Source: Antedon mediterranea (lineage: Eukaryota > Echinodermata > Crinoidea > Comatulida > Antedonidae). Taken from it: DNA of 64,000 nucleotides. The DNA is taken from positions 28,446,001 through 28,510,000 of the forward strand of contig NC_092674.1 of the NCBI RefSeq assembly GCF_964355755.1, in the 5' to 3' direction. The notes under the pieces were generated by a model. The model did not search any database. It was not told the origin of the DNA and worked only from the letters and a program-made list of their open reading frames with translations. Numbering within the stretch: position 1 is the first letter of the stretch; the number at the start of each line of letters is the position of its first letter. A program made the position numbers and the translations under genes. This document shows, piece by piece, positions 1 to 64,000 of this stretch.

Positions 1-126
1 ACCTTATGTATAAGAAAATTAAATAAAGTAATATTTAAATAAAACTATACATAATTATAATTAATAACTAATATTTTAAGCCAAAATATCTGATATGGTA
101 AATAATATACAATAGATTCAACTTAC

Positions 127-2266
127 AGTAGAGTCAGCTGTAAATTTTTGAACGTATCAACGGGAACTTCATCGATGAGATTTGCTTTAATGTTACTGAA
201 ATAATGCATTAGTATTAATAATAATACACTCAGTGCTGTATCTCCACTGTATCATAGGAACATTTGGTAATACAGCATTCCATGCGTACAACAAGCATAC
301 AATAATGCATTTTAAAAATAGTGTTTACATCTTAACCATCTATTTTGTACCCACTTTTTCCACACATTTAGCCTGTAAACACAACATATTTAGCGTGTAT
401 AAAACCTAAACGTGTCTATAGCTACAAGTTTTTCCTCCACTCGTTTAGCAGTCACTATTATTATGTTCAGTGTTTAGGCACCTATTTAGCGTTGCGTGCA
501 TATGATGTTACTGTGGCAAAAAAAAAAGCTTCACACGTGAGCTCCACACATGGCAAATTAAACACGTTTAAAACCTAAACGTGTCTTTATATTGCTCCAC
601 TTGTTTAACAACCGTCACGTCACATACTACATGTTTAGAATGTATTTAGAACCTAAACAGTTTCATATCTAAACATGTTTAAGGCTAAATGTGTGGGAAA
701 AGTGGATACAAAATATATGTTTAAGATCTAAACACTATTTTTTAGTGTGAATAAGCATACATGGTTTTTACTTACACTTCTCTAAGTGCTTGTGTTAGTA
801 CGCTGGTGTGAATACGGCGAATGTTGTTAAAGCTCAAGTCGCTAAAAAATAATTAATTTTAATTTTTTTAATAGTTAATTAATACTCAATTTTTAATTAC
901 AAAATATTTGCGTCATTGTGGCATACACCTCCGACAATAAGGTAATGTTTTCGCTATCTTGGGTCATATTTTTTTTCTCAACAGTCATAACTCTGGATCC
1001 CACTATGACGCAACGCAAGCGGGTTGACCAACGACAATTGACACTCTGAATAATCAATCACTTTAATTGGTCAGATCACTTGCGTTGCGTTGCGTCGTAG
1101 CTGGCAGCTTTTTTAATTGAACACACGATTAAACAAATGTCGTAAACAACTTCTCTTACACAGACCTTCTGATACGTTTATGTACCAGAAACGATCGGTA
1201 ATGTTTTCGCTATCTTGGGTCATATTTTTTTTCTCAACAGTCATAACTCTGGATCCCACTATGACGCAACGCAAGCGGGTTGACCAACGACAATTGACAC
1301 TCTGAATAATCAATCACTTTAATTGGTCAGATCACTTGCGTTGCGTTGCGTCGTAGCTGGCAGCTTTTTTAATTGAACACACGATTAAACAAATGTCGTA
1401 AACAACTTCTCTTACACAGACCTTCTGATACGTTTATGTACCAGAAACGATCGAATTATAATGACGATTTTTATAACAACAATTATTATTATTTTAAATA
1501 ATCGAAATGAAATCTTACAGATTTCTCAGGTTAAACAATTCTTTAAACACGTCAGTAGGAAGAGATTCTATGCTATTGTGCGACAGATCTCTGGAATAGA
1601 AAAAAAAATAGAAATTACAAATATACATACTACTTTAATATTATTATTATTAGAAATGCTATTTGGCATCTAAGATATAGACGTTGAAGCGAACATGAAG
1701 TGTACTACATGCAATTTTAAATACTTACAACGTGTGAAGAAATTTAAATTCATCAATAATTTTAAAGAAATGTGTTGCGTTCTTTTGTAAACATCCACTT
1801 AGGTTTCTAAAATGAAAAAAGTAAGAAGAATTGAACGTCTTAACCGTACAGAGAGTTGAATATTTAAGGGCCTGGAGATGATGGTATTGCAACTTAGCCG
1901 GTTCCAGAGGCGTTACGCAGATGCCTTGGGGTTTTTAGCCTTTTTGTCAACATATTTTAATACCGGTTTTCTCTGGGCACTGCTCAGGTGCTCCCATAAG
2001 CTCCGGAGCCCCTGTGTTTAGTCATTGAGCGTTCATCATAGCCATTAACGTCACTGGTTCTTGCATGCTGCATGACACATGAAGGTGGTCTATTATGGTG
2101 TGGAAGGGAAGACTGTAAAAGTATTTTCGGTATTTTACTTTTACTCACAAATATCTAGCAGACACCGAAAGTAGCTGCACGTCAGTGATGCTCAAATAAT
2201 TTGCAGGTGACGTCACACAATCTACTACAAATCCCGAACAAGTGCAACTTGGCGGGCATGAGATAC
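127..2266 (-). CDS. Copy B exons 16-20: LRR N-cap and four leucine-rich repeats
   Basis: The N-cap exon 2266-2149 has the CPPSCTCSG motif. LRR exons 1806-1729, 1590-1519, 841-776 and 195-127 are phase 2-2 with lengths identical to copy A. The exon at 195-127 ends with a GTAAGT donor in phase 2, to be joined to the off-window 7TM exon. The intron between LRR2 and LRR3 contains a 256-bp tandem duplication absent from copy A. Confidence 0.83.
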
Positions 2267-5200
2267 CTACAATATAACAGGTAATTTAAAGAGTAATATA
2301 AAACTGAAATATGTATCAATTGCGCGAAGAAAAAACGTTTTTAATATAATGTGAAATGTCATCAACAGAACAACAATCATGAAATGTCCTTAGATAGATT
2401 CCATAACAACGCAATGCAGCGCGTATCGACGCAAAGTGCTGTATTGCGTAATCACAAGTGGGAACCGACGACTGCAAACATCGCAGGTCTGATTTCACAC
2501 AGGCGGGGACAAACACAATGATTGGAAGGGCATTTTCTTACGTTGCGTAGATTGCGTTACGTTGCGTCGCTAGTGAGAACTAAGCTTAAGTCATAATACG
2601 TTACAACTTTTAACTTACCACAAAACTGTTCGTCATCACCGCTTGGACAGTGCTTCACACCATCACATACTTCCAATGGCGATAGGTATTGCTTGGACGA
2701 GCGACAGTGGTAAAAGTTAGGCAGTACATAATCATCTGAAGCATTATACAAAAAAAACTCAATACGTTTTATGTTCTATCGCTGTATAAAGCTTGGTTCC
2801 CACTAGAACGTAACGCAAGGACGTAAACGCAACGTAAGCGTGTTGACCAATGACAAGCGAAGTTATAGACAGTTAGCAATCACAAGCGAATAAGCCATCG
2901 CTTGTGATTGGTCAATTCACTTGCGTTGCGTTACGTCCTTGCGTTGCGTCGCTAGTGGGAACCACGCTTAAGTAACATTGAAAATGACGCGTCTTTCGAC
3001 CAGGAACAACCAAAATTGTGTGACGATATAGAGGGCGCTATACACATAATTTTTTTTCGTAGCCAGGATGAGCTATCTCTATCCCAACCGTGTCATCGTA
3101 CGACACAAGGCGTGTCGTCACACATCATCTAGCTAGCTAATGGAGTTTTTTGGTAATCGGATAATAATTAGATAATTTCTTTTTCTTTCCCAAATATAAA
3201 TGACAAAAAAAAGGAGCATACCGCAATGATTCTCATCCTCTCCATTCGGACAGTCCCATTCCTTGTTACATCGTAGCCTTAACGGAATACAGTACGAATC
3301 AGGGCATTTGTACATATAAATCGAACACTCAAAGGTTTCTGTTGGATGAATAACGTGATAAGTAATAATTACATCACTTTACATTTATGTATTTTCAGGG
3401 AATGATGACGATTGTACGAGACAGTGTATAGCGCTGTAGGCCTGCTGTATGTACTGTATCTACTGTAGCAATGATTATAAAATATGCATCCTCCATAATA
3501 TATATGCGTGAAAATAAAAACCAACTGAATTAAAGGCATTATGCCTGAATAGCGCCAACTATAATACAAAAACCATTCAGTGGAGTTTAATCGCACGCAC
3601 ACTTACAAACTGAAAAACCAGACTTCTTACCGCAATCTCTTAGATGTGTCACATCTCTGCACCCAACTTGTATTCCGTATATATCAATATCATATATGCA
3701 TTCTAACGTCTTGTTATAGCAGGCGCCATTATCACAAACGCCTTCATCATCCCCACAAAAATCGTCGGATGTTGCCGTTCTATATTCTATATGCAAATTA
3801 TACAATTATTTTATTTTTTTGCTAGTGTCATAAATACAGATAAGATAGGTGCTTTGCTTGACCAGTGTGACGCTTCGATATGCACTACATGACGCTTTGC
3901 TGTGCCTGTGACGCTTCCTTATGCACTACATGATGCGCTTTGCTGTGCGTGTAACCTCATTATGCACATGGCGCTTTCCTGTGCGTTAGGACGCTTTGTT
4001 CATGCACATGACGCTTTGTACTGCACCAAAGGCTTGGTGTACAGACGCTTCGTTATGTACTAAATGACGCTTTACTTGGTGTATGACGCTTTACTATGCA
4101 CATGACGCTTTGCTGTGCGTTATGACGCTTTGTTTATGCACATGACGCTTTGCTCTGCTGCCAAAAGCTTCATAATAATGATGAAAGAATGAAGAGAAAC
4201 CGTATATCTGTCTGCAGAGAAACCGTATATGCCATATATTTATAAATATTTGTCATATTAAATACTTACCACATTCATCATATAATTCATCTTCATGATT
4301 TCTACCTGGGCAGTCGACTGTCCCGTCACATTCAGCGTGCTTTGGAATACAACTACCATCATAGCACTGGGTGAACCCAGGTGCACAGGCATCTAATATG
4401 AACAAGACAATGAGCATTTAGCGGTGCGTTCGAGCAATGCGTCTCGTGGGATTTTTGTTGACGCATCATTTATCATAACGTAGGCCTAAATAGCACAGCC
4501 TACCAATGTTACACGTAGAAGTGAGAAACTTATTTTCTGACATGAGAAATGCTTTATTTCACTCTTTCTTTATTTATGAGATTCCGGTACATATTACGGA
4601 AATGTCCCTTTACAATGAAAGTAAAATTTTTCTCTGATTTTTGTATTTTTCATATAACCGGATTGTAAATGCTTAATTATGTCAACCAACACTATTAGTG
4701 AGTCTGAGATATTTGTATTGCTTTTTGACACTCCGCCAGAATGGTGTCCTGTTTTTTTTTGTATTGTTATCATGTATACTTGTTTTTTATGTGTTATTTA
4801 TGTTTTCTGGAAAATAAATGAATATGAATGTGCATTTATTACATAATGAATTACAAGAAATTGTTATTTTTACCACAATATTCATCTTCGTCCTCATTTT
4901 GGTCACAGTCTTTGACGCCATTGCAAAATAAGTTTTCATTTATACAGTTTCCACTTCCACAAGCCCTTTTACCGTCTAGACACGTGTGGGTAAAGTCTAC
5001 GAAAATACATTTATAACAATTATAATTCATAGATACAATAAAGATTAACTGCCCACAGACCTTTTCAATACTCTTAACAAATGTATAATATTCCTTGTCT
5101 TAACTTATCGGTAGTGTAAATACTTACTACAGGAATTTTCATCATCCTCATTTCGCAAATCCACTTTGCCGTCACACAACAAAGACAGTGAAACGCATTT

Positions 5201-8200
5201 TTGCTCTTGTTCTGACGTGCAAAACAAAGCTGAAAACACAACATGTTGGATATGTCTTATTCTGGGTTTTGACTTAATATTAGTATAAGATAAATAGTTT
5301 GGCACATATGGCGTTTCATACGTATACTATTTTCCAGACAAAACTCAAATCGACTGGTGGACTAAGACAATAACTACAGACTTGGTGCAAGTCTAGATAT
5401 GTCGTTAACAATTTTTGCACAATTCATGGTTATGAATTCCACAAATTTGGTCTTATTGAAAAGGGACCGAAATATATTTATTTTTCAAATCGGTTATCAT
5501 TACTATTATTTATTCAGGCAAAAGATACATTTACACAATTCTCTATATCCGGAGTAATCTCAATAATTAGAGTAATCTCCTATATATCTGATATTGAGAT
5601 CTCACTCTTCCGTAATGACTTACTTTGTTCTCTTTTTTGGCACATAACTCCGTCTTCATCGGATGCGTCAGCGCAATCGTTCACACCATCACAAGCAAAT
5701 GCGTCAGCAACGCAATCTCCAGACTTACACTGGAAATAATGAGATGATTGACAGATCGACGGTTCTTTGGGATCTTCAATAGTCATACTCACATTCTTAA
5801 TGAATACTGCGAAACAAAATGATAAAAATAAGTGTCAATGAGGAGCGATGCAGAACATCTTTATTATTTGTATCCGTTGACCATCAAACATAGTCAATAA
5901 GGTAGACTGGTAGAGGAATATCAATAATTGAGCCTAATTCATGATTACTGCATCACCCACCTAAGAAAAATCTGGCTATAGAGGTGCGACAAAGACGCAC
6001 ATATCGTCTTTCGAGACGAATTCACCTACGAAAAGTCTGGATAAGCTCACGAGACTCACATTTTATGAGGCTTCCGTGCCACGCCTATTACATTTTGAGG
6101 TTCAGGCAATTTATTTTATATATAATAAAGACATTAATCTCTAAAAGTCCTGGTATAATTTACATCTTTTTTATGCAATTATCTGTGCTGTATCTCCACA
6201 TATGAAAATATCGGTATCATAGGAAAAGTCCATACAGCGTCTGGAGCAATATTTTTAACTAATCCAGAGTTTATGATGTATATAGTTGGTCAGACCTCAG
6301 ACTGTGCATTGAGAATGTATACAATGTATACTGTACTAACCTTCACTTGTTATTGGTTTTTGGCAGAAGACATATTTGATCTTTTTGCGAGAGCATGCAA
6401 TATCCCGCCATTGATCCGTTCTTGCAACCGTCTTCATTCTAATGACCGTACATGCATCGACCATACTGCTACCAGGATGACGGGATAAGAAGTCGCCGCT
6501 GGTATATCTAACAAGTATAGATAACATTCTTTACGCAAAACAACTTTTAAGACCATGGGTAACAACATGAAGCCTGGTGGAGCATTTAAATTCCAAGCTC
6601 CAGGCAGTGGCGTAACGGCTTTGAGCGCTCACTGGCTAAACCCAGGGGCCCCAAAGCTTATGGGGTCCCTGAGAAGTGCCAAGAGGAACAAAACTGGCAT
6701 TAAAATATCTCGAAGGGCCACTGAGGATTCCTAAACCAGGGGCCTTAGTCATCTGCGTTACGCCACTGGCTCCAGGGTTCAAGCCTGACCTGGTCAGAGT
6801 TGTGTGACTCATGACTCTTTCTAAAGGTTTTCACTGTTGGACGGATGCGTGTGTGTATGTGTAATTGGACATAGTGAAGGTCCTCGTGTTAAAGCATGGA
6901 TTAAATCAAACGTGTAACTGTTACTTACATAGATGACAGATACCAACTCATATAGTTAGCTGGTTGGCGGGTTATCCATCGGAATCGCTGATGGAACTTA
7001 TGATCTTCTGAAGATTCTCTCTGCAAACCTTCAGAAATAATAAACGATTAATATAAACTTGATGATGATGATGATGATGAAACCCTATTATTATTCGCGG
7101 TACTAGACGTACCATTTATTTTGTATCACCAGAATAATATAGAGTATTTCTTTTACAAGAATATTTCTATAAGTATAATCTAAATAATCATAATGAACGG
7201 AAAACATGGTATTTGAAACAAAATGGGTTATGCAACGAACCGAAGCTCAATTACCCTTTAAATAATATCTAATTAGCAAATAAAACAATAAAAGTACAAA
7301 TATCAAATAGAAATGAAATGTAACAAAAGTTAACTCAACATGAGTGACTATTTATTTATTAATAGTTTTCTTTCTTAAAATTTTAGTTTCACACTTATTT
7401 TAGAAACGTGAATATATGGGTACAAATGCAGATCAAAATGGACGATATCACCGAATGAACACGTCTTCTTACCTATAGGGATATATCCACCTATGATATC
7501 CGGTACTTCAGAAAGCAGCAATGAATGTACAAACTGCATTTCATCATGTGAACGTATGTTAGAGATATTACCATCGTGTGTGTTTATACAATAGTGATAT
7601 GCTTGATACCAAGTGATAGGATCTTGTTGCCTTTCTAGTAGATAGCATTGGTCATTGTACTTCGTCCATTTTTCTGGACAGGAACCTAAAAGACACAAAT
7701 TAATTCAATGTAAGGACGTAAAGCAACACAGTATGGTTTCCAATCACAAGCGACGTATCTTTCTAACTCTTGCTTGTGATTGGTCAAATTACTTTTGTTG
7801 CACGTATACGTCATTGAGTTGCGTCATTTGGGAAAATGTGCGTAATTCAGCCCAGTTAGACTACAGGGCAAATGTCATCTATGCATATATACAAAATAAA
7901 TGCATATCAACAAATTAAAGCAGTAGGACCACTAACAGCCGTGACAGAACTTTGCAAGTCTACCTGTCTACCAACTAGTTTAAAGAAAGTGCGATGTGCC
8001 CAAATATGCATCATCGTGTCCATATATTGTCACATCACATTGTTGTCACATAAAGTTTGATAGTGTAGACAGCGCTTTATAGGTAATGTTTGATACATTA
8101 AAAACAATACCTTTAACGTTCTTGTCAATCAATTCTGGTTGAAACGTTCTTGTCGTATAACGAATCACGAATCCATTTCCTGCCGAATTTTCACCAACCT

Positions 8201-11200
8201 TCTTGTATATTACACGTAAAAAATGAGTAAGCGAGTCAAACTGCTCGTCACCTCTGCATACTTTAGGATTTACCACATTTCCGTCAGTCTCACCATTTCT
8301 TAAAATCGAAAACTCCAGTGATGCTTCCGAGTCTACCTCGCATGACCCATTTAAGCCTAGATCGAAGTAAATGACGTCGATATGAACGTATGAACCAACA
8401 GGCACCTCAATCTCCCATTGTATCTCAACACGTTTGAATTGATGTGGGTACATGTATGACGCAATCAATGCACTTGGCATATTACAGGTGTGTATACAGT
8501 CGTCGCATCCACTTCCAAATTCACAACCTGGAGTATCTATAACAAAAAATGTATAAATCCAAAGGTAAATTACTGAAAATAATGACAATGCTGTGGGTAT
8601 CAGTGGCTGGATCTCTATGGAGATACAAAATAAAATAAGCAAAAAAAAAGCTAAATCAAAACGATAAAGTAAAACAGCCAGAAAAATTAGCAGAGCTTTC
8701 GGGCAACACTAGCCCTTTATCAGTGTAAACAAAATGTATATAAATATTTGTAACGCAAGGGTTAATACTAATACTGTGCACCTAAATGAGATCAATATCT
8801 GTCTGCACGTTTTGGGAAGACTAGGCGTTCATCAAGGTAAACGCGTTTTTATTGCTGTTGGGAAGACTAGGCGTTCAAGGTAAACGCGTTTTTATTGCTG
8901 TTGGGAAGATTAGGCGTTCAAGGTAAACGCGTTTTTATTGCTGTTGGGAAGATTAGGCGTTCAAGGTAAACGCGTTTTTATTGCTGTTGGGAAGATTAGG
9001 CATTCAAGGTAAACGCGTTTTTATTGCTGTTGGGAAGATTAGGCGTTCAAGGTAAACGCGTTTTTATTGCTGTTGGGAAGATTAGGCGTTCAAGGTAAAC
9101 GCGTTTTTATTGCTGTTGGGAAGACTATAGGCGTTCAAGATAAACGCGTTTTATTGCTGTTGTGTAGACTAGGCGTTCAAGATAAACTCGTTTTATTGCT
9201 GTTGCTTAGACTAGGCGTTCAAAATAAACGCGTTTTATTCCATTTGCGTAGACGTTCAAGATAAATGTATGCGTTCATTGCTCGTATCGTACGATCAGAC
9301 GTCCACCGTTCATTTCTTCCATACAAACCTCGCGCTCTACACTCCTATACAAGGCGTGTGTACAATACTTACCCACTGTAAAATAATCCGCCTCAAAATA
9401 GCTCTCACTTTCTCCATCTTTAACTGTCAGTATTATAACCACTGTATAATTGGATGACCTCACGTGTGGCATCTTATCCCCGCATCTTTTTCCAGTTAAA
9501 GTTTGACGACGAAACGCGTTATCCATCACTTCCAAACTGTCTTCGTCACATTCGCCTAAGTGGTTGGATTCTGGCTTGATGTTAAACAGTTTAAACTGAA
9601 TTTCAATGTATTTAGTTGTTTCAGTCGTGATGATGTATCTGTAGGTAGTCTGTGCCCACACATGGTGAAAAACATCTGACGATATGGTACCATTGGTTGA
9701 GCTGTAAACTGATTCATCAGAAACACATACACAATTATTAGTAATGTACCACACCCATTCAATTTATTTATATTAAGGAGCTTTCGATATGGGACGACCT
9801 ATGACCTAAGACCAAGTTACGTCATGCAAGTCATTGTAGCATGCGCGCGCCTGGAAAGTGATTCTTCAACAAAAGTTGTGCCGGATGTAAAATTCGTCCT
9901 GGTCCGACACAAATTGAACAATCTCTAGTATGAATATTACATTACTTACAATTTTCTGTAGGAATGGGACACCCATACATCGTAAAATCAAAAACGGCCA
10001 TACGTGACGGTGCTGTCTTAATATTTAGTTGGAGAATATACGCAAAAATCGGCACATCAAAAACAAATACAGCAACACCGTTCTCAAAATTCTGCAAAGA
10101 AAACGACGATAAAATACGATTACTGTTACTACTATTTAATGGCTAATTATTTGTAAAACAATTCTTTTTAAAACGTATTTAATATGCTATTGGAAGTAAC
10201 GTATTGGAATTAATGTATCATGTGACTGGAGAATAACGTTTTGAATGATATTAAGACGAATGTCGCCCATCATATTTGTAATCCCGGGTAATATTTGGCG
10301 TCCAGCTAAGAACAGTCCTACTGCCCGAACCGAATTTATCCAGGCTGGACCAATTTTGGAGGCCAATTGGTCCAATTTGACAGGTTGTTAGCCATGGTCC
10401 CCGGACAGATATCGCACGCTGTCATTGTTAAGTATAACACTGAATTTTAACAAGTTAGGCCCTACTTCTTTAAAATATGTGAATCAAAAGAGATTTATTC
10501 GCGCCGCGGCTCTAGCCTGCAGCTATGTCCCATGAGGACATGTTCATTAATAAGCTGTTTCATAGCGGTAGCTTTAGTATCTAAGGCCGACAGTTTTGCG
10601 AATTTGCAAACTCGACTATAATTTATAGGTCCCAGCTGCTGGACCCAAAAAACGTCTGGGAAAAGAGAGTCTATGAGGGCTCACGGTTGAACGATTTTGG
10701 ATTCTTGCCCTTTGATTGGTTGACAGATTGAGGAAGAATTTTTACTTGTACCACCGTGAGGGTGTTCAGTTGCATGCCTACAGTTCAGGTTGAGGGCACA
10801 CACAAACAGGCTTCAGCACATTAAAGTTAAAAATATACCATTTTTAAATGTCATTTTTGAATTAGTAGATTAATATTAATTTGTTGGAAAATAATACATT
10901 GTTGGTACACATGTCTTCTTTCAAATGCTGTGTATACAATTAGCTAGTGAAAAAATGGGCATGTGATTCATAATTAAAGAAATAACTGTGATTTGTATAT
11001 ATCTTTGCGATTAAATGACATCTTTTTAATAATTAATCATAAATTAATCAAAAGAACAATGATTAATTTTAAAATGTCAAGCGGCGTTTTCTTGTTTACC
11101 TTTGTTATGCCTCTGTTATATATCAAAGACTCGTTGAAAATGTGTCCATTTTGACTTAAATTCAAACGACTTATTTCTATGTTGGTAATTTCTGGGAGGC

Positions 11201-11882
11201 CTAGGCACTGTTTGAAACGGATGCCCGTTACCACGTACAACCGGTCCAAGTTGGCCCTCAAAAGGTGATGGCCTGTACCATTTGTCTCAAAATCACAGTG
11301 TGTCTGAGTGCTGGGAATACCATCGCCATCGATTGATGCAGTTACGGCATCTCTTTGTAAACCAACAGGTTCGGGAAAACTACCTGAAAAATATTGCAAA
11401 AAATACCATTTGTATCGTACTGTTCGCTGGAACGCGACGAAAGGACGTACTCGCAACGGAAGACCTATCACGCACCATGGATCATAATTCATCGCTTAGT
11501 AAATTACTTGTGTTAAGTTGCGCTTACCTTTTGCGTTGCGTTTGGTACTGGGGAAGTCATTTGACCAAGCAATGTCGAAATTACTAGATTTGCGCGTCCT
11601 CGTAGGAACAAATTAGTGTTAATGACGTCTACTTATGAAACGCAATTGACGACACGAATTTCTTTCGATTTTTAAATTTCAAGAACGCAAAGCTTTGACT
11701 TTATTATCAACCACTGAACGCGCGCATTAGGCCTACAAAAAGTAACAGTTGGTTGTATAACTTAAATAATAAATCAACCTTCAATAAAACTCACAATTCA
11801 GTTCTTTAGCAGCAGAAGTTACACATAACATTACAAAAACCAAGAGGTATACTAAGCGGTCTTGACTCGTAAACTGCTCCAT
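127..11882 (-). CDS. LDLa/CUB/C-type lectin LGR-type receptor, copy B (partial: 7TM exon beyond left edge), 20 exons in window
   Basis: Tandem paralogue of copy A with the same exon order and phases. Exons: 11882-11795, 11383-11100, 10091-9950, 9708-9373, 8536-8111, 7685-7473, 7007-6929, 6507-6341, 5806-5624, 5229-5128, 4996-4874, 4392-4270, 3786-3631, 3338-3222, 2735-2619, 2266-2149, 1806-1729, 1590-1519, 841-776, 195-127. Together they give 3059 coding bases ending in phase 2, exactly the phase needed by a 7TM exon like the one at 17280. No frameshift or stop was found, so the copy is probably functional. It differs from copy A by three one-codon length changes (exons 2, 4 and 12) and scattered substitutions. 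Sequence similarity to copy A resumes at base 1 (matching ~17.44 kb), so the 7TM exon is expected within about 300 bp left of the window. Confidence 0.85.
313..744. mobile_element. MITE with ~55-60-bp terminal inverted repeats, family 2 (copy B intron)
   Basis: The left end (AAAAATAGTGTTTAC...) and the reverse complement of the right end match over about 55-60 bases with few mismatches, running through TTTTGTACCCAC and CACACATTTAGCC. No coding capacity. The orthologous insertion is at 17741-18198. Confidence 0.75.
942..1453. repeat. 256-bp tandem duplication in copy B intron
   Basis: The segment beginning GTAATGTTTTCGC at 942 repeats almost exactly at 1198, ending just before GAATTATAATGACG. 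Copy A has one unit at about 18.4-18.69 kb. Each unit contains a degraded TGGGAACC-type MITE. Confidence 0.9.
1902..2066. mobile_element. MITE family 3 (GGCGTTACGCAG/CACTGG ends), copy B; copy A equivalent at 19133-19288
   Basis: Contains the family signature GTTTTTAGCC, GGCACTGCTCAGG, TAAGCTCCGGAGCCCC and GTTTAGTCATTGAGCG. It is present in both receptor copies at the same place, so it predates the duplication. Confidence 0.6.
2396..2590. mobile_element. MITE family 1b remnant (copy B); copy A equivalent at 19628-19815
   Basis: Contains CGACGCAAAGTGCTGTATTG, GTGGGAACCGACG and the right end GCGTCGCTAGTGAGAACTAAGC. This is the longer subfamily with a CATCGCAGG...TTTCACGCAGG interior. Shared between the receptor copies. 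Confidence 0.65.
2619..5806 (-). CDS. Copy B exons 9-15: seven LDL-receptor class A repeats
   Basis: Exons 5806-5624, 5229-5128, 4996-4874, 4392-4270, 3786-3631, 3338-3222 and 2735-2619, all phase 1-1. Repeat 4 has one extra leucine (HEDELYDEC). The unusual cysteine losses in repeats 2 and 7 and the non-acidic end of repeat 5 are shared with copy A, so they predate the duplication. Repeat 1 keeps the conserved CDGVNDC, which is CDSVNDC in copy A. Confidence 0.85.
2788..2972. mobile_element. MITE family 1a (GGTTCCCACTAG ends), copy B intron
   Basis: Ends GCTTGGTTCCCACTAG and CTAGTGGGAACCACGC are inverted. The centre contains a hairpin of CAATGACAAGCG and CGCTTGTGATTGG with CCAAT boxes. Copy A has the same insertion at 20018-20193, slightly deleted at its right end. 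Confidence 0.8.
3850..4165. repeat. Degenerate ATGACGCTTTGC minisatellite, copy B
   Basis: Short irregular repeats of GACGCTTTGCTGTGC and TATGCACATGACGC between LDLa exons 4 and 5. The same array is at 21060-21375 in copy A. Confidence 0.75.
4700..4832 (+). mobile_element. LINE-like 3' end with AATAAATGAATATGAATG tail (copy B); copy A equivalent ~21920-22050
   Basis: A T-rich 3' UTR-like stretch ending in AATAAATGAATATGAATG, just before LDLa exon 3. It is shared by both copies. Confidence 0.45.
6341..7685 (-). CDS. Copy B exons 6-8: C-type lectin-like domain
   Basis: Exons 7685-7473, 7007-6929 and 6507-6341 have the same lengths and phases as in copy A. The sequence has HDGN where copy A has HDCN, and it also lacks an EPN/QPD motif. 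The terminal QWRDIACSRKKIKYVFCQK closes the CTLD fold. Confidence 0.8.
6605..6772. mobile_element. MITE family 3, copy B; copy A equivalent at ~26205-26386
   Basis: Inverted ends CAGTGGCGTAAC and GTTACGCCACTGG, with GAGCGCTCACTGGCTAAACCC inside. Shared with copy A. Confidence 0.68.
7962..8076. mobile_element. MITE family 4 (TCTACACTATCAAACT ends), copy B
   Basis: Signature GTGCGATGTGCCCAAATATG and AAAGTTTGATAGTGTAGACA. In copy A (27330-27412) the same element is internally deleted. Confidence 0.65.
8111..9708 (-). CDS. Copy B exons 4-5: two CUB-like domains
   Basis: Exons 9708-9373 and 8536-8111, both phase 1-1, are the counterparts of copy A exons 4 and 5. Exon 4 has one additional codon near SNHLGECDED. 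The leader of exon 5 reads GCDDCIHTC rather than GCDGCIHTC. The intron between them carries the 43-bp minisatellite but only one unit of the 48-bp repeat that is expanded in copy A. Confidence 0.72.
8818..9262. repeat. 43-bp minisatellite, copy B intron 4
   Basis: About ten units built on TTAGGCGTTCAAGGTAAACG followed by CGTTTTTATTGCTGTTG, degenerating to the right. A shorter, more divergent version is at 28890-29200 in copy A. Confidence 0.88.
9950..11882 (-). CDS. Copy B exons 1-3: signal peptide and discoidin-like domain
   Basis: Exon 11882-11795 encodes MEQFTSQDRLVYLLVFVMLC and an alanine-ended cleavage region. Exons 11383-11100 and 10091-9950 encode the discoidin-like domain with one extra isoleucine relative to copy A (NESLIYNR). 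The ORF visible upstream of 11383 reads through the acceptor and is not coding. Confidence 0.7.
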
Positions 11883-11914
11883 TTCAAATGCATTGAAACA
11901 AGACGTGACTGTTG

Positions 11915-11922
11915 TTATATAA
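11915..11922 (-). promoter_or_regulatory. Candidate TATA box of copy B, abutted by a MITE
   Basis: The same TATATAA motif occurs at the same distance from the copy B ATG (11882). Immediately upstream the conserved promoter sequence is interrupted by a double MITE insertion (11922-12347); homology to copy A resumes beyond it. Confidence 0.35.
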
Positions 11923-12347
11923 AGCTTGGTTCCCACTAGCGACGCAGCGCAATCTCAGCAACGTAAGGAAATGCCCTTCCATTAATTGTGTTTGCCCCCG
12001 CCTGCGTGAAATCAAACCTGCGATGTTTGAAGCACTGTTGCGTTGTCGGTTCCCACTTGCGATTACGCAATACATCACTTTGCGTCAATACGTCGCTGCG
12101 TTATGTTGCGTTCGAGTGGGAACCACGCTTAAGCGTGGTTTCCACTAGCGACGCAAGGCAAGGACGTAACGCAACGCAAGTGAATTGACCAACCACAAGC
12201 GATGTCTTATTCGCTTGTGATTGGTAACTGTCTATAACTTCGCTTGTCATTGGTTAAAACGCTTGTGTTGCGTTTACGTCCTTGCGTTACGTTCTAGTGG
12301 GGAACCAAGCTTTACGTTGCGTTGCGTTCTAGTGGGAACCACGCTTT
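11922..12347. mobile_element. Double MITE family 1 insertion in copy B promoter
   Basis: Two elements lie side by side (1b then 1a, boundary near 12131), each with GGTTCCCACTAG-type ends. They sit between the TATA motif and the conserved upstream sequence of copy B; copy A has none here. Confidence 0.82.
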
Positions 12348-12369
12348 AGATATTACATTAATCAGATTG

Positions 12370-12396
12370 GATACCCACCCATGTAATTATGGGTAT
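12370..12396. promoter_or_regulatory. Conserved palindrome upstream of copy B
   Basis: An inverted repeat of the form TACCCA...TGGGTA around an AT-rich centre. The same palindrome lies at 32081-32110 upstream of copy A, about 70-100 bases from its ATG. Conservation between paralogous promoters suggests a regulatory site, but shared descent alone could explain it. Confidence 0.3.
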
Positions 12397-13632
12397 TTTT
12401 TCCGGTATATAACTGACGTATTATAAACTAATGTCATGTGACAGCAACGCACACGACGTTTATTTTTCAAATAAATTGTTATCACGTTATAAGTTTTAGT
12501 TTTCATCAGAGAAACTTAAACACAATGATATCTGAGACAACAATTTTCTCATAATACATCAGCAATTGGCATGAGTGTACAATGTGTTTAAACGCATGTC
12601 TCATCGTATGCAAATAGTCCAGGTCCCTATGTCAACAAAGGTGCCTTCGTGTGCAGATCATGGGGAAAGTGTAAACATTGTGTTTATGAATATTTCAATC
12701 ATGCTGGTTATAAAAACCCATGTTGTTAAATTTCTAAAATTCATCTTTGACCTCTGACCTCAATTTGAATGTTTTTACCCATTGAAAATAAAATGGTCAT
12801 ATCTTTGCAACGCCTAGATTAAATGAAATGCTTTTAGTGTCAAATTACTTGGGAGATGCATATTAATATTCGTTCTAATGGAAAAGTTGACAAGGCAAAG
12901 ACAAGACAACGCTGAAATGGGAACACAATCAATTACAGAACAATGGATTCGAATATTTTACTGATAAATTAAATAATAATCGAATTTGTTTATAAGATTC
13001 GATTCAGACAGTGCCCACAGGTATTATAATGTTTGGTGGATGCACTGCTTGAAACTTAATAGGCCTAAAGATCTTTACATTACGCTGTCACATATTAGTC
13101 AATAACTGTCAGCGATCAATCAGTGTTCTTATTTGAATGAACAACTCATCATAAACGATCACATTGCAAATTTCAATTTACTGCAATACCAAATGTACCA
13201 GTTTTTCTCGGGTTTCCTTTTTAGAAGGAAAGGGGTTTAATATAACATGCGACTTACATAAACAAACGCACGAAATTCTCCATTAGTCCACCTGAAATAT
13301 GACTGTTGAAATAAGTGCGACGCTGACATGTGACCAATCAGTAAGACTTGTTCGACAATTACAATAGAGACAATACAGAAGATTATTTTACGAATTTTAC
13401 ACCGACACGTGAACAATCAGCAAGCTAAATAATTATTTGATTTTTAGTCGCGTGCAACGCGACTCTACATCTCACTATGTCGGTCGGTTGGTCGGATGGT
13501 TGGATGGTCGACTGGTAAACTCAAATTTGAGCACTCGACTGCAGTCATGTATGTGGCCTTGTATTTTTAAAGATTGCGCTATACGGTGCTGGATTTCGCC
13601 AAAGAAAATATAAGAGCAATGTCCCGCGCGCC

Positions 13633-13765
13633 TTAAGCGTGGTTCCCACTAGAACGCAACGCAACGACGTATCGACGCAAGGTGCTGTATTTGCGTAATC
13701 ACAAGTGGGAACCGACCACGCAATAGTACTGAAAACATCGCAGGTTTGATTTCACGCAGACCGAT
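13633..13765. mobile_element. MITE family 1b, truncated
   Basis: The left end GCGTGGTTCCCACTAG and the GTGGGAACCGACC interior are present; the right end is lost. It lies upstream of copy B at the end of the duplicated block. Confidence 0.6.
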
Positions 13766-13769
13766 AGGC

Positions 13770-14990
13770 TCAACACAGGCGTAGCAGTGCGTACAGCGTA
13801 GGGCATATCTGATTGGTCGATTGCAGCAGCCATCTTGTTGGTTCCCTCTCCATGGAGAATCACTTTTTGAACTGCAATTACATTACAGATTCCCATCCAG
13901 CTTTCGGCTATTACAGATCACTGTAAAACATCGCAACCACGACCACGTCGCGAAGTCGAGTTGTAAGCAAAGTGCACCCTCTATAAAGTTAAGGTAGAAG
14001 TAAAAACATAAATGAGAAACGGATACGGTATATGTGCGTGTACAATTTTAATTCATATAACAAGAGAAAAACCATTATTGAACCTAAACTTACACAACTA
14101 TCTATTTGTGTTTGACGTGCTTGAAAAGCAATGAACAAACAGGTTATCTACTTTGTGGGTTCATAAAAGGGACTAAGGCGAAGCGGTAAATTTTTCAAAA
14201 ATGGTGCGATCTCATTTACAAGTTTTATTAGTATTCACAAAAATACGAGTTAAACAGATCATCTTTGTTTTGCACTACAACAAACAGACAAAACGTTACT
14301 CCGCTTCGTCTTAAGCCTGCTTTCCTGTCGACGTAAGAAGTCGAATTTTGCAACGATTCTTGCGTTTCTTGCGTTTCTTACGAAAATTGAGAAAAAATTG
14401 ACGTCGTTGATGTACTGTACAACTAACAAAACCTTACTCGGCTTCATGATTCATGACGTTGACGTACAAACTGTACAAACGTTAAAACTTAACCGCATAC
14501 ATTCTTTGACGTATAAACTGTACAAATTAAAAAAAAACGTTTTTTGACCGCTTTTATCGTTAATGTAGGCCTACAAACTTACAAAACGTTCCTTAACCGC
14601 TTTTATACACACAAACGAAATGAAGTTACTGATAAATAATTTGTTACTGAATTTTAAATTTGGCATACGGTTTCACTTTAAAGTTAAATAACGATTTTAA
14701 ACTGTACAATATTGTTTGCTAATTTATCAAATACTAGTACATTGATGCAAGTTACTAACAACTATTGTTGAGTTATTAAACGATTTCTCTATAGCTCTAG
14801 CTTAAAAGTATTTCTTTTTTTCGTTGCCACCAGAAAAAATGTCCTTAGATATTTCATTTCTGTAAATCCATTTTATTTTCGTCTATAACTGAAACTTGAT
14901 TGTTGTTTACAGGAACATTATCTGTAAAGTAGCAAATAATTAGTTTTTTCTTATTAGTTTACATATACTACTTGCCTCATGCGTAAAGCT
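13770..14990. other. Spacer between receptor copies without recognised genes
   Basis: AT-rich DNA with short repeated motifs (ACGTACAAACTGTACAAACG-like, about 14.46-14.6 kb). The missing last exon and poly(A) site of copy A may be here, but I found no exon with a matching phase. Confidence 0.4.
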
Positions 14991-14993
14991 TGG

Positions 14994-15161
14994 TTCCCAC
15001 GCAACACAAGGACGTAACGCAACGCAAGTGAATTGACCAATCACAAGCGATGGCTTATTCGCTTGTGATTGCTAACTGTCTATAACTTCGCTTGTCATTG
15101 GTTAAAACACTTGCGTTGCGTTTACGTCCTTGCGTTACGTTTTAGTGGGAACCAAGCTTTA
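14994..15161. mobile_element. MITE family 1a
   Basis: Complete element with AAGCTTGGTTCCCAC and GTGGGAACCAAGCTT ends and the CCAAT hairpin centre, downstream of copy A. Confidence 0.8.
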
Positions 15162-15248
15162 AGCATAGTCACACCGTAACATCAAAGTAGGCCTACTACT
15201 GCAGATTCATATTATACTCTATCATGCTGTTAATTCGTGTAGACTGAT

Positions 15249-15412
15249 GCTTGGTTCCCACTAGAGACGCAACACACAGAGGTAATGCAACTTATAATAG
15301 TGGTTGACCAATTACCAGCGACGGATTATTCAAATGAGTCGCTTGTCATTGGTCAAACACGCTAGTGTTGCGTTTACGTCCTTGTGTTGCGTCGTAGTGG
15401 GAACCAAGCTTA
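15249..15412. mobile_element. MITE family 1a, just downstream of copy A tail exon
   Basis: Ends GCTTGGTTCCCACTAG and GTAGTGGGAACCAAGC. It starts about 60 bases past the tail exon's donor; unspliced read-through would terminate inside it at 15330. Confidence 0.78.
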
Positions 15413-15472
15413 ATAGTGATTTATGCCGAAACCTAAACCCGGGATTATAATTCATCATGTGTGTAGGCCTAC

Positions 15473-15706
15473 CTTGTTTTGCATTAGATGGTTTGGCAGA
15501 GCATTGTCGACACTTTTTGATCGTTTGCACCGCTTTTAGGTACTGTTCCTCAATCGATTCCAGCTCTTCGTCTCTGATACCACCTCCCTCACTTGTTTCC
15601 AATCTGCTGGAGATAAGTACAGCCTTCTTCGAAGATTGTCTCAAGAACGGCAAAAGTTGTCGTTTTCTAAGAACGGTTTCTGGCAAGTCGGATAGTTGAA
15701 TGTTAT
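15473..15706 (-). CDS. Copy A exon 22: cytoplasmic tail segment
   Basis: The reading frame continues from exon 21 in phase 1 as DNIQLSDLPETVLRKRQ, then a charged, helix-forming stretch (RDEELESIEEQYLKAVQ) and KKCRQCSAKPSNAKQ. The donor CAAG|GTAGGC ends it in phase 1. Without splicing, the frame runs into a MITE at 15.41 kb and stops at 15330. I prefer splicing, but the next exon was not found between 13.4 and 15.4 kb. Possible phosphorylation sites are plentiful. Confidence 0.55.
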
Positions 15707-18700
15707 CTTAAAAGAGACAAATAAAGCAAAATCTTAAACAGCAGTGTCGAATTGTTGTCACTTCCTCTTTTCGGATTTCATTGTTTTATGTAGTAGTGCT
15801 GTTGTCGCAAGAGGAAAGACATCACGATACTGTGTAACAGTTTGGACACGATTTCAAACCTCGGAAACAGATTTGTACCAGGACCATAATAAACAAGCAG
15901 CCACGTTACAATGCCACTTAAAACTTACCCATACACATGGAAAAATCCTGGATTTTTTTAATGCGCAAAGTTCTACATTTTGCATTGTAATTTTGGTGTT
16001 GGTCAATCAGCCTTCAAGGGTATTCAAAAAAAATTATTGCTCATGAATTAAACTTTATACCAAGGCAATCTAACAATATAATGCTGATAGAGGAACTCGC
16101 AACAGTCATTTGAACTTATGTATGGCTGCAACACAAGTACTAACAGTACATATTCTTCGCGGTTCGCGGTGTCTGTTAAGGGGCGTGGAACTGATCGTGT
16201 CGCGGCCACAGATAACCCATTTGATCCCCGATTAGATTGCCTTGCTTAAACTTACCAACTTCTTTCTGCTGTGTACTCATGGTTGATGTCTCCGATGTCA
16301 ATGATTTCTTCTTTGTGTCACTAGACACGTACGATGAAAACGTGTATAGATAAGGGTTGAGAGCTGAATTCAATGGTAAAATAAAAACAGCTGTCCATGC
16401 CACGACAGTACCCGGTATATCAAGATTCTCAACCGAATGAGCCAAAATACCCATGATGATGATTGGTAGCCAGCACGCCATATCCGTGAAAACAATGAAT
16501 GCCATTTTGGCTGCCATCTTGAGTTCCTTTTTCTTGTTGTCTGTTGACTGGTTAATATTGTCCTTCAAATTCTTAGCTGATTTCTTGACACTTACGTACA
16601 TCGTTATGTAACAGAATGCCATTACCAGAAAACTCAGCGAATTCACTCCGAAGAAGAAGGTCATTGCATAGCCAGGAGCAGGGATGGTTTGATGCGAGAT
16701 TGGTAAAGCTAAACACACAGAATTCGCGCCGTAAAACTTGTCTGCTTTTACGAATATAATCGGCGCAATAGAAACGACGAACACCAAAATCCAGCCTAAA
16801 ACAAGAACGCGAATGGCGCTCTTTGGTCGCAGTTTGTATCCACCGAACGGGTACACAATGCAAATAAATCGATCGACTGTTATGACTGTTAAAATAAAGA
16901 CAGACATCTCAGAAGAGAAAGTAGCAAGAAACCCAGCTAAGCTGCACACAAAGCTGTCTTTCCATTTCTCAGCATAGTCTATATAGTCACCGTAGTAATA
17001 GGCATCAGCTGACGCTATCACCAGTAGGTAGACACCCATGAAGAGATCAGAAACCGCAAGATTTTGAATCAGGTAACCCTGTACCTTGTTCATTTCTTTA
17101 GATCGTAAACGCCAGACCAATACAAAGATGTTCCCTACGAAAGCGCTGACGCCCAGAATCCAGATGAACACTCGTAGAACGGGCTCCTTCATCAGTTCCT
17201 TACAAGACGAAAATGGATCTCCTTCCGGGTAGCATTTATCAATCTCTGTATCACAGCAGAATTTACGATAATCGGTTCTCCTGAAATCATTACAAAGTTG
17301 TAATCAACTTCCGAGAGCTTCACAATATTAATAATAATAATGATATTTATTTCGTCACCAATGAAAAATAACCAGGAGTGAGAATAGGCTAAAGCCTAAA
17401 TAGATTCTGCACTTACTCCATACAAACAGTCAAAATATAACCTTATATATAAGAAAATTAAATAAAGTAATATTTAAATAAAACTATACATAATTATAAT
17501 TAATAATTAATATTTTAAGCCAAAATATCTGATATGGTAAATAATATACAATAGATTCAACTTACAGTAGAGTCAGCTGTAAATTTTTGAACGTATCAAC
17601 GGGAACTTCATCAATGAGATTTGCTTTAATGTTACTGAAATAATGCATTAGTATTAATAATAATACACTCAGTGCTGTATCTCCACTGTATCATAGGAAC
17701 ATTTGGTAATACAGCATTCCATGCGTACAAGCATGCACTTTAAAAATAGCGTTTAAATCTTAACCATCTATTTTGTACCCACTTTTTCCACACATTTAGC
17801 CTGTAAACACAACATATTTAGCGTGTATAAAATCTAAACGTGTCTATAGCTACAAGTTTTTCCTCCACTCGTTTAGCAGTCACCATTATGTTCAGTCAAC
17901 ATGTTTAGGCACCTATTTAGCGTTGCGTGCATATGATGTTACTGTGGCAAAAAAAAAGCTTTACACATGAGCTCCACACATGGCAAATTAAACACGTTTA
18001 AAACCTAAACGTGTCTTTATATTGCTCCACATGTTTAACAATCAACACGTCACTGATGTGTTAAGTTGGATACATACTACATGTTTAGAATGTATTTAGA
18101 ACCTAAACAGTTTCATATCTAAACATGTTTAAGGCTAAATGTGTGGGAAAAGTGGATACAAAATATATGTTTAAGATCTAAACACTATTTTTATAGTGTG
18201 AATAAGCATACATGGTTTTTACTTACACTTCTCTAAGTGCTTGTGTTAGTACGCTGGTGTGAATACGGCGAATGTTGTTAAAGCTCAAGTCGCTAAAAAA
18301 ATAATTAATTTTAATTTTTTTAATAGTTAATTAATACTCAATTTTTAATTACAAAATATTTGCGTCATTGTGGCATACACCTCCGACAATAAGGTTATGT
18401 TTTCGCTATCTTGGGTCATATTTTTTTTCTTAACAGTCATAACTCTGTATCCCACTAGGACGCAACGCAAAGTCGTAAACGCACCGCAGGGTCGCAAACG
18501 CAACGCAAGCGGGTTGACCAACGACAATTGACACTCTGAATAATCAATCACTTTAATTGGTCAGATCACTTGCGTTGCGTTGCGTCGTAGCTGGAAGCTT
18601 TTTTAATTGAACACACGATTAAAAAAATGTCGTAAACAACTTCTCTTACACAGACCTTCTGATACGTTTATGTACCAGAAACGATCGCATTATAATGACG

Positions 18701-21700
18701 ATTTTTATAATAACAATTATTATTATTTCAAAAAATCGAAATGAAATCTTACAGATTTCTCAGGTTAAACAATTCTTTAAACACGTCAGTAGGAAGAGAT
18801 TTTATGTTATTGTGCGACAGATCTCTGGAATAGAAAAAAAAATATAGAAATTACAAATATACATACTACTTTAATATTATTATTATTAGAAACGCTATTT
18901 GGCATCTAAGATATAGACGTTGAAGCGAACATGAAGTGTACTACATGCAATTTTAAATACTTACAACGTGTGAAGAAATTTAAATTCATCAATAATTTTA
19001 AAGAAATGTGTTGCGTTCTTTTGTAAACATCCACTTAGGTTTCTAAAATGAAAAAAAGTAAGAAGAATTGAACGTCTTAACCGTACAGAGAGTTGAATAT
19101 TTAAGGGCCTGGAGATGATGGTATTGAAACTTAGCCGGTTCCAGAGGCGTTACGCAGATGCCTTGGGGTTTTTAGCCCTTTTTTAATACCGGTTTTTTTC
19201 CTCTGGGCACTGCTCAGGTGCTCCCATAAGCTCCGGAGCCCCTGGGTTTAGTCATTGAGCGCTCATCATAGCCATTAACGTCACTGGTTCTCGCATGCTG
19301 CATGACACATGAAGGTGGTCTATTATGGTGTGGAAAAGAAGACTGTAAAAGTATTTTCGGTATTTTACTTTTACTCACAAATATCTAGCAGACACCGGAA
19401 GTAGCTGCACGTCAGCGATGCTCAAATAATTTGCAGGTGACGTCACACAATCTACTACAAATCCCGAACAAGTGCAACTTGGCGGGCATGAGATACCTAC
19501 AATATAACAGGTAATTTAAAGAGTAATATAAAACTGAAATATGTATCAATTGCGCGAAGAAAAAACCTTTTTAATATATGTAAAATGTCATCAACAGAAC
19601 AATAATAATGAAATGTCCTTAGATAGATTCCATAACAACGCAACGCAGCGCGTATCGACGCTAAGTGCTGTATTGCGTAATCACAAGTGGGAACCGACGA
19701 CTGCAAACATCGCAGGTCTGATTTCACGCAGGCGGGGACAAACACAATGATTGGAAGGGCCTTTTCTTACGTTGCGTAGATTGCGTTACGTTGCGTCGCT
19801 AGTGAGAACTAAGCTTAAGTCATAAAACGTTACAACTTTTAACTTACCACAAAACTGTTCGTCATCACCGCTTGGACAGTGCTTCACACCATCACATACT
19901 TCCAATGGCGATAGGTATTGCTTGGACGAGCGACAGCGGTAAAAGTTAGGCAGTACATAATCATCTGAAGCATTATACAAAAAAAAACTCAATACGTTTT
20001 ATGTTGTATCGCTGTATAAAGCTTGGTTCCCACTAGAACGTAACGCAAGGACGTAAACGCAACGTAAGCGTGTTGACCAATGACAAGCGAAGTTATAGAC
20101 AGTTAGCAATCACAAGCGAATAAGCCATCGCTTGTGATTGGTCAATTCACTTGCGTTGCGTTACGTCCTTGCGTTGCATGGGAACCACGCTTAAGTAACA
20201 TTGAAAATGACGCGTCTTTCAACCAGGAACAACCAAAATTGTGTGACGATATAGAGGGCGCTATACACATAATTTTTTTTTCTGTCTCTAAGTTTTCGTA
20301 GCCAGGATGAGCACAAGGCGTGTCGTCACACATCATCTAGCTAGCTAATGGAGTTTTTTGGTAATCGGATAATAATTAGATAATTTCTTTTTCTTTCCCA
20401 AATATAAATGACAAAAAAAAGGAGCATACCGCAATGATTCTCATCCTCTCCATTCGGACAGTCCCATTCCTTGTTACATCGTAGCCTTAACGGAATACAG
20501 TACGAATCAGGGCATTTGTACATATAAATCGAACACTCAAATGTTTCTGTTGGATGAATAACATGCTAAGTAATAATTACATCACTTTACATTTATGTAT
20601 TTTCAGGGAATGATGACGATTGTACGCGACAGTGTATAGCGCTGTAGGCCTGCTGTATGTACTACTGTATCTACTGTAGCAATGATTATAAAATATGCAT
20701 CCTCCATAATATATATGCGTGGAAATAAAAACCAACTGAATTGAAGGCAGTATGCCTGAATAGCGCCAACTATCATACAAAAACCATTCAGTGGAGTTTA
20801 ATCGCACGCACACTTACAAACTGAAAAACCAGACTTCTTACCGCAATCTCTTAGATGTGTCACATCTCTGCACCCAACTTGAATTCCGTATATATCAATA
20901 TCATATATGCATTCTAACGTCTTGTTATAGCAGGCGCCATTATCACAAACGCCTTCATCATCCGCACAAAAATCGTCGGATGTTGCCGTTCTATATTCTA
21001 TATGCAAATTATACAATTATTTTATTTTTTTGCTAGTGTCATAAATACAGAAAAGATAGGTGCTTTGCTTGACCAGTGTGACGCTTCGATATGCACTACA
21101 TGACGCTTTGCTGTGCCTGTGACGCTTCCTTATGCACTACATGACGCTTTGCTGTGCGTGTGACCTCATTATGCACATGACGCTTTCCTGTGCGTTAGGA
21201 CGCTTTGTTCATGCACATGACGCTTTGTACTGCACCAAAGGCTCGGTGTACAGACGCTTCGTTATGTACTAAATGACGCTTTACTTGGTGTATGACGCTT
21301 TACTATGCACATGACGCTTTGCTGTGCGTTATGACGCTTTGTTTATGCACATGACGCTTTGCTCTGCTTCCAAAAGCTTCATAATAATAAGGAAGGAATG
21401 AAGAGAAACCGTATATCTGTCTGAAGAGAAACCGTATATGCCATATATTTATAAATATTTGTCGTATTTAATATGTTAACTACAGTACATACCACATTCA
21501 TCATATTCATCTTCATGATTTCTACCTGGGCAGTCGACTGTCCCGTCACATACAGCGTGCTCTGGAATACAACTACCATCATAACACTGGATAAACCCAG
21601 ATGCACAGGCATCTAATATGAACAAGACAATGAGCATTTAGCGGTACGTTCGAGCAATGCGTCTCGTGGGATTTTTGTTGACGCATCAAATATCATAACG

Positions 21701-24700
21701 TAGGCCTAAATAGCACAGCCCTACCAATGTTACACGTAGAAGTGAGAAACTTATTTTCTGACATGAGAAATGCTTTATTTCACTCTGTCTTTATTTACGA
21801 GATTCCGGTACATATTACGGAAATGTCCCTTTACAATGAAAGTAAAATTTTTCTCTGATTTTTGTATTTTTCATATAACCGGATTGTAAATGCTTAATTA
21901 TGTCAACCAACACTATTAGCGAGTCTGAGATATTTTTATTGCTTTTTGACACTCCGCCAGAATGGTGTCCTGGTTTTTTTTTGTATTGTTATCATCATGT
22001 ATACTTGTTTTTTATGTGTTATTTATGTTTTCTGGAAAATAAATGAATATGAATGTGCATTTATTACATAATGAATTACAAGAAATTGTTATTTTTACCA
22101 CAATATTCATCTTCGTCCTCATTTTGGTCACAGTCTTTGACGCCATTGCAAAATAAGTTTTCATTTATACAGTTTCCACTTCCACAAGCCCTTTTACCGT
22201 CTGGACACGTGCGGGTAAAGTCTACGAAAATACATTTATAACAACTATAATTCATAGATACAATAAAGTTTAACTGCCCATAGACCTTTTCAATACTCTC
22301 AACAAATGTATAATATTCCTTGTCTTAACTTATCGGTAGTGTAAATACTTACTACAGGAATTTTCATCGTCCTCATTTCGCAAATCCACTTTGCCGTCAC
22401 ACAACAAAGACAGTGAAACGCATTTTTGCTCTTGTTCTGACGTGCAAAACAAAGCTGAAAACACAACATGTTGGGTATGTCTTATTCTGGGTTCCAGACA
22501 GAGTTTTGACTTAATATTAGTATAAGACAAATAGTTTGGCACATATGGCGTTTCATACGTATACTATTTTCCAGACAAAACTCGAATCGACTGGTGGACT
22601 AAGACAATAACTACAGACTTGGGGCAAGTCTAGATATGTCGTTAACAATTTTTGCACAATTCATGGTTATGAATTCCACAAATTTGGTCTTATTGAAAAG
22701 GGACTTATCATTACTATTATTTATTCAGGCAAAAGATACATTTACACAATTCTCTATATCCGGAGTAATCTCAATAATTAGAGTAATCTCCTATATATCT
22801 GATATTGAGATCTCACTGTTCCCTAATTACTTACTTTGTTCTCTTTCTTGGCACATAACTCCGTCTTCATCGGATGCGTCAGCGCAATCGTTCACACTAT
22901 CACAAGTAAACGCGTCAGCAACGCAATCTCCAGACTTACATTGGAAATAATGAGGTGATTGACAGATCGACGGTTCTTTAGAATCTTCAATAGTCATACT
23001 CACATTCTTAGTGAATACTGCGAAACAAAATGATAAAAATAAGTGTCAAAGAGAAGCGACGCAGAAATCACAAATTATTTATTTAAACATGTGGAGCAAT
23101 ATAAAGACACGTTTATGTTTTAAACGTGTTTAATTTGCCATGTGTAGAGCTCATGTGTAGAGCTTTATTCCGCCACAGAAAACAATCGTATGCACGCAAC
23201 GCTAAACACGTACCTGCTAAACACGTGAATGATTTAAACACGCTTAGCATGTAACTACGTGTTTAAAAACTCCACACTATTTTTACAGTGTAAGATCTCA
23301 TCACTCTTCCTTTAAAAGTAAGTGTCAAAGAGGAGCGAATGCAGAACTATTTGTATCCGTTGACCATCAAACATAGTCAATAAGGTAGACTGGTAGTAGA
23401 GAAATATAACTAATAGAACATAATTCATGCATCCCCTATATACCAAAGAAAAGTCTGAATATAGAGGTGCGACCAAGACGCACATATCGTCTTTCGGGAC
23501 GAATTCACCTATGAAAAGTCTGGATAAGCTCATGAGACTAAAATTGTATGATGCTTCAGTGCCACGCTTATGTGAGGTTCAGATAATTTATATTATGTAT
23601 AATACAGGCATAACGTACAACTTGTATGCACTTGTATGCATATTAAAAAGATGATATTTGAAACATATTGCTAGCTACTATTGCTACTGCAAAATTGGGG
23701 TTGTAAACATTTAGCTTACTATCACTTTGTTGTGTTTGTGTTTTTTGTTTTTTTTTTTTTTTTTTTTCTGTCTCAAAATGTCATTTTTTGTTTGTTAATG
23801 TACTGCGTCCGTATAATATGTTTTATGTTTATGCTTAGGACTACAAAGACAAGCCACTTTGGCTTCTGTGTATCTTAACCCATAAACTTTGTAAAATATT
23901 GAATATTGAATAAATGTTGTATAAAAAAAAAAAAAAAAAAAAATTGTATGGCTTGTGTGCATTCTTTTTTATGAGATTCTCAGTTCGAGTCGTCTTGATT
24001 CGTCGGTGCTGTCTGAGTTGCTGCACGACGTGACGAATAGTCTGTCGAGATAGCGTCGGGCGTAGTTTTTAGGTCGTCGGGACGCGACAACTCGTCGGGC
24101 CTCGTCGTACAACGCTATCTGAGTTATACAGCATCTGTTGTGATTCTCTCGTATCATGGAATATTAAGTTTTAAGGGTTTGTTTGGGGTGTATGATACAT
24201 GCTTCACATTGTGTTTTTTTGCATGTGATGATGTCTCACGAAATGTGCCTATGATTACAGATTAAAACACAGTACTGAAAATCAGCTCCTTATTTGGCCA
24301 TTATTCTGAGCCTGTGTACAGTACAAACTACGGTGGTTATTATGACGGCGGTTATTATGTGAGGGTGGTTATTATGTGACGGCGGTTATTATTTGACGGC
24401 GGTTATTATGTGAGGGCGGTTATTATGTGACGGCGGTTATTATGTGACGGCTGTTATTATGTGAGGGCGGTTATTATGTGACGGCTGTTATTATGTGACG
24501 GCTGTTATTATGTGAGGGCGGTTATTATGTGAGGGCGGTTATTATGTGACGGCGGTTATTATGTGACGGCAGTTATTATGTGACGGCGGTTATTATGTGA
24601 CGGCGGTTATTATGTGACAGTGGTTATTATGTGACGGCGGTTATTATGTGACGGCTGTTATTATGTGAGGGCGGTTATTATGTGACGGCTGTTATTATGT

Positions 24701-27700
24701 GACGGCTGTTATTATGTGACGGCTGTTATTGTTTGACGGCTGTTATATGTGACGGCTGTTATTGTTTGACAGCTGTTATTGTTTGACAGCTGCTATTCGA
24801 CGGCTGCTATTGTTTGACGGCGGTTATTATGACGGCGGTTATTGTTTGAGGGCGATTATTGTCTGCAATGGTTATATTGCTGCAGATCAATGCAACAAAT
24901 GTCAGAGGGGTTGAGTAAATACAAACAAACGAAAAAAGGGTAATTAAACAAGCACACGATGTTGACCGCTTCGTTGATTAACATGGATAATGGATAGTGT
25001 TTGTAAATGTTCTAAATTTAAATTGACGGTTAATGAAACCTCAAACATATTCACCATCATCATATTGTGTAATTGTCAAGTTTAGTTGATAATTTTGACG
25101 TTAAAAACATTTCTTGTTTCAATATTTATTAGTGAACGAATATTAAATCACGAACATAATTTAATTGATTGACACTATTTTGTCGAGAAAATGTTTACTA
25201 AAAAAATTATTATATCAAATTTGTTTAAACCAGTACAGCGTACCAACATTTGCAATTTCATTTAGTTCTTTTAAATCATTATATAGTCTTTATATTATAA
25301 TTAATATTATTATTTGGATATTCTTCCAGGCAGGGATTTGACTTTTATGAAAATTAAAAAATATTCGTTAAAAAATAACTTTTTGGCATACATGGCGTGT
25401 CATAATACTTTCTAGGTCTATTATTAGTTATTATTGTAATTATTCCGATTTGTAAAGATGTTCGATGTACCACCTTACCTCCCGATTATGCAGCTGTCAC
25501 TACAGATACAGATTGCCTTAATATCACGTTGTCATTAGGTTAATATCTACAGACAAGTGTTAACGTGTCTGTATTATAGTTAACCTACTGACAAAGGTAA
25601 TTTAATACAGGTAGACTCGATTTCAGATGACTTGCGAGAATCAGTTAGGGTCTATCTAGTGACAGCTGCAGAATCGAGTAACTTTAAATCTACAGTCACA
25701 CTTGTTTCGTTTCAAGGAAAAGAAGACGGCACAGTTCAAATATGTGTACAATTTTCAATAGTTTAAAAAAACAGAGCCGTTATCCGTTCCGTAAAACAAA
25801 ACAAGTGTGATGTAGCTGTATCCTCCATCGTTTTCTTAATATGTTTGCACTAAGACGAAGCGCTGGTGAATATTTTTAAACTAATGTTAACAATCCAGAG
25901 TTTATGATGTATATAGTTGCTCAGACCTCAGACTTTATGCTAAGTGCATTTGAGAATGTATACAATGTATACTGTACTAACCGTCACTTGTTATTGGTTT
26001 TTGGCAGAAGACATAGTTGATTTTTTTGCGAGAGCATGCGATATCCCGCCATTGATCCGTTCTTGCAACCGTCTTCATTCTAATGATCGTACATGCATCG
26101 ACCATACTGCTACCAGGATGACGGGATAAGAATTCGCCGCTAGTGTATCTAACAAGTATAGATAACATTCCTTACTCAAAACAACTTTTAGGACCATGGG
26201 TAACAAGAGCCCTTCAATCCCAATCTCCGGGCTATATGAGCGCTCACTGGCTAAGCCCAAGGGAAGCCGGAGCTTATGGGGGCCCCTGAGCAGTGCCAAA
26301 AAGAAAAACTGGCATTAAAATATGTCGAAAAAGGCTAAAACGCCCGAGTCTTAGAGCCGCAGTCACCTGCGTTACGCCACTGGCTCCAGGGTTTAATCCT
26401 GATCTGGCATGGTCATGGTACTCCACTCCCTATGCCTCAACATGGGACAGATAAAGTTTCTCGCTGTTGGACGGATGTATGTGTATGTGTAATTGGACAT
26501 AGTGAGGGTCCTCGTGTTAAAGCATTGATTAACCCAAACTTGTAACTATTACTTACATAGATGACAGATACCAACTCATATAGTTAGCTGGTTGGCGGGT
26601 TATCCATCGGAATCGCTGATGAAACTTCTGATCTTCTGAAGAGTCTCTTTGCAAACCTTCAGAAATAATTAAACGATTATTATAAATCTAATGATGATGA
26701 TGATGATGATGAAACCATATTATTTAAGAAACGTGGATATATGGGTACAAATGCCGATCAAAATAGACGATATCGCAATCAATTCAGTAGTTATAGACTA
26801 GAATAATGAACACGTCTTCTTACCTATAGGAATATATCCACCTATGATATCCGGTACTTCTGAAAGCAGCAATGAATGTACAAACTGCATTTCATCATGT
26901 GAACGTATGTTAGTGATATTACAATCGTGTGTGTTTATACAATAGTGATATGCTTGGTACCACGTAATGGGATCGTCTTGCCTTTCTAGTAGATAGCATT
27001 TGTCATTGTACTTAGTCCAATTTTCTGGACAGGAACCTAAAAGACACAAATTAATTCAATGTAAGGACCTAAAGCAACACAGTATGGTTTCCAATCACAA
27101 GCGACGTATCTTGCTAACTCTTGCTTCTGATTGGTCAAATTACTTTTGTTGCACGTATATACGTCATTGAGTTGCGTCATGTGGGAAAATGTAATTCAGG
27201 CCAGTTAGGCTACAAGACACAGGTCATACATGTATATTATATGATATACAAAATGAATGCATAGTATCAACTAATTAAAGTAGTAGGGCCACTAACAACC
27301 GTGACAGAACGATACAGATAGACTTGCAAAGTCTACCTGTCTACCAACTAGTTTAAAAAAAGTGCGATGTGCCCAAATATGCATTATGATAGTGTAGACA
27401 TAGCTTTTTAGGTTAAGTTTGATACATTAAAAACAATACCTTTAACGTTCTTGTCAATCAATTCTGGTTGAAACGTTCTTGTCGTATAACGAATCACGAA
27501 TCCATTTCCTGCCGAATTTTCACCAACCTTCTTGTATATTACACGTAAAAAATGATTAAGCGAGTTAAACTGCTCGTCACCTTTGCATACTTTAGGATTT
27601 ACCGCATCTCCGTCAGTCTCACCGTTTCTTAAAATCGAAAACTCCAGTGATGCTTCGAAGTCTACCTCGCATGATCCATTTAAGCCTAGATCGAAGTAAA

Positions 27701-30700
27701 TGACGTCGATATGAATGTATGAACCAACAGGCACCTCAATCTCCCATTGTGTCTCAACACTTTTGACTTGATGTGGGTACATGTATGACGCAATCAATGC
27801 ACTTGGCATATTACAGGTGTGTATACAGCCGTCGCATCCACTTCCAAATTCACAACCTGGAGTATCTGTAAAAAATGTATAAATCCAAAAGCAAATTACT
27901 GAAAATAATTACAATGCTGTGGGTATCAGTGACTGGATCTCAATGGATATACAAAATGACAATGCTGTGGGTCTCAGTGGCTGGATCTCAATGGAGATAC
28001 AAAATGACAATGCTGTGGGTCTCAATGACTGGATCTCAATGAAGATACAAAATGACAATGCTGTGGGTCTCAGTGGCTGGATCTCAATGAAGATACAAAA
28101 TGACAATGCTGTGGGTCTCAGTGACTGGATCTCAATGAAGATACAAAATGACAATGCTGTGGGTCTCAGTGGCTGGATCTCAATGAAGATACAAAATGAC
28201 AATGCTGTGGGTCTCAGTGGCTGGATCTCAATGAAGATACAAAATGACAATGCTGTGGGTCTCAGTGACTGGATCTCAATGAAGATACAAAATGACAATG
28301 CTGTGGGTCTCAGTGGCTGGATCTCAATGAAGATACAAAATGACAATGCTGTGGGTCTCAGTGACTGGATCTCAATGAAGATACAAAATGACAATGCTGT
28401 GGGTCTCAGTGGCTGGATCTCAATGGAGATACAAAATGACAATGCTGTGGGTCTCAGTGACTGGATCTCAATGAAGATACAAAATGACAATGCTGTGGGT
28501 CTCAGTGACTGGATCTCAATGGAGATACAAAATGACAATGCTGTGGGTCTCAGTGACTGGATCTCAATGAAGATACAAAATGACAATGCTGTGGGTCTCA
28601 GTGACTGGATCTCAATGAAGATACAAAATGACAATGCTGTGGGTCTCAGTGACTGGATCTCAATGAAGATACAAAATGACAATGCTGTGGGTCTCAGTGA
28701 CTGGATCTCAATGAAGATAACAAAATAAAATAAGCAAAAAAACTAAATCAAAACGATAAAGTAAAACAGCCAGAAAAAGTAGCAGAGCTTTCGTGCAACA
28801 TTAGCCTTTCATCAGTCTAAAGAAAATGTATATAAATATTTGTAACGCAATGGCTTACTGTACACTTAAATTAGATCAATATCTGTCTGCACGTATTGCT
28901 GTTGGGAAGACTAGGCGTTCAAGGTAAACGCGTTTTTATTGATGTTGTGTAGACTCTATGCGTTCAAGAGAAACGCGTTGGATTGCTGTTGCGCGTGTAG
29001 ACTAGGCGTTCAAGAGAAACGCGTTTTAGTGCTGTTGCGTAGACTAGGCGTTCAAGAGAAACGCGTTTTATTGCTGTTGCGTAAGCTAGGCGTTCAAGAT
29101 AAACACGTTTTATTGCTGTTGCGAGGACTAGGCGTTTAAGATAAATGCGTTTTATTGCTGTTGCGTAGACTATGGGCGTTCAAGATAAAGGTATACATTC
29201 ATTGCTCGTATCGTACGATCAGACGTCCACCGTTCATTTCTTCCATACAAGCCTCGCGCTCTACACTCTTATACAAGACGTGTGTACACTACTTACCCAC
29301 TGTAAAATAATCCGCCTCAAAATAGCTCTCACTTTCTCCATCTTTAACTGTCAGTATTATAACCACTGTATAATTGGATGACCTCACGTGTGGCATCTTA
29401 TCCCCGCATCTTTTTCCAGTTAAAGTTTGACGACGAAACGCATTATCCATCACTTCCAAACTGTCTTTGTCACATTGCCCTTGGTTGGATCCTTGCTTGA
29501 TGTTAAACAGTTTAAACTGAATTTCAATGTATTTAGTTGTTTTAGTCGTGATGGTGTATATGTAGCTAGTCCGTGTCCACACATGGTGAAAAACTTCTGA
29601 CAATATGGTACCATTGGCTGAACTGTAAACTGAAACACACCATTCAATTTATTTATATATCTTAAGGAGTTTTTGATATGAGACGACCTATGACCTAAAA
29701 CCAATTACGTCATGCAATTCATTGCAGCATGCGCGCGCGGAAACTAGTTTTTTCGACTTAAGTTTTGTCCGATTCAAAGTTCGCCCTAGTACGACACAAT
29801 GTGTTCTGGTCGTCGTCACAAATTGAACAATTTCTAGTATGAATAGTATTTTACTTACAATTTTCTGTAGGGATGGGACACCCATACATCGTAAAATCAA
29901 AAAATGCCATACGTGCCGGTGCTGTCTTAATATTTAGTTGGAGAATATACGCAAAAATCGGCATATTAAAAACATATACAGCAACACCGTTCTCAAAATT
30001 CTGAAAACAACGACGATATAATACGATTACTGCTACTACTACTTAATAACTAAATATTTGGAAAACAATTCCTTTTAAAACGTATTTAATATACTATTGA
30101 ATATAACATATTGGAAGTAATGTATAGCGTAACTGGGGAATAACGTTTTGAATGATATTATGACGAATGTCACCCACCATATTATTTGTAATATTTGGCG
30201 CATAACCAAGAACAGTTCTACTGCCCGAAGCGAATTTATCCAGGCTGGACCAATGTTGGAGGCAAATTGGTTAATTGATTGATTGATTGGACAGGTTAGT
30301 AGCCATAAATGGTCCCCGGATAAATTTCGCATGCTGATCTGATGTTAAGTATAACACTGAATTTTAACATCAAGTTAGGCCCTGCAGTAGGCTACTTCTT
30401 TAGAATATGTGAATCAAAAGATATTTTTTTGTTTCTACCTTTGTTATGCTTCTGTTATATAAAGACTCGTTGAAAATGTTTCCATTTTGACTGAAATTCA
30501 AACGACTTATTTCTAGGTTGGTAATTTCTGGGAGGCCTAGGCACTGTTTGAAACGGATGCCCGTTACCACGTACAACCGGTCCAAGTTGGCCCTCAAAAG
30601 GTGTTGGCCTGTACCATTTGTCTCAAAATCACAGTGTGTCTGAGTGCTGGGAATACCATCGCCATCGATTGATGCAGTTACGGCATCTATTTGTAAACCA

Positions 30701-30979
30701 ACAGGTTCCGGAAAACTACCTGAAAAATAATGCTAAAAAATATCATTTGTGTTTTCTAAAGCGTGGTTCCCACTAGAACGCAACGCAGCGACGTATCGAC
30801 GCAAAGTGCCGTATTGCATAAAGCTTGGTTCCCACTAGAACGTAACGCAAGGACGTAACGCAACGCAAGTGAATTGACCAATCACAAGCGATGGCTTATT
30901 CGCTTTTAATTGTTAACTGTCTATAACTTCGCTTGTCATTGGTTAAAACGCTTGCGTTGCGTTTACGTCCTTGCGTTAC

Positions 30980-31019
<40 letters not shown>

Positions 31020-32011
31020 TAGGTATAACACTCAAAATGCAACAAAAGTTGAAAATCTTATGAGTTTACAAAAGGTACAACAACAAAAACCGAGATAAAG
31101 ATATAAAACAATAGGCCTATACTAAAATTGACATAAAAACAAAACCAATTAAAACATCATACAAAATTTAATATGCACAAATTTAAAATTAATGATTATT
31201 ATTAGATCTAATTAATAGAAATTCAGAAATATATACAAGTTTAAAATTATTCATTATTCATTATTTATAAAGTCCACTTAAAATTTAAATTAAAAAATGT
31301 CATTAATTCCAAGGATCAATACAATTACTGTATTATTATTTATTTAAAATTCTTATTGCACTAGGAAGAGTTGAATTCCCATAACGGTTAGTTCTACATC
31401 TAGGTACACAGTACTTGTTGAAGGAACGTAAAGTCCTCTCGGGCTTGATGTTCTCGGGTATCCACGAAGTGAAACGCCCAGATGTCACCAGACTGCTTCC
31501 AAATTTGGCAAGTACACCTAACCGTCTGTCTTGTAAAGATGTTATATTCAAGATTTCTAAAGTGTCTTGGTACCCCGTGGGAACCAAGCTTTAGCTAGTT
31601 ACGCTTACATCTTTGCGTTGTGTTTGCTGTTGAAGAAGTAATTTGACCAAGCAATGGTTCAGCCAAACTGCCATGTTGCTTGTAATTGGTCAAATTACTT
31701 AAATTGCGCGTACGTCCTTGTACTTCATCCTCATTGGAACCAAGTTTTAAGACGTCTACTTATGAAACGCAATTGACGACACGAATTTATTTCGATTTTT
31801 AAATTTCAAGAACGCAAAGCTTTACCTTTATTATCAACCCCTGAACGCGCGCATTACAAAAAAATGACAGTTCGTTGTATAACTTAACTAACAAATAAAC
31901 GCAAAACCTTCAATAAAACTCACAATTCAGTTCTTCGGCAGAAGAAGTTACACATAACATTACAAAAAACAATAGGTATACGAAGCGGTCTTGGCTCGTA
32001 AACTGTTCCAT
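15473..32011 (-). CDS. LDLa/CUB/C-type lectin LGR-type G-protein-coupled receptor, copy A (GRL101-like), 22 exons
   Basis: Predicted plasma-membrane receptor with a very large mosaic ectodomain and a rhodopsin-family 7TM core. Coding exons (high to low coordinate): 32011-31924, 30719-30439, 30000-29859, 29629-29297, 27865-27440, 27036-26824, 26635-26557, 26148-25982, 23017-22835, 22454-22353, 22221-22099, 21612-21493, 20997-20842, 20546-20430, 19964-19848, 19496-19379, 19042-18965, 18824-18753, 18292-18227, 17634-17566, 17280-16256, 15706-15473. GT/AG sites and phases agree at every junction, giving about 1358 codons to the end of the 7TM exon plus about 78 in the tail. Most ectodomain module exons are symmetric phase 1-1 and the LRR exons are phase 2-2, the pattern expected of exon shuffling. 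The family resemblance is to GRL101 and relaxin (RXFP) receptors; the ligand is unknown. The stop codon was not found: the last exon ends at a GTAGGC donor and a final exon is unresolved. Confidence 0.85.
16256..17280 (-). CDS. Copy A exon 21: cysteine hinge and rhodopsin-family 7TM domain
   Basis: The exon opens with an LGR-type hinge (KFCCDTEIDKCYPEGDPFSSC) and runs straight into TM1. Visible class-A landmarks are GN in TM1, NLAVSD in TM2, the DRF version of DRY followed by ICIVYPF, CWLP in TM6 and NPYLYTF (NPxxY) in TM7. The cytoplasmic side after TM7 is Ser/Thr/Lys-rich. Reading on gives a stop at 16176, but a perfect GTAAGT donor after 16256 in phase 1 fits the acceptor of the tail exon at 15706, so the 16176 stop is probably intronic. 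The glycoprotein-hormone/relaxin receptor group is the closest recognisable family. Confidence 0.92.
17566..19496 (-). CDS. Copy A exons 16-20: LRR N-cap and four leucine-rich repeats
   Basis: Exon 19496-19379 encodes a cysteine-rich LRR N-cap (CPPSCTCSGFVVDC) and changes phase from 1 to 2. It is followed by four phase 2-2 exons of 78, 72, 66 and 69 bp (19042-18965, 18824-18753, 18292-18227, 17634-17566), each one LRR; the clearest is DLSHNNIKSLPTDVFKELF. Single-repeat exons of about 72 bp in one phase are the hallmark of LGR genes. Four repeats is fewer than in most LGRs. Confidence 0.85.
17741..18198. mobile_element. MITE family 2 (copy A intron)
   Basis: Counterpart of the element at 313-744, with the same long inverted ends and small internal indels. 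Confidence 0.75.
19848..23017 (-). CDS. Copy A exons 9-15: seven LDL-receptor class A repeats
   Basis: Seven consecutive phase 1-1 exons each encode one LDLa module: 23017-22835, 22454-22353, 22221-22099, 21612-21493, 20997-20842, 20546-20430 and 19964-19848. Repeats 1, 3, 4 and 6 have six cysteines and a recognisable acidic calcium-binding end (for example DCADASDEDGVMC and DCPNGEDENHC). Repeat 2 lacks cysteines II and V. Repeat 7 lacks cysteines I and III. Repeat 5 keeps six cysteines but has lost the acidic Ser-Asp-Glu end (GCRDVTHLRDC). LDLa repeats sit N-terminal to the LRRs in GRL101 and RXFP receptors. Confidence 0.85.
20018..20193. mobile_element. MITE family 1a, copy A intron
   Basis: Orthologous to 2788-2972. 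Eight bases before the right-end GGGAACC are missing. Confidence 0.78.
21060..21375. repeat. Degenerate ATGACGCTTTGC minisatellite, copy A
   Basis: Counterpart of the copy B array at 3850-4165 with near-identical unit order. Confidence 0.75.
23091..23291. mobile_element. MITE family 2 fragment, copy A only
   Basis: Contains family-2 internal sequence in the opposite orientation (AAACACG-type motifs) and ends near CACACTATTTTTACAGTG. A ~25-bp sequence (AAGTGTCAAAGAGRAGCG...) is present on both sides, and copy B lacks the insertion. Confidence 0.6.
23641..23944 (+). mobile_element. Retroposed LINE/SINE 3' end with poly(A), copy A only
   Basis: Contains the hairpin AAGCCACTTTGGCTT typical of non-LTR 3' UTRs, an AATAAA signal (23909) and a ~21-base poly(A) run. 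TTGTATG flanks both sides and may be the target duplication. Absent from copy B. Confidence 0.65.
24000..24130. other. CG-rich TCG-repeat patch inside copy A intron 8
   Basis: A short patch dense in GTCG/CGTC dinucleotide steps, unlike the AT-rich surroundings. It is part of the DNA present in copy A but not copy B. Identity unknown. Confidence 0.35.
24325..24870. repeat. 17-bp minisatellite in copy A intron 8
   Basis: About 30 units of TTATTATGTGACGGCGG with GAGGGCGG and ACGGCTG variants. Absent from the much shorter intron of copy B. Confidence 0.9.
25982..27036 (-). CDS. Copy A exons 6-8: C-type lectin-like domain
   Basis: Exons 27036-26824, 26635-26557 and 26148-25982 join in phases 1 and 2. 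The product has the long-form CTLD layout: Cys-Pro-x-x-Trp-Thr-x-Tyr-x-x-x-Cys-Tyr, then TWYQAYHYC, an IGG-type core ending FRWIT, and a terminal QWRDIACSRKKINYVFCQK, where Cys-x(n)-Phe-Cys closes the fold. The canonical sugar-specifying EPN or QPD tripeptide is absent, so calcium-dependent sugar binding is doubtful. Copy A has an extra cysteine (HDCN) where copy B has glycine. Confidence 0.8.
27440..27865 (-). CDS. Copy A exon 5: cysteine-rich leader plus CUB-like domain 2
   Basis: A phase 1-1 exon of 142 codons. A short cysteine knot-like leader (CEFGSGCDGCIHTC) is followed by a second CUB-like beta sandwich: WEIEVPVGSYIHIDVIYFDL, a CEVD segment, a Val-Cys-Lys-Gly segment and a terminal GNGFVIRYTT, which matches the 'GF...Y' end of CUB domains. 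The upstream intron (28.7-27.9 kb) is filled by a 48-bp minisatellite that is not part of the exon. Confidence 0.7.
27909..28728. repeat. 48-bp minisatellite in copy A intron 4
   Basis: About 17 near-identical 48-bp units (ACAATGCTGTGGGTCTCAGT...). Because 48 is divisible by three and the unit lacks stops, both strands show a long open frame. Copy B has a single related unit at about 8590-8635, so the array expanded after or during divergence. Confidence 0.92.
28890..29200. repeat. 43-bp minisatellite, copy A intron 4
   Basis: Counterpart of 8818-9262 with about seven divergent units (AGGCGTTCAAGAGAAACGCG). Confidence 0.85.
29297..29629 (-). CDS. Copy A exon 4: CUB-like domain 1
   Basis: A single phase 1-1 exon of 111 codons. 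It starts with FYSSANGTI and has strands of the type TKYIEIQFKLFNI, then CDKDSLEVMD, GKRCGDKMP and a C-terminal YFEADYFTV. The order hydrophobic strand, Cys-Asp-x-Asp-x-Leu-x-Val, Cys-Gly-x-x-x-Pro is the second half of a CUB domain. The first disulfide of a typical CUB is missing, so the domain is CUB-like with two cysteines. The donor is GTAAGT. Confidence 0.65.
29859..30719 (-). CDS. Copy A exons 2-3: discoidin/F5-8C-like domain
   Basis: Exons 30719-30439 and 30000-29859 join in phase 0 to give about 140 residues. The segment starts with Cys-Ser-Phe-Pro-Glu-Pro and contains an ASIDGDG motif, two internal cysteines and several N-glycosylation sequons. It ends in a beta-strand pattern (FDFTMYGCP) that resembles the terminal Gly-Cys of F5/8 type C (discoidin) domains. 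I assign a galactose-binding-like fold on this pattern only. Similarity is weak and a profile comparison has not been made. Such domains usually bind carbohydrate or phospholipid outside the cell. Confidence 0.55.
30761..31592. mobile_element. MITE family 1 pair interrupted by a LINE 3' end
   Basis: A truncated left-end copy (30761) is followed by a full copy starting at 30821. The full copy is split at CGTTACGTTC by a poly(T)-headed insert, and its right end GTGGGAACCAAGCTT resumes at about 31577. Confidence 0.8.
30983..31577 (-). mobile_element. 5'-truncated non-LTR retrotransposon (LINE) 3' end
   Basis: On the minus strand a short ORF end (TNRYGNSTLPSAIRILNK then stop at 31336) has the 'T-R-Y-x-N-S-x-x-P-x-A-I-R-x-L-N' signature found at the C terminus of many metazoan LINE reverse-transcriptase ORFs. 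An A-rich 3' UTR and a ~34-base poly(A) tail follow, seen as poly(T) at 30984-31017. It interrupts a MITE, so it is younger than that MITE. Confidence 0.7.
31924..32011 (-). CDS. Copy A exon 1: start codon and signal peptide
   Basis: The start methionine (MEQFTSQDR...) is followed by a hydrophobic core (VYLLFFVMLCVTSSA), a good signal peptide with likely cleavage after the small residues SSA. The exon ends at a GTGAGT donor in phase 1, which joins exactly to the phase-1 acceptor of exon 2 at 30719. Copy B has the same start and the same hydrophobic segment with minor substitutions, which supports the start choice. Confidence 0.8.
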
Positions 32012-32045
32012 TTCAAATACATTGAAACAAGACGTGACAGTGTTG

Positions 32046-32053
32046 TTATATAA
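32046..32053 (-). promoter_or_regulatory. Candidate TATA box of copy A
   Basis: A TATATAA motif on the minus strand lies about 36 bases upstream of the copy A ATG and is conserved at the same spacing in copy B. Used conventionally it would imply a very short 5' leader, so an alternative upstream start is possible. Confidence 0.35.
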
Positions 32054-32080
32054 GATATTACAGTACATTAATCAGATTGT

Positions 32081-32110
32081 CAATACCCACCCATGTTAAT
32101 TATGGGTATT
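32081..32110. promoter_or_regulatory. Conserved palindrome upstream of copy A
   Basis: Copy A counterpart of the palindrome at 12370-12396 (ATACCCA...TGGGTAT). Here it is close to the TATA motif because no MITE intervenes. Confidence 0.3.
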
Positions 32111-32111
32111 T

Positions 32112-34300
32112 GTTCCGGTGTATAACTGACGTATTGTAAACTAATGTCAAGTGACAGCAACGCAAACGACGTTTATTTTTTTCAAATTAGATGCTGTCAC
32201 GTTATAAGTTTTAGTTTTCATCAGAGAAAATTAAACACGATGATATCTGAGACAACAATTTTCTCATAATACATCAACAATTGGCATGAGTGTACAATGT
32301 GTGTAAAAGCATGTCTCATCGTAAGCAAAAAACGTTGACAAGGTAAAGAATAGACGACCCTGAAATGGGGACACAATCAATTACAGAACAATGGATACGA
32401 ATATTTTACTGCTAAATTAAAAGAGCCGATTTATTAATAACCAGAGTGCCACACAAAGAACTAAAAGCTTGTTTCTTTTCCAATCTTTTGATTGGTCTAT
32501 TCGATTGCGTTGTTGTTGCTAACGTCATTGCGTTGCGTACTAGTACGTACTAGGAGAACCAAGCTTAACGTGTGGAGGTGTGACTTTGTAATAAAGAAAC
32601 GGACACAATTGTCGTATTCGATTGGAAACTTTCGTTGTCAACGTAAAGATTTGTTGAGTACTTTTTGTATTCGAATTGTAAATTTGTGCTCAACAGAAAG
32701 TCATTCGAATAGAAAACGTTGACAACGAAAGATTTTTCGTTAAGAACAATCTCAACGCTCAAAATACTCCGTTAAAGAAGTACTCAACGGAAAAACTACT
32801 CAACGGTACACTCGAATATGACAAATGGCGATATAAATAAGGGTCTGAGCCGGAGCAGGCTAAAGTTGTCAATGAAGCGTAGGCCTATCAAGCTAGCACC
32901 ACGAAAGTTAAATCATAGAAGTATAAAAATAGACGTATACAAATAGACATACTATCCCTAATACTTTGTTTTGTTTCACGTGACATTTTGTCGACAGGAC
33001 CACAATAGTGGGGTTCACATGGAACTATGTCTAGAAGAAGTGGATTTAACAATTTTCTACTAACTGGACTAACCTTGACAAATCCCGTTCTTTGGTACAA
33101 TTATGTCTAGTTAATTAAATTTCATAAAATCCTGGTATTGGAGATTTTAAATGCTATTTTATGTTTAAAAAAATCATCTATTTCTTTTATTTATCCCGTA
33201 TGTTGTTTACTTTTAACTTCTGATTACAAACAATTGGTCATTTTACTTTCTGTGTTAAATTTTGTATTCTATTTTTCAGTATAGTAAATATTTTAGGCCT
33301 ACCATCTTCTAATATCTATTAGACCTCTGTCCTCGTCAGACATAGTTCATTTAATTTTTTAGGACATTTTATGGGGTACACAATGAAGAATGACCATATT
33401 CTTTGCAATTCAAATGTTAAATATGAAAATGAAATGGGTTAAAAAATTCTTCAATTTCATTGGTGCAAATGAGGCTAAAGGCCACCCACTGGGTTGTTAA
33501 TTGGATTACCCTCATAAAATAACTGGCTATCCTTGGATTTACTTCTAAATCCAAGCAGCAATAATTGTCCAGAAAAAAAACATCATCCGGACATAATTGA
33601 GCGTTCACATCCAAATTATGGCGAGATCATGTAGATAATCTACTTAAATTAACTAGCCATAGTTCGATGTGAACGCCACTAATGCAAAACAAGTTTATCT
33701 CTACTTGATTGTGTATTATCCTGTATAAATATGTTGTTAAAATAAATAAATAAGGTTTCACTACGTTATAGCTCCATGGTTAAATCATATCTGAGATAAC
33801 TATAGTTATCTCATATCATATAGGCCAAATACTTTTGATGTTAGAATAACTAAAATAACACACACCAGACAGTGCTCACAGGTATTATATAATGTTTGGC
33901 GGATGCGCTGCTTGAAACTTAATAGGCCTAAAGATCTTTAAATTACGCTGTCATGTTAGTCAATAACTGTCAGCGATCAATCAGTGTTCTTATTTGAATG
34001 AACCACTCATCATAAACGATCACATTGCAAATTTTAATTGACTGGCTATACCAAATTTACTCGGGTTTCCTATTTAGAAAGAAAGGGGTTTAATATAACA
34101 TGCGCCTTACATAAACAAACTCACAAAATTATCCATTCGCCCACCTGAAATACGACGACTGTTGAAATAAGTGCGACGCTGACACGTGACCAATTAGTAA
34201 GACAATTACAATGGACACAATAAGATTATTTTACGAATTTGACGCCGACACGTGTTCAATCAGCAAGCTTTTTAGTCGCGTGCAACGCGACTCTACAGCT
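32112..34300. other. Upstream region of copy A
   Basis: Homologous to 12.4-13.46 kb upstream of copy B, but with about 1.2 kb extra (about 32.35-33.86 kb), including a degraded MITE family 1 end at 32.5 kb. No coding sequence was recognised. Confidence 0.5.
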
Positions 34301-34307
34301 AACTATA

Positions 34308-34550
34308 GCGTGGTTCCCACTAGAACGCAACGCAGCGACGTATCGACGCAAAGTGTTGTATTGCTAAAAGCTTGGTTCCCACTAGAACGTAACGCCAGGA
34401 TGTAAACGCAACGCAAGCGTTTTAACCAATGACAAGCGAAGTTATAGACAGTTAGCAATCACAAGCGAATAAGCCATCGCTTGTGATTGGTCAATTCGCT
34501 TGCGTTGCGTTTACGTCCTTGTGTTGTGTCGCTAGTGGGAACCACGCTTT
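34308..34550. mobile_element. Composite MITE family 1 (partial copy plus full copy)
   Basis: A truncated left end at 34308 runs directly into a full element at about 34369-34550. The same partial-plus-full arrangement occurs at 30761-30821, suggesting the composite itself moved or that one long variant was repeatedly invaded. Confidence 0.7.
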
Positions 34551-34871
34551 TTACCACGCTTTACGGCGTTATGGCACGCCGCATTATTTTCTATTTTGCA
34601 GAAATCTGCAACCGTATTAGACAACATTCAATTTCACTCCCACTTGTTTTGTTATCATTGTAGATTAGCATAACATTACTTTATTATCATATAGCCTTTT
34701 TTATTTTCCAACTGTCTTAATAAAAATATGAAAAAATAACTACACAACATATATTTAATATTAATTCTAATAACAATAATTTTCCCAACGTACTATCATC
34801 AAACCGTTGGTACTTTTTCCTTAATCAACAGTGCGTGTGAGGGAGTACGGTTGTTTGAATGCGAATGTGTT

Positions 34872-35078
34872 GTGGTTCCCCACTAGCGACGCAACGTAAC
34901 GCAACACAGCGACGTATTGACGCAAAGTGCTGTATTGCGTAATCATACGTGGGAACCGACGATGCAACATTGCTGCAAACATCGCAGGTTTGATTTCACG
35001 CAGGCGGGGGAAAACACAATTATTGGAAGGGAATTTTTTTACGTTACGTACGTTGCGTCGCTAGTGGGAACCAAGCTC
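34872..35078. mobile_element. MITE family 1b, complete
   Basis: Inverted ends GGTTCCCCACTAGCGACG and CGTCGCTAGTGGGAACC, with the interior GTGGGAACCGACG and CATCGCAGGTTTG. Confidence 0.75.
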
Positions 35079-35552
35079 TATGAATGGTTAATAAACTTTA
35101 AAATTAATACTAATAAAATAGCAGTGCGTTTTACATTTGAATAAGCAAATCAGATTTCATTTTCTGTGGTAAAAATGATACTTAAGTATTACCAATCCTT
35201 ACTAACAAAAGCATACGTGACAGGTACGACAAAAATATCATTTGTTATTCTTAAGTCATCTCATAAATACTACTACACCATACATGACAGGTACTTTTAA
35301 AAAATGCAATTTTCTGGTAGGACACATGATACTATCTTACAAGGCGTTCATTTAACAATACTATAGTCCTTATTTAGATACCCCTCTATTCGAAAAGAAT
35401 CAATTCAGGGGATTCGGACGCACACCCTACTGCGCCCTATCAAGGGGACACTCAAACGTCAAGGGACACCCCTATTAGGGGGGGGGTGGGGCACTTTGCC
35501 GTGAAATTAATGAAAGGGAATATATGTTTATAACAAAAGAGACTCTCCTATT

Positions 35553-35728
35553 AAGCGTGGTTCCCATAAAGCGTGGTTCCCACTAGCGACGCAACGCAAG
35601 CGTTTTAACCAATGACAAGCGAAGTTATAGACAGTTAGCAATCACAAGCGAATAAGCGACCGCTTGTGATTGGTCAATTCACTTGCGTTGCGTTACGTCG
35701 TTGCGTCACTAGTGGGAACCACGCTTAA
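35553..35728. mobile_element. MITE family 1a
   Basis: A full element from about 35571 with a duplicated left-end stub (GCGTGGTTCCC twice). The right end is CTAGTGGGAACCACGCTTAA. Confidence 0.78.
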
Positions 35729-35739
35729 GGCACCCACAT

Positions 35740-36775
35740 TCTTTTGATGTTTAGTGCGAACAGACCTTTAGGAATCAAAAGCTACTACAACAATACACAG
35801 ATAAAACATGCATTCACACAGCACCAATGTTATCCAGGCAGTTTCATTCTAGATTATTTACAAACTAGGAATTATGTACAAACATGGATACAGCATTAAA
35901 ATTATTTACAACAAATGCTTACATTTCCAAAAAAGCACAAAATAATACATTTGTCTATATACAAAAGCTTGTAAAATTATACAAAACTGTCCTCATAATT
36001 CTCAATTAACTATTCTTATTATAAAAATATTTTCAAAAATGCAGATATTTTCTTTCTACTAATTTTGAATTCTAAATATTATTATAGGTTGGTCTTTCAA
36101 AATATCAAAATAATTCTTTAAAAAGCTATTTACAAATTGAAAGATCCATTAAAATTAATATTTATATCTTTTGATCATTTTGTAACTATATACTAAGGGG
36201 AATGGATCAAGTTCATGGTGGAATTAAAATGAAAATTATTATATTATATGTACATACAATTTTTATTATTAATTAATTACTTTAATACATAATGTATCAC
36301 ACAGTATGAACTATGAATGACAACTGTAAAATTCAAACTTCTAAACTCGTAAAAATCATTTGAAGAAGAGAAAGTTTATAATTTGATTCGATAAATCTTT
36401 GATAATCTAAATATATTATGGAGTTTTCAATTGCACTATGTAGTATTAGACTATAAAGCAATGGAGCATAACAATCATCTGCACATGCTCACAAAGCATT
36501 ATGTGATTGTTTTGGATCTATATGGTATACATAGAGTTGACCTCCCTCTTACTTTTACAGATCCGTGGAATCACTCACTCCATAATTCCCGGAAGCTGTG
36601 ACCCCCTGAAAGACGAGCAATGTTATTGTTATAACATGGTTAAATTCTCATTAAAATACAAATATAACTATATACTATACTTCCCATATTTCCCAAAAAA
36701 GTCCTTATTCAACTCCCATATTTTATATTTATACATCCCATATCCATCCCATATCCTTCTCATATTTTAAACATA
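35740..36775. other. Intergenic AT-rich region
   Basis: No gene recognised. The AT-rich sequence grades into the TATTCTATACTTCCCAT minisatellite. Confidence 0.4.
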
Positions 36776-36779
36776 TCTA

Positions 36780-37148
36780 AATATAAACTTCAATATAATT
36801 ATTTTTTACTTCCAACATTCTATACTTCCTATAATCTATACTTCCCATCTACTACCTATATTCTTTACTTCCCATATTCTATACTTCCCATCTACTTCCT
36901 ATATTCTATACTTCCCACATTCTATACTTCCCATATTCTATACTTCCTATATTCTTTACTTCCCATATTCTATACTTCCCATCTACTTCCTATATTCTAT
37001 ACTTCCCATATTCTTTACTTCCCATCTACTTCCTATATTCTATACTTCCCATCTACTTCCTATATTCTATACTTCCTATATTCTATACTTCCCATCTACT
37101 TCCTATATTCTATACTTCCCACATTCTATACTTCCCATATTCTATACG
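36780..37148. repeat. Minisatellite array, ~17-bp TATTCTATACTTCCCAT unit, left part
   Basis: Units of about 17 bases alternate with a CTACTTCCTATA variant. The same array, in the same orientation, continues at 39131-39860 on the other side of the foldback-like element. Confidence 0.85.
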
Positions 37149-37149
37149 G

Positions 37150-39130
37150 GACGGGATCCAGTCAAGTCGCCCCATCGCAAAGTCGCCCCATACAAAGTCG
37201 CCCAATACAAAGTTGCCCCATCGCAAAGTCGCCCCATCGCAAAGTCGCCCCGGCACATTCGCCCCATCGCAAAGTCGCCCTATTACAAAGTCGCCCCATC
37301 GCAAATTCGCCCCATCGCAAAGTCGCCCCAACGCAAAGTCGCCCCATCGCAAAGTCGCCCACGGTTTTAATCATATCGGTTGCGTTTGATATCGATTGCG
37401 TTGTTACTTTGGTCGCGCTAAATGTCGTATACATAATAATAATTATAATATTTACTATTATATACATAATTTGTGTTTTAATTTTTATTTTACAGGTTTT
37501 AATGGAGTGATGTGCTTTTTAAAAATCATTAAAAAAATAGTCCCTTGTTTGAAAGTTCTAAAAAGATTATCCCTGATTTATAGTTTTAAAAATGTTAATT
37601 TAATAGGATTTTAAAATTAGTTACCAGAGCCACAATTACGAATCTTTTTTCAACCTACGCGTAGATACCAGCTCATTTTTTAGGATAATATAATAAATGT
37701 ATACATGTGTAGTAGGCCTTCGTATAGATTTACAGTAGTTAAAACAATGAGTGTTATAGGCTACTTATTGATCATTTTGCATTTATTGACAAGTTATGTG
37801 TCTTAATTTTATAATGACTTTTCAAAATGAATAAAAAAAAAAAGGATTTCATCGCCGATATTTTACATGCAGGTATTTTAGTAAAATTTAAACGCTACAT
37901 TTTGACCATGGAAAAACCATCGTACAGTATCGTGTGCATATTTTTTAAAAAGGGGAATCCCCGACGGTCAGCAGAAAGACGTAGCAGCTGTGAGGAAACT
38001 GCAGATACCAGAAGGCGCGGCTCCGATTGGTTTCAGAGAATGTTTCAGATGGCGAGTCGCCTTTTATTCAACATTCTTTTCAACCCTTTTGGTTATAGAA
38101 CATTCTAATTATCATGCCTAATAAATATCCTCATATCGGGTGTTTATTTAATTTTAATTTAAACAAGACAGTGAAGAGGCACGGAATAATACGTACACGG
38201 ACGTACAACGAATACACACGCACGTCATCATTTATATACGACATAGTGGTGATATGATGCCATTTTATAATGGATATAATGATGGGATTGCCTTTCCAGG
38301 CTTACAATCAATGTTCATTGTAATACTATGTATATAATAGTAAACTGAATGTTTATAAATAAATTGTTTTACGTATAAAATAAAAGACACAGACGTAGCC
38401 TACGTTTCCTATAAAATATTTCACATTTAAATAATTATGTACTGTTAAATGACATTATGCTGGATAATACTATAATCTTAAACTATGTTTACAAATTGTA
38501 ATCATCTTGTAAACATCTTTCTCATCATACTGATATGTAAAATAAAAACAAAAATCAATTATTAATATAGGCCTAATAATAATAATAAATATTCATCGAC
38601 CAAAGTAAAAATAATCTAGATCGTATAACATCATTTTATCGCGACCAAAATTAAACGCGACCGATTTCGAACGCAACTGATATCATCGTAAAACTCCGGC
38701 GGGGTTTCCCCATTTCAGATGGTGCGTTGTAGTGCGACAACGGCGGAGTAATTACGGGGTTTCCCTCTGGTAAAGCTAGCACGTTAGTGCGACCGCGGAG
38801 TGATTGGGGGCTTCCTCTCTGATGATGGAGGTGCGCGCCGATCGTGTGACCTGAGACTTTCCGTGTTATTTTGTGTATCATTGCGACATTTTACGCACTT
38901 GTAAACTATTTTTTAACGTTTTGGGGCGACTTTGCGATAGGGCGACTTTGCGATGGGGCGACTTTGCGATGGGGCGACTTTGCGTTGGGGCGACTTTGCG
39001 TTGGGGCGACTTTGCGTTGGGGCGACTTTGCAATGGGGCGACTGTGTCGGGGCGACTTTGCGATGGGGCGACTGTGTAAGGGGCGACTTTGTATGGGGCG
39101 ACTTTGCGATGGGGCGACTTAACTAGCATC
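37150..39130. mobile_element. Foldback-like non-autonomous element with minisatellite termini
   Basis: The left terminus (37150-37360) is an array of GTCGCCCCATCGCAAA-type units. The right terminus (about 38922-39128) is the same array inverted. The outermost bases match as inverted repeats (GGATCCAGTCAAGTCGCCCC versus GGATGCTAGTTAAGTCGCCC). An inner inverted pair with TTGCGTT and TTTGGTCGCG lies at 37375-37430 and 38635-38690. The ~1.2-kb centre is AT-rich and shows no transposase. Arrays of simple units as inverted termini recall Foldback-type elements. Confidence 0.65.
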
Positions 39131-39860
39131 CTTCTATACTTCCCACATTCTATACTTCCTATATTCTTTACTTCCCACATTCTATACTTCCCACATTCTA
39201 TACTTCCCATATTCTATACTTCCCATCTACTTCCCATATTCTATACTTCCTATATTCTTTACTTCCCCCATTCTATACTTCCCATCTACTTCCCATATTC
39301 TATACTTCCCATATTCTATACTTCCCATATTCTATACTTCCTATATTCTTTACTTCCCACATTCTATACTTCCCATATTCTATACTTCCCATATTCTTTA
39401 CTTCCCATATTCTATACTTCCCATCTACTTCCCATATTCTATACTTCCCATCTACTTCCCATATTCTATACTTCCCATATTCTATACTTCCCATCTACTT
39501 CCCATATTCTATACTTCCCATATTCTATACTTCCCATCTAATTCCTATATTCTATATTTCCTATATTCTATATTTCTCATATTTTATACTTCCTACATTA
39601 TATTACTTCCCATATTCTTTCTGTACTTCCCACATTCTATACTTCCTATATTATTTCTGTACTTCCCAATTTGTTTCTATACTTCCCATTTTCTTTCTAT
39701 ATCTCCCACATTCTGTACTTCCTATATTCCATACTTCCTAATTTCTTTCTATACTTCCTATTTTCTTTCTATACTTCCTATTTTCTTTCTATACTTCCCA
39801 TATTCTATACTTCCTATTTTCGTTCTATACATCTCACATGGATACACCAAGAACAATTGT
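39131..39860. repeat. Minisatellite array, ~17-bp TATTCTATACTTCCCAT unit, right part
   Basis: Continuation of the array at 36780-37148, degenerating towards 39.8 kb with TTTCTTTCTATAC variants. The long ORFs visible here result from the repeat. Confidence 0.85.
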
Positions 39861-40086
39861 TATACAACTAAAAATTAAAATCCAGACATGATTTTGTACT
39901 ACAGTATTACCAAAAAAATATCTCACGATAAAACTTAAACACCAAGCAAAAACATCAACAACTACAGCACAATACCATTACATTAATTTGTTCTACATAT
40001 TATAAAAAAGATACAATGATGAGGAGACTATAAGACGATGGAGATAAGATTTTGATGATTCGTTGTATCATCATTTGAAATGTGAA

Positions 40087-41632
40087 TCAGCATATGATCG
40101 GCTTTAGGGAAATCTTGACAATGCCTGGAGTATTTTCATAAAACCTAGTAAAACAACAAAATAATTAATATTAATGCAATAATAACAAACATGAATTAAT
40201 AAACAAATCAGCTAAACAATAAATATCAATTAATTTATGTTCTAAACAATATTACTGTATATTTTATCTTTTCATTCAAATATATTTGGAAAACTGCATT
40301 CCTAAGAATTGAACAGCAGTTACAGTTACTTCATGGCAGCAGAAACAAAGTATAAACATGTATGTGCATCTGCATTTTGCTTTAAGAACCAGAGGTCACA
40401 TTTATCAAACTTGCTTAGCAAAACAATCATTTTGACTTTCTTTAAGATGATTTTGGTTAAGTCACTTTTCAAAATAACTTTAACAAGTGTGCATATTTTT
40501 TTGTGCTAATCTTAGATGAAAGTCCATTTCTTAGGATAAAAAGAATTGGTATGATAAAAAAAAGTATCATTTTTCACTTAAAAAATATTTAATTATCTTT
40601 ACACTTAAGTGAAAAGATTGCTAAAAGTCAGACATGGAGAAAAAAAACTTACTGATAATTGTGTTTTTTTAGATGTTCTTGGACAGCTTGTCTAATTCTA
40701 GCAATACCTTGAGGGCTGTTCTTGCCTCTCCCTGTTATCACAGACAAGTGGAGAGTCTTTGGCTTTTGTTCCATCACCTTCAGTTCCTGCTTCTTCTTCA
40801 ACAAAGCTTCCTCCAACACTTTGATGGCTTCATCAACGTGAAAATGATGCAAGTCTAGAATGTTCGACTTTAAGTAGTTCTTATTTCTAAGTTAAGTGGA
40901 GAAATAAAATTATATTAAAAATGGCATGTACCTAAATAGAGGGAATCACAGACAAGTATGATATAGAGTAAAATATATCAACGCAAAAGAGAATAACATT
41001 TTTTTTTTAATTGCTGGTAAGAAAAGCCATTGTTATTAAATTTCCATTTTGTTGGTTTTAATTTATTTAGGTGACCAACCAGTTCGTTGGTCTACCTTTC
41101 AATCAGTATAGATATTTCATAGAAATATGGTTCTGGAGTATGATAAAAACAATTTGATATAGAGTTGGAATAACACTCTGTCTACACTTTATGCTACAAA
41201 AAAATGTGATATGCCCATTATATGGACACCATCACACGTTTTTGTGTTAGATTGTCTAGAGATTCTAACAAAAAATAAATGAAAACTCACAAAGTCTGAT
41301 GGATCCTGTTAGCTGCATCTTGATTTGCCTCTTTGATTTTCTCTTTATGTTCACGACCCTTCATTAAAAAAAGACCAACATTACTGTAGATGTTTGTTTT
41401 AACAAACCTATATTATATACAGAAATATCAATCAAAAATTGGTAAAAATTTAAAAGAAGATGTGTTAACTAACCTTTTCGGCATAATAGGAAGCAAGTTG
41501 TCCCTGTCCTTTCTGGTATGCCTCAGACGCTTTTTGTAAACATTCAGCCTGGAGTCGCCTGTGCAGAATAGCATTCACACGGAAATCCACATACTCTGCA
41601 TCGTCCGGGTAATCAATATCCAACTCTTCATT
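40087..41632 (-). CDS. N4BP2: N4BP2 exons 11-14: DUF1771-like helices and Smr domain
   Basis: Exons 41632-41474 and 41358-41291 encode the charged helical DUF1771-type region (KASEAYQKGQGQLASYYAEK). Exons 40886-40653 and 40144-40087 encode Smr: LDLHHFHVDEAI, then HLSVITGRGKNSPQG, and the C-terminal YENTPGIVKISL just before a TGA stop. The Leu-Asp-Leu-His and Thr-Gly-x-Gly motifs of Smr are present. Confidence 0.88.
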
Positions 41633-42770
41633 CTATTTATGTAAATAAAAATTGATTTATAAAACATTGTTAAAATTATCTTGGTATTATGTATATAAAC
41701 AATACAATAATTAACAATATTAAAACATTAAAAATGCAATTTCGTTATTGATTGATAACTATTGGTTTATATTGTGTAAAAAACTATAATCAATTTTTCC
41801 CCCAAGTATTCTCAATGTACTTTAGAACGTCAAAGTAGGGCAAAACATCTGACCAATTATATTTAACTAATGAAAGCAGTTGAGTAACGTAGAGGTCTGA
41901 GGTAGCTGGTTTAGGGACGCTAAGTGGCCCTCCAACACTGGAAGCCTCGGCCGTTTTTTTGCCTTATTCGACATATTTTAATGCCTTATTTCTCCTCTTG
42001 CACTGCTCAGGGCCTCTATAAGCTCAGGGGCCCCTGGGTTTAGCCAGTGAGCGCTCATAGCTGTTACGTCACTAATTTAAAGTAACTACTGTAAATATTA
42101 CAAATTCATTGATTTTACCTTATCAAGTTGGTAGTCAACCGTGTCAGAGGTCGCCTTCTGGATGTCTTCTTCTGCCTGAAGCAGCAGCTGTTTCTCAAGC
42201 TCTTCTCTTGCTTTGGCAGAGAGCACGATGTGGATTGGTTCAGGATGCAAGTTGTACGAGCTCTCAATATTACGAATGGTATTACTAAGATTGTACCTAT
42301 AAAATAAAATATAAATTAATATTAATATTTAATTTACAGTACGACATTATTCTGGGAAAAAATTAGGACACTAGCCTAAGGAATGAAGGGTTAATTACTA
42401 AGTATCCAATTAAAAGTTAAAACTGTCATGGGTTACTCCACATGATCATGTAAACGACAAGTTAACCTGCTGTTGACAAAAATAACAAGATTCCCACTGG
42501 AGCACAGAAAACCTCTCAACACTTACTGGTTAGCAGAGAAGAGGTTCTCTAAAACATCTTTATCAATTTTTGGAAATCTTTTGAACAGCATGTCTCTCTT
42601 AATTTTTGTAGCAAGGAACGATTCATCTGGTAGTGGCTGAAACTGAAAATAAAAGTGTGATGCAGTTGTCAATTCTTCAATCAATCAATCAATCCATCAA
42701 CCAATCCATTAATCAATCCTTCACTCCATCAATCAATCTAACACCAATCAATCACTTCATCAATCAATCC

Positions 42771-42801
<31 letters not shown>

Positions 42802-45800
42802 CATCCATCCATCCACCAATCAATCAATACCAATTTAATGCAGTATACATACAAGATCGTTCACTAGTTGTAGATTTCTTTCTTGATCCATAATCTCTCT
42901 TAGACCAATCTCCTCACTGCCTTCATTCAAACCTGGTTGGTGGTAACTGGCCGTGCCGTCCGGCCTAATGTCCACCATATTGGGTTGATAGTTGTGACCG
43001 CTTCTTAACCAGGGTCGGCGCTTCAATGTGGTCAGCTTTGCTTCTTGCACCTCTTTCATGTGGAGGTAGTCTTCTTCTTGTTGTAGCTTCTTTGCAAAAT
43101 CTTCGTCTAACATAGTTTTGAAAAATTAGAATTACTACCAAGCACAGTAATATCAATAACTAAAGGTATAAGCCCACTCTGTTATAAGCCCGCTCTGGGA
43201 TAAAATATATGTTCCAAATTTAGATACAAATTTTTTTTACATTTTTTCCTTTCTACACATACTGTACTGACCAGCACATACATTGATGTACTTCAGACAG
43301 ATGCTGGTGTGCAGAGAGAAGAACTGGCTGTCACAATGGCAGATAGGAAGTTATGGAGGAATAGACTAGTCACATAAGTTTGTCCCGGACTAAGTAAATA
43401 GTAAGTACATATACTCAAATATAGACAGGCAGTAAGTCTGTCATTTCAATAAAAGAAAAAATGTTCAACTACAAATTCATGAATTAATTTATTAGTATTT
43501 AGTATTGATATTGCAACTCTACCTGCTTTTAACTTTCCAATGTTGGTAGAAATGTTCTCAGCTAAATATTTGTTCTTTAAAGTTTCCAACCACGCGTTGT
43601 AGATCCTTGATGTAAGGTCATGTGGTAATGCTACTTGTAGGTCTTCCGCAGCCGCCAGTCCTAAATTAGTGGGAAATTAAACAATTTATTTAGCCAGGGG
43701 CCTTTGCCCACTACATTACGCCACTATAGCAATGAGCGGTCACTGGCTAAACCTAGGGGCCCAGAGCGTAAACAGTTCAATGTAACTAAACAGATTAAGA
43801 GTTCAAAACCAAAGGCCTTTGCCCACTGTGTTATGCCACTGGTTAGTACCTACTCTATAAAGTATTATCTATAAGACACTACAATGTATAGGATATTCTA
43901 ATATATGCGTACAATTTGGGACATTTGGCGACAGTTTAAAGGGTCTTTCACACCTGTTCCAGCACGGTTATAGGCTCGGCGCCGGCAAATTGGACGTCAA
44001 TTTATCGTATTTCAAGATGCTGCATGCGGCTATACCGCAATCGATATGCATATAGCTGTTTGAAAACGAAACATTGATGTTTGATTTGAGTTGCCGGCGC
44101 CGGACCGGGAACAGTGTCAGAACAGGTGTGAAAGACCCTCTAGCCAAGCTGATTGTAAAACCATTTCAGTAAAACAACTTTAGGAATATTATTTTACCTA
44201 AATCTGCAAATGATCCGTCTCCAAATCGCTCATGTAATTTCCTTAAAAACGATGCATCTAGTTGTAAAACAAGAAGTCTTTCCTTTTCGGGGTTAGTGTC
44301 TTTAGCAACATTTAAACTATCTTGCTCTTGTGAAGCATTCGATGCAACATCCAAATCAGTGGCGGTGGAAGAAGGAATACAAGGATTCGAAGGAGAGCTT
44401 TCCTCTTGTAAAGCTGTCGCTCTTTCCTTAGAAGGTTCATCCATCAAGCTACTGCCAGCAGATGTCGTTTGCTGTGCAGGGCTACTATTCGGTTGACATA
44501 AGTTCGAGTCTAATAGAATTTCGCTAGCCCATTGGGTGTTGTTATCACACTGCTCAAGAACGTGCAGAAGATCCTCTTTAGGGACAGAAGGAAAACAACT
44601 TAGAAATGTTTTGATTTCTTCATCATAGTAATCATCAGTCTCAAAGTCTAAGGTCATTGAACCTTTGTCTAGCGTCGCTATTAAAGGAATGCCTGGTGCT
44701 GAGTCGCAACACTCACTTGGAATAAAATTTGAACGAACAGCGGTTAAAACAGTCACATCCTGAAGTAAATCTATATCTTGAAGTCCAGCTTCGATTCTCT
44801 GCAGTAAAGCAAAGTCTATTGGATATACATTTACTGCAGCAGCTTTACTAGTTACTGCAGTAACTTTGTCATTTGATTCTAATTGGTTCACATCATCGAA
44901 AAATATGTCTGGTTCAACCTCAAACGAATCTCCATGTATGTTTCTGTCGATTTCGTCATCATCACTTATTTCTATTTTATCTTCTTTGATAAGAGAATGA
45001 ATACGTTTCTTATTACTGATTCTCTTGGTTTCTGTACTAGTCGCTTGGTGAAGTGGTCCATCAGGGGGCACCTTCTTAATCTTCACCTCTGACCTTTGAT
45101 CTACAGAACTTTCCCCCGTAGTGTTAAAAGCAGTGCAGATGACAGGTGAAACAACGTTCCCCAATTTACGAACATGTGTTAAGCGCTGTTGAGCTGTTGA
45201 CAACATTTGACCTCTCTGTGCCTCGAGTTTGTTGACATCGTTTTCCTGCTTGCAACCATTTTTTATTTGGTTGTGTTCAGTCTGTTTGTTCAAATCTTTT
45301 TGGTCACAATTGTCATTATTTGCGTTGTTCTCGGCTATGGTTCGTGTATTGATAGTTTTCACAATCATTTCTGAATTATTTTTCCATCCCATAACTTTTT
45401 CTACTGTCATTTCGGGATCATAATTGTCAAGTAACAATGTTATTCTTTCTTTTGGAACCCCATGAACACATCGCCTGTATATAATAAAATATAATGCAAA
45501 TAAAAATTATTTTATAGATACACTTGCTTGTTTGTTGGTAATATTTATAAAATACACAATACAATACATTATAGTTTTAAATTAACAAAATCATACAAAA
45601 ACTAAATAATTATACAGTTATGGAATAGCAGAGGATAAAGTTTGTTTCAGAGGGGCACTGATGAATTAATTTTAAAAATTTAAAATTTTTTAATTAATTG
45701 ATTAAATTATTTAAATTGTCAAAATCACTCCTAGCAACCACTAACATCCAGTCATTTCCAGATGAAGACTTGTTGACAACAAGTTGAAATGTCGTATTAT

Positions 45801-48800
45801 TTACAGGTTTAATGTAAAGAGTGGTATACAAATGATTATTTTATTTCATTCAATCAAAGCCAAGCAATAATCACCGCCACTAACAGGTTTGATACAAACA
45901 AAGCCAGGACTGTTTAAAGCACCTTGATTGGTCCTAACATTGATCAAGGGCTTCTCTCGTCCAGTGCCCAATAAGCCAATACGTCTGATGTTTACTTTTA
46001 AAGCAAACAAATATAAATCAATGAATATTATATGGTCTTACTTTGCCAACTGATTTGGATTCCGTTTCCATGGCGTATCTGGTTCCCTTATCACAACATG
46101 ATAATACATCTTTTTTGCCTTTAAAAGAATAAAAAATACAAACGATGTGATTTCATTCTAATCTTCAATAAAAAGTCAGAATACATCCAATAGATTAACA
46201 AATACACTTTCAATCTACATATTATAAATAAAAAGCAATTTAAAAATAGTGCTTAATTGTGACAAAATGACTAAATTATACAAGTAGTATTGAAAGAGGA
46301 CATTTTATGGTTTACATTGTCACATTAAAGATGTTTGTCCCCTGAAAAATTAATTCTTAAAAATGTTTCTGTGGAATATGCCATTTTAATGTCGCATAAT
46401 ATTTATTCACTTTGACCAAAAATTGGACAGAAAAAAAATAATTTACCAGAAAAAAACTGTAATTAAAGCAAAAAATAGTCAAATTGGCTGCCAGGCATTG
46501 TGTTTTTGGTTGATTTTAAAAGTTTATTTTGTCATTTTATAACTGAAAACATTTTTTTTTTTCATTTTTTTTTTCTACTGAAGTAATTAACTTTGTTTAA
46601 ACTACAAAATACCATATTTAAAGCCTGATTTTATTATTCTTCATTTTTCATGTTTTTGGGGGACAATACATTTTTAACTGGTCCCCAATTAGAGTTAATT
46701 AAGATAAGGGTTAGCTACACATTATGGGTTGTAATTGGGTTATAGCAAAGTTCTCCTTACTATGAATTAAATATTTATTTTCATGACGTAAGCAATACTG
46801 TTTTATCATGTATTGTATGTATAACATGCAACAGGCTGAAAAGTGAAGGAAGAATGAAGAAAGAAAAGAGAAAGAGAAAGAGAAAGGGAAGGGAAAAAAA
46901 GAAAGAAAGAAAGAAAGATATAATTATTAATTATACTATTATTGAATAGACACTTTCCTATAAAACAAACAAGAGGAAATGTAAGTTTTAACACTAGGTG
47001 TATTACCCCTAGTTATAACACAGACAATTCCTATTCAAGAGACATCCCTATTCAGGGGACACTTTGTATGGTCCCAAAGGTGTCCCCTTAATAGGGGTTC
47101 TACACATAATAATAGACACCATTTTGAACAAAAATGTAAAACATACAAATTGCTTGTGATTTGTATACACTATTATATCCTTTTAGCTTGTTCATTGTAC
47201 ATTGTTAATGCTTACTGACCTTGTAAAATCATTATGTAGAGAAGTAGTCAAGTTCTTAGAATGCTTTTGTATGCATTAGTTCACAGTAATTGACAATACA
47301 GGATGCAAATAAGAGATTTCAATCATGAATTCATATAACACAGAATGTGTATAGAACTCTAATAAACTGTTTGAATGGCAATAACACATTTATTACATTA
47401 TGGCTCAAACATTTACCCTTTAGCAATTGGTTGAAAGCACATCACATGCTTAGTAAATATGTTCTAACATGGAGAACTTACCATGTCTATGTATGGCCTC
47501 ATTTCATGTTTTTGTATGTTTGTATTATCAACTATTACAGGAGTTATTCCTTTCTCTAAAGCCTCATAGACTGAAATAGAAAATTGAATACAAGTACTGT
47601 ATAAGCTCTGTCTACACTATCACATTTTATGTGACAACAAATGTGATGTGCCCATACACAGGTATGGAAATGATGATGTCATATCACTACTATATTTGTG
47701 CACATCACTGCCATATTTGGGCACATCAGACTTTATTTGCAAATTGAATTATCAAGTTCGTTTCATTTTTTAAAATTAATTTTCTTAATTTCATACGCAT
47801 CCAACAGCGACCACAAACTCGCCAATTACAGGATTGATAAACACTTATTTATCATGTTTATATTAACTAAGTCTCATTTGATGCTTAGGGAGTGGAGTTG
47901 AAAGAGTCGTGAGTTACAACCATGTCACTAGATCAGGATTGAACCCCGGACCTTGGGTTTGAAGGCAAGCATGTTAACCACCAAACTACAGCTCCACTTT
48001 ATTTCTTTGATGAGCATAAAATAAATACAATCAATTAAAACAAAAACAAGAAAGAGATGAAAAAATGCTGGGCAGATAAATAAGATATAAATAAAGATAA
48101 GGAATTCTGTGAGAATGAGAAAAAGCTGTCTAACCAAGATTCGAACCCGGAATCTTCTGCTTGATATGCAGGTGCCCTAGCCATTAGAACACTGGAGCTT
48201 TTACTGAACATAGATATTGTATTGATTATACGAATAGTGACTCTTAACACCATCAGTATATGAAATTTTAATTTGAGTTGTACAAACCTCTTTTCTGGTT
48301 CCATTCATGTGCCTTTGTTAACAGCTCTCTTTTATACTCGTAATCTCCATTACGTTTCATGAAATAATCATCTGTACTGTATATGGCTCCCTCTCTCTGC
48401 AACTTCCTAAAAAGTTAAGCAACTCAAGATTGATTGGCAGGCATAGGTGATCTATGGGGTGAGGGGGTGCCCCTAAATTTTGAAAATTATAATGCAAAAT
48501 GTAGGACAATTTACACCTCTCCCTGACCACCACCAAAAAAAACTTCCACCCCAATTTCAAAACTCTGGATCTGTCGGGGGCAGGGGTGTACAGTAAGCTC
48601 TAGTCAGTATTTATGATTAATTTCCACTGGCAATTAAATACAAATTATAATTATAATTTACCTGGCTAATGTAGTCTTTCCAGATCCTGGAAGGCCTCTC
48701 ATCAAGCATAACACTTTACCATCTGGTAATCTTTCTGGTTCTTCAGGACTAGTTGTTTCCGTCTTCTTCTGAGCTTTGTAATTTGTGGTTCGAATTTTCG

Positions 48801-51437
48801 ACCAGATTGGCACATCACTGGCATTCACTGGTTTTGGTATCATTGACTCCTCTTTAGATGATATCTTGGATGGGGCATTGTCCATTATCACAGATGTTCT
48901 ATCACTGTCATTTTCATCAATGCTTTCTTTACTTGACTGACCTTTTGGTTCTGAATCCTTCTTCTTACTTTTATTTTTTCTTTTCTTCTTCTTAGTACCT
49001 TGACCGGCATTTGTTGGTCTGCGGCTCAAAACTGGACTACCAAGATGACTATTCGGTGGTGTAGCATTTGATTGCATGTAATGGTCAGGACTGACCGGTT
49101 GTACAGGTAGTAGAACATAAGGAACAGTACAGGCACTTACTAATACATACTTGCTTGCTTCATGGCCATTAGGTTGTTGAAAAGCTAACTTTCCACCAGA
49201 TGATGGCACTATCAACTGAACCATACTTCTGGCGTTCTTACTAGCCTGTTCTTGCATCATCGGTTTGGAGAATTCTAAATCACCACTAATGCTATCTGAA
49301 TCGTCAAGTTTCGGTTCAGGAGTTGTTGTAGTTCTTGGTACAAACTCTTTAGCTCCAGCATTTAGCTGCGAAAGACTCATTCTTGCTTCGTGCAGAGCTT
49401 CTTCTTGTTTGTCAATAAATATCTGTTTTGGCATTTCTACCTTCTCATCATCAAAACGCTTTCCAAAGTTGGACATTTTGTGATTCTCAACGCTCAGGAT
49501 TTTTCTGAAGCCGAGAATAGAATCAAAATCGTCATCTTCCTCATCCTCATTATCTTTTATATTTGTAGTTGAATTAATTTCATTTAGTAAGACATCCATG
49601 TCAGCATCCTCTGTCATGGCATTAACTCCATCAGAAAGTTCATCTTCTTCTGGAATAACTTTGACCATTGTTTTATCAGGAACATCAAGAGAAATGTTTT
49701 CGCATTCCATTGTAGGAAGGTAGTTAGCTCTTTCTTTGATGGATGTTAGCATCGGATTGCACAAAGTAGCTGGAAGAGATTTTCGTCTTTTCTCAGATTG
49801 CTGCTCTGGTCGAAGATTATTTGAGGTTATTTCATGAGATTTTGCTTTCTTCTTTAACCTTGGTGGCACTTGATACTTTTCATGATAAGTTTTCTTTTTT
49901 CCAGAAACTTTAGAGTCCGACTTTGCTTGATGTGGTGATTTAGGTTGAAGCGGTGATTTAGGTTGAAGCGGTGATTTAGGTTGATGTGGTGATTTAGGTT
50001 GTCCTTTTGGAGATCTTGGTCCAGACTTTGGAGACCTAGAGACATTTTGTTCCATTTTCGGTGATTTTGGACTTAAACTTAAAGGCTTCTCAATGTGAAA
50101 TGTGTCCATACGTGGAATGTTGATTGGTTGTGACATTAATTGTCTGAACTGCTCTGTTTTGTCTAAATCCTCCACAATTGGTTGCTGTATCGGACTTGTA
50201 TCGATAGCGGTGTTCGAGAGTAAAGGTCGTGGCATGTCAGTTGATGGGTAATTAAACCCAGGAAAGTCAACCGGCGTAAGTAAAGGAGCACACCCAACAG
50301 ATTCCGACCTCTCATGACGCATACCATTACTATCGTATTCTGAATGCGGTAAAGAGGAAAACAACGGAGGAACAGTCACTCTTGTATTGACCGGGATTTC
50401 ATTGATGACCTTTGACCTTTCAAATCCAACTGGCTTATTTCCAACTGGATTGCCAAATGTGTTGAGGCTATTCCTAATCATTCCAGACGATAGGAATGGA
50501 TCATCGGAATATTCCATTCCGTCCTCCTTGATTTGCGAGACCAAAGACGGACGGACTGAGTCAGACATTGCAATGAGTGCATCAAGAGTTGGTTCAACTA
50601 AATTAAAAGAAAACAACATTAATTAACAAAATTATATAAATTCTACTTATAAAACAATGAATAAAAATGACATTTTCTATACTATATAACAAAATTCAAT
50701 ATAGACTAGAATGACATGACATGTAAAACATGTGCACAGACTGGATGAAAAATGACATACTATGAGTTAAGCTCTGTCTATACTATCAAACAAAATGTTA
50801 TGAGCCCTTTATTATAATGGACATGATGATGTCATGCCATATTTGGGTATATCAATATATTTGGGCACATCACATCATCATCATTTTTTTTCAAACTATT
50901 TGTGTACCACCATGTTGAACACTGTTATCCCCAATGTAGAATTACCACAAACATTAAAAATGTTAAATATTGATACTGTACAATTGAATTGGTTAACAAG
51001 AAAAACAACACCACTACATTTCAATTATATGCACGCATGAAGATGAAAAATGTGTAATTACTGGTCTGACTGTACTGGTAAAATTATTATTAACATCAAC
51101 AAAACAAATATTTACAAACAAACTGATATTGTCATTGTGAATGAATGATTTAATAGGCCTAGACAAATTGTCTGCAAAACACAACAAATGATTCTCGATT
51201 TTTTCAGACGAAATGTACATCACCTTTCCCATCATTATTTAGGTACAATAATTCTACTACTTCTGGTGTTATCGAATCCTTGAACATTTCTTGCAGTTGA
51301 CTTAATTGAGCCACGTCAAGACCATTACCGCAGGCATCTTGATCTGCCATCAACATGGAGCTAGGCCTAGGCCTATCATTCTGAGTCGGGCTTCCGGGTA
51401 GCGCACGACCTCGGCGATGGTTTTTCTTTCTTGGCAT
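40087..51437 (-). CDS. N4BP2: NEDD4-binding protein 2-like (CUE / polynucleotide kinase / Smr), 14 exons, complete
   Basis: Exons: 51437-51224, 50597-48662, 48406-48288, 47570-47482, 46118-46042, 45474-44198, 43660-43523, 43106-42853, 42642-42527, 42296-42119, 41632-41474, 41358-41291, 40886-40653, 40144-40087. They sum to 4917 bases (1638 codons plus stop) with consistent phases. Domain order: CUE-like N terminus, long disordered Ser/Pro/Lys-rich region, P-loop kinase domain (GLPGSGKTTLAR, STDDYF, PVIVDNTN, REPDTPWKRNPNQLA), Asp/Glu-rich linker, two further CUE-like segments, DUF1771-like helices, and a C-terminal Smr domain (LDLHHFHVDEAI, ITGRGKNS). This is the architecture of animal N4BP2, a protein with 5'-polynucleotide kinase and Smr nuclease-like modules that binds ubiquitin or ubiquitin ligases. 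The start is the first ATG before a basic MPRKKNHRRGR leader. Length is close to the family. Confidence 0.92.
41170..41272. mobile_element. MITE family 4 in N4BP2 intron, degraded
   Basis: CACTCTGTCTACACTTTATG, AATGTGATATGCCCATTATA, and the right-end remnant GATTGTCTAGAG. Confidence 0.5.
41885..42078. mobile_element. MITE family 3 in N4BP2 intron
   Basis: GGGGCCCCTGGGTTTAGCCAG-type signature with ACTGCTCAGGGCC and GAGCGCTCATAG. The left end is degraded. Confidence 0.55.
42119..45474 (-). CDS. N4BP2: N4BP2 exons 6-10: linker with CUE-like segments
   Basis: The large exon 45474-44198 is mostly acidic and disordered, with a CUE-like stretch (FLSCFPSVPKEDLLHVLEQC) in its centre. Exons 43660-43523 and 43106-42853 are helical and charged (LQQEEDYLHMKEVQEAKL). 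Exons 42642-42527 and 42296-42119 together hold another CUE-like segment (LFKRFPKIDKDVLENLFSAN). The product links the kinase and Smr modules. Confidence 0.8.
42664..42832. repeat. (ATCA)n microsatellite in N4BP2 intron
   Basis: Tetranucleotide ATCA repeats with CC-containing interruptions. Confidence 0.9.
43686..43853. mobile_element. MITE family 3 in N4BP2 intron
   Basis: CATTACGCCACTATAG, AATGAGCGGTCACTGGCTAAA and GTTATGCCACTGG. Degenerate inverted ends. Confidence 0.55.
43940..44139. mobile_element. 200-bp MITE with perfect 20-bp terminal inverted repeats
   Basis: Starts AGGGTCTTTCACACCTGTTC and ends with its exact reverse complement. A second inner inverted pair (CGGCGCCGGCAA / TTGCCGGCGCCGG) makes the whole element able to fold. 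It lies in the N4BP2 intron next to exon 6. Confidence 0.85.
46042..48406 (-). CDS. N4BP2: N4BP2 exons 3-5: polynucleotide-kinase-like domain
   Basis: Exons 48406-48288, 47570-47482 and 46118-46042 continue the P-loop fold: the STDDYF strand, a helix-rich KAHEWNQKR segment, the VIVDNTN strand, and the lid/nucleoside-side segment MYYHVVIREPDTPW. It closes at the start of the next exon with RCVHGVPKERITLLLDNYD. All key kinase motifs are intact. Confidence 0.88.
46853..46920. repeat. (GAAA)n purine microsatellite in N4BP2 intron
   Basis: GAAGAAAGAAAAGAGAAAG purine run between exons 4 and 5. Confidence 0.85.
47604..47715. mobile_element. MITE family 4 in N4BP2 intron, truncated
   Basis: AGCTCTGTCTACACTATCAC, TGTGATGTGCCCATA, ATGATGTCATATCACTAC, TTTGGGCACATCA. 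The right end is missing. Confidence 0.6.
47880..48000 (-). mobile_element. tRNA-derived SINE fragment (minus orientation)
   Basis: On the minus strand: TTTGGTGGTTAACATGCTTG, then GGGGTTCAATCCTG (box B-like), with a CCACTCCC tail segment. Confidence 0.6.
48128..48212 (-). mobile_element. tRNA-like SINE head (minus orientation)
   Basis: On the minus strand: TAATGGCTAGGGCACCTGC and CCGGGTTCGAATCTTGG mimic A and B boxes. The acceptor stem does not pair, so it is called a SINE head and not a tRNA gene. Confidence 0.55.
48662..51437 (-). CDS. N4BP2: N4BP2 exons 1-2: CUE-like domain, disordered region and start of kinase
   Basis: Exon 51437-51224 and the start of exon 50597-48662 together form a CUE-like helix bundle (LSQLQEMFKDSITPEVVELL then VEPTLDALIAMSD), split by a phase-1 intron. 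The rest of exon 2 is low complexity: a six-residue PKSPLQ-type repeat encoded near 49.92-50.04 kb, a lysine-rich cluster (KKKKRKNKSKKK) that could act as a nuclear localisation signal, and acidic runs. The Walker A loop GLPGSGKTT ends the exon. Confidence 0.85.
50769..50885. mobile_element. MITE family 4 in N4BP2 intron, truncated
   Basis: AGCTCTGTCTATACTATCAA, GACATGATGATGTCATG, and TTTGGGCACATCACATC. Confidence 0.6.
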
Positions 51438-52149
51438 TGCAAATTGGGTACATCGTTTTGCCGTTATTTGTTGATAAACTCCTTATTTTCTAAGTTTGCA
51501 TTAAAGAAAACATAACACATAATAAACATAATAACAATACATTTCTTTAAAATGATAAACTTACATAGAAGCAGCGTTTATGTTCGTCTTTCAGTTTGTA
51601 AACATTTCGCTACAATTTACGTTTCGTCCACAAAAAAACATGGTGGAACAATTGTTAAAACGCCCTCTGTAATACAGGTCCGATGATCCGTCGTGTGCTA
51701 AAAGTTGATGAACTTTATAAATATTATAACACTCGAACTCCAGGCAATAACAGTCATTTTAATTATTCATTTACATGAAGGCCTAGGCCTAGTTAATAAG
51801 AAAATACCTATATGTTTGTCGATATGCGAGCAAAATGAGCGCAAAGATAGGCTGGCAACGTGGAACACAAAAATAAAAATTAAACGGCCCCAATTAAAAA
51901 GTGTTTAATCCTTACCGGATAGTACTTAAAACCGTCTGAAACCGCGCGGATTAAATAGGACCCTGTGACTTTTGCGGTTGTAGTGCCGTAGCATATGTAT
52001 CAATGAAGGGAAATATTCATTTTCCCGTCGAAAATGAAACAGTTTAAACTTTACAATAATTTCCGCGTAGGTATGAAGAAATCGGGTCGTGTGCGGTTTC
52101 AATACACCTACACGCCTACCTAAACCAACGCAAACAACTTGCCTTGTCT

Positions 52150-52489
52150 AAACCAGTAATTTCACTCTTTCCTGCACAAACAATAATAGAAACAAAAAAT
52201 GATTAGGCAGTATAGGTGCTACACCACACAGAGAACAAAACCTATTAGTTTGAATTGAATAATAGCCAACAACAAACTGTGGAACACCAACATGGTGGAT
52301 GGCGGCGGAACCAATTCCTAGATTTTGAAATAAATTTAATGAAACATCGAATGCTGATGATCTAATCTTTATTGCACAAGTGTATTTCACTATTTGTCGA
52401 AATTTAGGGCATCCGTGGGTATTTTCTTGGTGTAGTAGTAGTGTCAATCTTAATTGGTACCTGTCCGGGAAGCTATTAGCATTAGGCAT
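52150..52489 (-). pseudogene. Possible LINE ORF remnant
   Basis: A minus-strand frame of 113 codons has RFCSLCGVAP followed by HFLFLLLFVQERVKLL, resembling the Cys-x-x-Cys ... His-Phe-Leu-Phe segment near the C terminus of many LINE ORFs. The second cysteine pair is lost. Could also be chance. Confidence 0.3.
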
Positions 52490-52668
52490 TAGTTCACATG
52501 ACTATTTTTCTTGTAGTCTCAATTAAAACTTTCAAAAATAATATTTGAGCCGGTGTTCTGTTCTGTTGTTTTACTCAATCGATCTGATTCCTGTTTCTGA
52601 ATCCCGAAATAGGTCTTGTGATTGGATCGAGCGAACAACTAAAAAAAGAGGTTTACACTAGCAAACAT

Positions 52669-52833
52669 AAAGCTATATCTACACTATCAAACTAGTTTGA
52701 CAAAAAAGAGTGTGATGTGCTCAAATGTGGTAGCGATATGCCCAAATATGGTAGTGATATGACATAATCATGTCCTTATATGGGCAAATTAAATTGTTTG
52801 TCACATAAAGTTTGATAGTGTAGACAGGGCTTT
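52669..52833. mobile_element. MITE family 4, full, intergenic
   Basis: Starts AAGCTATATCTACACTATCA and ends TTTGATAGTGTAGACAGGGC; the ends are inverted, with the GTGATGTGC motif inside. Confidence 0.75.
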
Positions 52834-53564
52834 AGTTTGCGAAATCGAGAAACTGTTTCAAATAGTTTTCCAACCTTGCTATTGTCGATAACTAACATGA
52901 CAAACTTCGGCAAACAGAAGTCTACTACCAACAAATTTTAGTTTGCAAACTCTGAGATTAAAACAACAATTTGTTGGTAAAGTTTGAGTGTGGACTAGGC
53001 CTATGCTTAACAAGAATGCCTTTGAATGCTGCTAACCACAACCGGAAAAAAAGAACCGTGTTTCTAGCATATTTCTCGGAAACCATTCCAGTCATTATAA
53101 ACAAAGCAACAGAAGAAGTCTGTTTATTGTATATTGATAACAACCGGTGAGGTATACCTTAACCAATAAAACGAACATCGACCTCTTAAAGAAAACAAAG
53201 ACCCGTTTTAAAAGTTACTTAATTTATCATGTTTATTGCTTATTAAACATGTCTACATAAAATAAATTATCAAGTCAAAAATAATTATTTGCTATAGTTA
53301 TACATACATTAAAATGTATTTTAATATAACAGTCCAATATATTAATATTGATCATTTTAATCGGCAATCCAATACATGTAATGTCTTATCTGTTTTAAAA
53401 TAACTATTTGATTGAAATGAAAAAACATATTTAATTTATTATCATAATACCATTTATGATGTTTAAATATGATAATATTGCACATTTCGTTTTCCTAAAC
53501 AATTTTTTCGTATGCACAAATGACTCCCTGAAACAAACAAAATTATATTTAGGGAGCAATCATA

Positions 53565-54075
53565 AGGCCTACATTGGACGTCTATGCGTTAAATGTACGA
53601 TGTCTATGCGTTGAGTGTACGACGTCTATGCGTTGCGTGTACGATGTCTATGCGTTGAGTGTACGATGTCTATGCGTTGCGTGTACGACGTCTATGCGTT
53701 GCGTGTACGACGTCTATGCGTTGCGTGTACGACGTCTATGCGTTGCGTGTACGACGTCTATGCGTTGCGTGTACGACGTCTATGCGTTGAGTGTACAACG
53801 TCAATGCGTTGCGTGTACGACGTCTATGCGTTGAGTGTACGACGCTTTTGCGTTGAGTGTACGATGCCTTTGCGTTGAGTGTACGACGTCTTTGCGTTGA
53901 GTGTAAGACGTCCTTCCGTAGAGTGAACAACGTCTTGGCGTAGAGTGTACGACGTCTTGGCGTTGAGTGTACGACGCTTTTGCGTTGAGTGTACGACGTC
54001 TTTGCGTTGAGTGTACGACGTCTTTGCGTTGAGTGTACGATTTCTTTGTGTTGCGTGTCGACGTCTATACGTTTT
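53565..54075. repeat. 22-bp minisatellite, intergenic
   Basis: About 22 units of GTACGACGTCTATGCGTTGA/CG, with unit variants (TCTTTGCG) clustered on the right. No strand or frame contains a stop through most of it, so several ORFs overlap, but none looks like a gene. Confidence 0.92.
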
Positions 54076-54706
54076 TTGTAATTAATTTTGATTTTAAATG
54101 AAAAACAAAACAAGATGATAAAATATTTTTAAAAACAGCGAAAAAAAATAAATGTAGTTATAATTTGAGTTTGAAAACAACTTGTTTGGATATCCATATA
54201 AGGCATAATAACAATATAAGGTAAAATATTCATTTTGTAATTATACAGAATATATAAAATTTGAACTTAAATAAACACAAACAAGGTTTGTTTCAATTAA
54301 AATGGTTGAATTAATTAAAATTTTTAATAATAAATAATAAACAACAAATATTTGAATGATAATCTTATTTGAGAATTCAATGTTACGTTTTCAGTGGTAT
54401 TTTTAAATTTAATAATTTTCGGTAAATACTAAATATAAATAATAATAAATGTAGTTTATGATCATTAATTTCTTAAATTTTCATATTATTTTAAAAGCCC
54501 CATTTACTCATGAATTATGCATAAAATATGCATAATTAGCACACAATTAACATACAACATAGCGCCTTTTAAATTTAAAAGAGTTGACGGGGAATGCATA
54601 AAACAAAAGTATTTACATAAATGGAATGTTCCAAGAGATACATAACATACCTAACTACCACAATAATAATAATAATAATAATTATCATTATCTTTATCAA
54701 AACAGC

Positions 54707-54833
54707 ATCACTCCATCTACACAATCCCACTTTATGCGACAACAAAATGTGATCTGCGCATATATGGATGATGATATCTATCACTACCATATTTTGGCAT
54801 ACCACACACGTTTGATATTGTAGACAGAGATTT
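54707..54833. mobile_element. MITE family 4, intergenic
   Basis: ACTCCATCTACACAATCCCAC start, AATGTGATCTGCGCATATAT interior, TTTGATATTGTAGACAGAG end. Confidence 0.62.
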
Positions 54834-55127
54834 AGTTGAGAAGTAAAGCTACTTTGAATTAAAAAAAATAACTAAAATAAAATTTAAACAAATGCACCTG
54901 AGAAAGAAACATTGGAATAACCAACGACTCGGAAAGCTCGCCTAAAACCATCGGATAACCAGGTACGGCTGGCGAGGATTGCTATAAAGAATTTGGCTTA
55001 CATTTAGGCCTGACTTGCTTTGATCTAAGACTTAAGACAGGTTGATAGTGTAAACATATACGACAGGTGGGACATCATGATTTTTTCAATAATTGAGTTG
55101 AAAAATATTCATTCTGGGGAATTTATT

Positions 55128-55190
55128 GTATAGTGGTCTAATGGTTAGGACATCTTCCTGGTCCGAATCTTGGTTTGGGAGAATTTTTCT
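55128..55190 (+). mobile_element. tRNA-like SINE head remnant
   Basis: GTGGTCTAATGGTTAGGACA followed by GGTCCGAATCTTGG. The T-arm region is shortened. Confidence 0.45.
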
Positions 55191-55286
55191 TATTCTTACA
55201 GAATTCCTCATCTTTATTGTTTCAAATTAATAAATCACATTATATTACCAGGCGAATTAATGTTCTGTGTGTTTTGTTTATATATT

Positions 55287-55797
55287 AGGGAGGTTTCGCA
55301 ACCTTACGAATACGATAACGAAAACGGATACGTCATACATTTGTGAAACTTTTGAGCTGATCCCCATTTCATATTCGTAAAGCGTATTCTATTGACGAAT
55401 ATCACCAGTCATATTCTACAAATACTACAAAACCAGTATAGTTTTTGATCTATTTTGCACATTTTGCATTTGAATCAGGAATGATTCATGATTATAATAT
55501 AATTATATTTTTATTGAAAGTAATTTACTAAAGTAATTTACTAAAATGCCAGGTCAATTTTGATAAATAGCAGTTTTTAAAGTTCTCACTCGCTTTGATG
55601 TTACGCTAGGCCTAGGCAGCCAAGTACCAAGCAACACGTACCTGCGCTTCGCTCAAATTTACCGCAGTCATATTTTGGACGCGCCTCAATATTTCGTTGC
55701 CATGCGAAACAGATTTTTTTATGGCTTACGAAAACGAATACGTGTGCGTGACGTATCCGTTTTCGTTATCGTATTCGTAAGATTGCGAAACCTCTCT
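55287..55797. mobile_element. 511-bp MITE with ~49-bp inverted ends, intergenic
   Basis: The left end (AGGGAGGTTTCGCAACCTTA...) matches the reverse complement of the right end over about 49 bases, through CGATAACGAAAACGG, with about three mismatches. An ATT appears on both sides and may be a target duplication. No coding capacity was seen. Confidence 0.82.
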
Positions 55798-56252
55798 ATT
55801 GTGTATTGTGTATAGTTCAGCTTCATTGTATATATCTAGGGGTGTTCCCTTACACAGAGCTTGTTTATAACTTTTCCTCCACCACTGCGATGATGTTTGT
55901 AAGCCTGCGTAGAGGAGGCTTAGAATCAACATCAATGTTGTCTCAGACTTGATCTAAATTTGTAAGACCACGTTCCCAAGTTTAAGACCTGACTTGAGAC
56001 CATTATTACAATCCACCGCTGGTTTTCCAAAAAGTTTTTAGAATATAATTTACCCAATATCGAAGAATTTGGGACTTAATAATTCTGGTTAGTTTCTGGT
56101 ATTCCACTGCTCAAGTATTTTCGGCGATTACAGTACTCTGATTACCCAGAAACATTCATTACCCACAATACCTTCTTCACACAATGCATGATATATAAGA
56201 GTATAAAGGCACATACTTCATTTGGTTAAAACTAATAAGAATATCTTCAATG

Positions 56253-57996
56253 CTAACTTGCTATCATTATGGGATATTTCTGGTTTAATTTTTGTAAAAG
56301 ATTGTGATCGATCGTTTCAAATATCCATTTTTGCGATGGTTTTGTTTTACTACATTTTGAAAGGAAAATACTTGGTTTAGAGGTTGTGCTGCTGTCTAAG
56401 CAATGCCGTGACATTTTATGGTACAGCAACTGGTGTTCCTGCAAAGTAAACAAAATATAAACAATAAACATACATCTAACAGAATGTACTTAACTCACTA
56501 ATTAGTAGATAAAAATACTGTAAAGTATGGCTGTATTTCAAAAAAAGAATTAAAATTGGGCGAATATTACAAAAAGACAAAAAGTAAAACTTTGTTTACA
56601 GATCAGACTGATATAATTTAGCCTAGAGGATGTAATTACGACCTGCTCTTTAAGGAAAGGTACAAACAACCAGTAGCATAATGACTATGAACGCTCACTG
56701 AACAACTAGAGCTTAAGGGGCCCCAGAGCATGAGCAGTCCAATGCAACTGCCCACCGTTTATGAGTGGTAAACCACAGGCCTTTACCCTCTGCATTACGC
56801 CACTGGAGTGGAATTGTGGTTTGGCGGTTATGATGCTTGGCTACCAATCCAAGGGTCCTGGGTTCAAGTCCTGTTAGTATCAGGATTTTTCTAATGGCAA
56901 TTTATAACTCCACTCCCGAAGAATAATAAATAATAAGACTTTGTTTATGTAGAGCATCTTGTATATGCTTGTCTTGTAAACAGGATTGCCACCTTAAAGA
57001 AGGATAGTGAATGAATTCGCTTATGATTATCCTTGGCAATTTGCCGATATATATATATAAAAAAAAAAACAAGAAACATGTGTACACTGGACCTCTAACC
57101 TCTAGTTTTAAAGTCCTTATCCTAAAAGACTCATTCTACCACCAGAACAATGCTCAACAGAGCCATGAAAAATGAACTACTACTAACCTCATTATAAACC
57201 CATAGTTGGTTTCCTCCACTCCCGTGGCAGGGGAATAGAATAGGTTCTCCTCCTTCATGACCGAATGGATAATCCACGCACTTCTGTAATTTTGTTGACC
57301 CTAATCTCAGGTCATCGTGCCAAGTAACCGCAAAAAACTAAAATATGCACAGAAACAGAATTAAAAATCTCAAATTAAGTTAAAATAGACAGAGTTTACA
57401 AGGCATTCTTGACTTAAAGCCCTTGCCTACACGATCAAACTTTATGTAAAAAAATGTGATGTGCCCATATATGGACAAGATGATGTCATATCACTACCAC
57501 ATTTGGGCACACCACACTGTTTTTGTGAAACTAGTTAGATAGTGTAGACATAGAAAAACAATTTTTATTAAACTTCAGAGAAAAACATTTGTTTTGAGGA
57601 CATGGTTTGTGGACTATACCATTGTAGAGGGGAGTGTTCAGCAAATTTTCTACGTTTTAACTCCTAATAGAATAGGCTATTGTCGGTTTATTCAGGTAAA
57701 AGCTAGGCATGAAATAGACTGGTTAATTTAATATGATTTCTTTCAATCCTAAAGTCATGTCAAATCTGGGTGCAATTATTCCCTCATGTGGATAGTTTTA
57801 AATAATATTTTTTTTAAAGAAAAAAATATATCTTAAATCATAATCATGGCCCACACTCTGTATATAACAATAAAAAATAATCTTTTACCTGTCTACCGGA
57901 TCTTGGTGAGGGCGATTTAAAACATTTTTCTAATTGAAATTCAGATTTCCTACCCATATTGACAGTAAGGCACATGTCAGAGGCCACAGAGCGCAC
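56253..57996 (-). CDS. GALNT ricin B-type lectin domain exons
   Basis: Exons 57996-57889, 57337-57188 and 56438-56253. The alpha repeat has MCLTV instead of a Cys-Leu-Asp motif. The beta repeat has KCVDY with a QLW (QxW) motif. The gamma repeat has HCLDS with QKW. The lectin domain guides the enzyme to previously glycosylated substrates; the odd alpha repeat may not bind GalNAc. Confidence 0.85.
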
Positions 57997-60900
57997 CTGT
58001 ATATAATGGAGAAAAAAAACAAATATGTTTTTTACAATCATGGTATGGCTACTAGGGTAGTTGACAAAAGAAAAATTATGGTGTGGGCAATTTAATAACA
58101 TATAACATAGCAAAAACAATAAACCTCAACTAGAACAATTGGTACTAAATAACCAACCATTGTATTTACGTTCGCAATTTCATATTATATCTAACCCCTT
58201 GACCTTCTTCCATTGACCCCAGTACTTACCTGGCCCTCCGCTGCGTTCTTTGGCTCCACTGGTGGGTAGTACTTCAGAATATCTGGTGCAATATTTTCCA
58301 TAAACCAAGTAAAATTATGACAATTTAATCGTTTCTTTAAATTTAACTGGTCTGTGATATCACCAAAACTTTTTCCTTTAAGGTAAGGTCTACGGTCATA
58401 GAAATACTGCTTCCAATCGTCCATCCACGTCTCAATAACTCGCATTAAATTCTGACAACGATAAATTTGATAATATGATTTATTTTACAATTTAAGCTAT
58501 GGATAGGATCATCACCGGATGAACTTATACACAAGATTCTCTACATAAACTAAGTCTTAAACATGTCTTTGGGAGTAGAGTTGTTTTCTGTCATGAGAAC
58601 ATTTGACATTAGGACTATTAGATTACCATGGAGATACATATGATAAGAAAATACAGAAATGTAAACTATGGAAACACACACTAAACACACATTTCTCAAT
58701 TTAGTTATGGCTTGGTGGTTATGATGCTTGGCTACCAATCCAAGGGTCCTGGGTTCAAGTCCTGTCATATCAGAATTTTTTTCTAATGACAAATTACAAC
58801 TCAATGCCCAAAGACTTGTAATAGAACTTTACATCTTGTGTATATGTTTGTCTTGTCTCAGGATTGCCAGCTTTAAGAAGGATAGTGAATGAATTCACTT
58901 ACGGTTATCCTTGGCAATTTTACTAAATATTTAAAAAAAAGCATATTATTTAATCATTTATTGTTGATATGATGCCGATTAATATTGATCACATATTATC
59001 TGACTATGAATATCATGATTAAATATTTATTATACTCGACTGCGATACAACTCAATAATGACAAAATTCGTCCCATGAGATTTTGAGATGAGTAATTAAT
59101 ATGTGAAAGTGAGCAGTCTAGGGCGCTCATGCGTAACCTTCCGCAGAATTGAGTATAATACTTTTTGATGAGAAGATCATAGCATTTTATATATAGGGAT
59201 TAGTATATATGTGTCTATACATATATAAATATATCAAATGTGTGTTACAACAGTATTATAAATCTTTTGCGGTATTAGGACTAAACAAATTTTGTTTGTT
59301 AACCCAGGGAGTTGTTATTAGAGTTCTAATAACAACTCCCTGGTTAACCATTACCGACATTTTATCAACAAGGGGAAAAATAATTAATAGCTGGCATGCA
59401 TGCACTGCTTAGAGGAAAAAATATTTTTCCATTTTTGTTCATATAGATATCGTCAAAATTTCCCAATCCTACCATTTAAAGTTTTTGTTTCACAACTCTA
59501 TATTTATTCATTAACATATTTTAATGAATGAATTTAGCAGCCGGCTAAAATGTTTATGACTTGAAGTTTACAGACATGCATTTATTAACATATTTTTAAA
59601 AACATTTTTAGATCAAGACACAACTTTGCGCGGATTACTAGCTGCATTATGGGAGTATGTTTCCATACATGTTTGATAAAAAAAAAATGACTGGGGTAAT
59701 AATGTTCAGCGGTTAGGTATCACAACATTAGGCGCTATATAAATCCAGGATATTATTATTATCATAACACCAATCTTTCTATGACTTTCAATTCAATTCA
59801 ATTCAAAGTAACATTTATTTTCTTCAAAATAAAACAGTCAACAAAATGGTGTAAAGAAAGGTAATATGATTGAAGAAGGCATGATCAAAAAAGCAAAAAG
59901 CTTGTGACAGACATGCCTAAACAAAGATTAGATAAAAACAACACGGAAAAAGAAAATAAATAAATAAATAAATAAATTAAAAATTAACTTTACGATAAAA
60001 ATATACAGTGGGGAAAAACGTTACAGTTAAGGTTACAGCTGTTGATCGAAAAAGTAAATTAAAATACAGGTAATTAAAACACACCTTATTAATGACGCCA
60101 CCTCCACCCGGAACAGAATACGACATAAATTTACGATAGACATGACCCACACGAGAGCAAGGAACATCTTCCATCTCCCCTCCACACATCCAGATCTGAA
60201 AATTTAAATATAAAATATAAGTCTATTTATTCTTTGCATGCAATGCTTTACACAAAATACACAAACCAACAGTGGCGTTGGTAGTCTATGAGTGCCGCTT
60301 AGCTAGTTAAACAACTCTACTGTCGTCCCACGTGTGAGGGCACAGTTGGCGGATTAGTCCATTATCATAAATAACCAATACACAAATACAACAACAGTAC
60401 ACACATGTGCTTTCAGAAAAGTAACTAAACAGAGACACGCTTTTCTTACTTTCATAATCTTTAATTTGTCATTAAATTTTATTGTCATTAAATTTTAATG
60501 TAAAGTTATATAAATAATTCACGTCACCATCGATAAAATTTTATGTAATACAAGACTATGTAAACAATGAAACTTTTAAAACGTAAATTTTTTCAATTTA
60601 TAAATGTTTTTATATTTTTAATATTTTTAAACGTTTTAAACATTTTTAGCCTATTTGAAATTTTAGCAATTTATAAATTGTAAAGGTTTTAGGAACATTC
60701 TAATGGTTTGAATACTTTTAAAGCTGTTTTTCAAAATCCTTTTAAAGCTGTTTTAAACTATTTTAATCTCCTGAATCCTTCTCAATTTTTATACCTAGTC
60801 TTTTTTACACCGTGTTTCATAACTTATATTTTTTTGTGCCATTGTGTGTGTGTGTATATAATATATTATATTGTATACCTATTTATTATATTGTACTAAT

Positions 60901-63334
60901 AATTGTCAATCTTCAAGAAGAATTTCTGTTGTTATTTTATGATGATGATGGACAAATAAAGCATTTCAGTATTCAGTATATAGTAAGCGTCTATTAATTC
61001 GTAATATTTAATTACTTTGATTAATAGACCATAATACCATGAATAAAACAAACTGTATTAAATTTAGCTTAGTTTTGCTGTGGCAAAGTTCAACATCCTA
61101 TATGGCAAGCCTAGGTATATAGTAGTGCATGCTGTACCATAGAGGTGAGTGGACACAACCAAGAAGGCCTGTTGTACACTTATGTAAATTACAGACAATC
61201 ATTTAATTTGCTTTAATTATAGATAATTTGATTCTTGGCGAGCATCGTGTTTTAGGTATGTGGTGAGAGGAAGAACGTGATAATAATTAATTTATAAATC
61301 TAGGTGTGGGGGAAATACTTATCATTCTTTTCAAAAAGACAAGTTAAATTTAGAATTTATTGAACATTTTCATCTTACGAACACCTAGATTTTGTAATTT
61401 GTAAACTGTCTAAATATATATTGGTATATATCATTTTTTGTGATGATATTGTGATGATGATGATGATAATATTGTGATGATGTTGTGATGATGATATTGT
61501 GATGATATTGAATGTAATATTATGAAAACATTTAAAAAATGTTGAATGGTTATCAAGAATTAATATTGCAGCTATCCAGATGATACCTTGAATGATATGT
61601 CATACTGCTCACCGCCCCATACATCCAATCCTTTATCATAGCCTCCTAATTCATCCAGGAAATATTTTCTATCAACGGCAAATAAACCTCCGGCCATTAT
61701 TGGAGTCCTACAACAAAAATCAATAACGTTGTTAGCAGTGTATAACTCAATAAACATGACATTGATATCAAAACGGTAAAATTTCAAACATTGGCATCAC
61801 GGTCCTTTTAAAAAGACAAACTCTGAAAATCAATATTGAAATTAGTAGTTTGTGTAACTCAATCAACTTTAAACTACCCTCGATAATAAATGGATTAGTC
61901 CGTCACAGAGGAAGGAAAATATGGGTATGGAAAAACAATGTGTGGGAAAGTCATATCTCAGAAGCCCATGGGCTTCTTTTCAAGGTTTTATGGTACTGTA
62001 AAACAATACACAGTTTGTATTGGTATGATGTAAATATTGGCGTATTTTTAACTGCCAGTTTTCAGAGGCTTGTTTTTGTGGTCTGTACTTTAATGATTCT
62101 GGAACTGAAAGTTCTGGTATTCATAAGAAATTATAATACTGTAAAAACATTATGCATACAAAATATTTTTAGAAATGCATGGTAGAAATATTTGTATTTA
62201 TAGATCAAATTATGAATTAATTTACATAAATTGAACAATAATGAATAATTCATTCAAATTTTTCGTATAATATTGCATTGATTATTTAACACACATCTAG
62301 ATATATATATACTATTATTAGTATTAAACCAATCAAAAATTTCATATGAATTCATATCTCAAAATACTGTATAAAAATACTATATTATATTATAATACAA
62401 AGTAATAATAAACAAACATTGAGTGTCATTTGTTCTCGAATATGAAAAAGAAATATTAATTATTTGTGTGGGTCCTTTAATAATATTCAGTCATCACTGA
62501 CAGATCGATAATTTCTAAATATGTATAGAAATATGAATTATGTATATGTGATAAGCACCATCTTAAGCCTCAAAACGGCTTGTTCAAATCCTATACAAAG
62601 TTCTTTCTACACTATCAAACTTTATGTGACAACAAAATGTGATGTGCCCATATATGGACATGACGATGTCATATCACTACCATATTTAGGCATATCACTA
62701 TCATATTTGGACACATCACACTTTTTTTGCCAAACTAGTTTGATAGTGTACACAGAGTTTAAGGAGGTAAACCCACTGTTTTACAAGGGATGCTGAAATA
62801 TAATTTGTACCTGAATGGCTCACTATTATGAACCCTTCGAAGACGTTCTTCTTCGTTTATTGGTATCCTTTTGTAGTAGAGTTCCCAATCAAACGCCCCG
62901 CGCATTGCGTCCCCTGCTTGCGTCTCGTAATGCCAGTCATCGTTCCCAATCACATCTATCATCGGGCACACTATTCGTTTTTTATTCAACGCAATACGTT
63001 CTAATAAAATTAGAAATATATTAAAAATAAATAAAATGTAGTGTAAAATGATTACTATAGTATAATACATCTATAAAATTACTTTTAAGTCTGTATAAAA
63101 AAAAATTTGTCTAACCTGGTAAAGTTTTAATAACTTTTTCTTACTTACCTAGTAATGGTGGCAACCAATTTACATTGACCTCACAGTGTGAATCGAGGAT
63201 TAGTATGACATCACCAGTTGCTGCCATGGCACCGGCTAGACGTGTACGAATCAACCCTTCGCGTTGTACGTTTCTTAAAATCTTGACCTTAGGAAAGCCG
63301 GTCATGTACTTGTCCAAAGGTCCTTTTAAAAATA
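56253..63334 (-). CDS. Polypeptide N-acetylgalactosaminyltransferase, GALNT10-like, C-terminal eight exons (5' part beyond right edge)
   Basis: Golgi type II enzyme that starts mucin-type O-glycosylation by transferring GalNAc to Ser/Thr. Exons: 63334-63149, 63000-62811, 61707-61587, 60195-60085, 58451-58230, 57996-57889, 57337-57188, 56438-56253, about 424 codons with consistent phases, ending in TAG. Visible motifs: [12 protein letters not shown], the metal-binding LDSHCE (DxH), [22 protein letters not shown], and the [11 protein letters not shown] loop. The ricin-type lectin domain follows with alpha, beta and gamma repeats. The [17 protein letters not shown] run and the PPVEP linker resemble vertebrate GALNT10/17-type enzymes more than GALNT1/2, so the subfamily call is by recollected similarity. 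The transmembrane anchor and the start of the catalytic domain lie off-window. Confidence 0.92.
56668..56806. mobile_element. MITE family 3 in GALNT intron
   Basis: GAACGCTCACTGAACAACTAG, GGGGCCCCAGAGCATGAGC and GCATTACGCCACTGG. Confidence 0.55.
56807..57052 (+). mobile_element. tRNA-derived SINE
   Basis: The head resembles a tRNA gene: TGGCGGTTATGATGCTTGG (box A region), an anticodon-like arm and GGGTTCAAGTCC (box B). A shared tail (GGATTGCCACCTTAAAGAAG ... TTATCCTTGGCAATTT) follows. A second copy lies at 58706-58932. Confidence 0.75.
57417..57551. mobile_element. MITE family 4 in GALNT intron
   Basis: AGCCCTTGCCTACACGATCA start, GTGATGTGCCCATATATGG interior, TAGATAGTGTAGACA end. Confidence 0.7.
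58230..63334 (-). CDS. GALNT catalytic-domain exons
   Basis: Exons 63334-63149, 63000-62811, 61707-61587, 60195-60085 and 58451-58230 encode the end of the GT-A half (DSH manganese site) and the Gal/GalNAc-T motif half (WGGEQ), then the helical linker to the lectin domain. All catalytic motifs in this part are intact. Confidence 0.9.
58706..58932 (+). mobile_element. tRNA-derived SINE, second copy
   Basis: Same head (TTGGTGGTTATGATGCTTGG, GGGTTCAAGTCC) and same tail (AGGATTGCCAGC, GGTTATCCTTGGCAATTT) as 56807-57052. Confidence 0.75.
59288..59340. repeat. Near-perfect palindrome in GALNT intron
   Basis: CCAGGGAGTTGTTATTAGA and its exact reverse complement are separated by only two bases, giving a 19-bp-arm hairpin extended by GTTAAC on both sides. 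Probably the fused ends of a deleted MITE. Confidence 0.7.
59700..59835. mobile_element. Retroelement tails in GALNT intron
   Basis: TTAGGCGCTATATAAATCC followed by an ATT repeat is a common SINE/LINE 3' tail. The adjoining TTCAATTCAATTCAATTCAA, read on the minus strand, is a (TTGAA)n tail behind AATAAATGTTAC of another element. Confidence 0.4.
61438..61512. repeat. GATGATATTGT microsatellite in GALNT intron
   Basis: Repeated GTGATGATATTGTGATG units. Smaller (GAT)n runs also occur at 7063-7080 and 26693-26711. Confidence 0.8.
62601..62761. mobile_element. MITE family 4, full, in GALNT intron
   Basis: TTCTACACTATCAAACTTTA start and TTTGATAGTGTACACAGAG end, with the complete GTGATGTGCCCATATATGG interior. 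Confidence 0.75.
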
Positions 63335-63405
63335 CTAATAAAATGAAAACAATTTTTATTTAATCAGAAAATATTCCTTTAAAAATTGAATATAAATTCT
63401 TATGA

Positions 63406-63833
63406 TTAAAGGACAACTTGACCGAGGACCATATTTTTACAACGTATTAGGGATGTACATATGATTTCAGAACAATCGCGAGATTTAGGTTATCGCCGCA
63501 CACGCTCGCCGTACAGCCGTCAACGTAAATTGCAGTGACGTCACAGATGCATCGCAAAATCTACTTAATGAGTCCAGATAAGCAAAAGAAACAATTAAAA
63601 AAATCAACATTTATATTTTTTACAATTTATTTACAAAATGTGTTTACTAGAAATTTGACAGACTTTGCCAGAAAACTCATGACATGAATTTTGCGATGCA
63701 CCTGTAACGTCACAGCAATTTACGGCAACGACTGTACGGCGAGCGCGTGCGGCGATCCTTAATCCTGCGATGGTTCATATGTACATCCGTAATACGTTGT
63801 TAGAATATGGTCCTCGGTCAAGTTGTCCTTTAA
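63406..63833. mobile_element. 428-bp MITE with ~58-bp inverted ends and TTAA flanks (piggyBac-like)
   Basis: The ends TTAA-AGGACAACTTGACC and GGTCAAGTTGTCCT-TTAA are inverted and remain paired for about 58 bases, with about two mismatches. TTAA at both borders fits piggyBac-type integration. It lies in a GALNT intron upstream of the first exon seen here. Confidence 0.82.
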
Positions 63834-64000
63834 ATATAATACATAATTTATCCAACAAAAACAACAAAACAATTTTAAATTAAGGTACTGTACACACAAA
63901 TAGTAAATTATACTGCATTTTATCTCAAAATTTACTCCTTACTCAGAAATTAAAGCTAATGTAATATATTATATATTTGATAAAAGTTTGTAGCATTTAA

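Follow-up and report, generated by a model that had tools for sequence, protein, structure and literature searches.

GRL101-like receptors are orphans, and ideas published in the sources available include an IGF receptor and an immune sensor. The closest case to the receptor described here is SudRes2 of the snail Biomphalaria sudanica, where CTLD-bearing GRL101-like receptors encoded by tandem genes combine a 7TM domain, LRR, LDLa and an N-terminal CTLD, and where a recognition role in schistosome resistance has been discussed (PMC12297450). As far as its available text goes, that description gives the LDL repeat in the singular and includes neither CUB nor discoidin-like domains. GRL101 of Lymnaea and of ambulacrarians (LGR type C2) carries many LDLa, LRR and a class A 7TM domain; CUB, CTLD and an N-terminal discoidin domain do not figure in the available descriptions, which report one ambulacrarian ortholog per species (PMC8286064, PMC11863921). 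RXFP1 and RXFP2 (LGR type C1), with one LDLa and 10 LRR, are likewise described in the available text without CUB or CTLD; their LDLa is tied to activation, and LDLa number is the basis of the C1/C2 split (PMC4561518). Amphioxus Adhesion GPCRs join the same kinds of modules (CUB, Lectin C, LDLa, discoidin) to a 7TM domain, but these belong to the Adhesion family, many with a GPS and with another class of 7TM, and are a parallel rather than a relative on the published account available (PMC2246102). No LGR with CUBs was found in our literature searches.

The locus examined here lies in a 64,000-nt stretch of DNA (the window) and comprises a receptor gene, copy A, and a tandem copy B. Like the GRL101 proteins, copy A has many LDLa, LRR and a class A 7TM domain; like SudRes2, it is one of tandem genes with a CTLD, though with seven LDLa-type modules. 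To the CTLD already known on GRL101-like receptors of Biomphalaria (PMC12297450, available text) it adds two CUBs. An initial annotation had held that this ectodomain exceeds known RXFP and GRL101 architectures, which is borne out against RXFP and published GRL101; its remark that the architecture is unfamiliar among vertebrate LGRs overlooked the CTLD-LDLa-LRR-7TM receptors of Biomphalaria (PMC12297450, available text). With a probability of about 0.6, we read the locus as one gene in two tandem copies, encoding a type C, GRL101-like LGR whose distal modules would bind a large extracellular ligand while LDLa, LRR and hinge relay to the 7TM domain.

Gene structure and modules of copy A

An independent splice-site reading of the minus strand recovered 22 exons with the same outer coordinates as before, exon 1 beginning at 32011 and exon 22 finishing at 15473. 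Exon borders are GT-AG with compatible phases and the joined ORF of 1443 aa is stop-free, reproducing the phase-compatible chain ending in a 7TM domain that had been proposed. An ORF at 31336-31590 was dropped by eye as an additional exon; the chain works without it. Exon 1 (31924..32011) encodes the signal peptide and is 91% identical to 11795-11882 of copy B. At the 3' end, 15473 is a possible donor; left unspliced, the frame of exon 22 (15473..15706, cytoplasmic tail) continues to a stop at 15330-15332. A homologous tail exon in a paralog on contig C11 reaches its own stop.

Domains were called by a Pfam profile search of the joined protein, which returned 7tm_1 (1.9e-37), Ldl_recept_a (1.2e-30, 6 stretches), CUB (2.1e-12, 2 stretches) and LRR_8 (8e-10). 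From the N terminus, the ectodomain would consist of a possibly discoidin-like domain, two CUBs, a CTLD, seven LDLa-type modules and a short LRR block.

The N-terminal domain spans exons 2 (30439..30719) and 3 (29859..30000), delineated by splice reading, copy B and alignment, and the label discoidin-like is only suggestive. Up to E 10, neither Pfam nor, for F5/8, the PDB yielded a match to this domain. By hhalign its score against F5/8 was 15.1, exceeded by at least 8 of 100 shuffles, and hhalign against CUB led no further. What speaks for the proposed name is a comparison with three F5/8 domains from this genome, in which the global alignment scores better than shuffles do (z 4.1, falling to 2.4 when the end residues are fixed). 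Searching the genome with this domain returned copies A and B only. AlphaFold models built from two-sequence alignments reached a pLDDT of 40.0 for exon 2 alone and 44.5 for exon 5.

Both proposed CUB-like domains pass the Pfam cut-off of 21.4 bits, CUB1 (exon 4, 29297..29629) with 43.7 and CUB2 (exon 5, 27440..27865) only just, with 21.9. The CTLD was read by splicing from exons 6 (26824..27036), 7 (26557..26656) and 8 (25982..26148). Pfam gave no match to it up to E 10; phmmer, which supports exon 6 in particular, matched C-type-lectin folds in PDB (EMS16 chain A, 6.8e-8 for one domain), and its counterpart in the C11 paralog scores 34.3 bits for Lectin_C against a cut-off of 22.6. A C-type lectin-like domain, as annotated, is thus supported.

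Calcium-dependent sugar-binding C-type lectins carry an EPN or QPD motif plus WND. Of the 5 loci in which the CTLD was read, not one has the whole pair: the positions hold HPG/WRD in copy A, QPE/WLA on C11, QPL/WFE on C5 and EPK/WKE on C1, with only the second, WNE, read on C4. A canonical sugar-binding CTLD was therefore rejected, and the carbohydrate part of the earlier suggestion, that carbohydrate recognition is coupled to G proteins, is left unsupported because the canonical motifs are missing.

Seven LDLa-type exons follow, at 22835..23017 (exon 9, LDLa1), 22353..22454 (exon 10), 22099..22221 (exon 11), 21493..21612 (exon 12), 20842..20997 (exon 13), 20430..20546 (exon 14) and 19848..19964 (exon 15, LDLa7). 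All come from splice reading, joined by Cys counts for LDLa1-4 and LDLa7, by locus comparison for LDLa5, which has an unusual GCRDxTHL form, and by Pfam for LDLa6. The annotated count of seven holds at the level of exons, but six Cys are present in only 5 of the 7 (LDLa2 and LDLa7 carry four each) and Pfam finds 6 stretches. The LRR block between LDLa and 7TM is short: an N-cap (exon 16, 19379..19496) plus four LRR exons read by splicing (exon 17, 18965..19042; exon 18, 18753..18824; exon 19, 18227..18292; exon 20, 17566..17634), with Pfam also covering exons 18 and 19. Exon 21 (16256..17280) encodes the hinge and a rhodopsin-family 7TM domain.

Receptor class and candidate ligands

The nearest solved 7TM domain in PDB is that of RXFP1 (3.5e-62), followed by TSHR (6.9e-46). 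A 7TM tree was built from 43 rows (39 loci of this genome, copies A and B, RXFP1 and TSHR; GRL101 of other animals is absent). Copies A and B grouped with the C11 paralog (support 100/98), and a group of 36 rows received 98/95. RXFP1 joined three other loci (L053, L056 and L057), with A and B outside its clade. Together with the Pfam matches, these data place copy A among the type C LGRs, its modules including LDLa, LRR and a rhodopsin-type 7TM domain, in line with the LGR-type receptor initially annotated. Its seven LDLa would make it GRL101-like, of LGR type C2, the tree placing it relative to own-genome rows, RXFP1 and TSHR only. The seven LDLa exons and the separation of A and B from RXFP1 in the tree argue against the RXFP group (type C1), which has one or two LDLa.

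Adhesion GPCRs are recognized by GAIN/GPS and 7tm_2. For the joined protein Pfam gave 7tm_1 and, with E allowed to reach 1, no match to GPS, so this family was rejected; the description adhesion-type sensor does not apply in the family sense.

Copy A appears to specify a cell-surface protein of hormone-receptor type with extra outer recognition modules of kinds common in immune and adhesion proteins. In the mechanism we favor, the distal modules would bind a large extracellular ligand, whether protein, matrix or microbial surface, and LDLa, LRR and hinge would pass the bound state on to the 7TM domain, as RXFP1 uses its LDLa module; in the available text this module is needed for RXFP1/2 signalling (PMC4561518). 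A pattern-recognition role is possible.

A peptide-hormone receptor, with an insulin/IGF/relaxin-like peptide bound on LRR and LDLa and the discoidin-CUB-CTLD part serving as an accessory for localisation or stability, is the strongest competitor, albeit a doubtful one. The 7TM domain is closest to RXFP1, and IGF was proposed by Veenstra as the GRL101 ligand on the grounds that LDLa bind surfaces with positive charge (PMC8286064, available text). Against this, the same source, as far as available, describes ambulacrarian GRL101 as carrying only LDLa and LRR, with a single ortholog in each species studied (PMC8286064). The roughly 70 related 7TM places in this genome seem more than a few insulin-like peptides could account for, and the LRR block is short, with an N-cap plus 4.

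Divergence between the tandem copies

Aligned to copy A, exons 1-20 of copy B (row L001) lie at 127..11882 on the minus strand, and those for its 7TM and tail precede the window start by 159-1940 bases. All 22 exons are present, with the frame conserved and no stop. Between the copies, dN/dS was 0.09 for both 7TM and tail, in contrast to 0.76 for the discoidin-like domain, 1.22 for CUB1 and 1.23 for CUB2. CTLD (0.22) and LDLa (0.40) are constrained, and the LRR value of 1.16 is based on 5 changes. Nonsynonymous changes numbered 36 in 931 sites of the discoidin-like and CUB exons versus 4 in 980 of 7TM and tail (Fisher p 5e-8; counts are small), while synonymous rates of these two parts did not differ. 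This supports a 7TM and tail held under constraint and an outer part that appears to evolve faster, its discoidin-like and CUB exons being near-neutral between copies. The low constraint on these exons may be relaxation.

Synonymous divergence is about 5%, as it might be had the assembly placed the other haplotype beside copy A, which would make the A/B substitutions allelic. Similarity also extends beyond either end of the gene. On one flank A 32064-35003 aligns with B 12354-13759; on the other, A 13941-15472 aligns with a stretch of B situated 5642 to 1941 bases ahead of the window start. The two units therefore meet at about 13.8-13.9 kb. A genuine tandem duplication would look the same. 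Aligned blocks of the 5' half, exons included, are 81-87% identical compared with 91-97.5% for their exons, which seems rather much for alleles, and we regard the haplotype explanation as unlikely.

As tandem copies, A and B would offer a paired test of distal modules setting specificity while the 7TM domain is kept. We tentatively extend the main reading to an old GRL101-type clade joining a CUB-CTLD-LDLa array directly to a G-protein-coupled 7TM domain. The discoidin-CUB part of its tandem copies would diverge freely or under diversifying selection with the 7TM held, giving germline-encoded receptors for microbial, allo- or environmental recognition that signal through G proteins. This extension is a good deal less probable than the reading on which it builds.

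Related loci and the integrity of the gene

A search of the genome with the 7TM domain revealed some 70 related places, including fragments and large tandem expansions. At no fewer than 9 of the 76 LGR-type 7TM places considered, falling in 6 loci, a CUB on the same strand lay upstream at a distance of up to 40 kb, compared with 0 in control orientations; one CUB precedes four 7TMs of a C9 cluster in this count. It used 76 of 116 7TM matches, weak class A matches and second pieces of split 7TMs being excluded by eye, and 116 of at least 151 CUB matches, with many tandem-cluster rows omitted. These counts are lower bounds because neither copy A nor copy B has its CUBs among those matches.

The six CUB-bearing tree rows do not form one clade (AU p 0.0007; 36 rows, without L053-L057, B and TSHR, and with the C9 row outside the CUB group). 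In a C9 member of a 25-row expansion, a CUB is followed by frames for an LRR N-cap and LRR and then by the 7TM domain, with no LDLa or CTLD match. Neither the C3 group nor four further expansion loci showed a CUB in 7-9 kb. Within the type C2 clade of this genome, the CUB-bearing ectodomain shows signs of being old rather than a recent fusion. Two CUBs plus a CTLD on such an ectodomain, in an apparent ambulacrarian, would suggest that the lectin-bearing receptors of snails, which have been linked to resistance to schistosomes, did not arise as an isolated invention.

The tandem expansions would also suit a chemosensory receptor of a lineage-specific GRL101-like expansion, reading environmental or conspecific cues, and a GRL101-like gene of the crown-of-thorns starfish is over-expressed in sensory tentacles versus tube feet according to the available text (PMC6267866). 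The loci with CUB, CTLD and LDLa nevertheless all lie outside the big clusters, which makes this role improbable for copy A.

That copy A is one gene, as first annotated, is supported by the C11 paralog (7TM 61%), which keeps order and phases across CUB-CUB-CTLD-LDLa-LRR cap-7TM-tail, with 224 bp between CTLD and LDLa1. Acceptors of the expected phase were present at 15 of 15 exons checked and donors at 14 of 14; the scan picks sites, so that chance is possible per exon, and LRR exons 17-20 fall outside it. Four loci besides C11 have CUB, CTLD pieces and LDLa ahead of a related 7TM domain. Although exons 8 and 9 are separated by about 3 kb containing a 17-bp minisatellite, a secreted discoidin-CUB-CTLD protein (32.0-26.0 kb) run together with an LDLa-LRR-7TM receptor (23.0-15.5 kb) is very improbable and was rejected, given compatible phase across this gap, identical phase in the closely spaced C11 exons and the co-occurrence of CUB and 7TM at the four further LDLa-bearing loci.

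No cox1 match was found in the assembly. The listed matches fall on C1-C11, perhaps 11 chromosomes. Contig C2 carries a Hox cluster at 7.83-8.21 Mb that points to an ambulacrarian: by eye it reads as Hox1-4, central genes, a 9/10-like gene and 11/13-like genes that lack a UbdA peptide.

Gene model and the case for one gene

The receptor gene on the minus strand at window 15473-32011 (copy A) was assembled from open frames, splice sites and comparison with a neighbouring tandem copy (copy B). The resulting chain of 22 exons, with GT-AG borders and fitting phases, encodes a stop-free protein of 1443 residues and reproduces the receptor proposed in the initial annotation, with identical outer coordinates. 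From N to C terminus, it comprises a signal peptide, a two-exon domain (disc; exons 2 and 3), CUB1, CUB2, a three-exon C-type-lectin-like domain (CTLD), seven LDLa-type exons, an LRR N-cap followed by four LRR exons, a hinge+7TM exon, and a tail exon. Copy A is a real single gene, probably functional, that codes for a GRL101-like receptor whose ectodomain is unusually rich.

The initial annotation had named a split into two genes, between 26.0 and 23.0 kb, as the result that would refute its model. Copy B, a paralog on sequence C11 of the same assembly, four further loci and a survey of CUB and 7TM positions all favour a single gene. Copy B starts at window 11882 and extends 1940 bases beyond the window's first base. 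It retains 22 of 22 exons (91-100% DNA identity, stop-free), but by itself is weak evidence because a block duplication would carry two genes too. The C11 paralog (G000:C11:22066643-22078364) preserves the order of copy A: CUB, CUB, CTLD, LDLa 1-7 (LDLa2 weakly matched, E 0.013), LRR N-cap, 7TM (61%), and tail. Its CTLD donor and LDLa1 acceptor are separated by 224 bp, and splice sites in the expected phase were found at 15 of 15 acceptors and 14 of 14 donors among the exons examined, with exons 17-20 outside this check.

CUB, CTLD pieces and LDLa also precede a same-strand 7TM at C7:14.076-14.112 Mb, C5:14.467-14.481 Mb, C1:20.215-20.226 Mb and C4:21.379-21.388 Mb. These 7TMs are 44-49% identical, and the CTLD pieces range in tblastn from 5e-8 (C5) down to a mere 0.006 (C4). 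In a systematic survey, at least 9 of 76 LGR-type 7TM places have a same-strand CUB within 40 kb upstream. These represent six loci, as four of the counted 7TMs form one C9 cluster sharing one CUB; control orientations gave none among the CUB matches listed.

Upstream of the C11 paralog CUBs lie an additional Lectin_C match (E 9e-7) and two frames, one EGF-like and one weakly CUB-like (E 0.016) (positions 833-1297, 1498-1632 and 4148-4450 of fetched locus L002), which may be further N-terminal modules or a neighbouring gene. Successive matches to the LRR N-cap exon at G000 C11:22071529-22074165 appear as if this exon were locally repeated.

Ectodomain modules and ligand recognition

Pfam analysis of the joined protein identified 7tm_1 (1.9e-37), LDLa (1.2e-30, six stretches), CUB (2.1e-12, two stretches) and LRR_8 (8e-10). 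Scored as single domains, CUB1 reached 43.7 bits and CUB2 21.9 bits, the latter barely above the 21.4 cut-off. The CTLD had no match in the Pfam search. By phmmer against PDB it retrieved C-type-lectin folds, including EMS16 (6.8e-8) and the PLA2 receptor (3.9e-8, a sum of several weak domains), and the homologous domain of the C11 paralog matched Lectin_C at 34.3 bits (cut-off 22.6).

The label discoidin-like (F5/8 type C) given to disc drew results for and against. Global alignment to three F5/8 domains from the same genome exceeded 500 of 500 shuffles (z 4.1), or 494 of 500 with end residues fixed (z 2.4), while controls gave z 0.1 (CUB as target) and z -0.3 (CTLD as query). The second disc exon also resembles that of F5/8 domains at seven fetched loci in size and place. 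Against the label, Pfam returned no match up to E 10, PDB only three weak matches (best 0.32), none of them F5/8, and the profile score against the F5/8 trio (15.1) was beaten by at least 8 of 100 shuffles. The second exon scored alone fell inside the shuffle range (66 of 500 reached the same score). In a search of the same genome, disc was matched only in copies A and B. Together, these comparisons leave the label no more than suggestive.

Canonical sugar-binding C-type lectins carry a motif pair, EPN/QPD and WND. At these sites we read HPG and WRD in copy A, QPE and WLA in C11, QPL and WFE in C5, EPK and WKE in C1, and, at the sole site read in C4, WNE. As the complete pair occurs in none of these five loci, the carbohydrate recognition initially suggested is without support; other modes of binding may apply.

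In RXFP1/2, signalling requires the LDLa module, which may serve as a tethered ligand once hormone binds the LRR (PMC4561518). By analogy, the disc-CUB-CTLD array, or LDLa/LRR, of copy A would capture a ligand, which would shift the LDLa-LRR-hinge unit and thereby switch the 7TM. The hinge carries FSSCxxLM ahead of TM1.

Two LDLa exons are unusual. LDLa5 (window 20842-20997) has an odd form, CRD + (S/T)(H/L)L, mostly GCRDx(S/T)HL, common to both copies and to the C11, C7, C5, C1, C4 and C3 paralogs (the L003 region of C11, L006, L010, L024, L025, L027, L028); it looks like a group signature. LDLa7 (window 19848-19964) of copies A and B is missing two cysteines that the C11 paralog retains, perhaps one whole disulfide pair.

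Receptor family and age of the ectodomain

The nearest solved 7TM to copy A was RXFP1 (3.5e-62), followed by TSHR (6.9e-46), LHCGR (8.1e-45) and, far weaker, LGR4 (6.5e-25). The 7TM contains LAVSD, DRF (in place of DRY), CWLP and NPYLY. In a tree of 43 7TMs, copies A and B joined the C11 paralog (support 100/98) within a 36-row group (98/95) separate from RXFP1, which grouped with loci L053, L056 and L057 (93/81); TSHR grouped with L054 and L055. This tree, drawn from loci of the same genome with RXFP1 and TSHR as the sole outside rows, and the presence of several LDLa fit a placement in LGR type C2 (GRL101 type), a usage following PMC11863921 and PMC4561518. LGR-type 7TMs form tandem expansions on C1, C3, C7, C8, C9 and C10 (about 70 places, fragments included).

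Six CUB-bearing rows fell on several branches, and a single clade was rejected (AU p 0.0007; early-fork order weakly supported). Nested among them is a 25-row expansion. Four of its rows (L029-L032) showed neither an LDLa or CTLD match to copy A nor a CUB in the 7-9 kb upstream, using a profile that detects the C1, C4 and C5 CUBs. In the C9 cluster, also of this expansion, a CUB at 16713490 is followed by frames for an LRR N-cap and LRR and by a first 7TM at 16723985, with no LDLa or CTLD match across G000 C9:16713490-16724959 (L068, L049). Two loci of the C3 group have LDLa and no CUB within 7-9 kb. The simplest reading is that the CUB-bearing ectodomain is old in the clade and was trimmed in differing ways; independent gains are also conceivable.

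Lectin-bearing relatives are known from the Biomphalaria sudanica SudRes2 region, where ten of 12 GRL101-like genes have LRR, LDL and CTL domains; PMC12297450 treats recognition as a possible role and terms the CTL domain unique to these genes. According to PMC8286064, each ambulacrarian species studied has a single GRL101 ortholog, which carries LDLa and LRR and for which IGF is the proposed ligand; that count agrees poorly with the abundance of related 7TM places in this genome. A starfish GRL101-like gene has been tied to sensory tentacles (PMC6267866), amphioxus Adhesion GPCRs carry the same kinds of modules as the copy A ectodomain (PMC2246102), and background on the family is given in PMC4079206 and PMC11521371. 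We found no LGR with CUB domains in the open-access literature searched. Although lectin-bearing relatives are already published, the combination of modules stands out and lends itself to experimental testing.

Divergence between the tandem copies and their surroundings

Nei-Gojobori counts between copies A and B gave dN/dS of 0.09 for the 7TM (3 nonsynonymous, 9 synonymous changes) and 0.09 for the tail, compared with 0.76 for disc, 1.22 for CUB1 and 1.23 for CUB2. Values for the remainder were 0.23 (signal peptide), 0.22 (CTLD), 0.40 (LDLa), 1.16 (LRR, five changes) and 0.41 (whole protein). Nonsynonymous changes affected 36/931 sites in disc+CUB1+CUB2 vs 4/980 in 7TM+tail (rounded; Fisher p 5e-8), synonymous changes 10/251 vs 12/280 (rounded; p 1.0), and the two classes of change differed between groups (p 0.0002), a grouping picked post hoc with values already known and with uneven dS (CTLD 0.15). 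These values and site counts indicate that the outermost part is nearly free while the signalling part is constrained. The disc+CUB divergence may reflect either relaxed or diversifying selection.

The alignment of the copies continues into both gene flanks, and one unit borders the other at about 13.8-13.9 kb, so tandem duplication and end-to-end haplotypes fit alike. Minisatellites lie inside introns of the receptor gene (48-bp units, 27763-28830; 17-bp units, 24241-24831) and at 53490-54127 (22-bp units). Upstream on the minus strand are an N4BP2-like gene and a GALNT-like gene, assigned by eye (42835-51482 and 57844-63070). Elsewhere in the assembly, sequence C2 (G000 C2:7827797-8206141) carries an ordered Hox cluster, deuterostome-like by eye, with one gene on the opposite strand.
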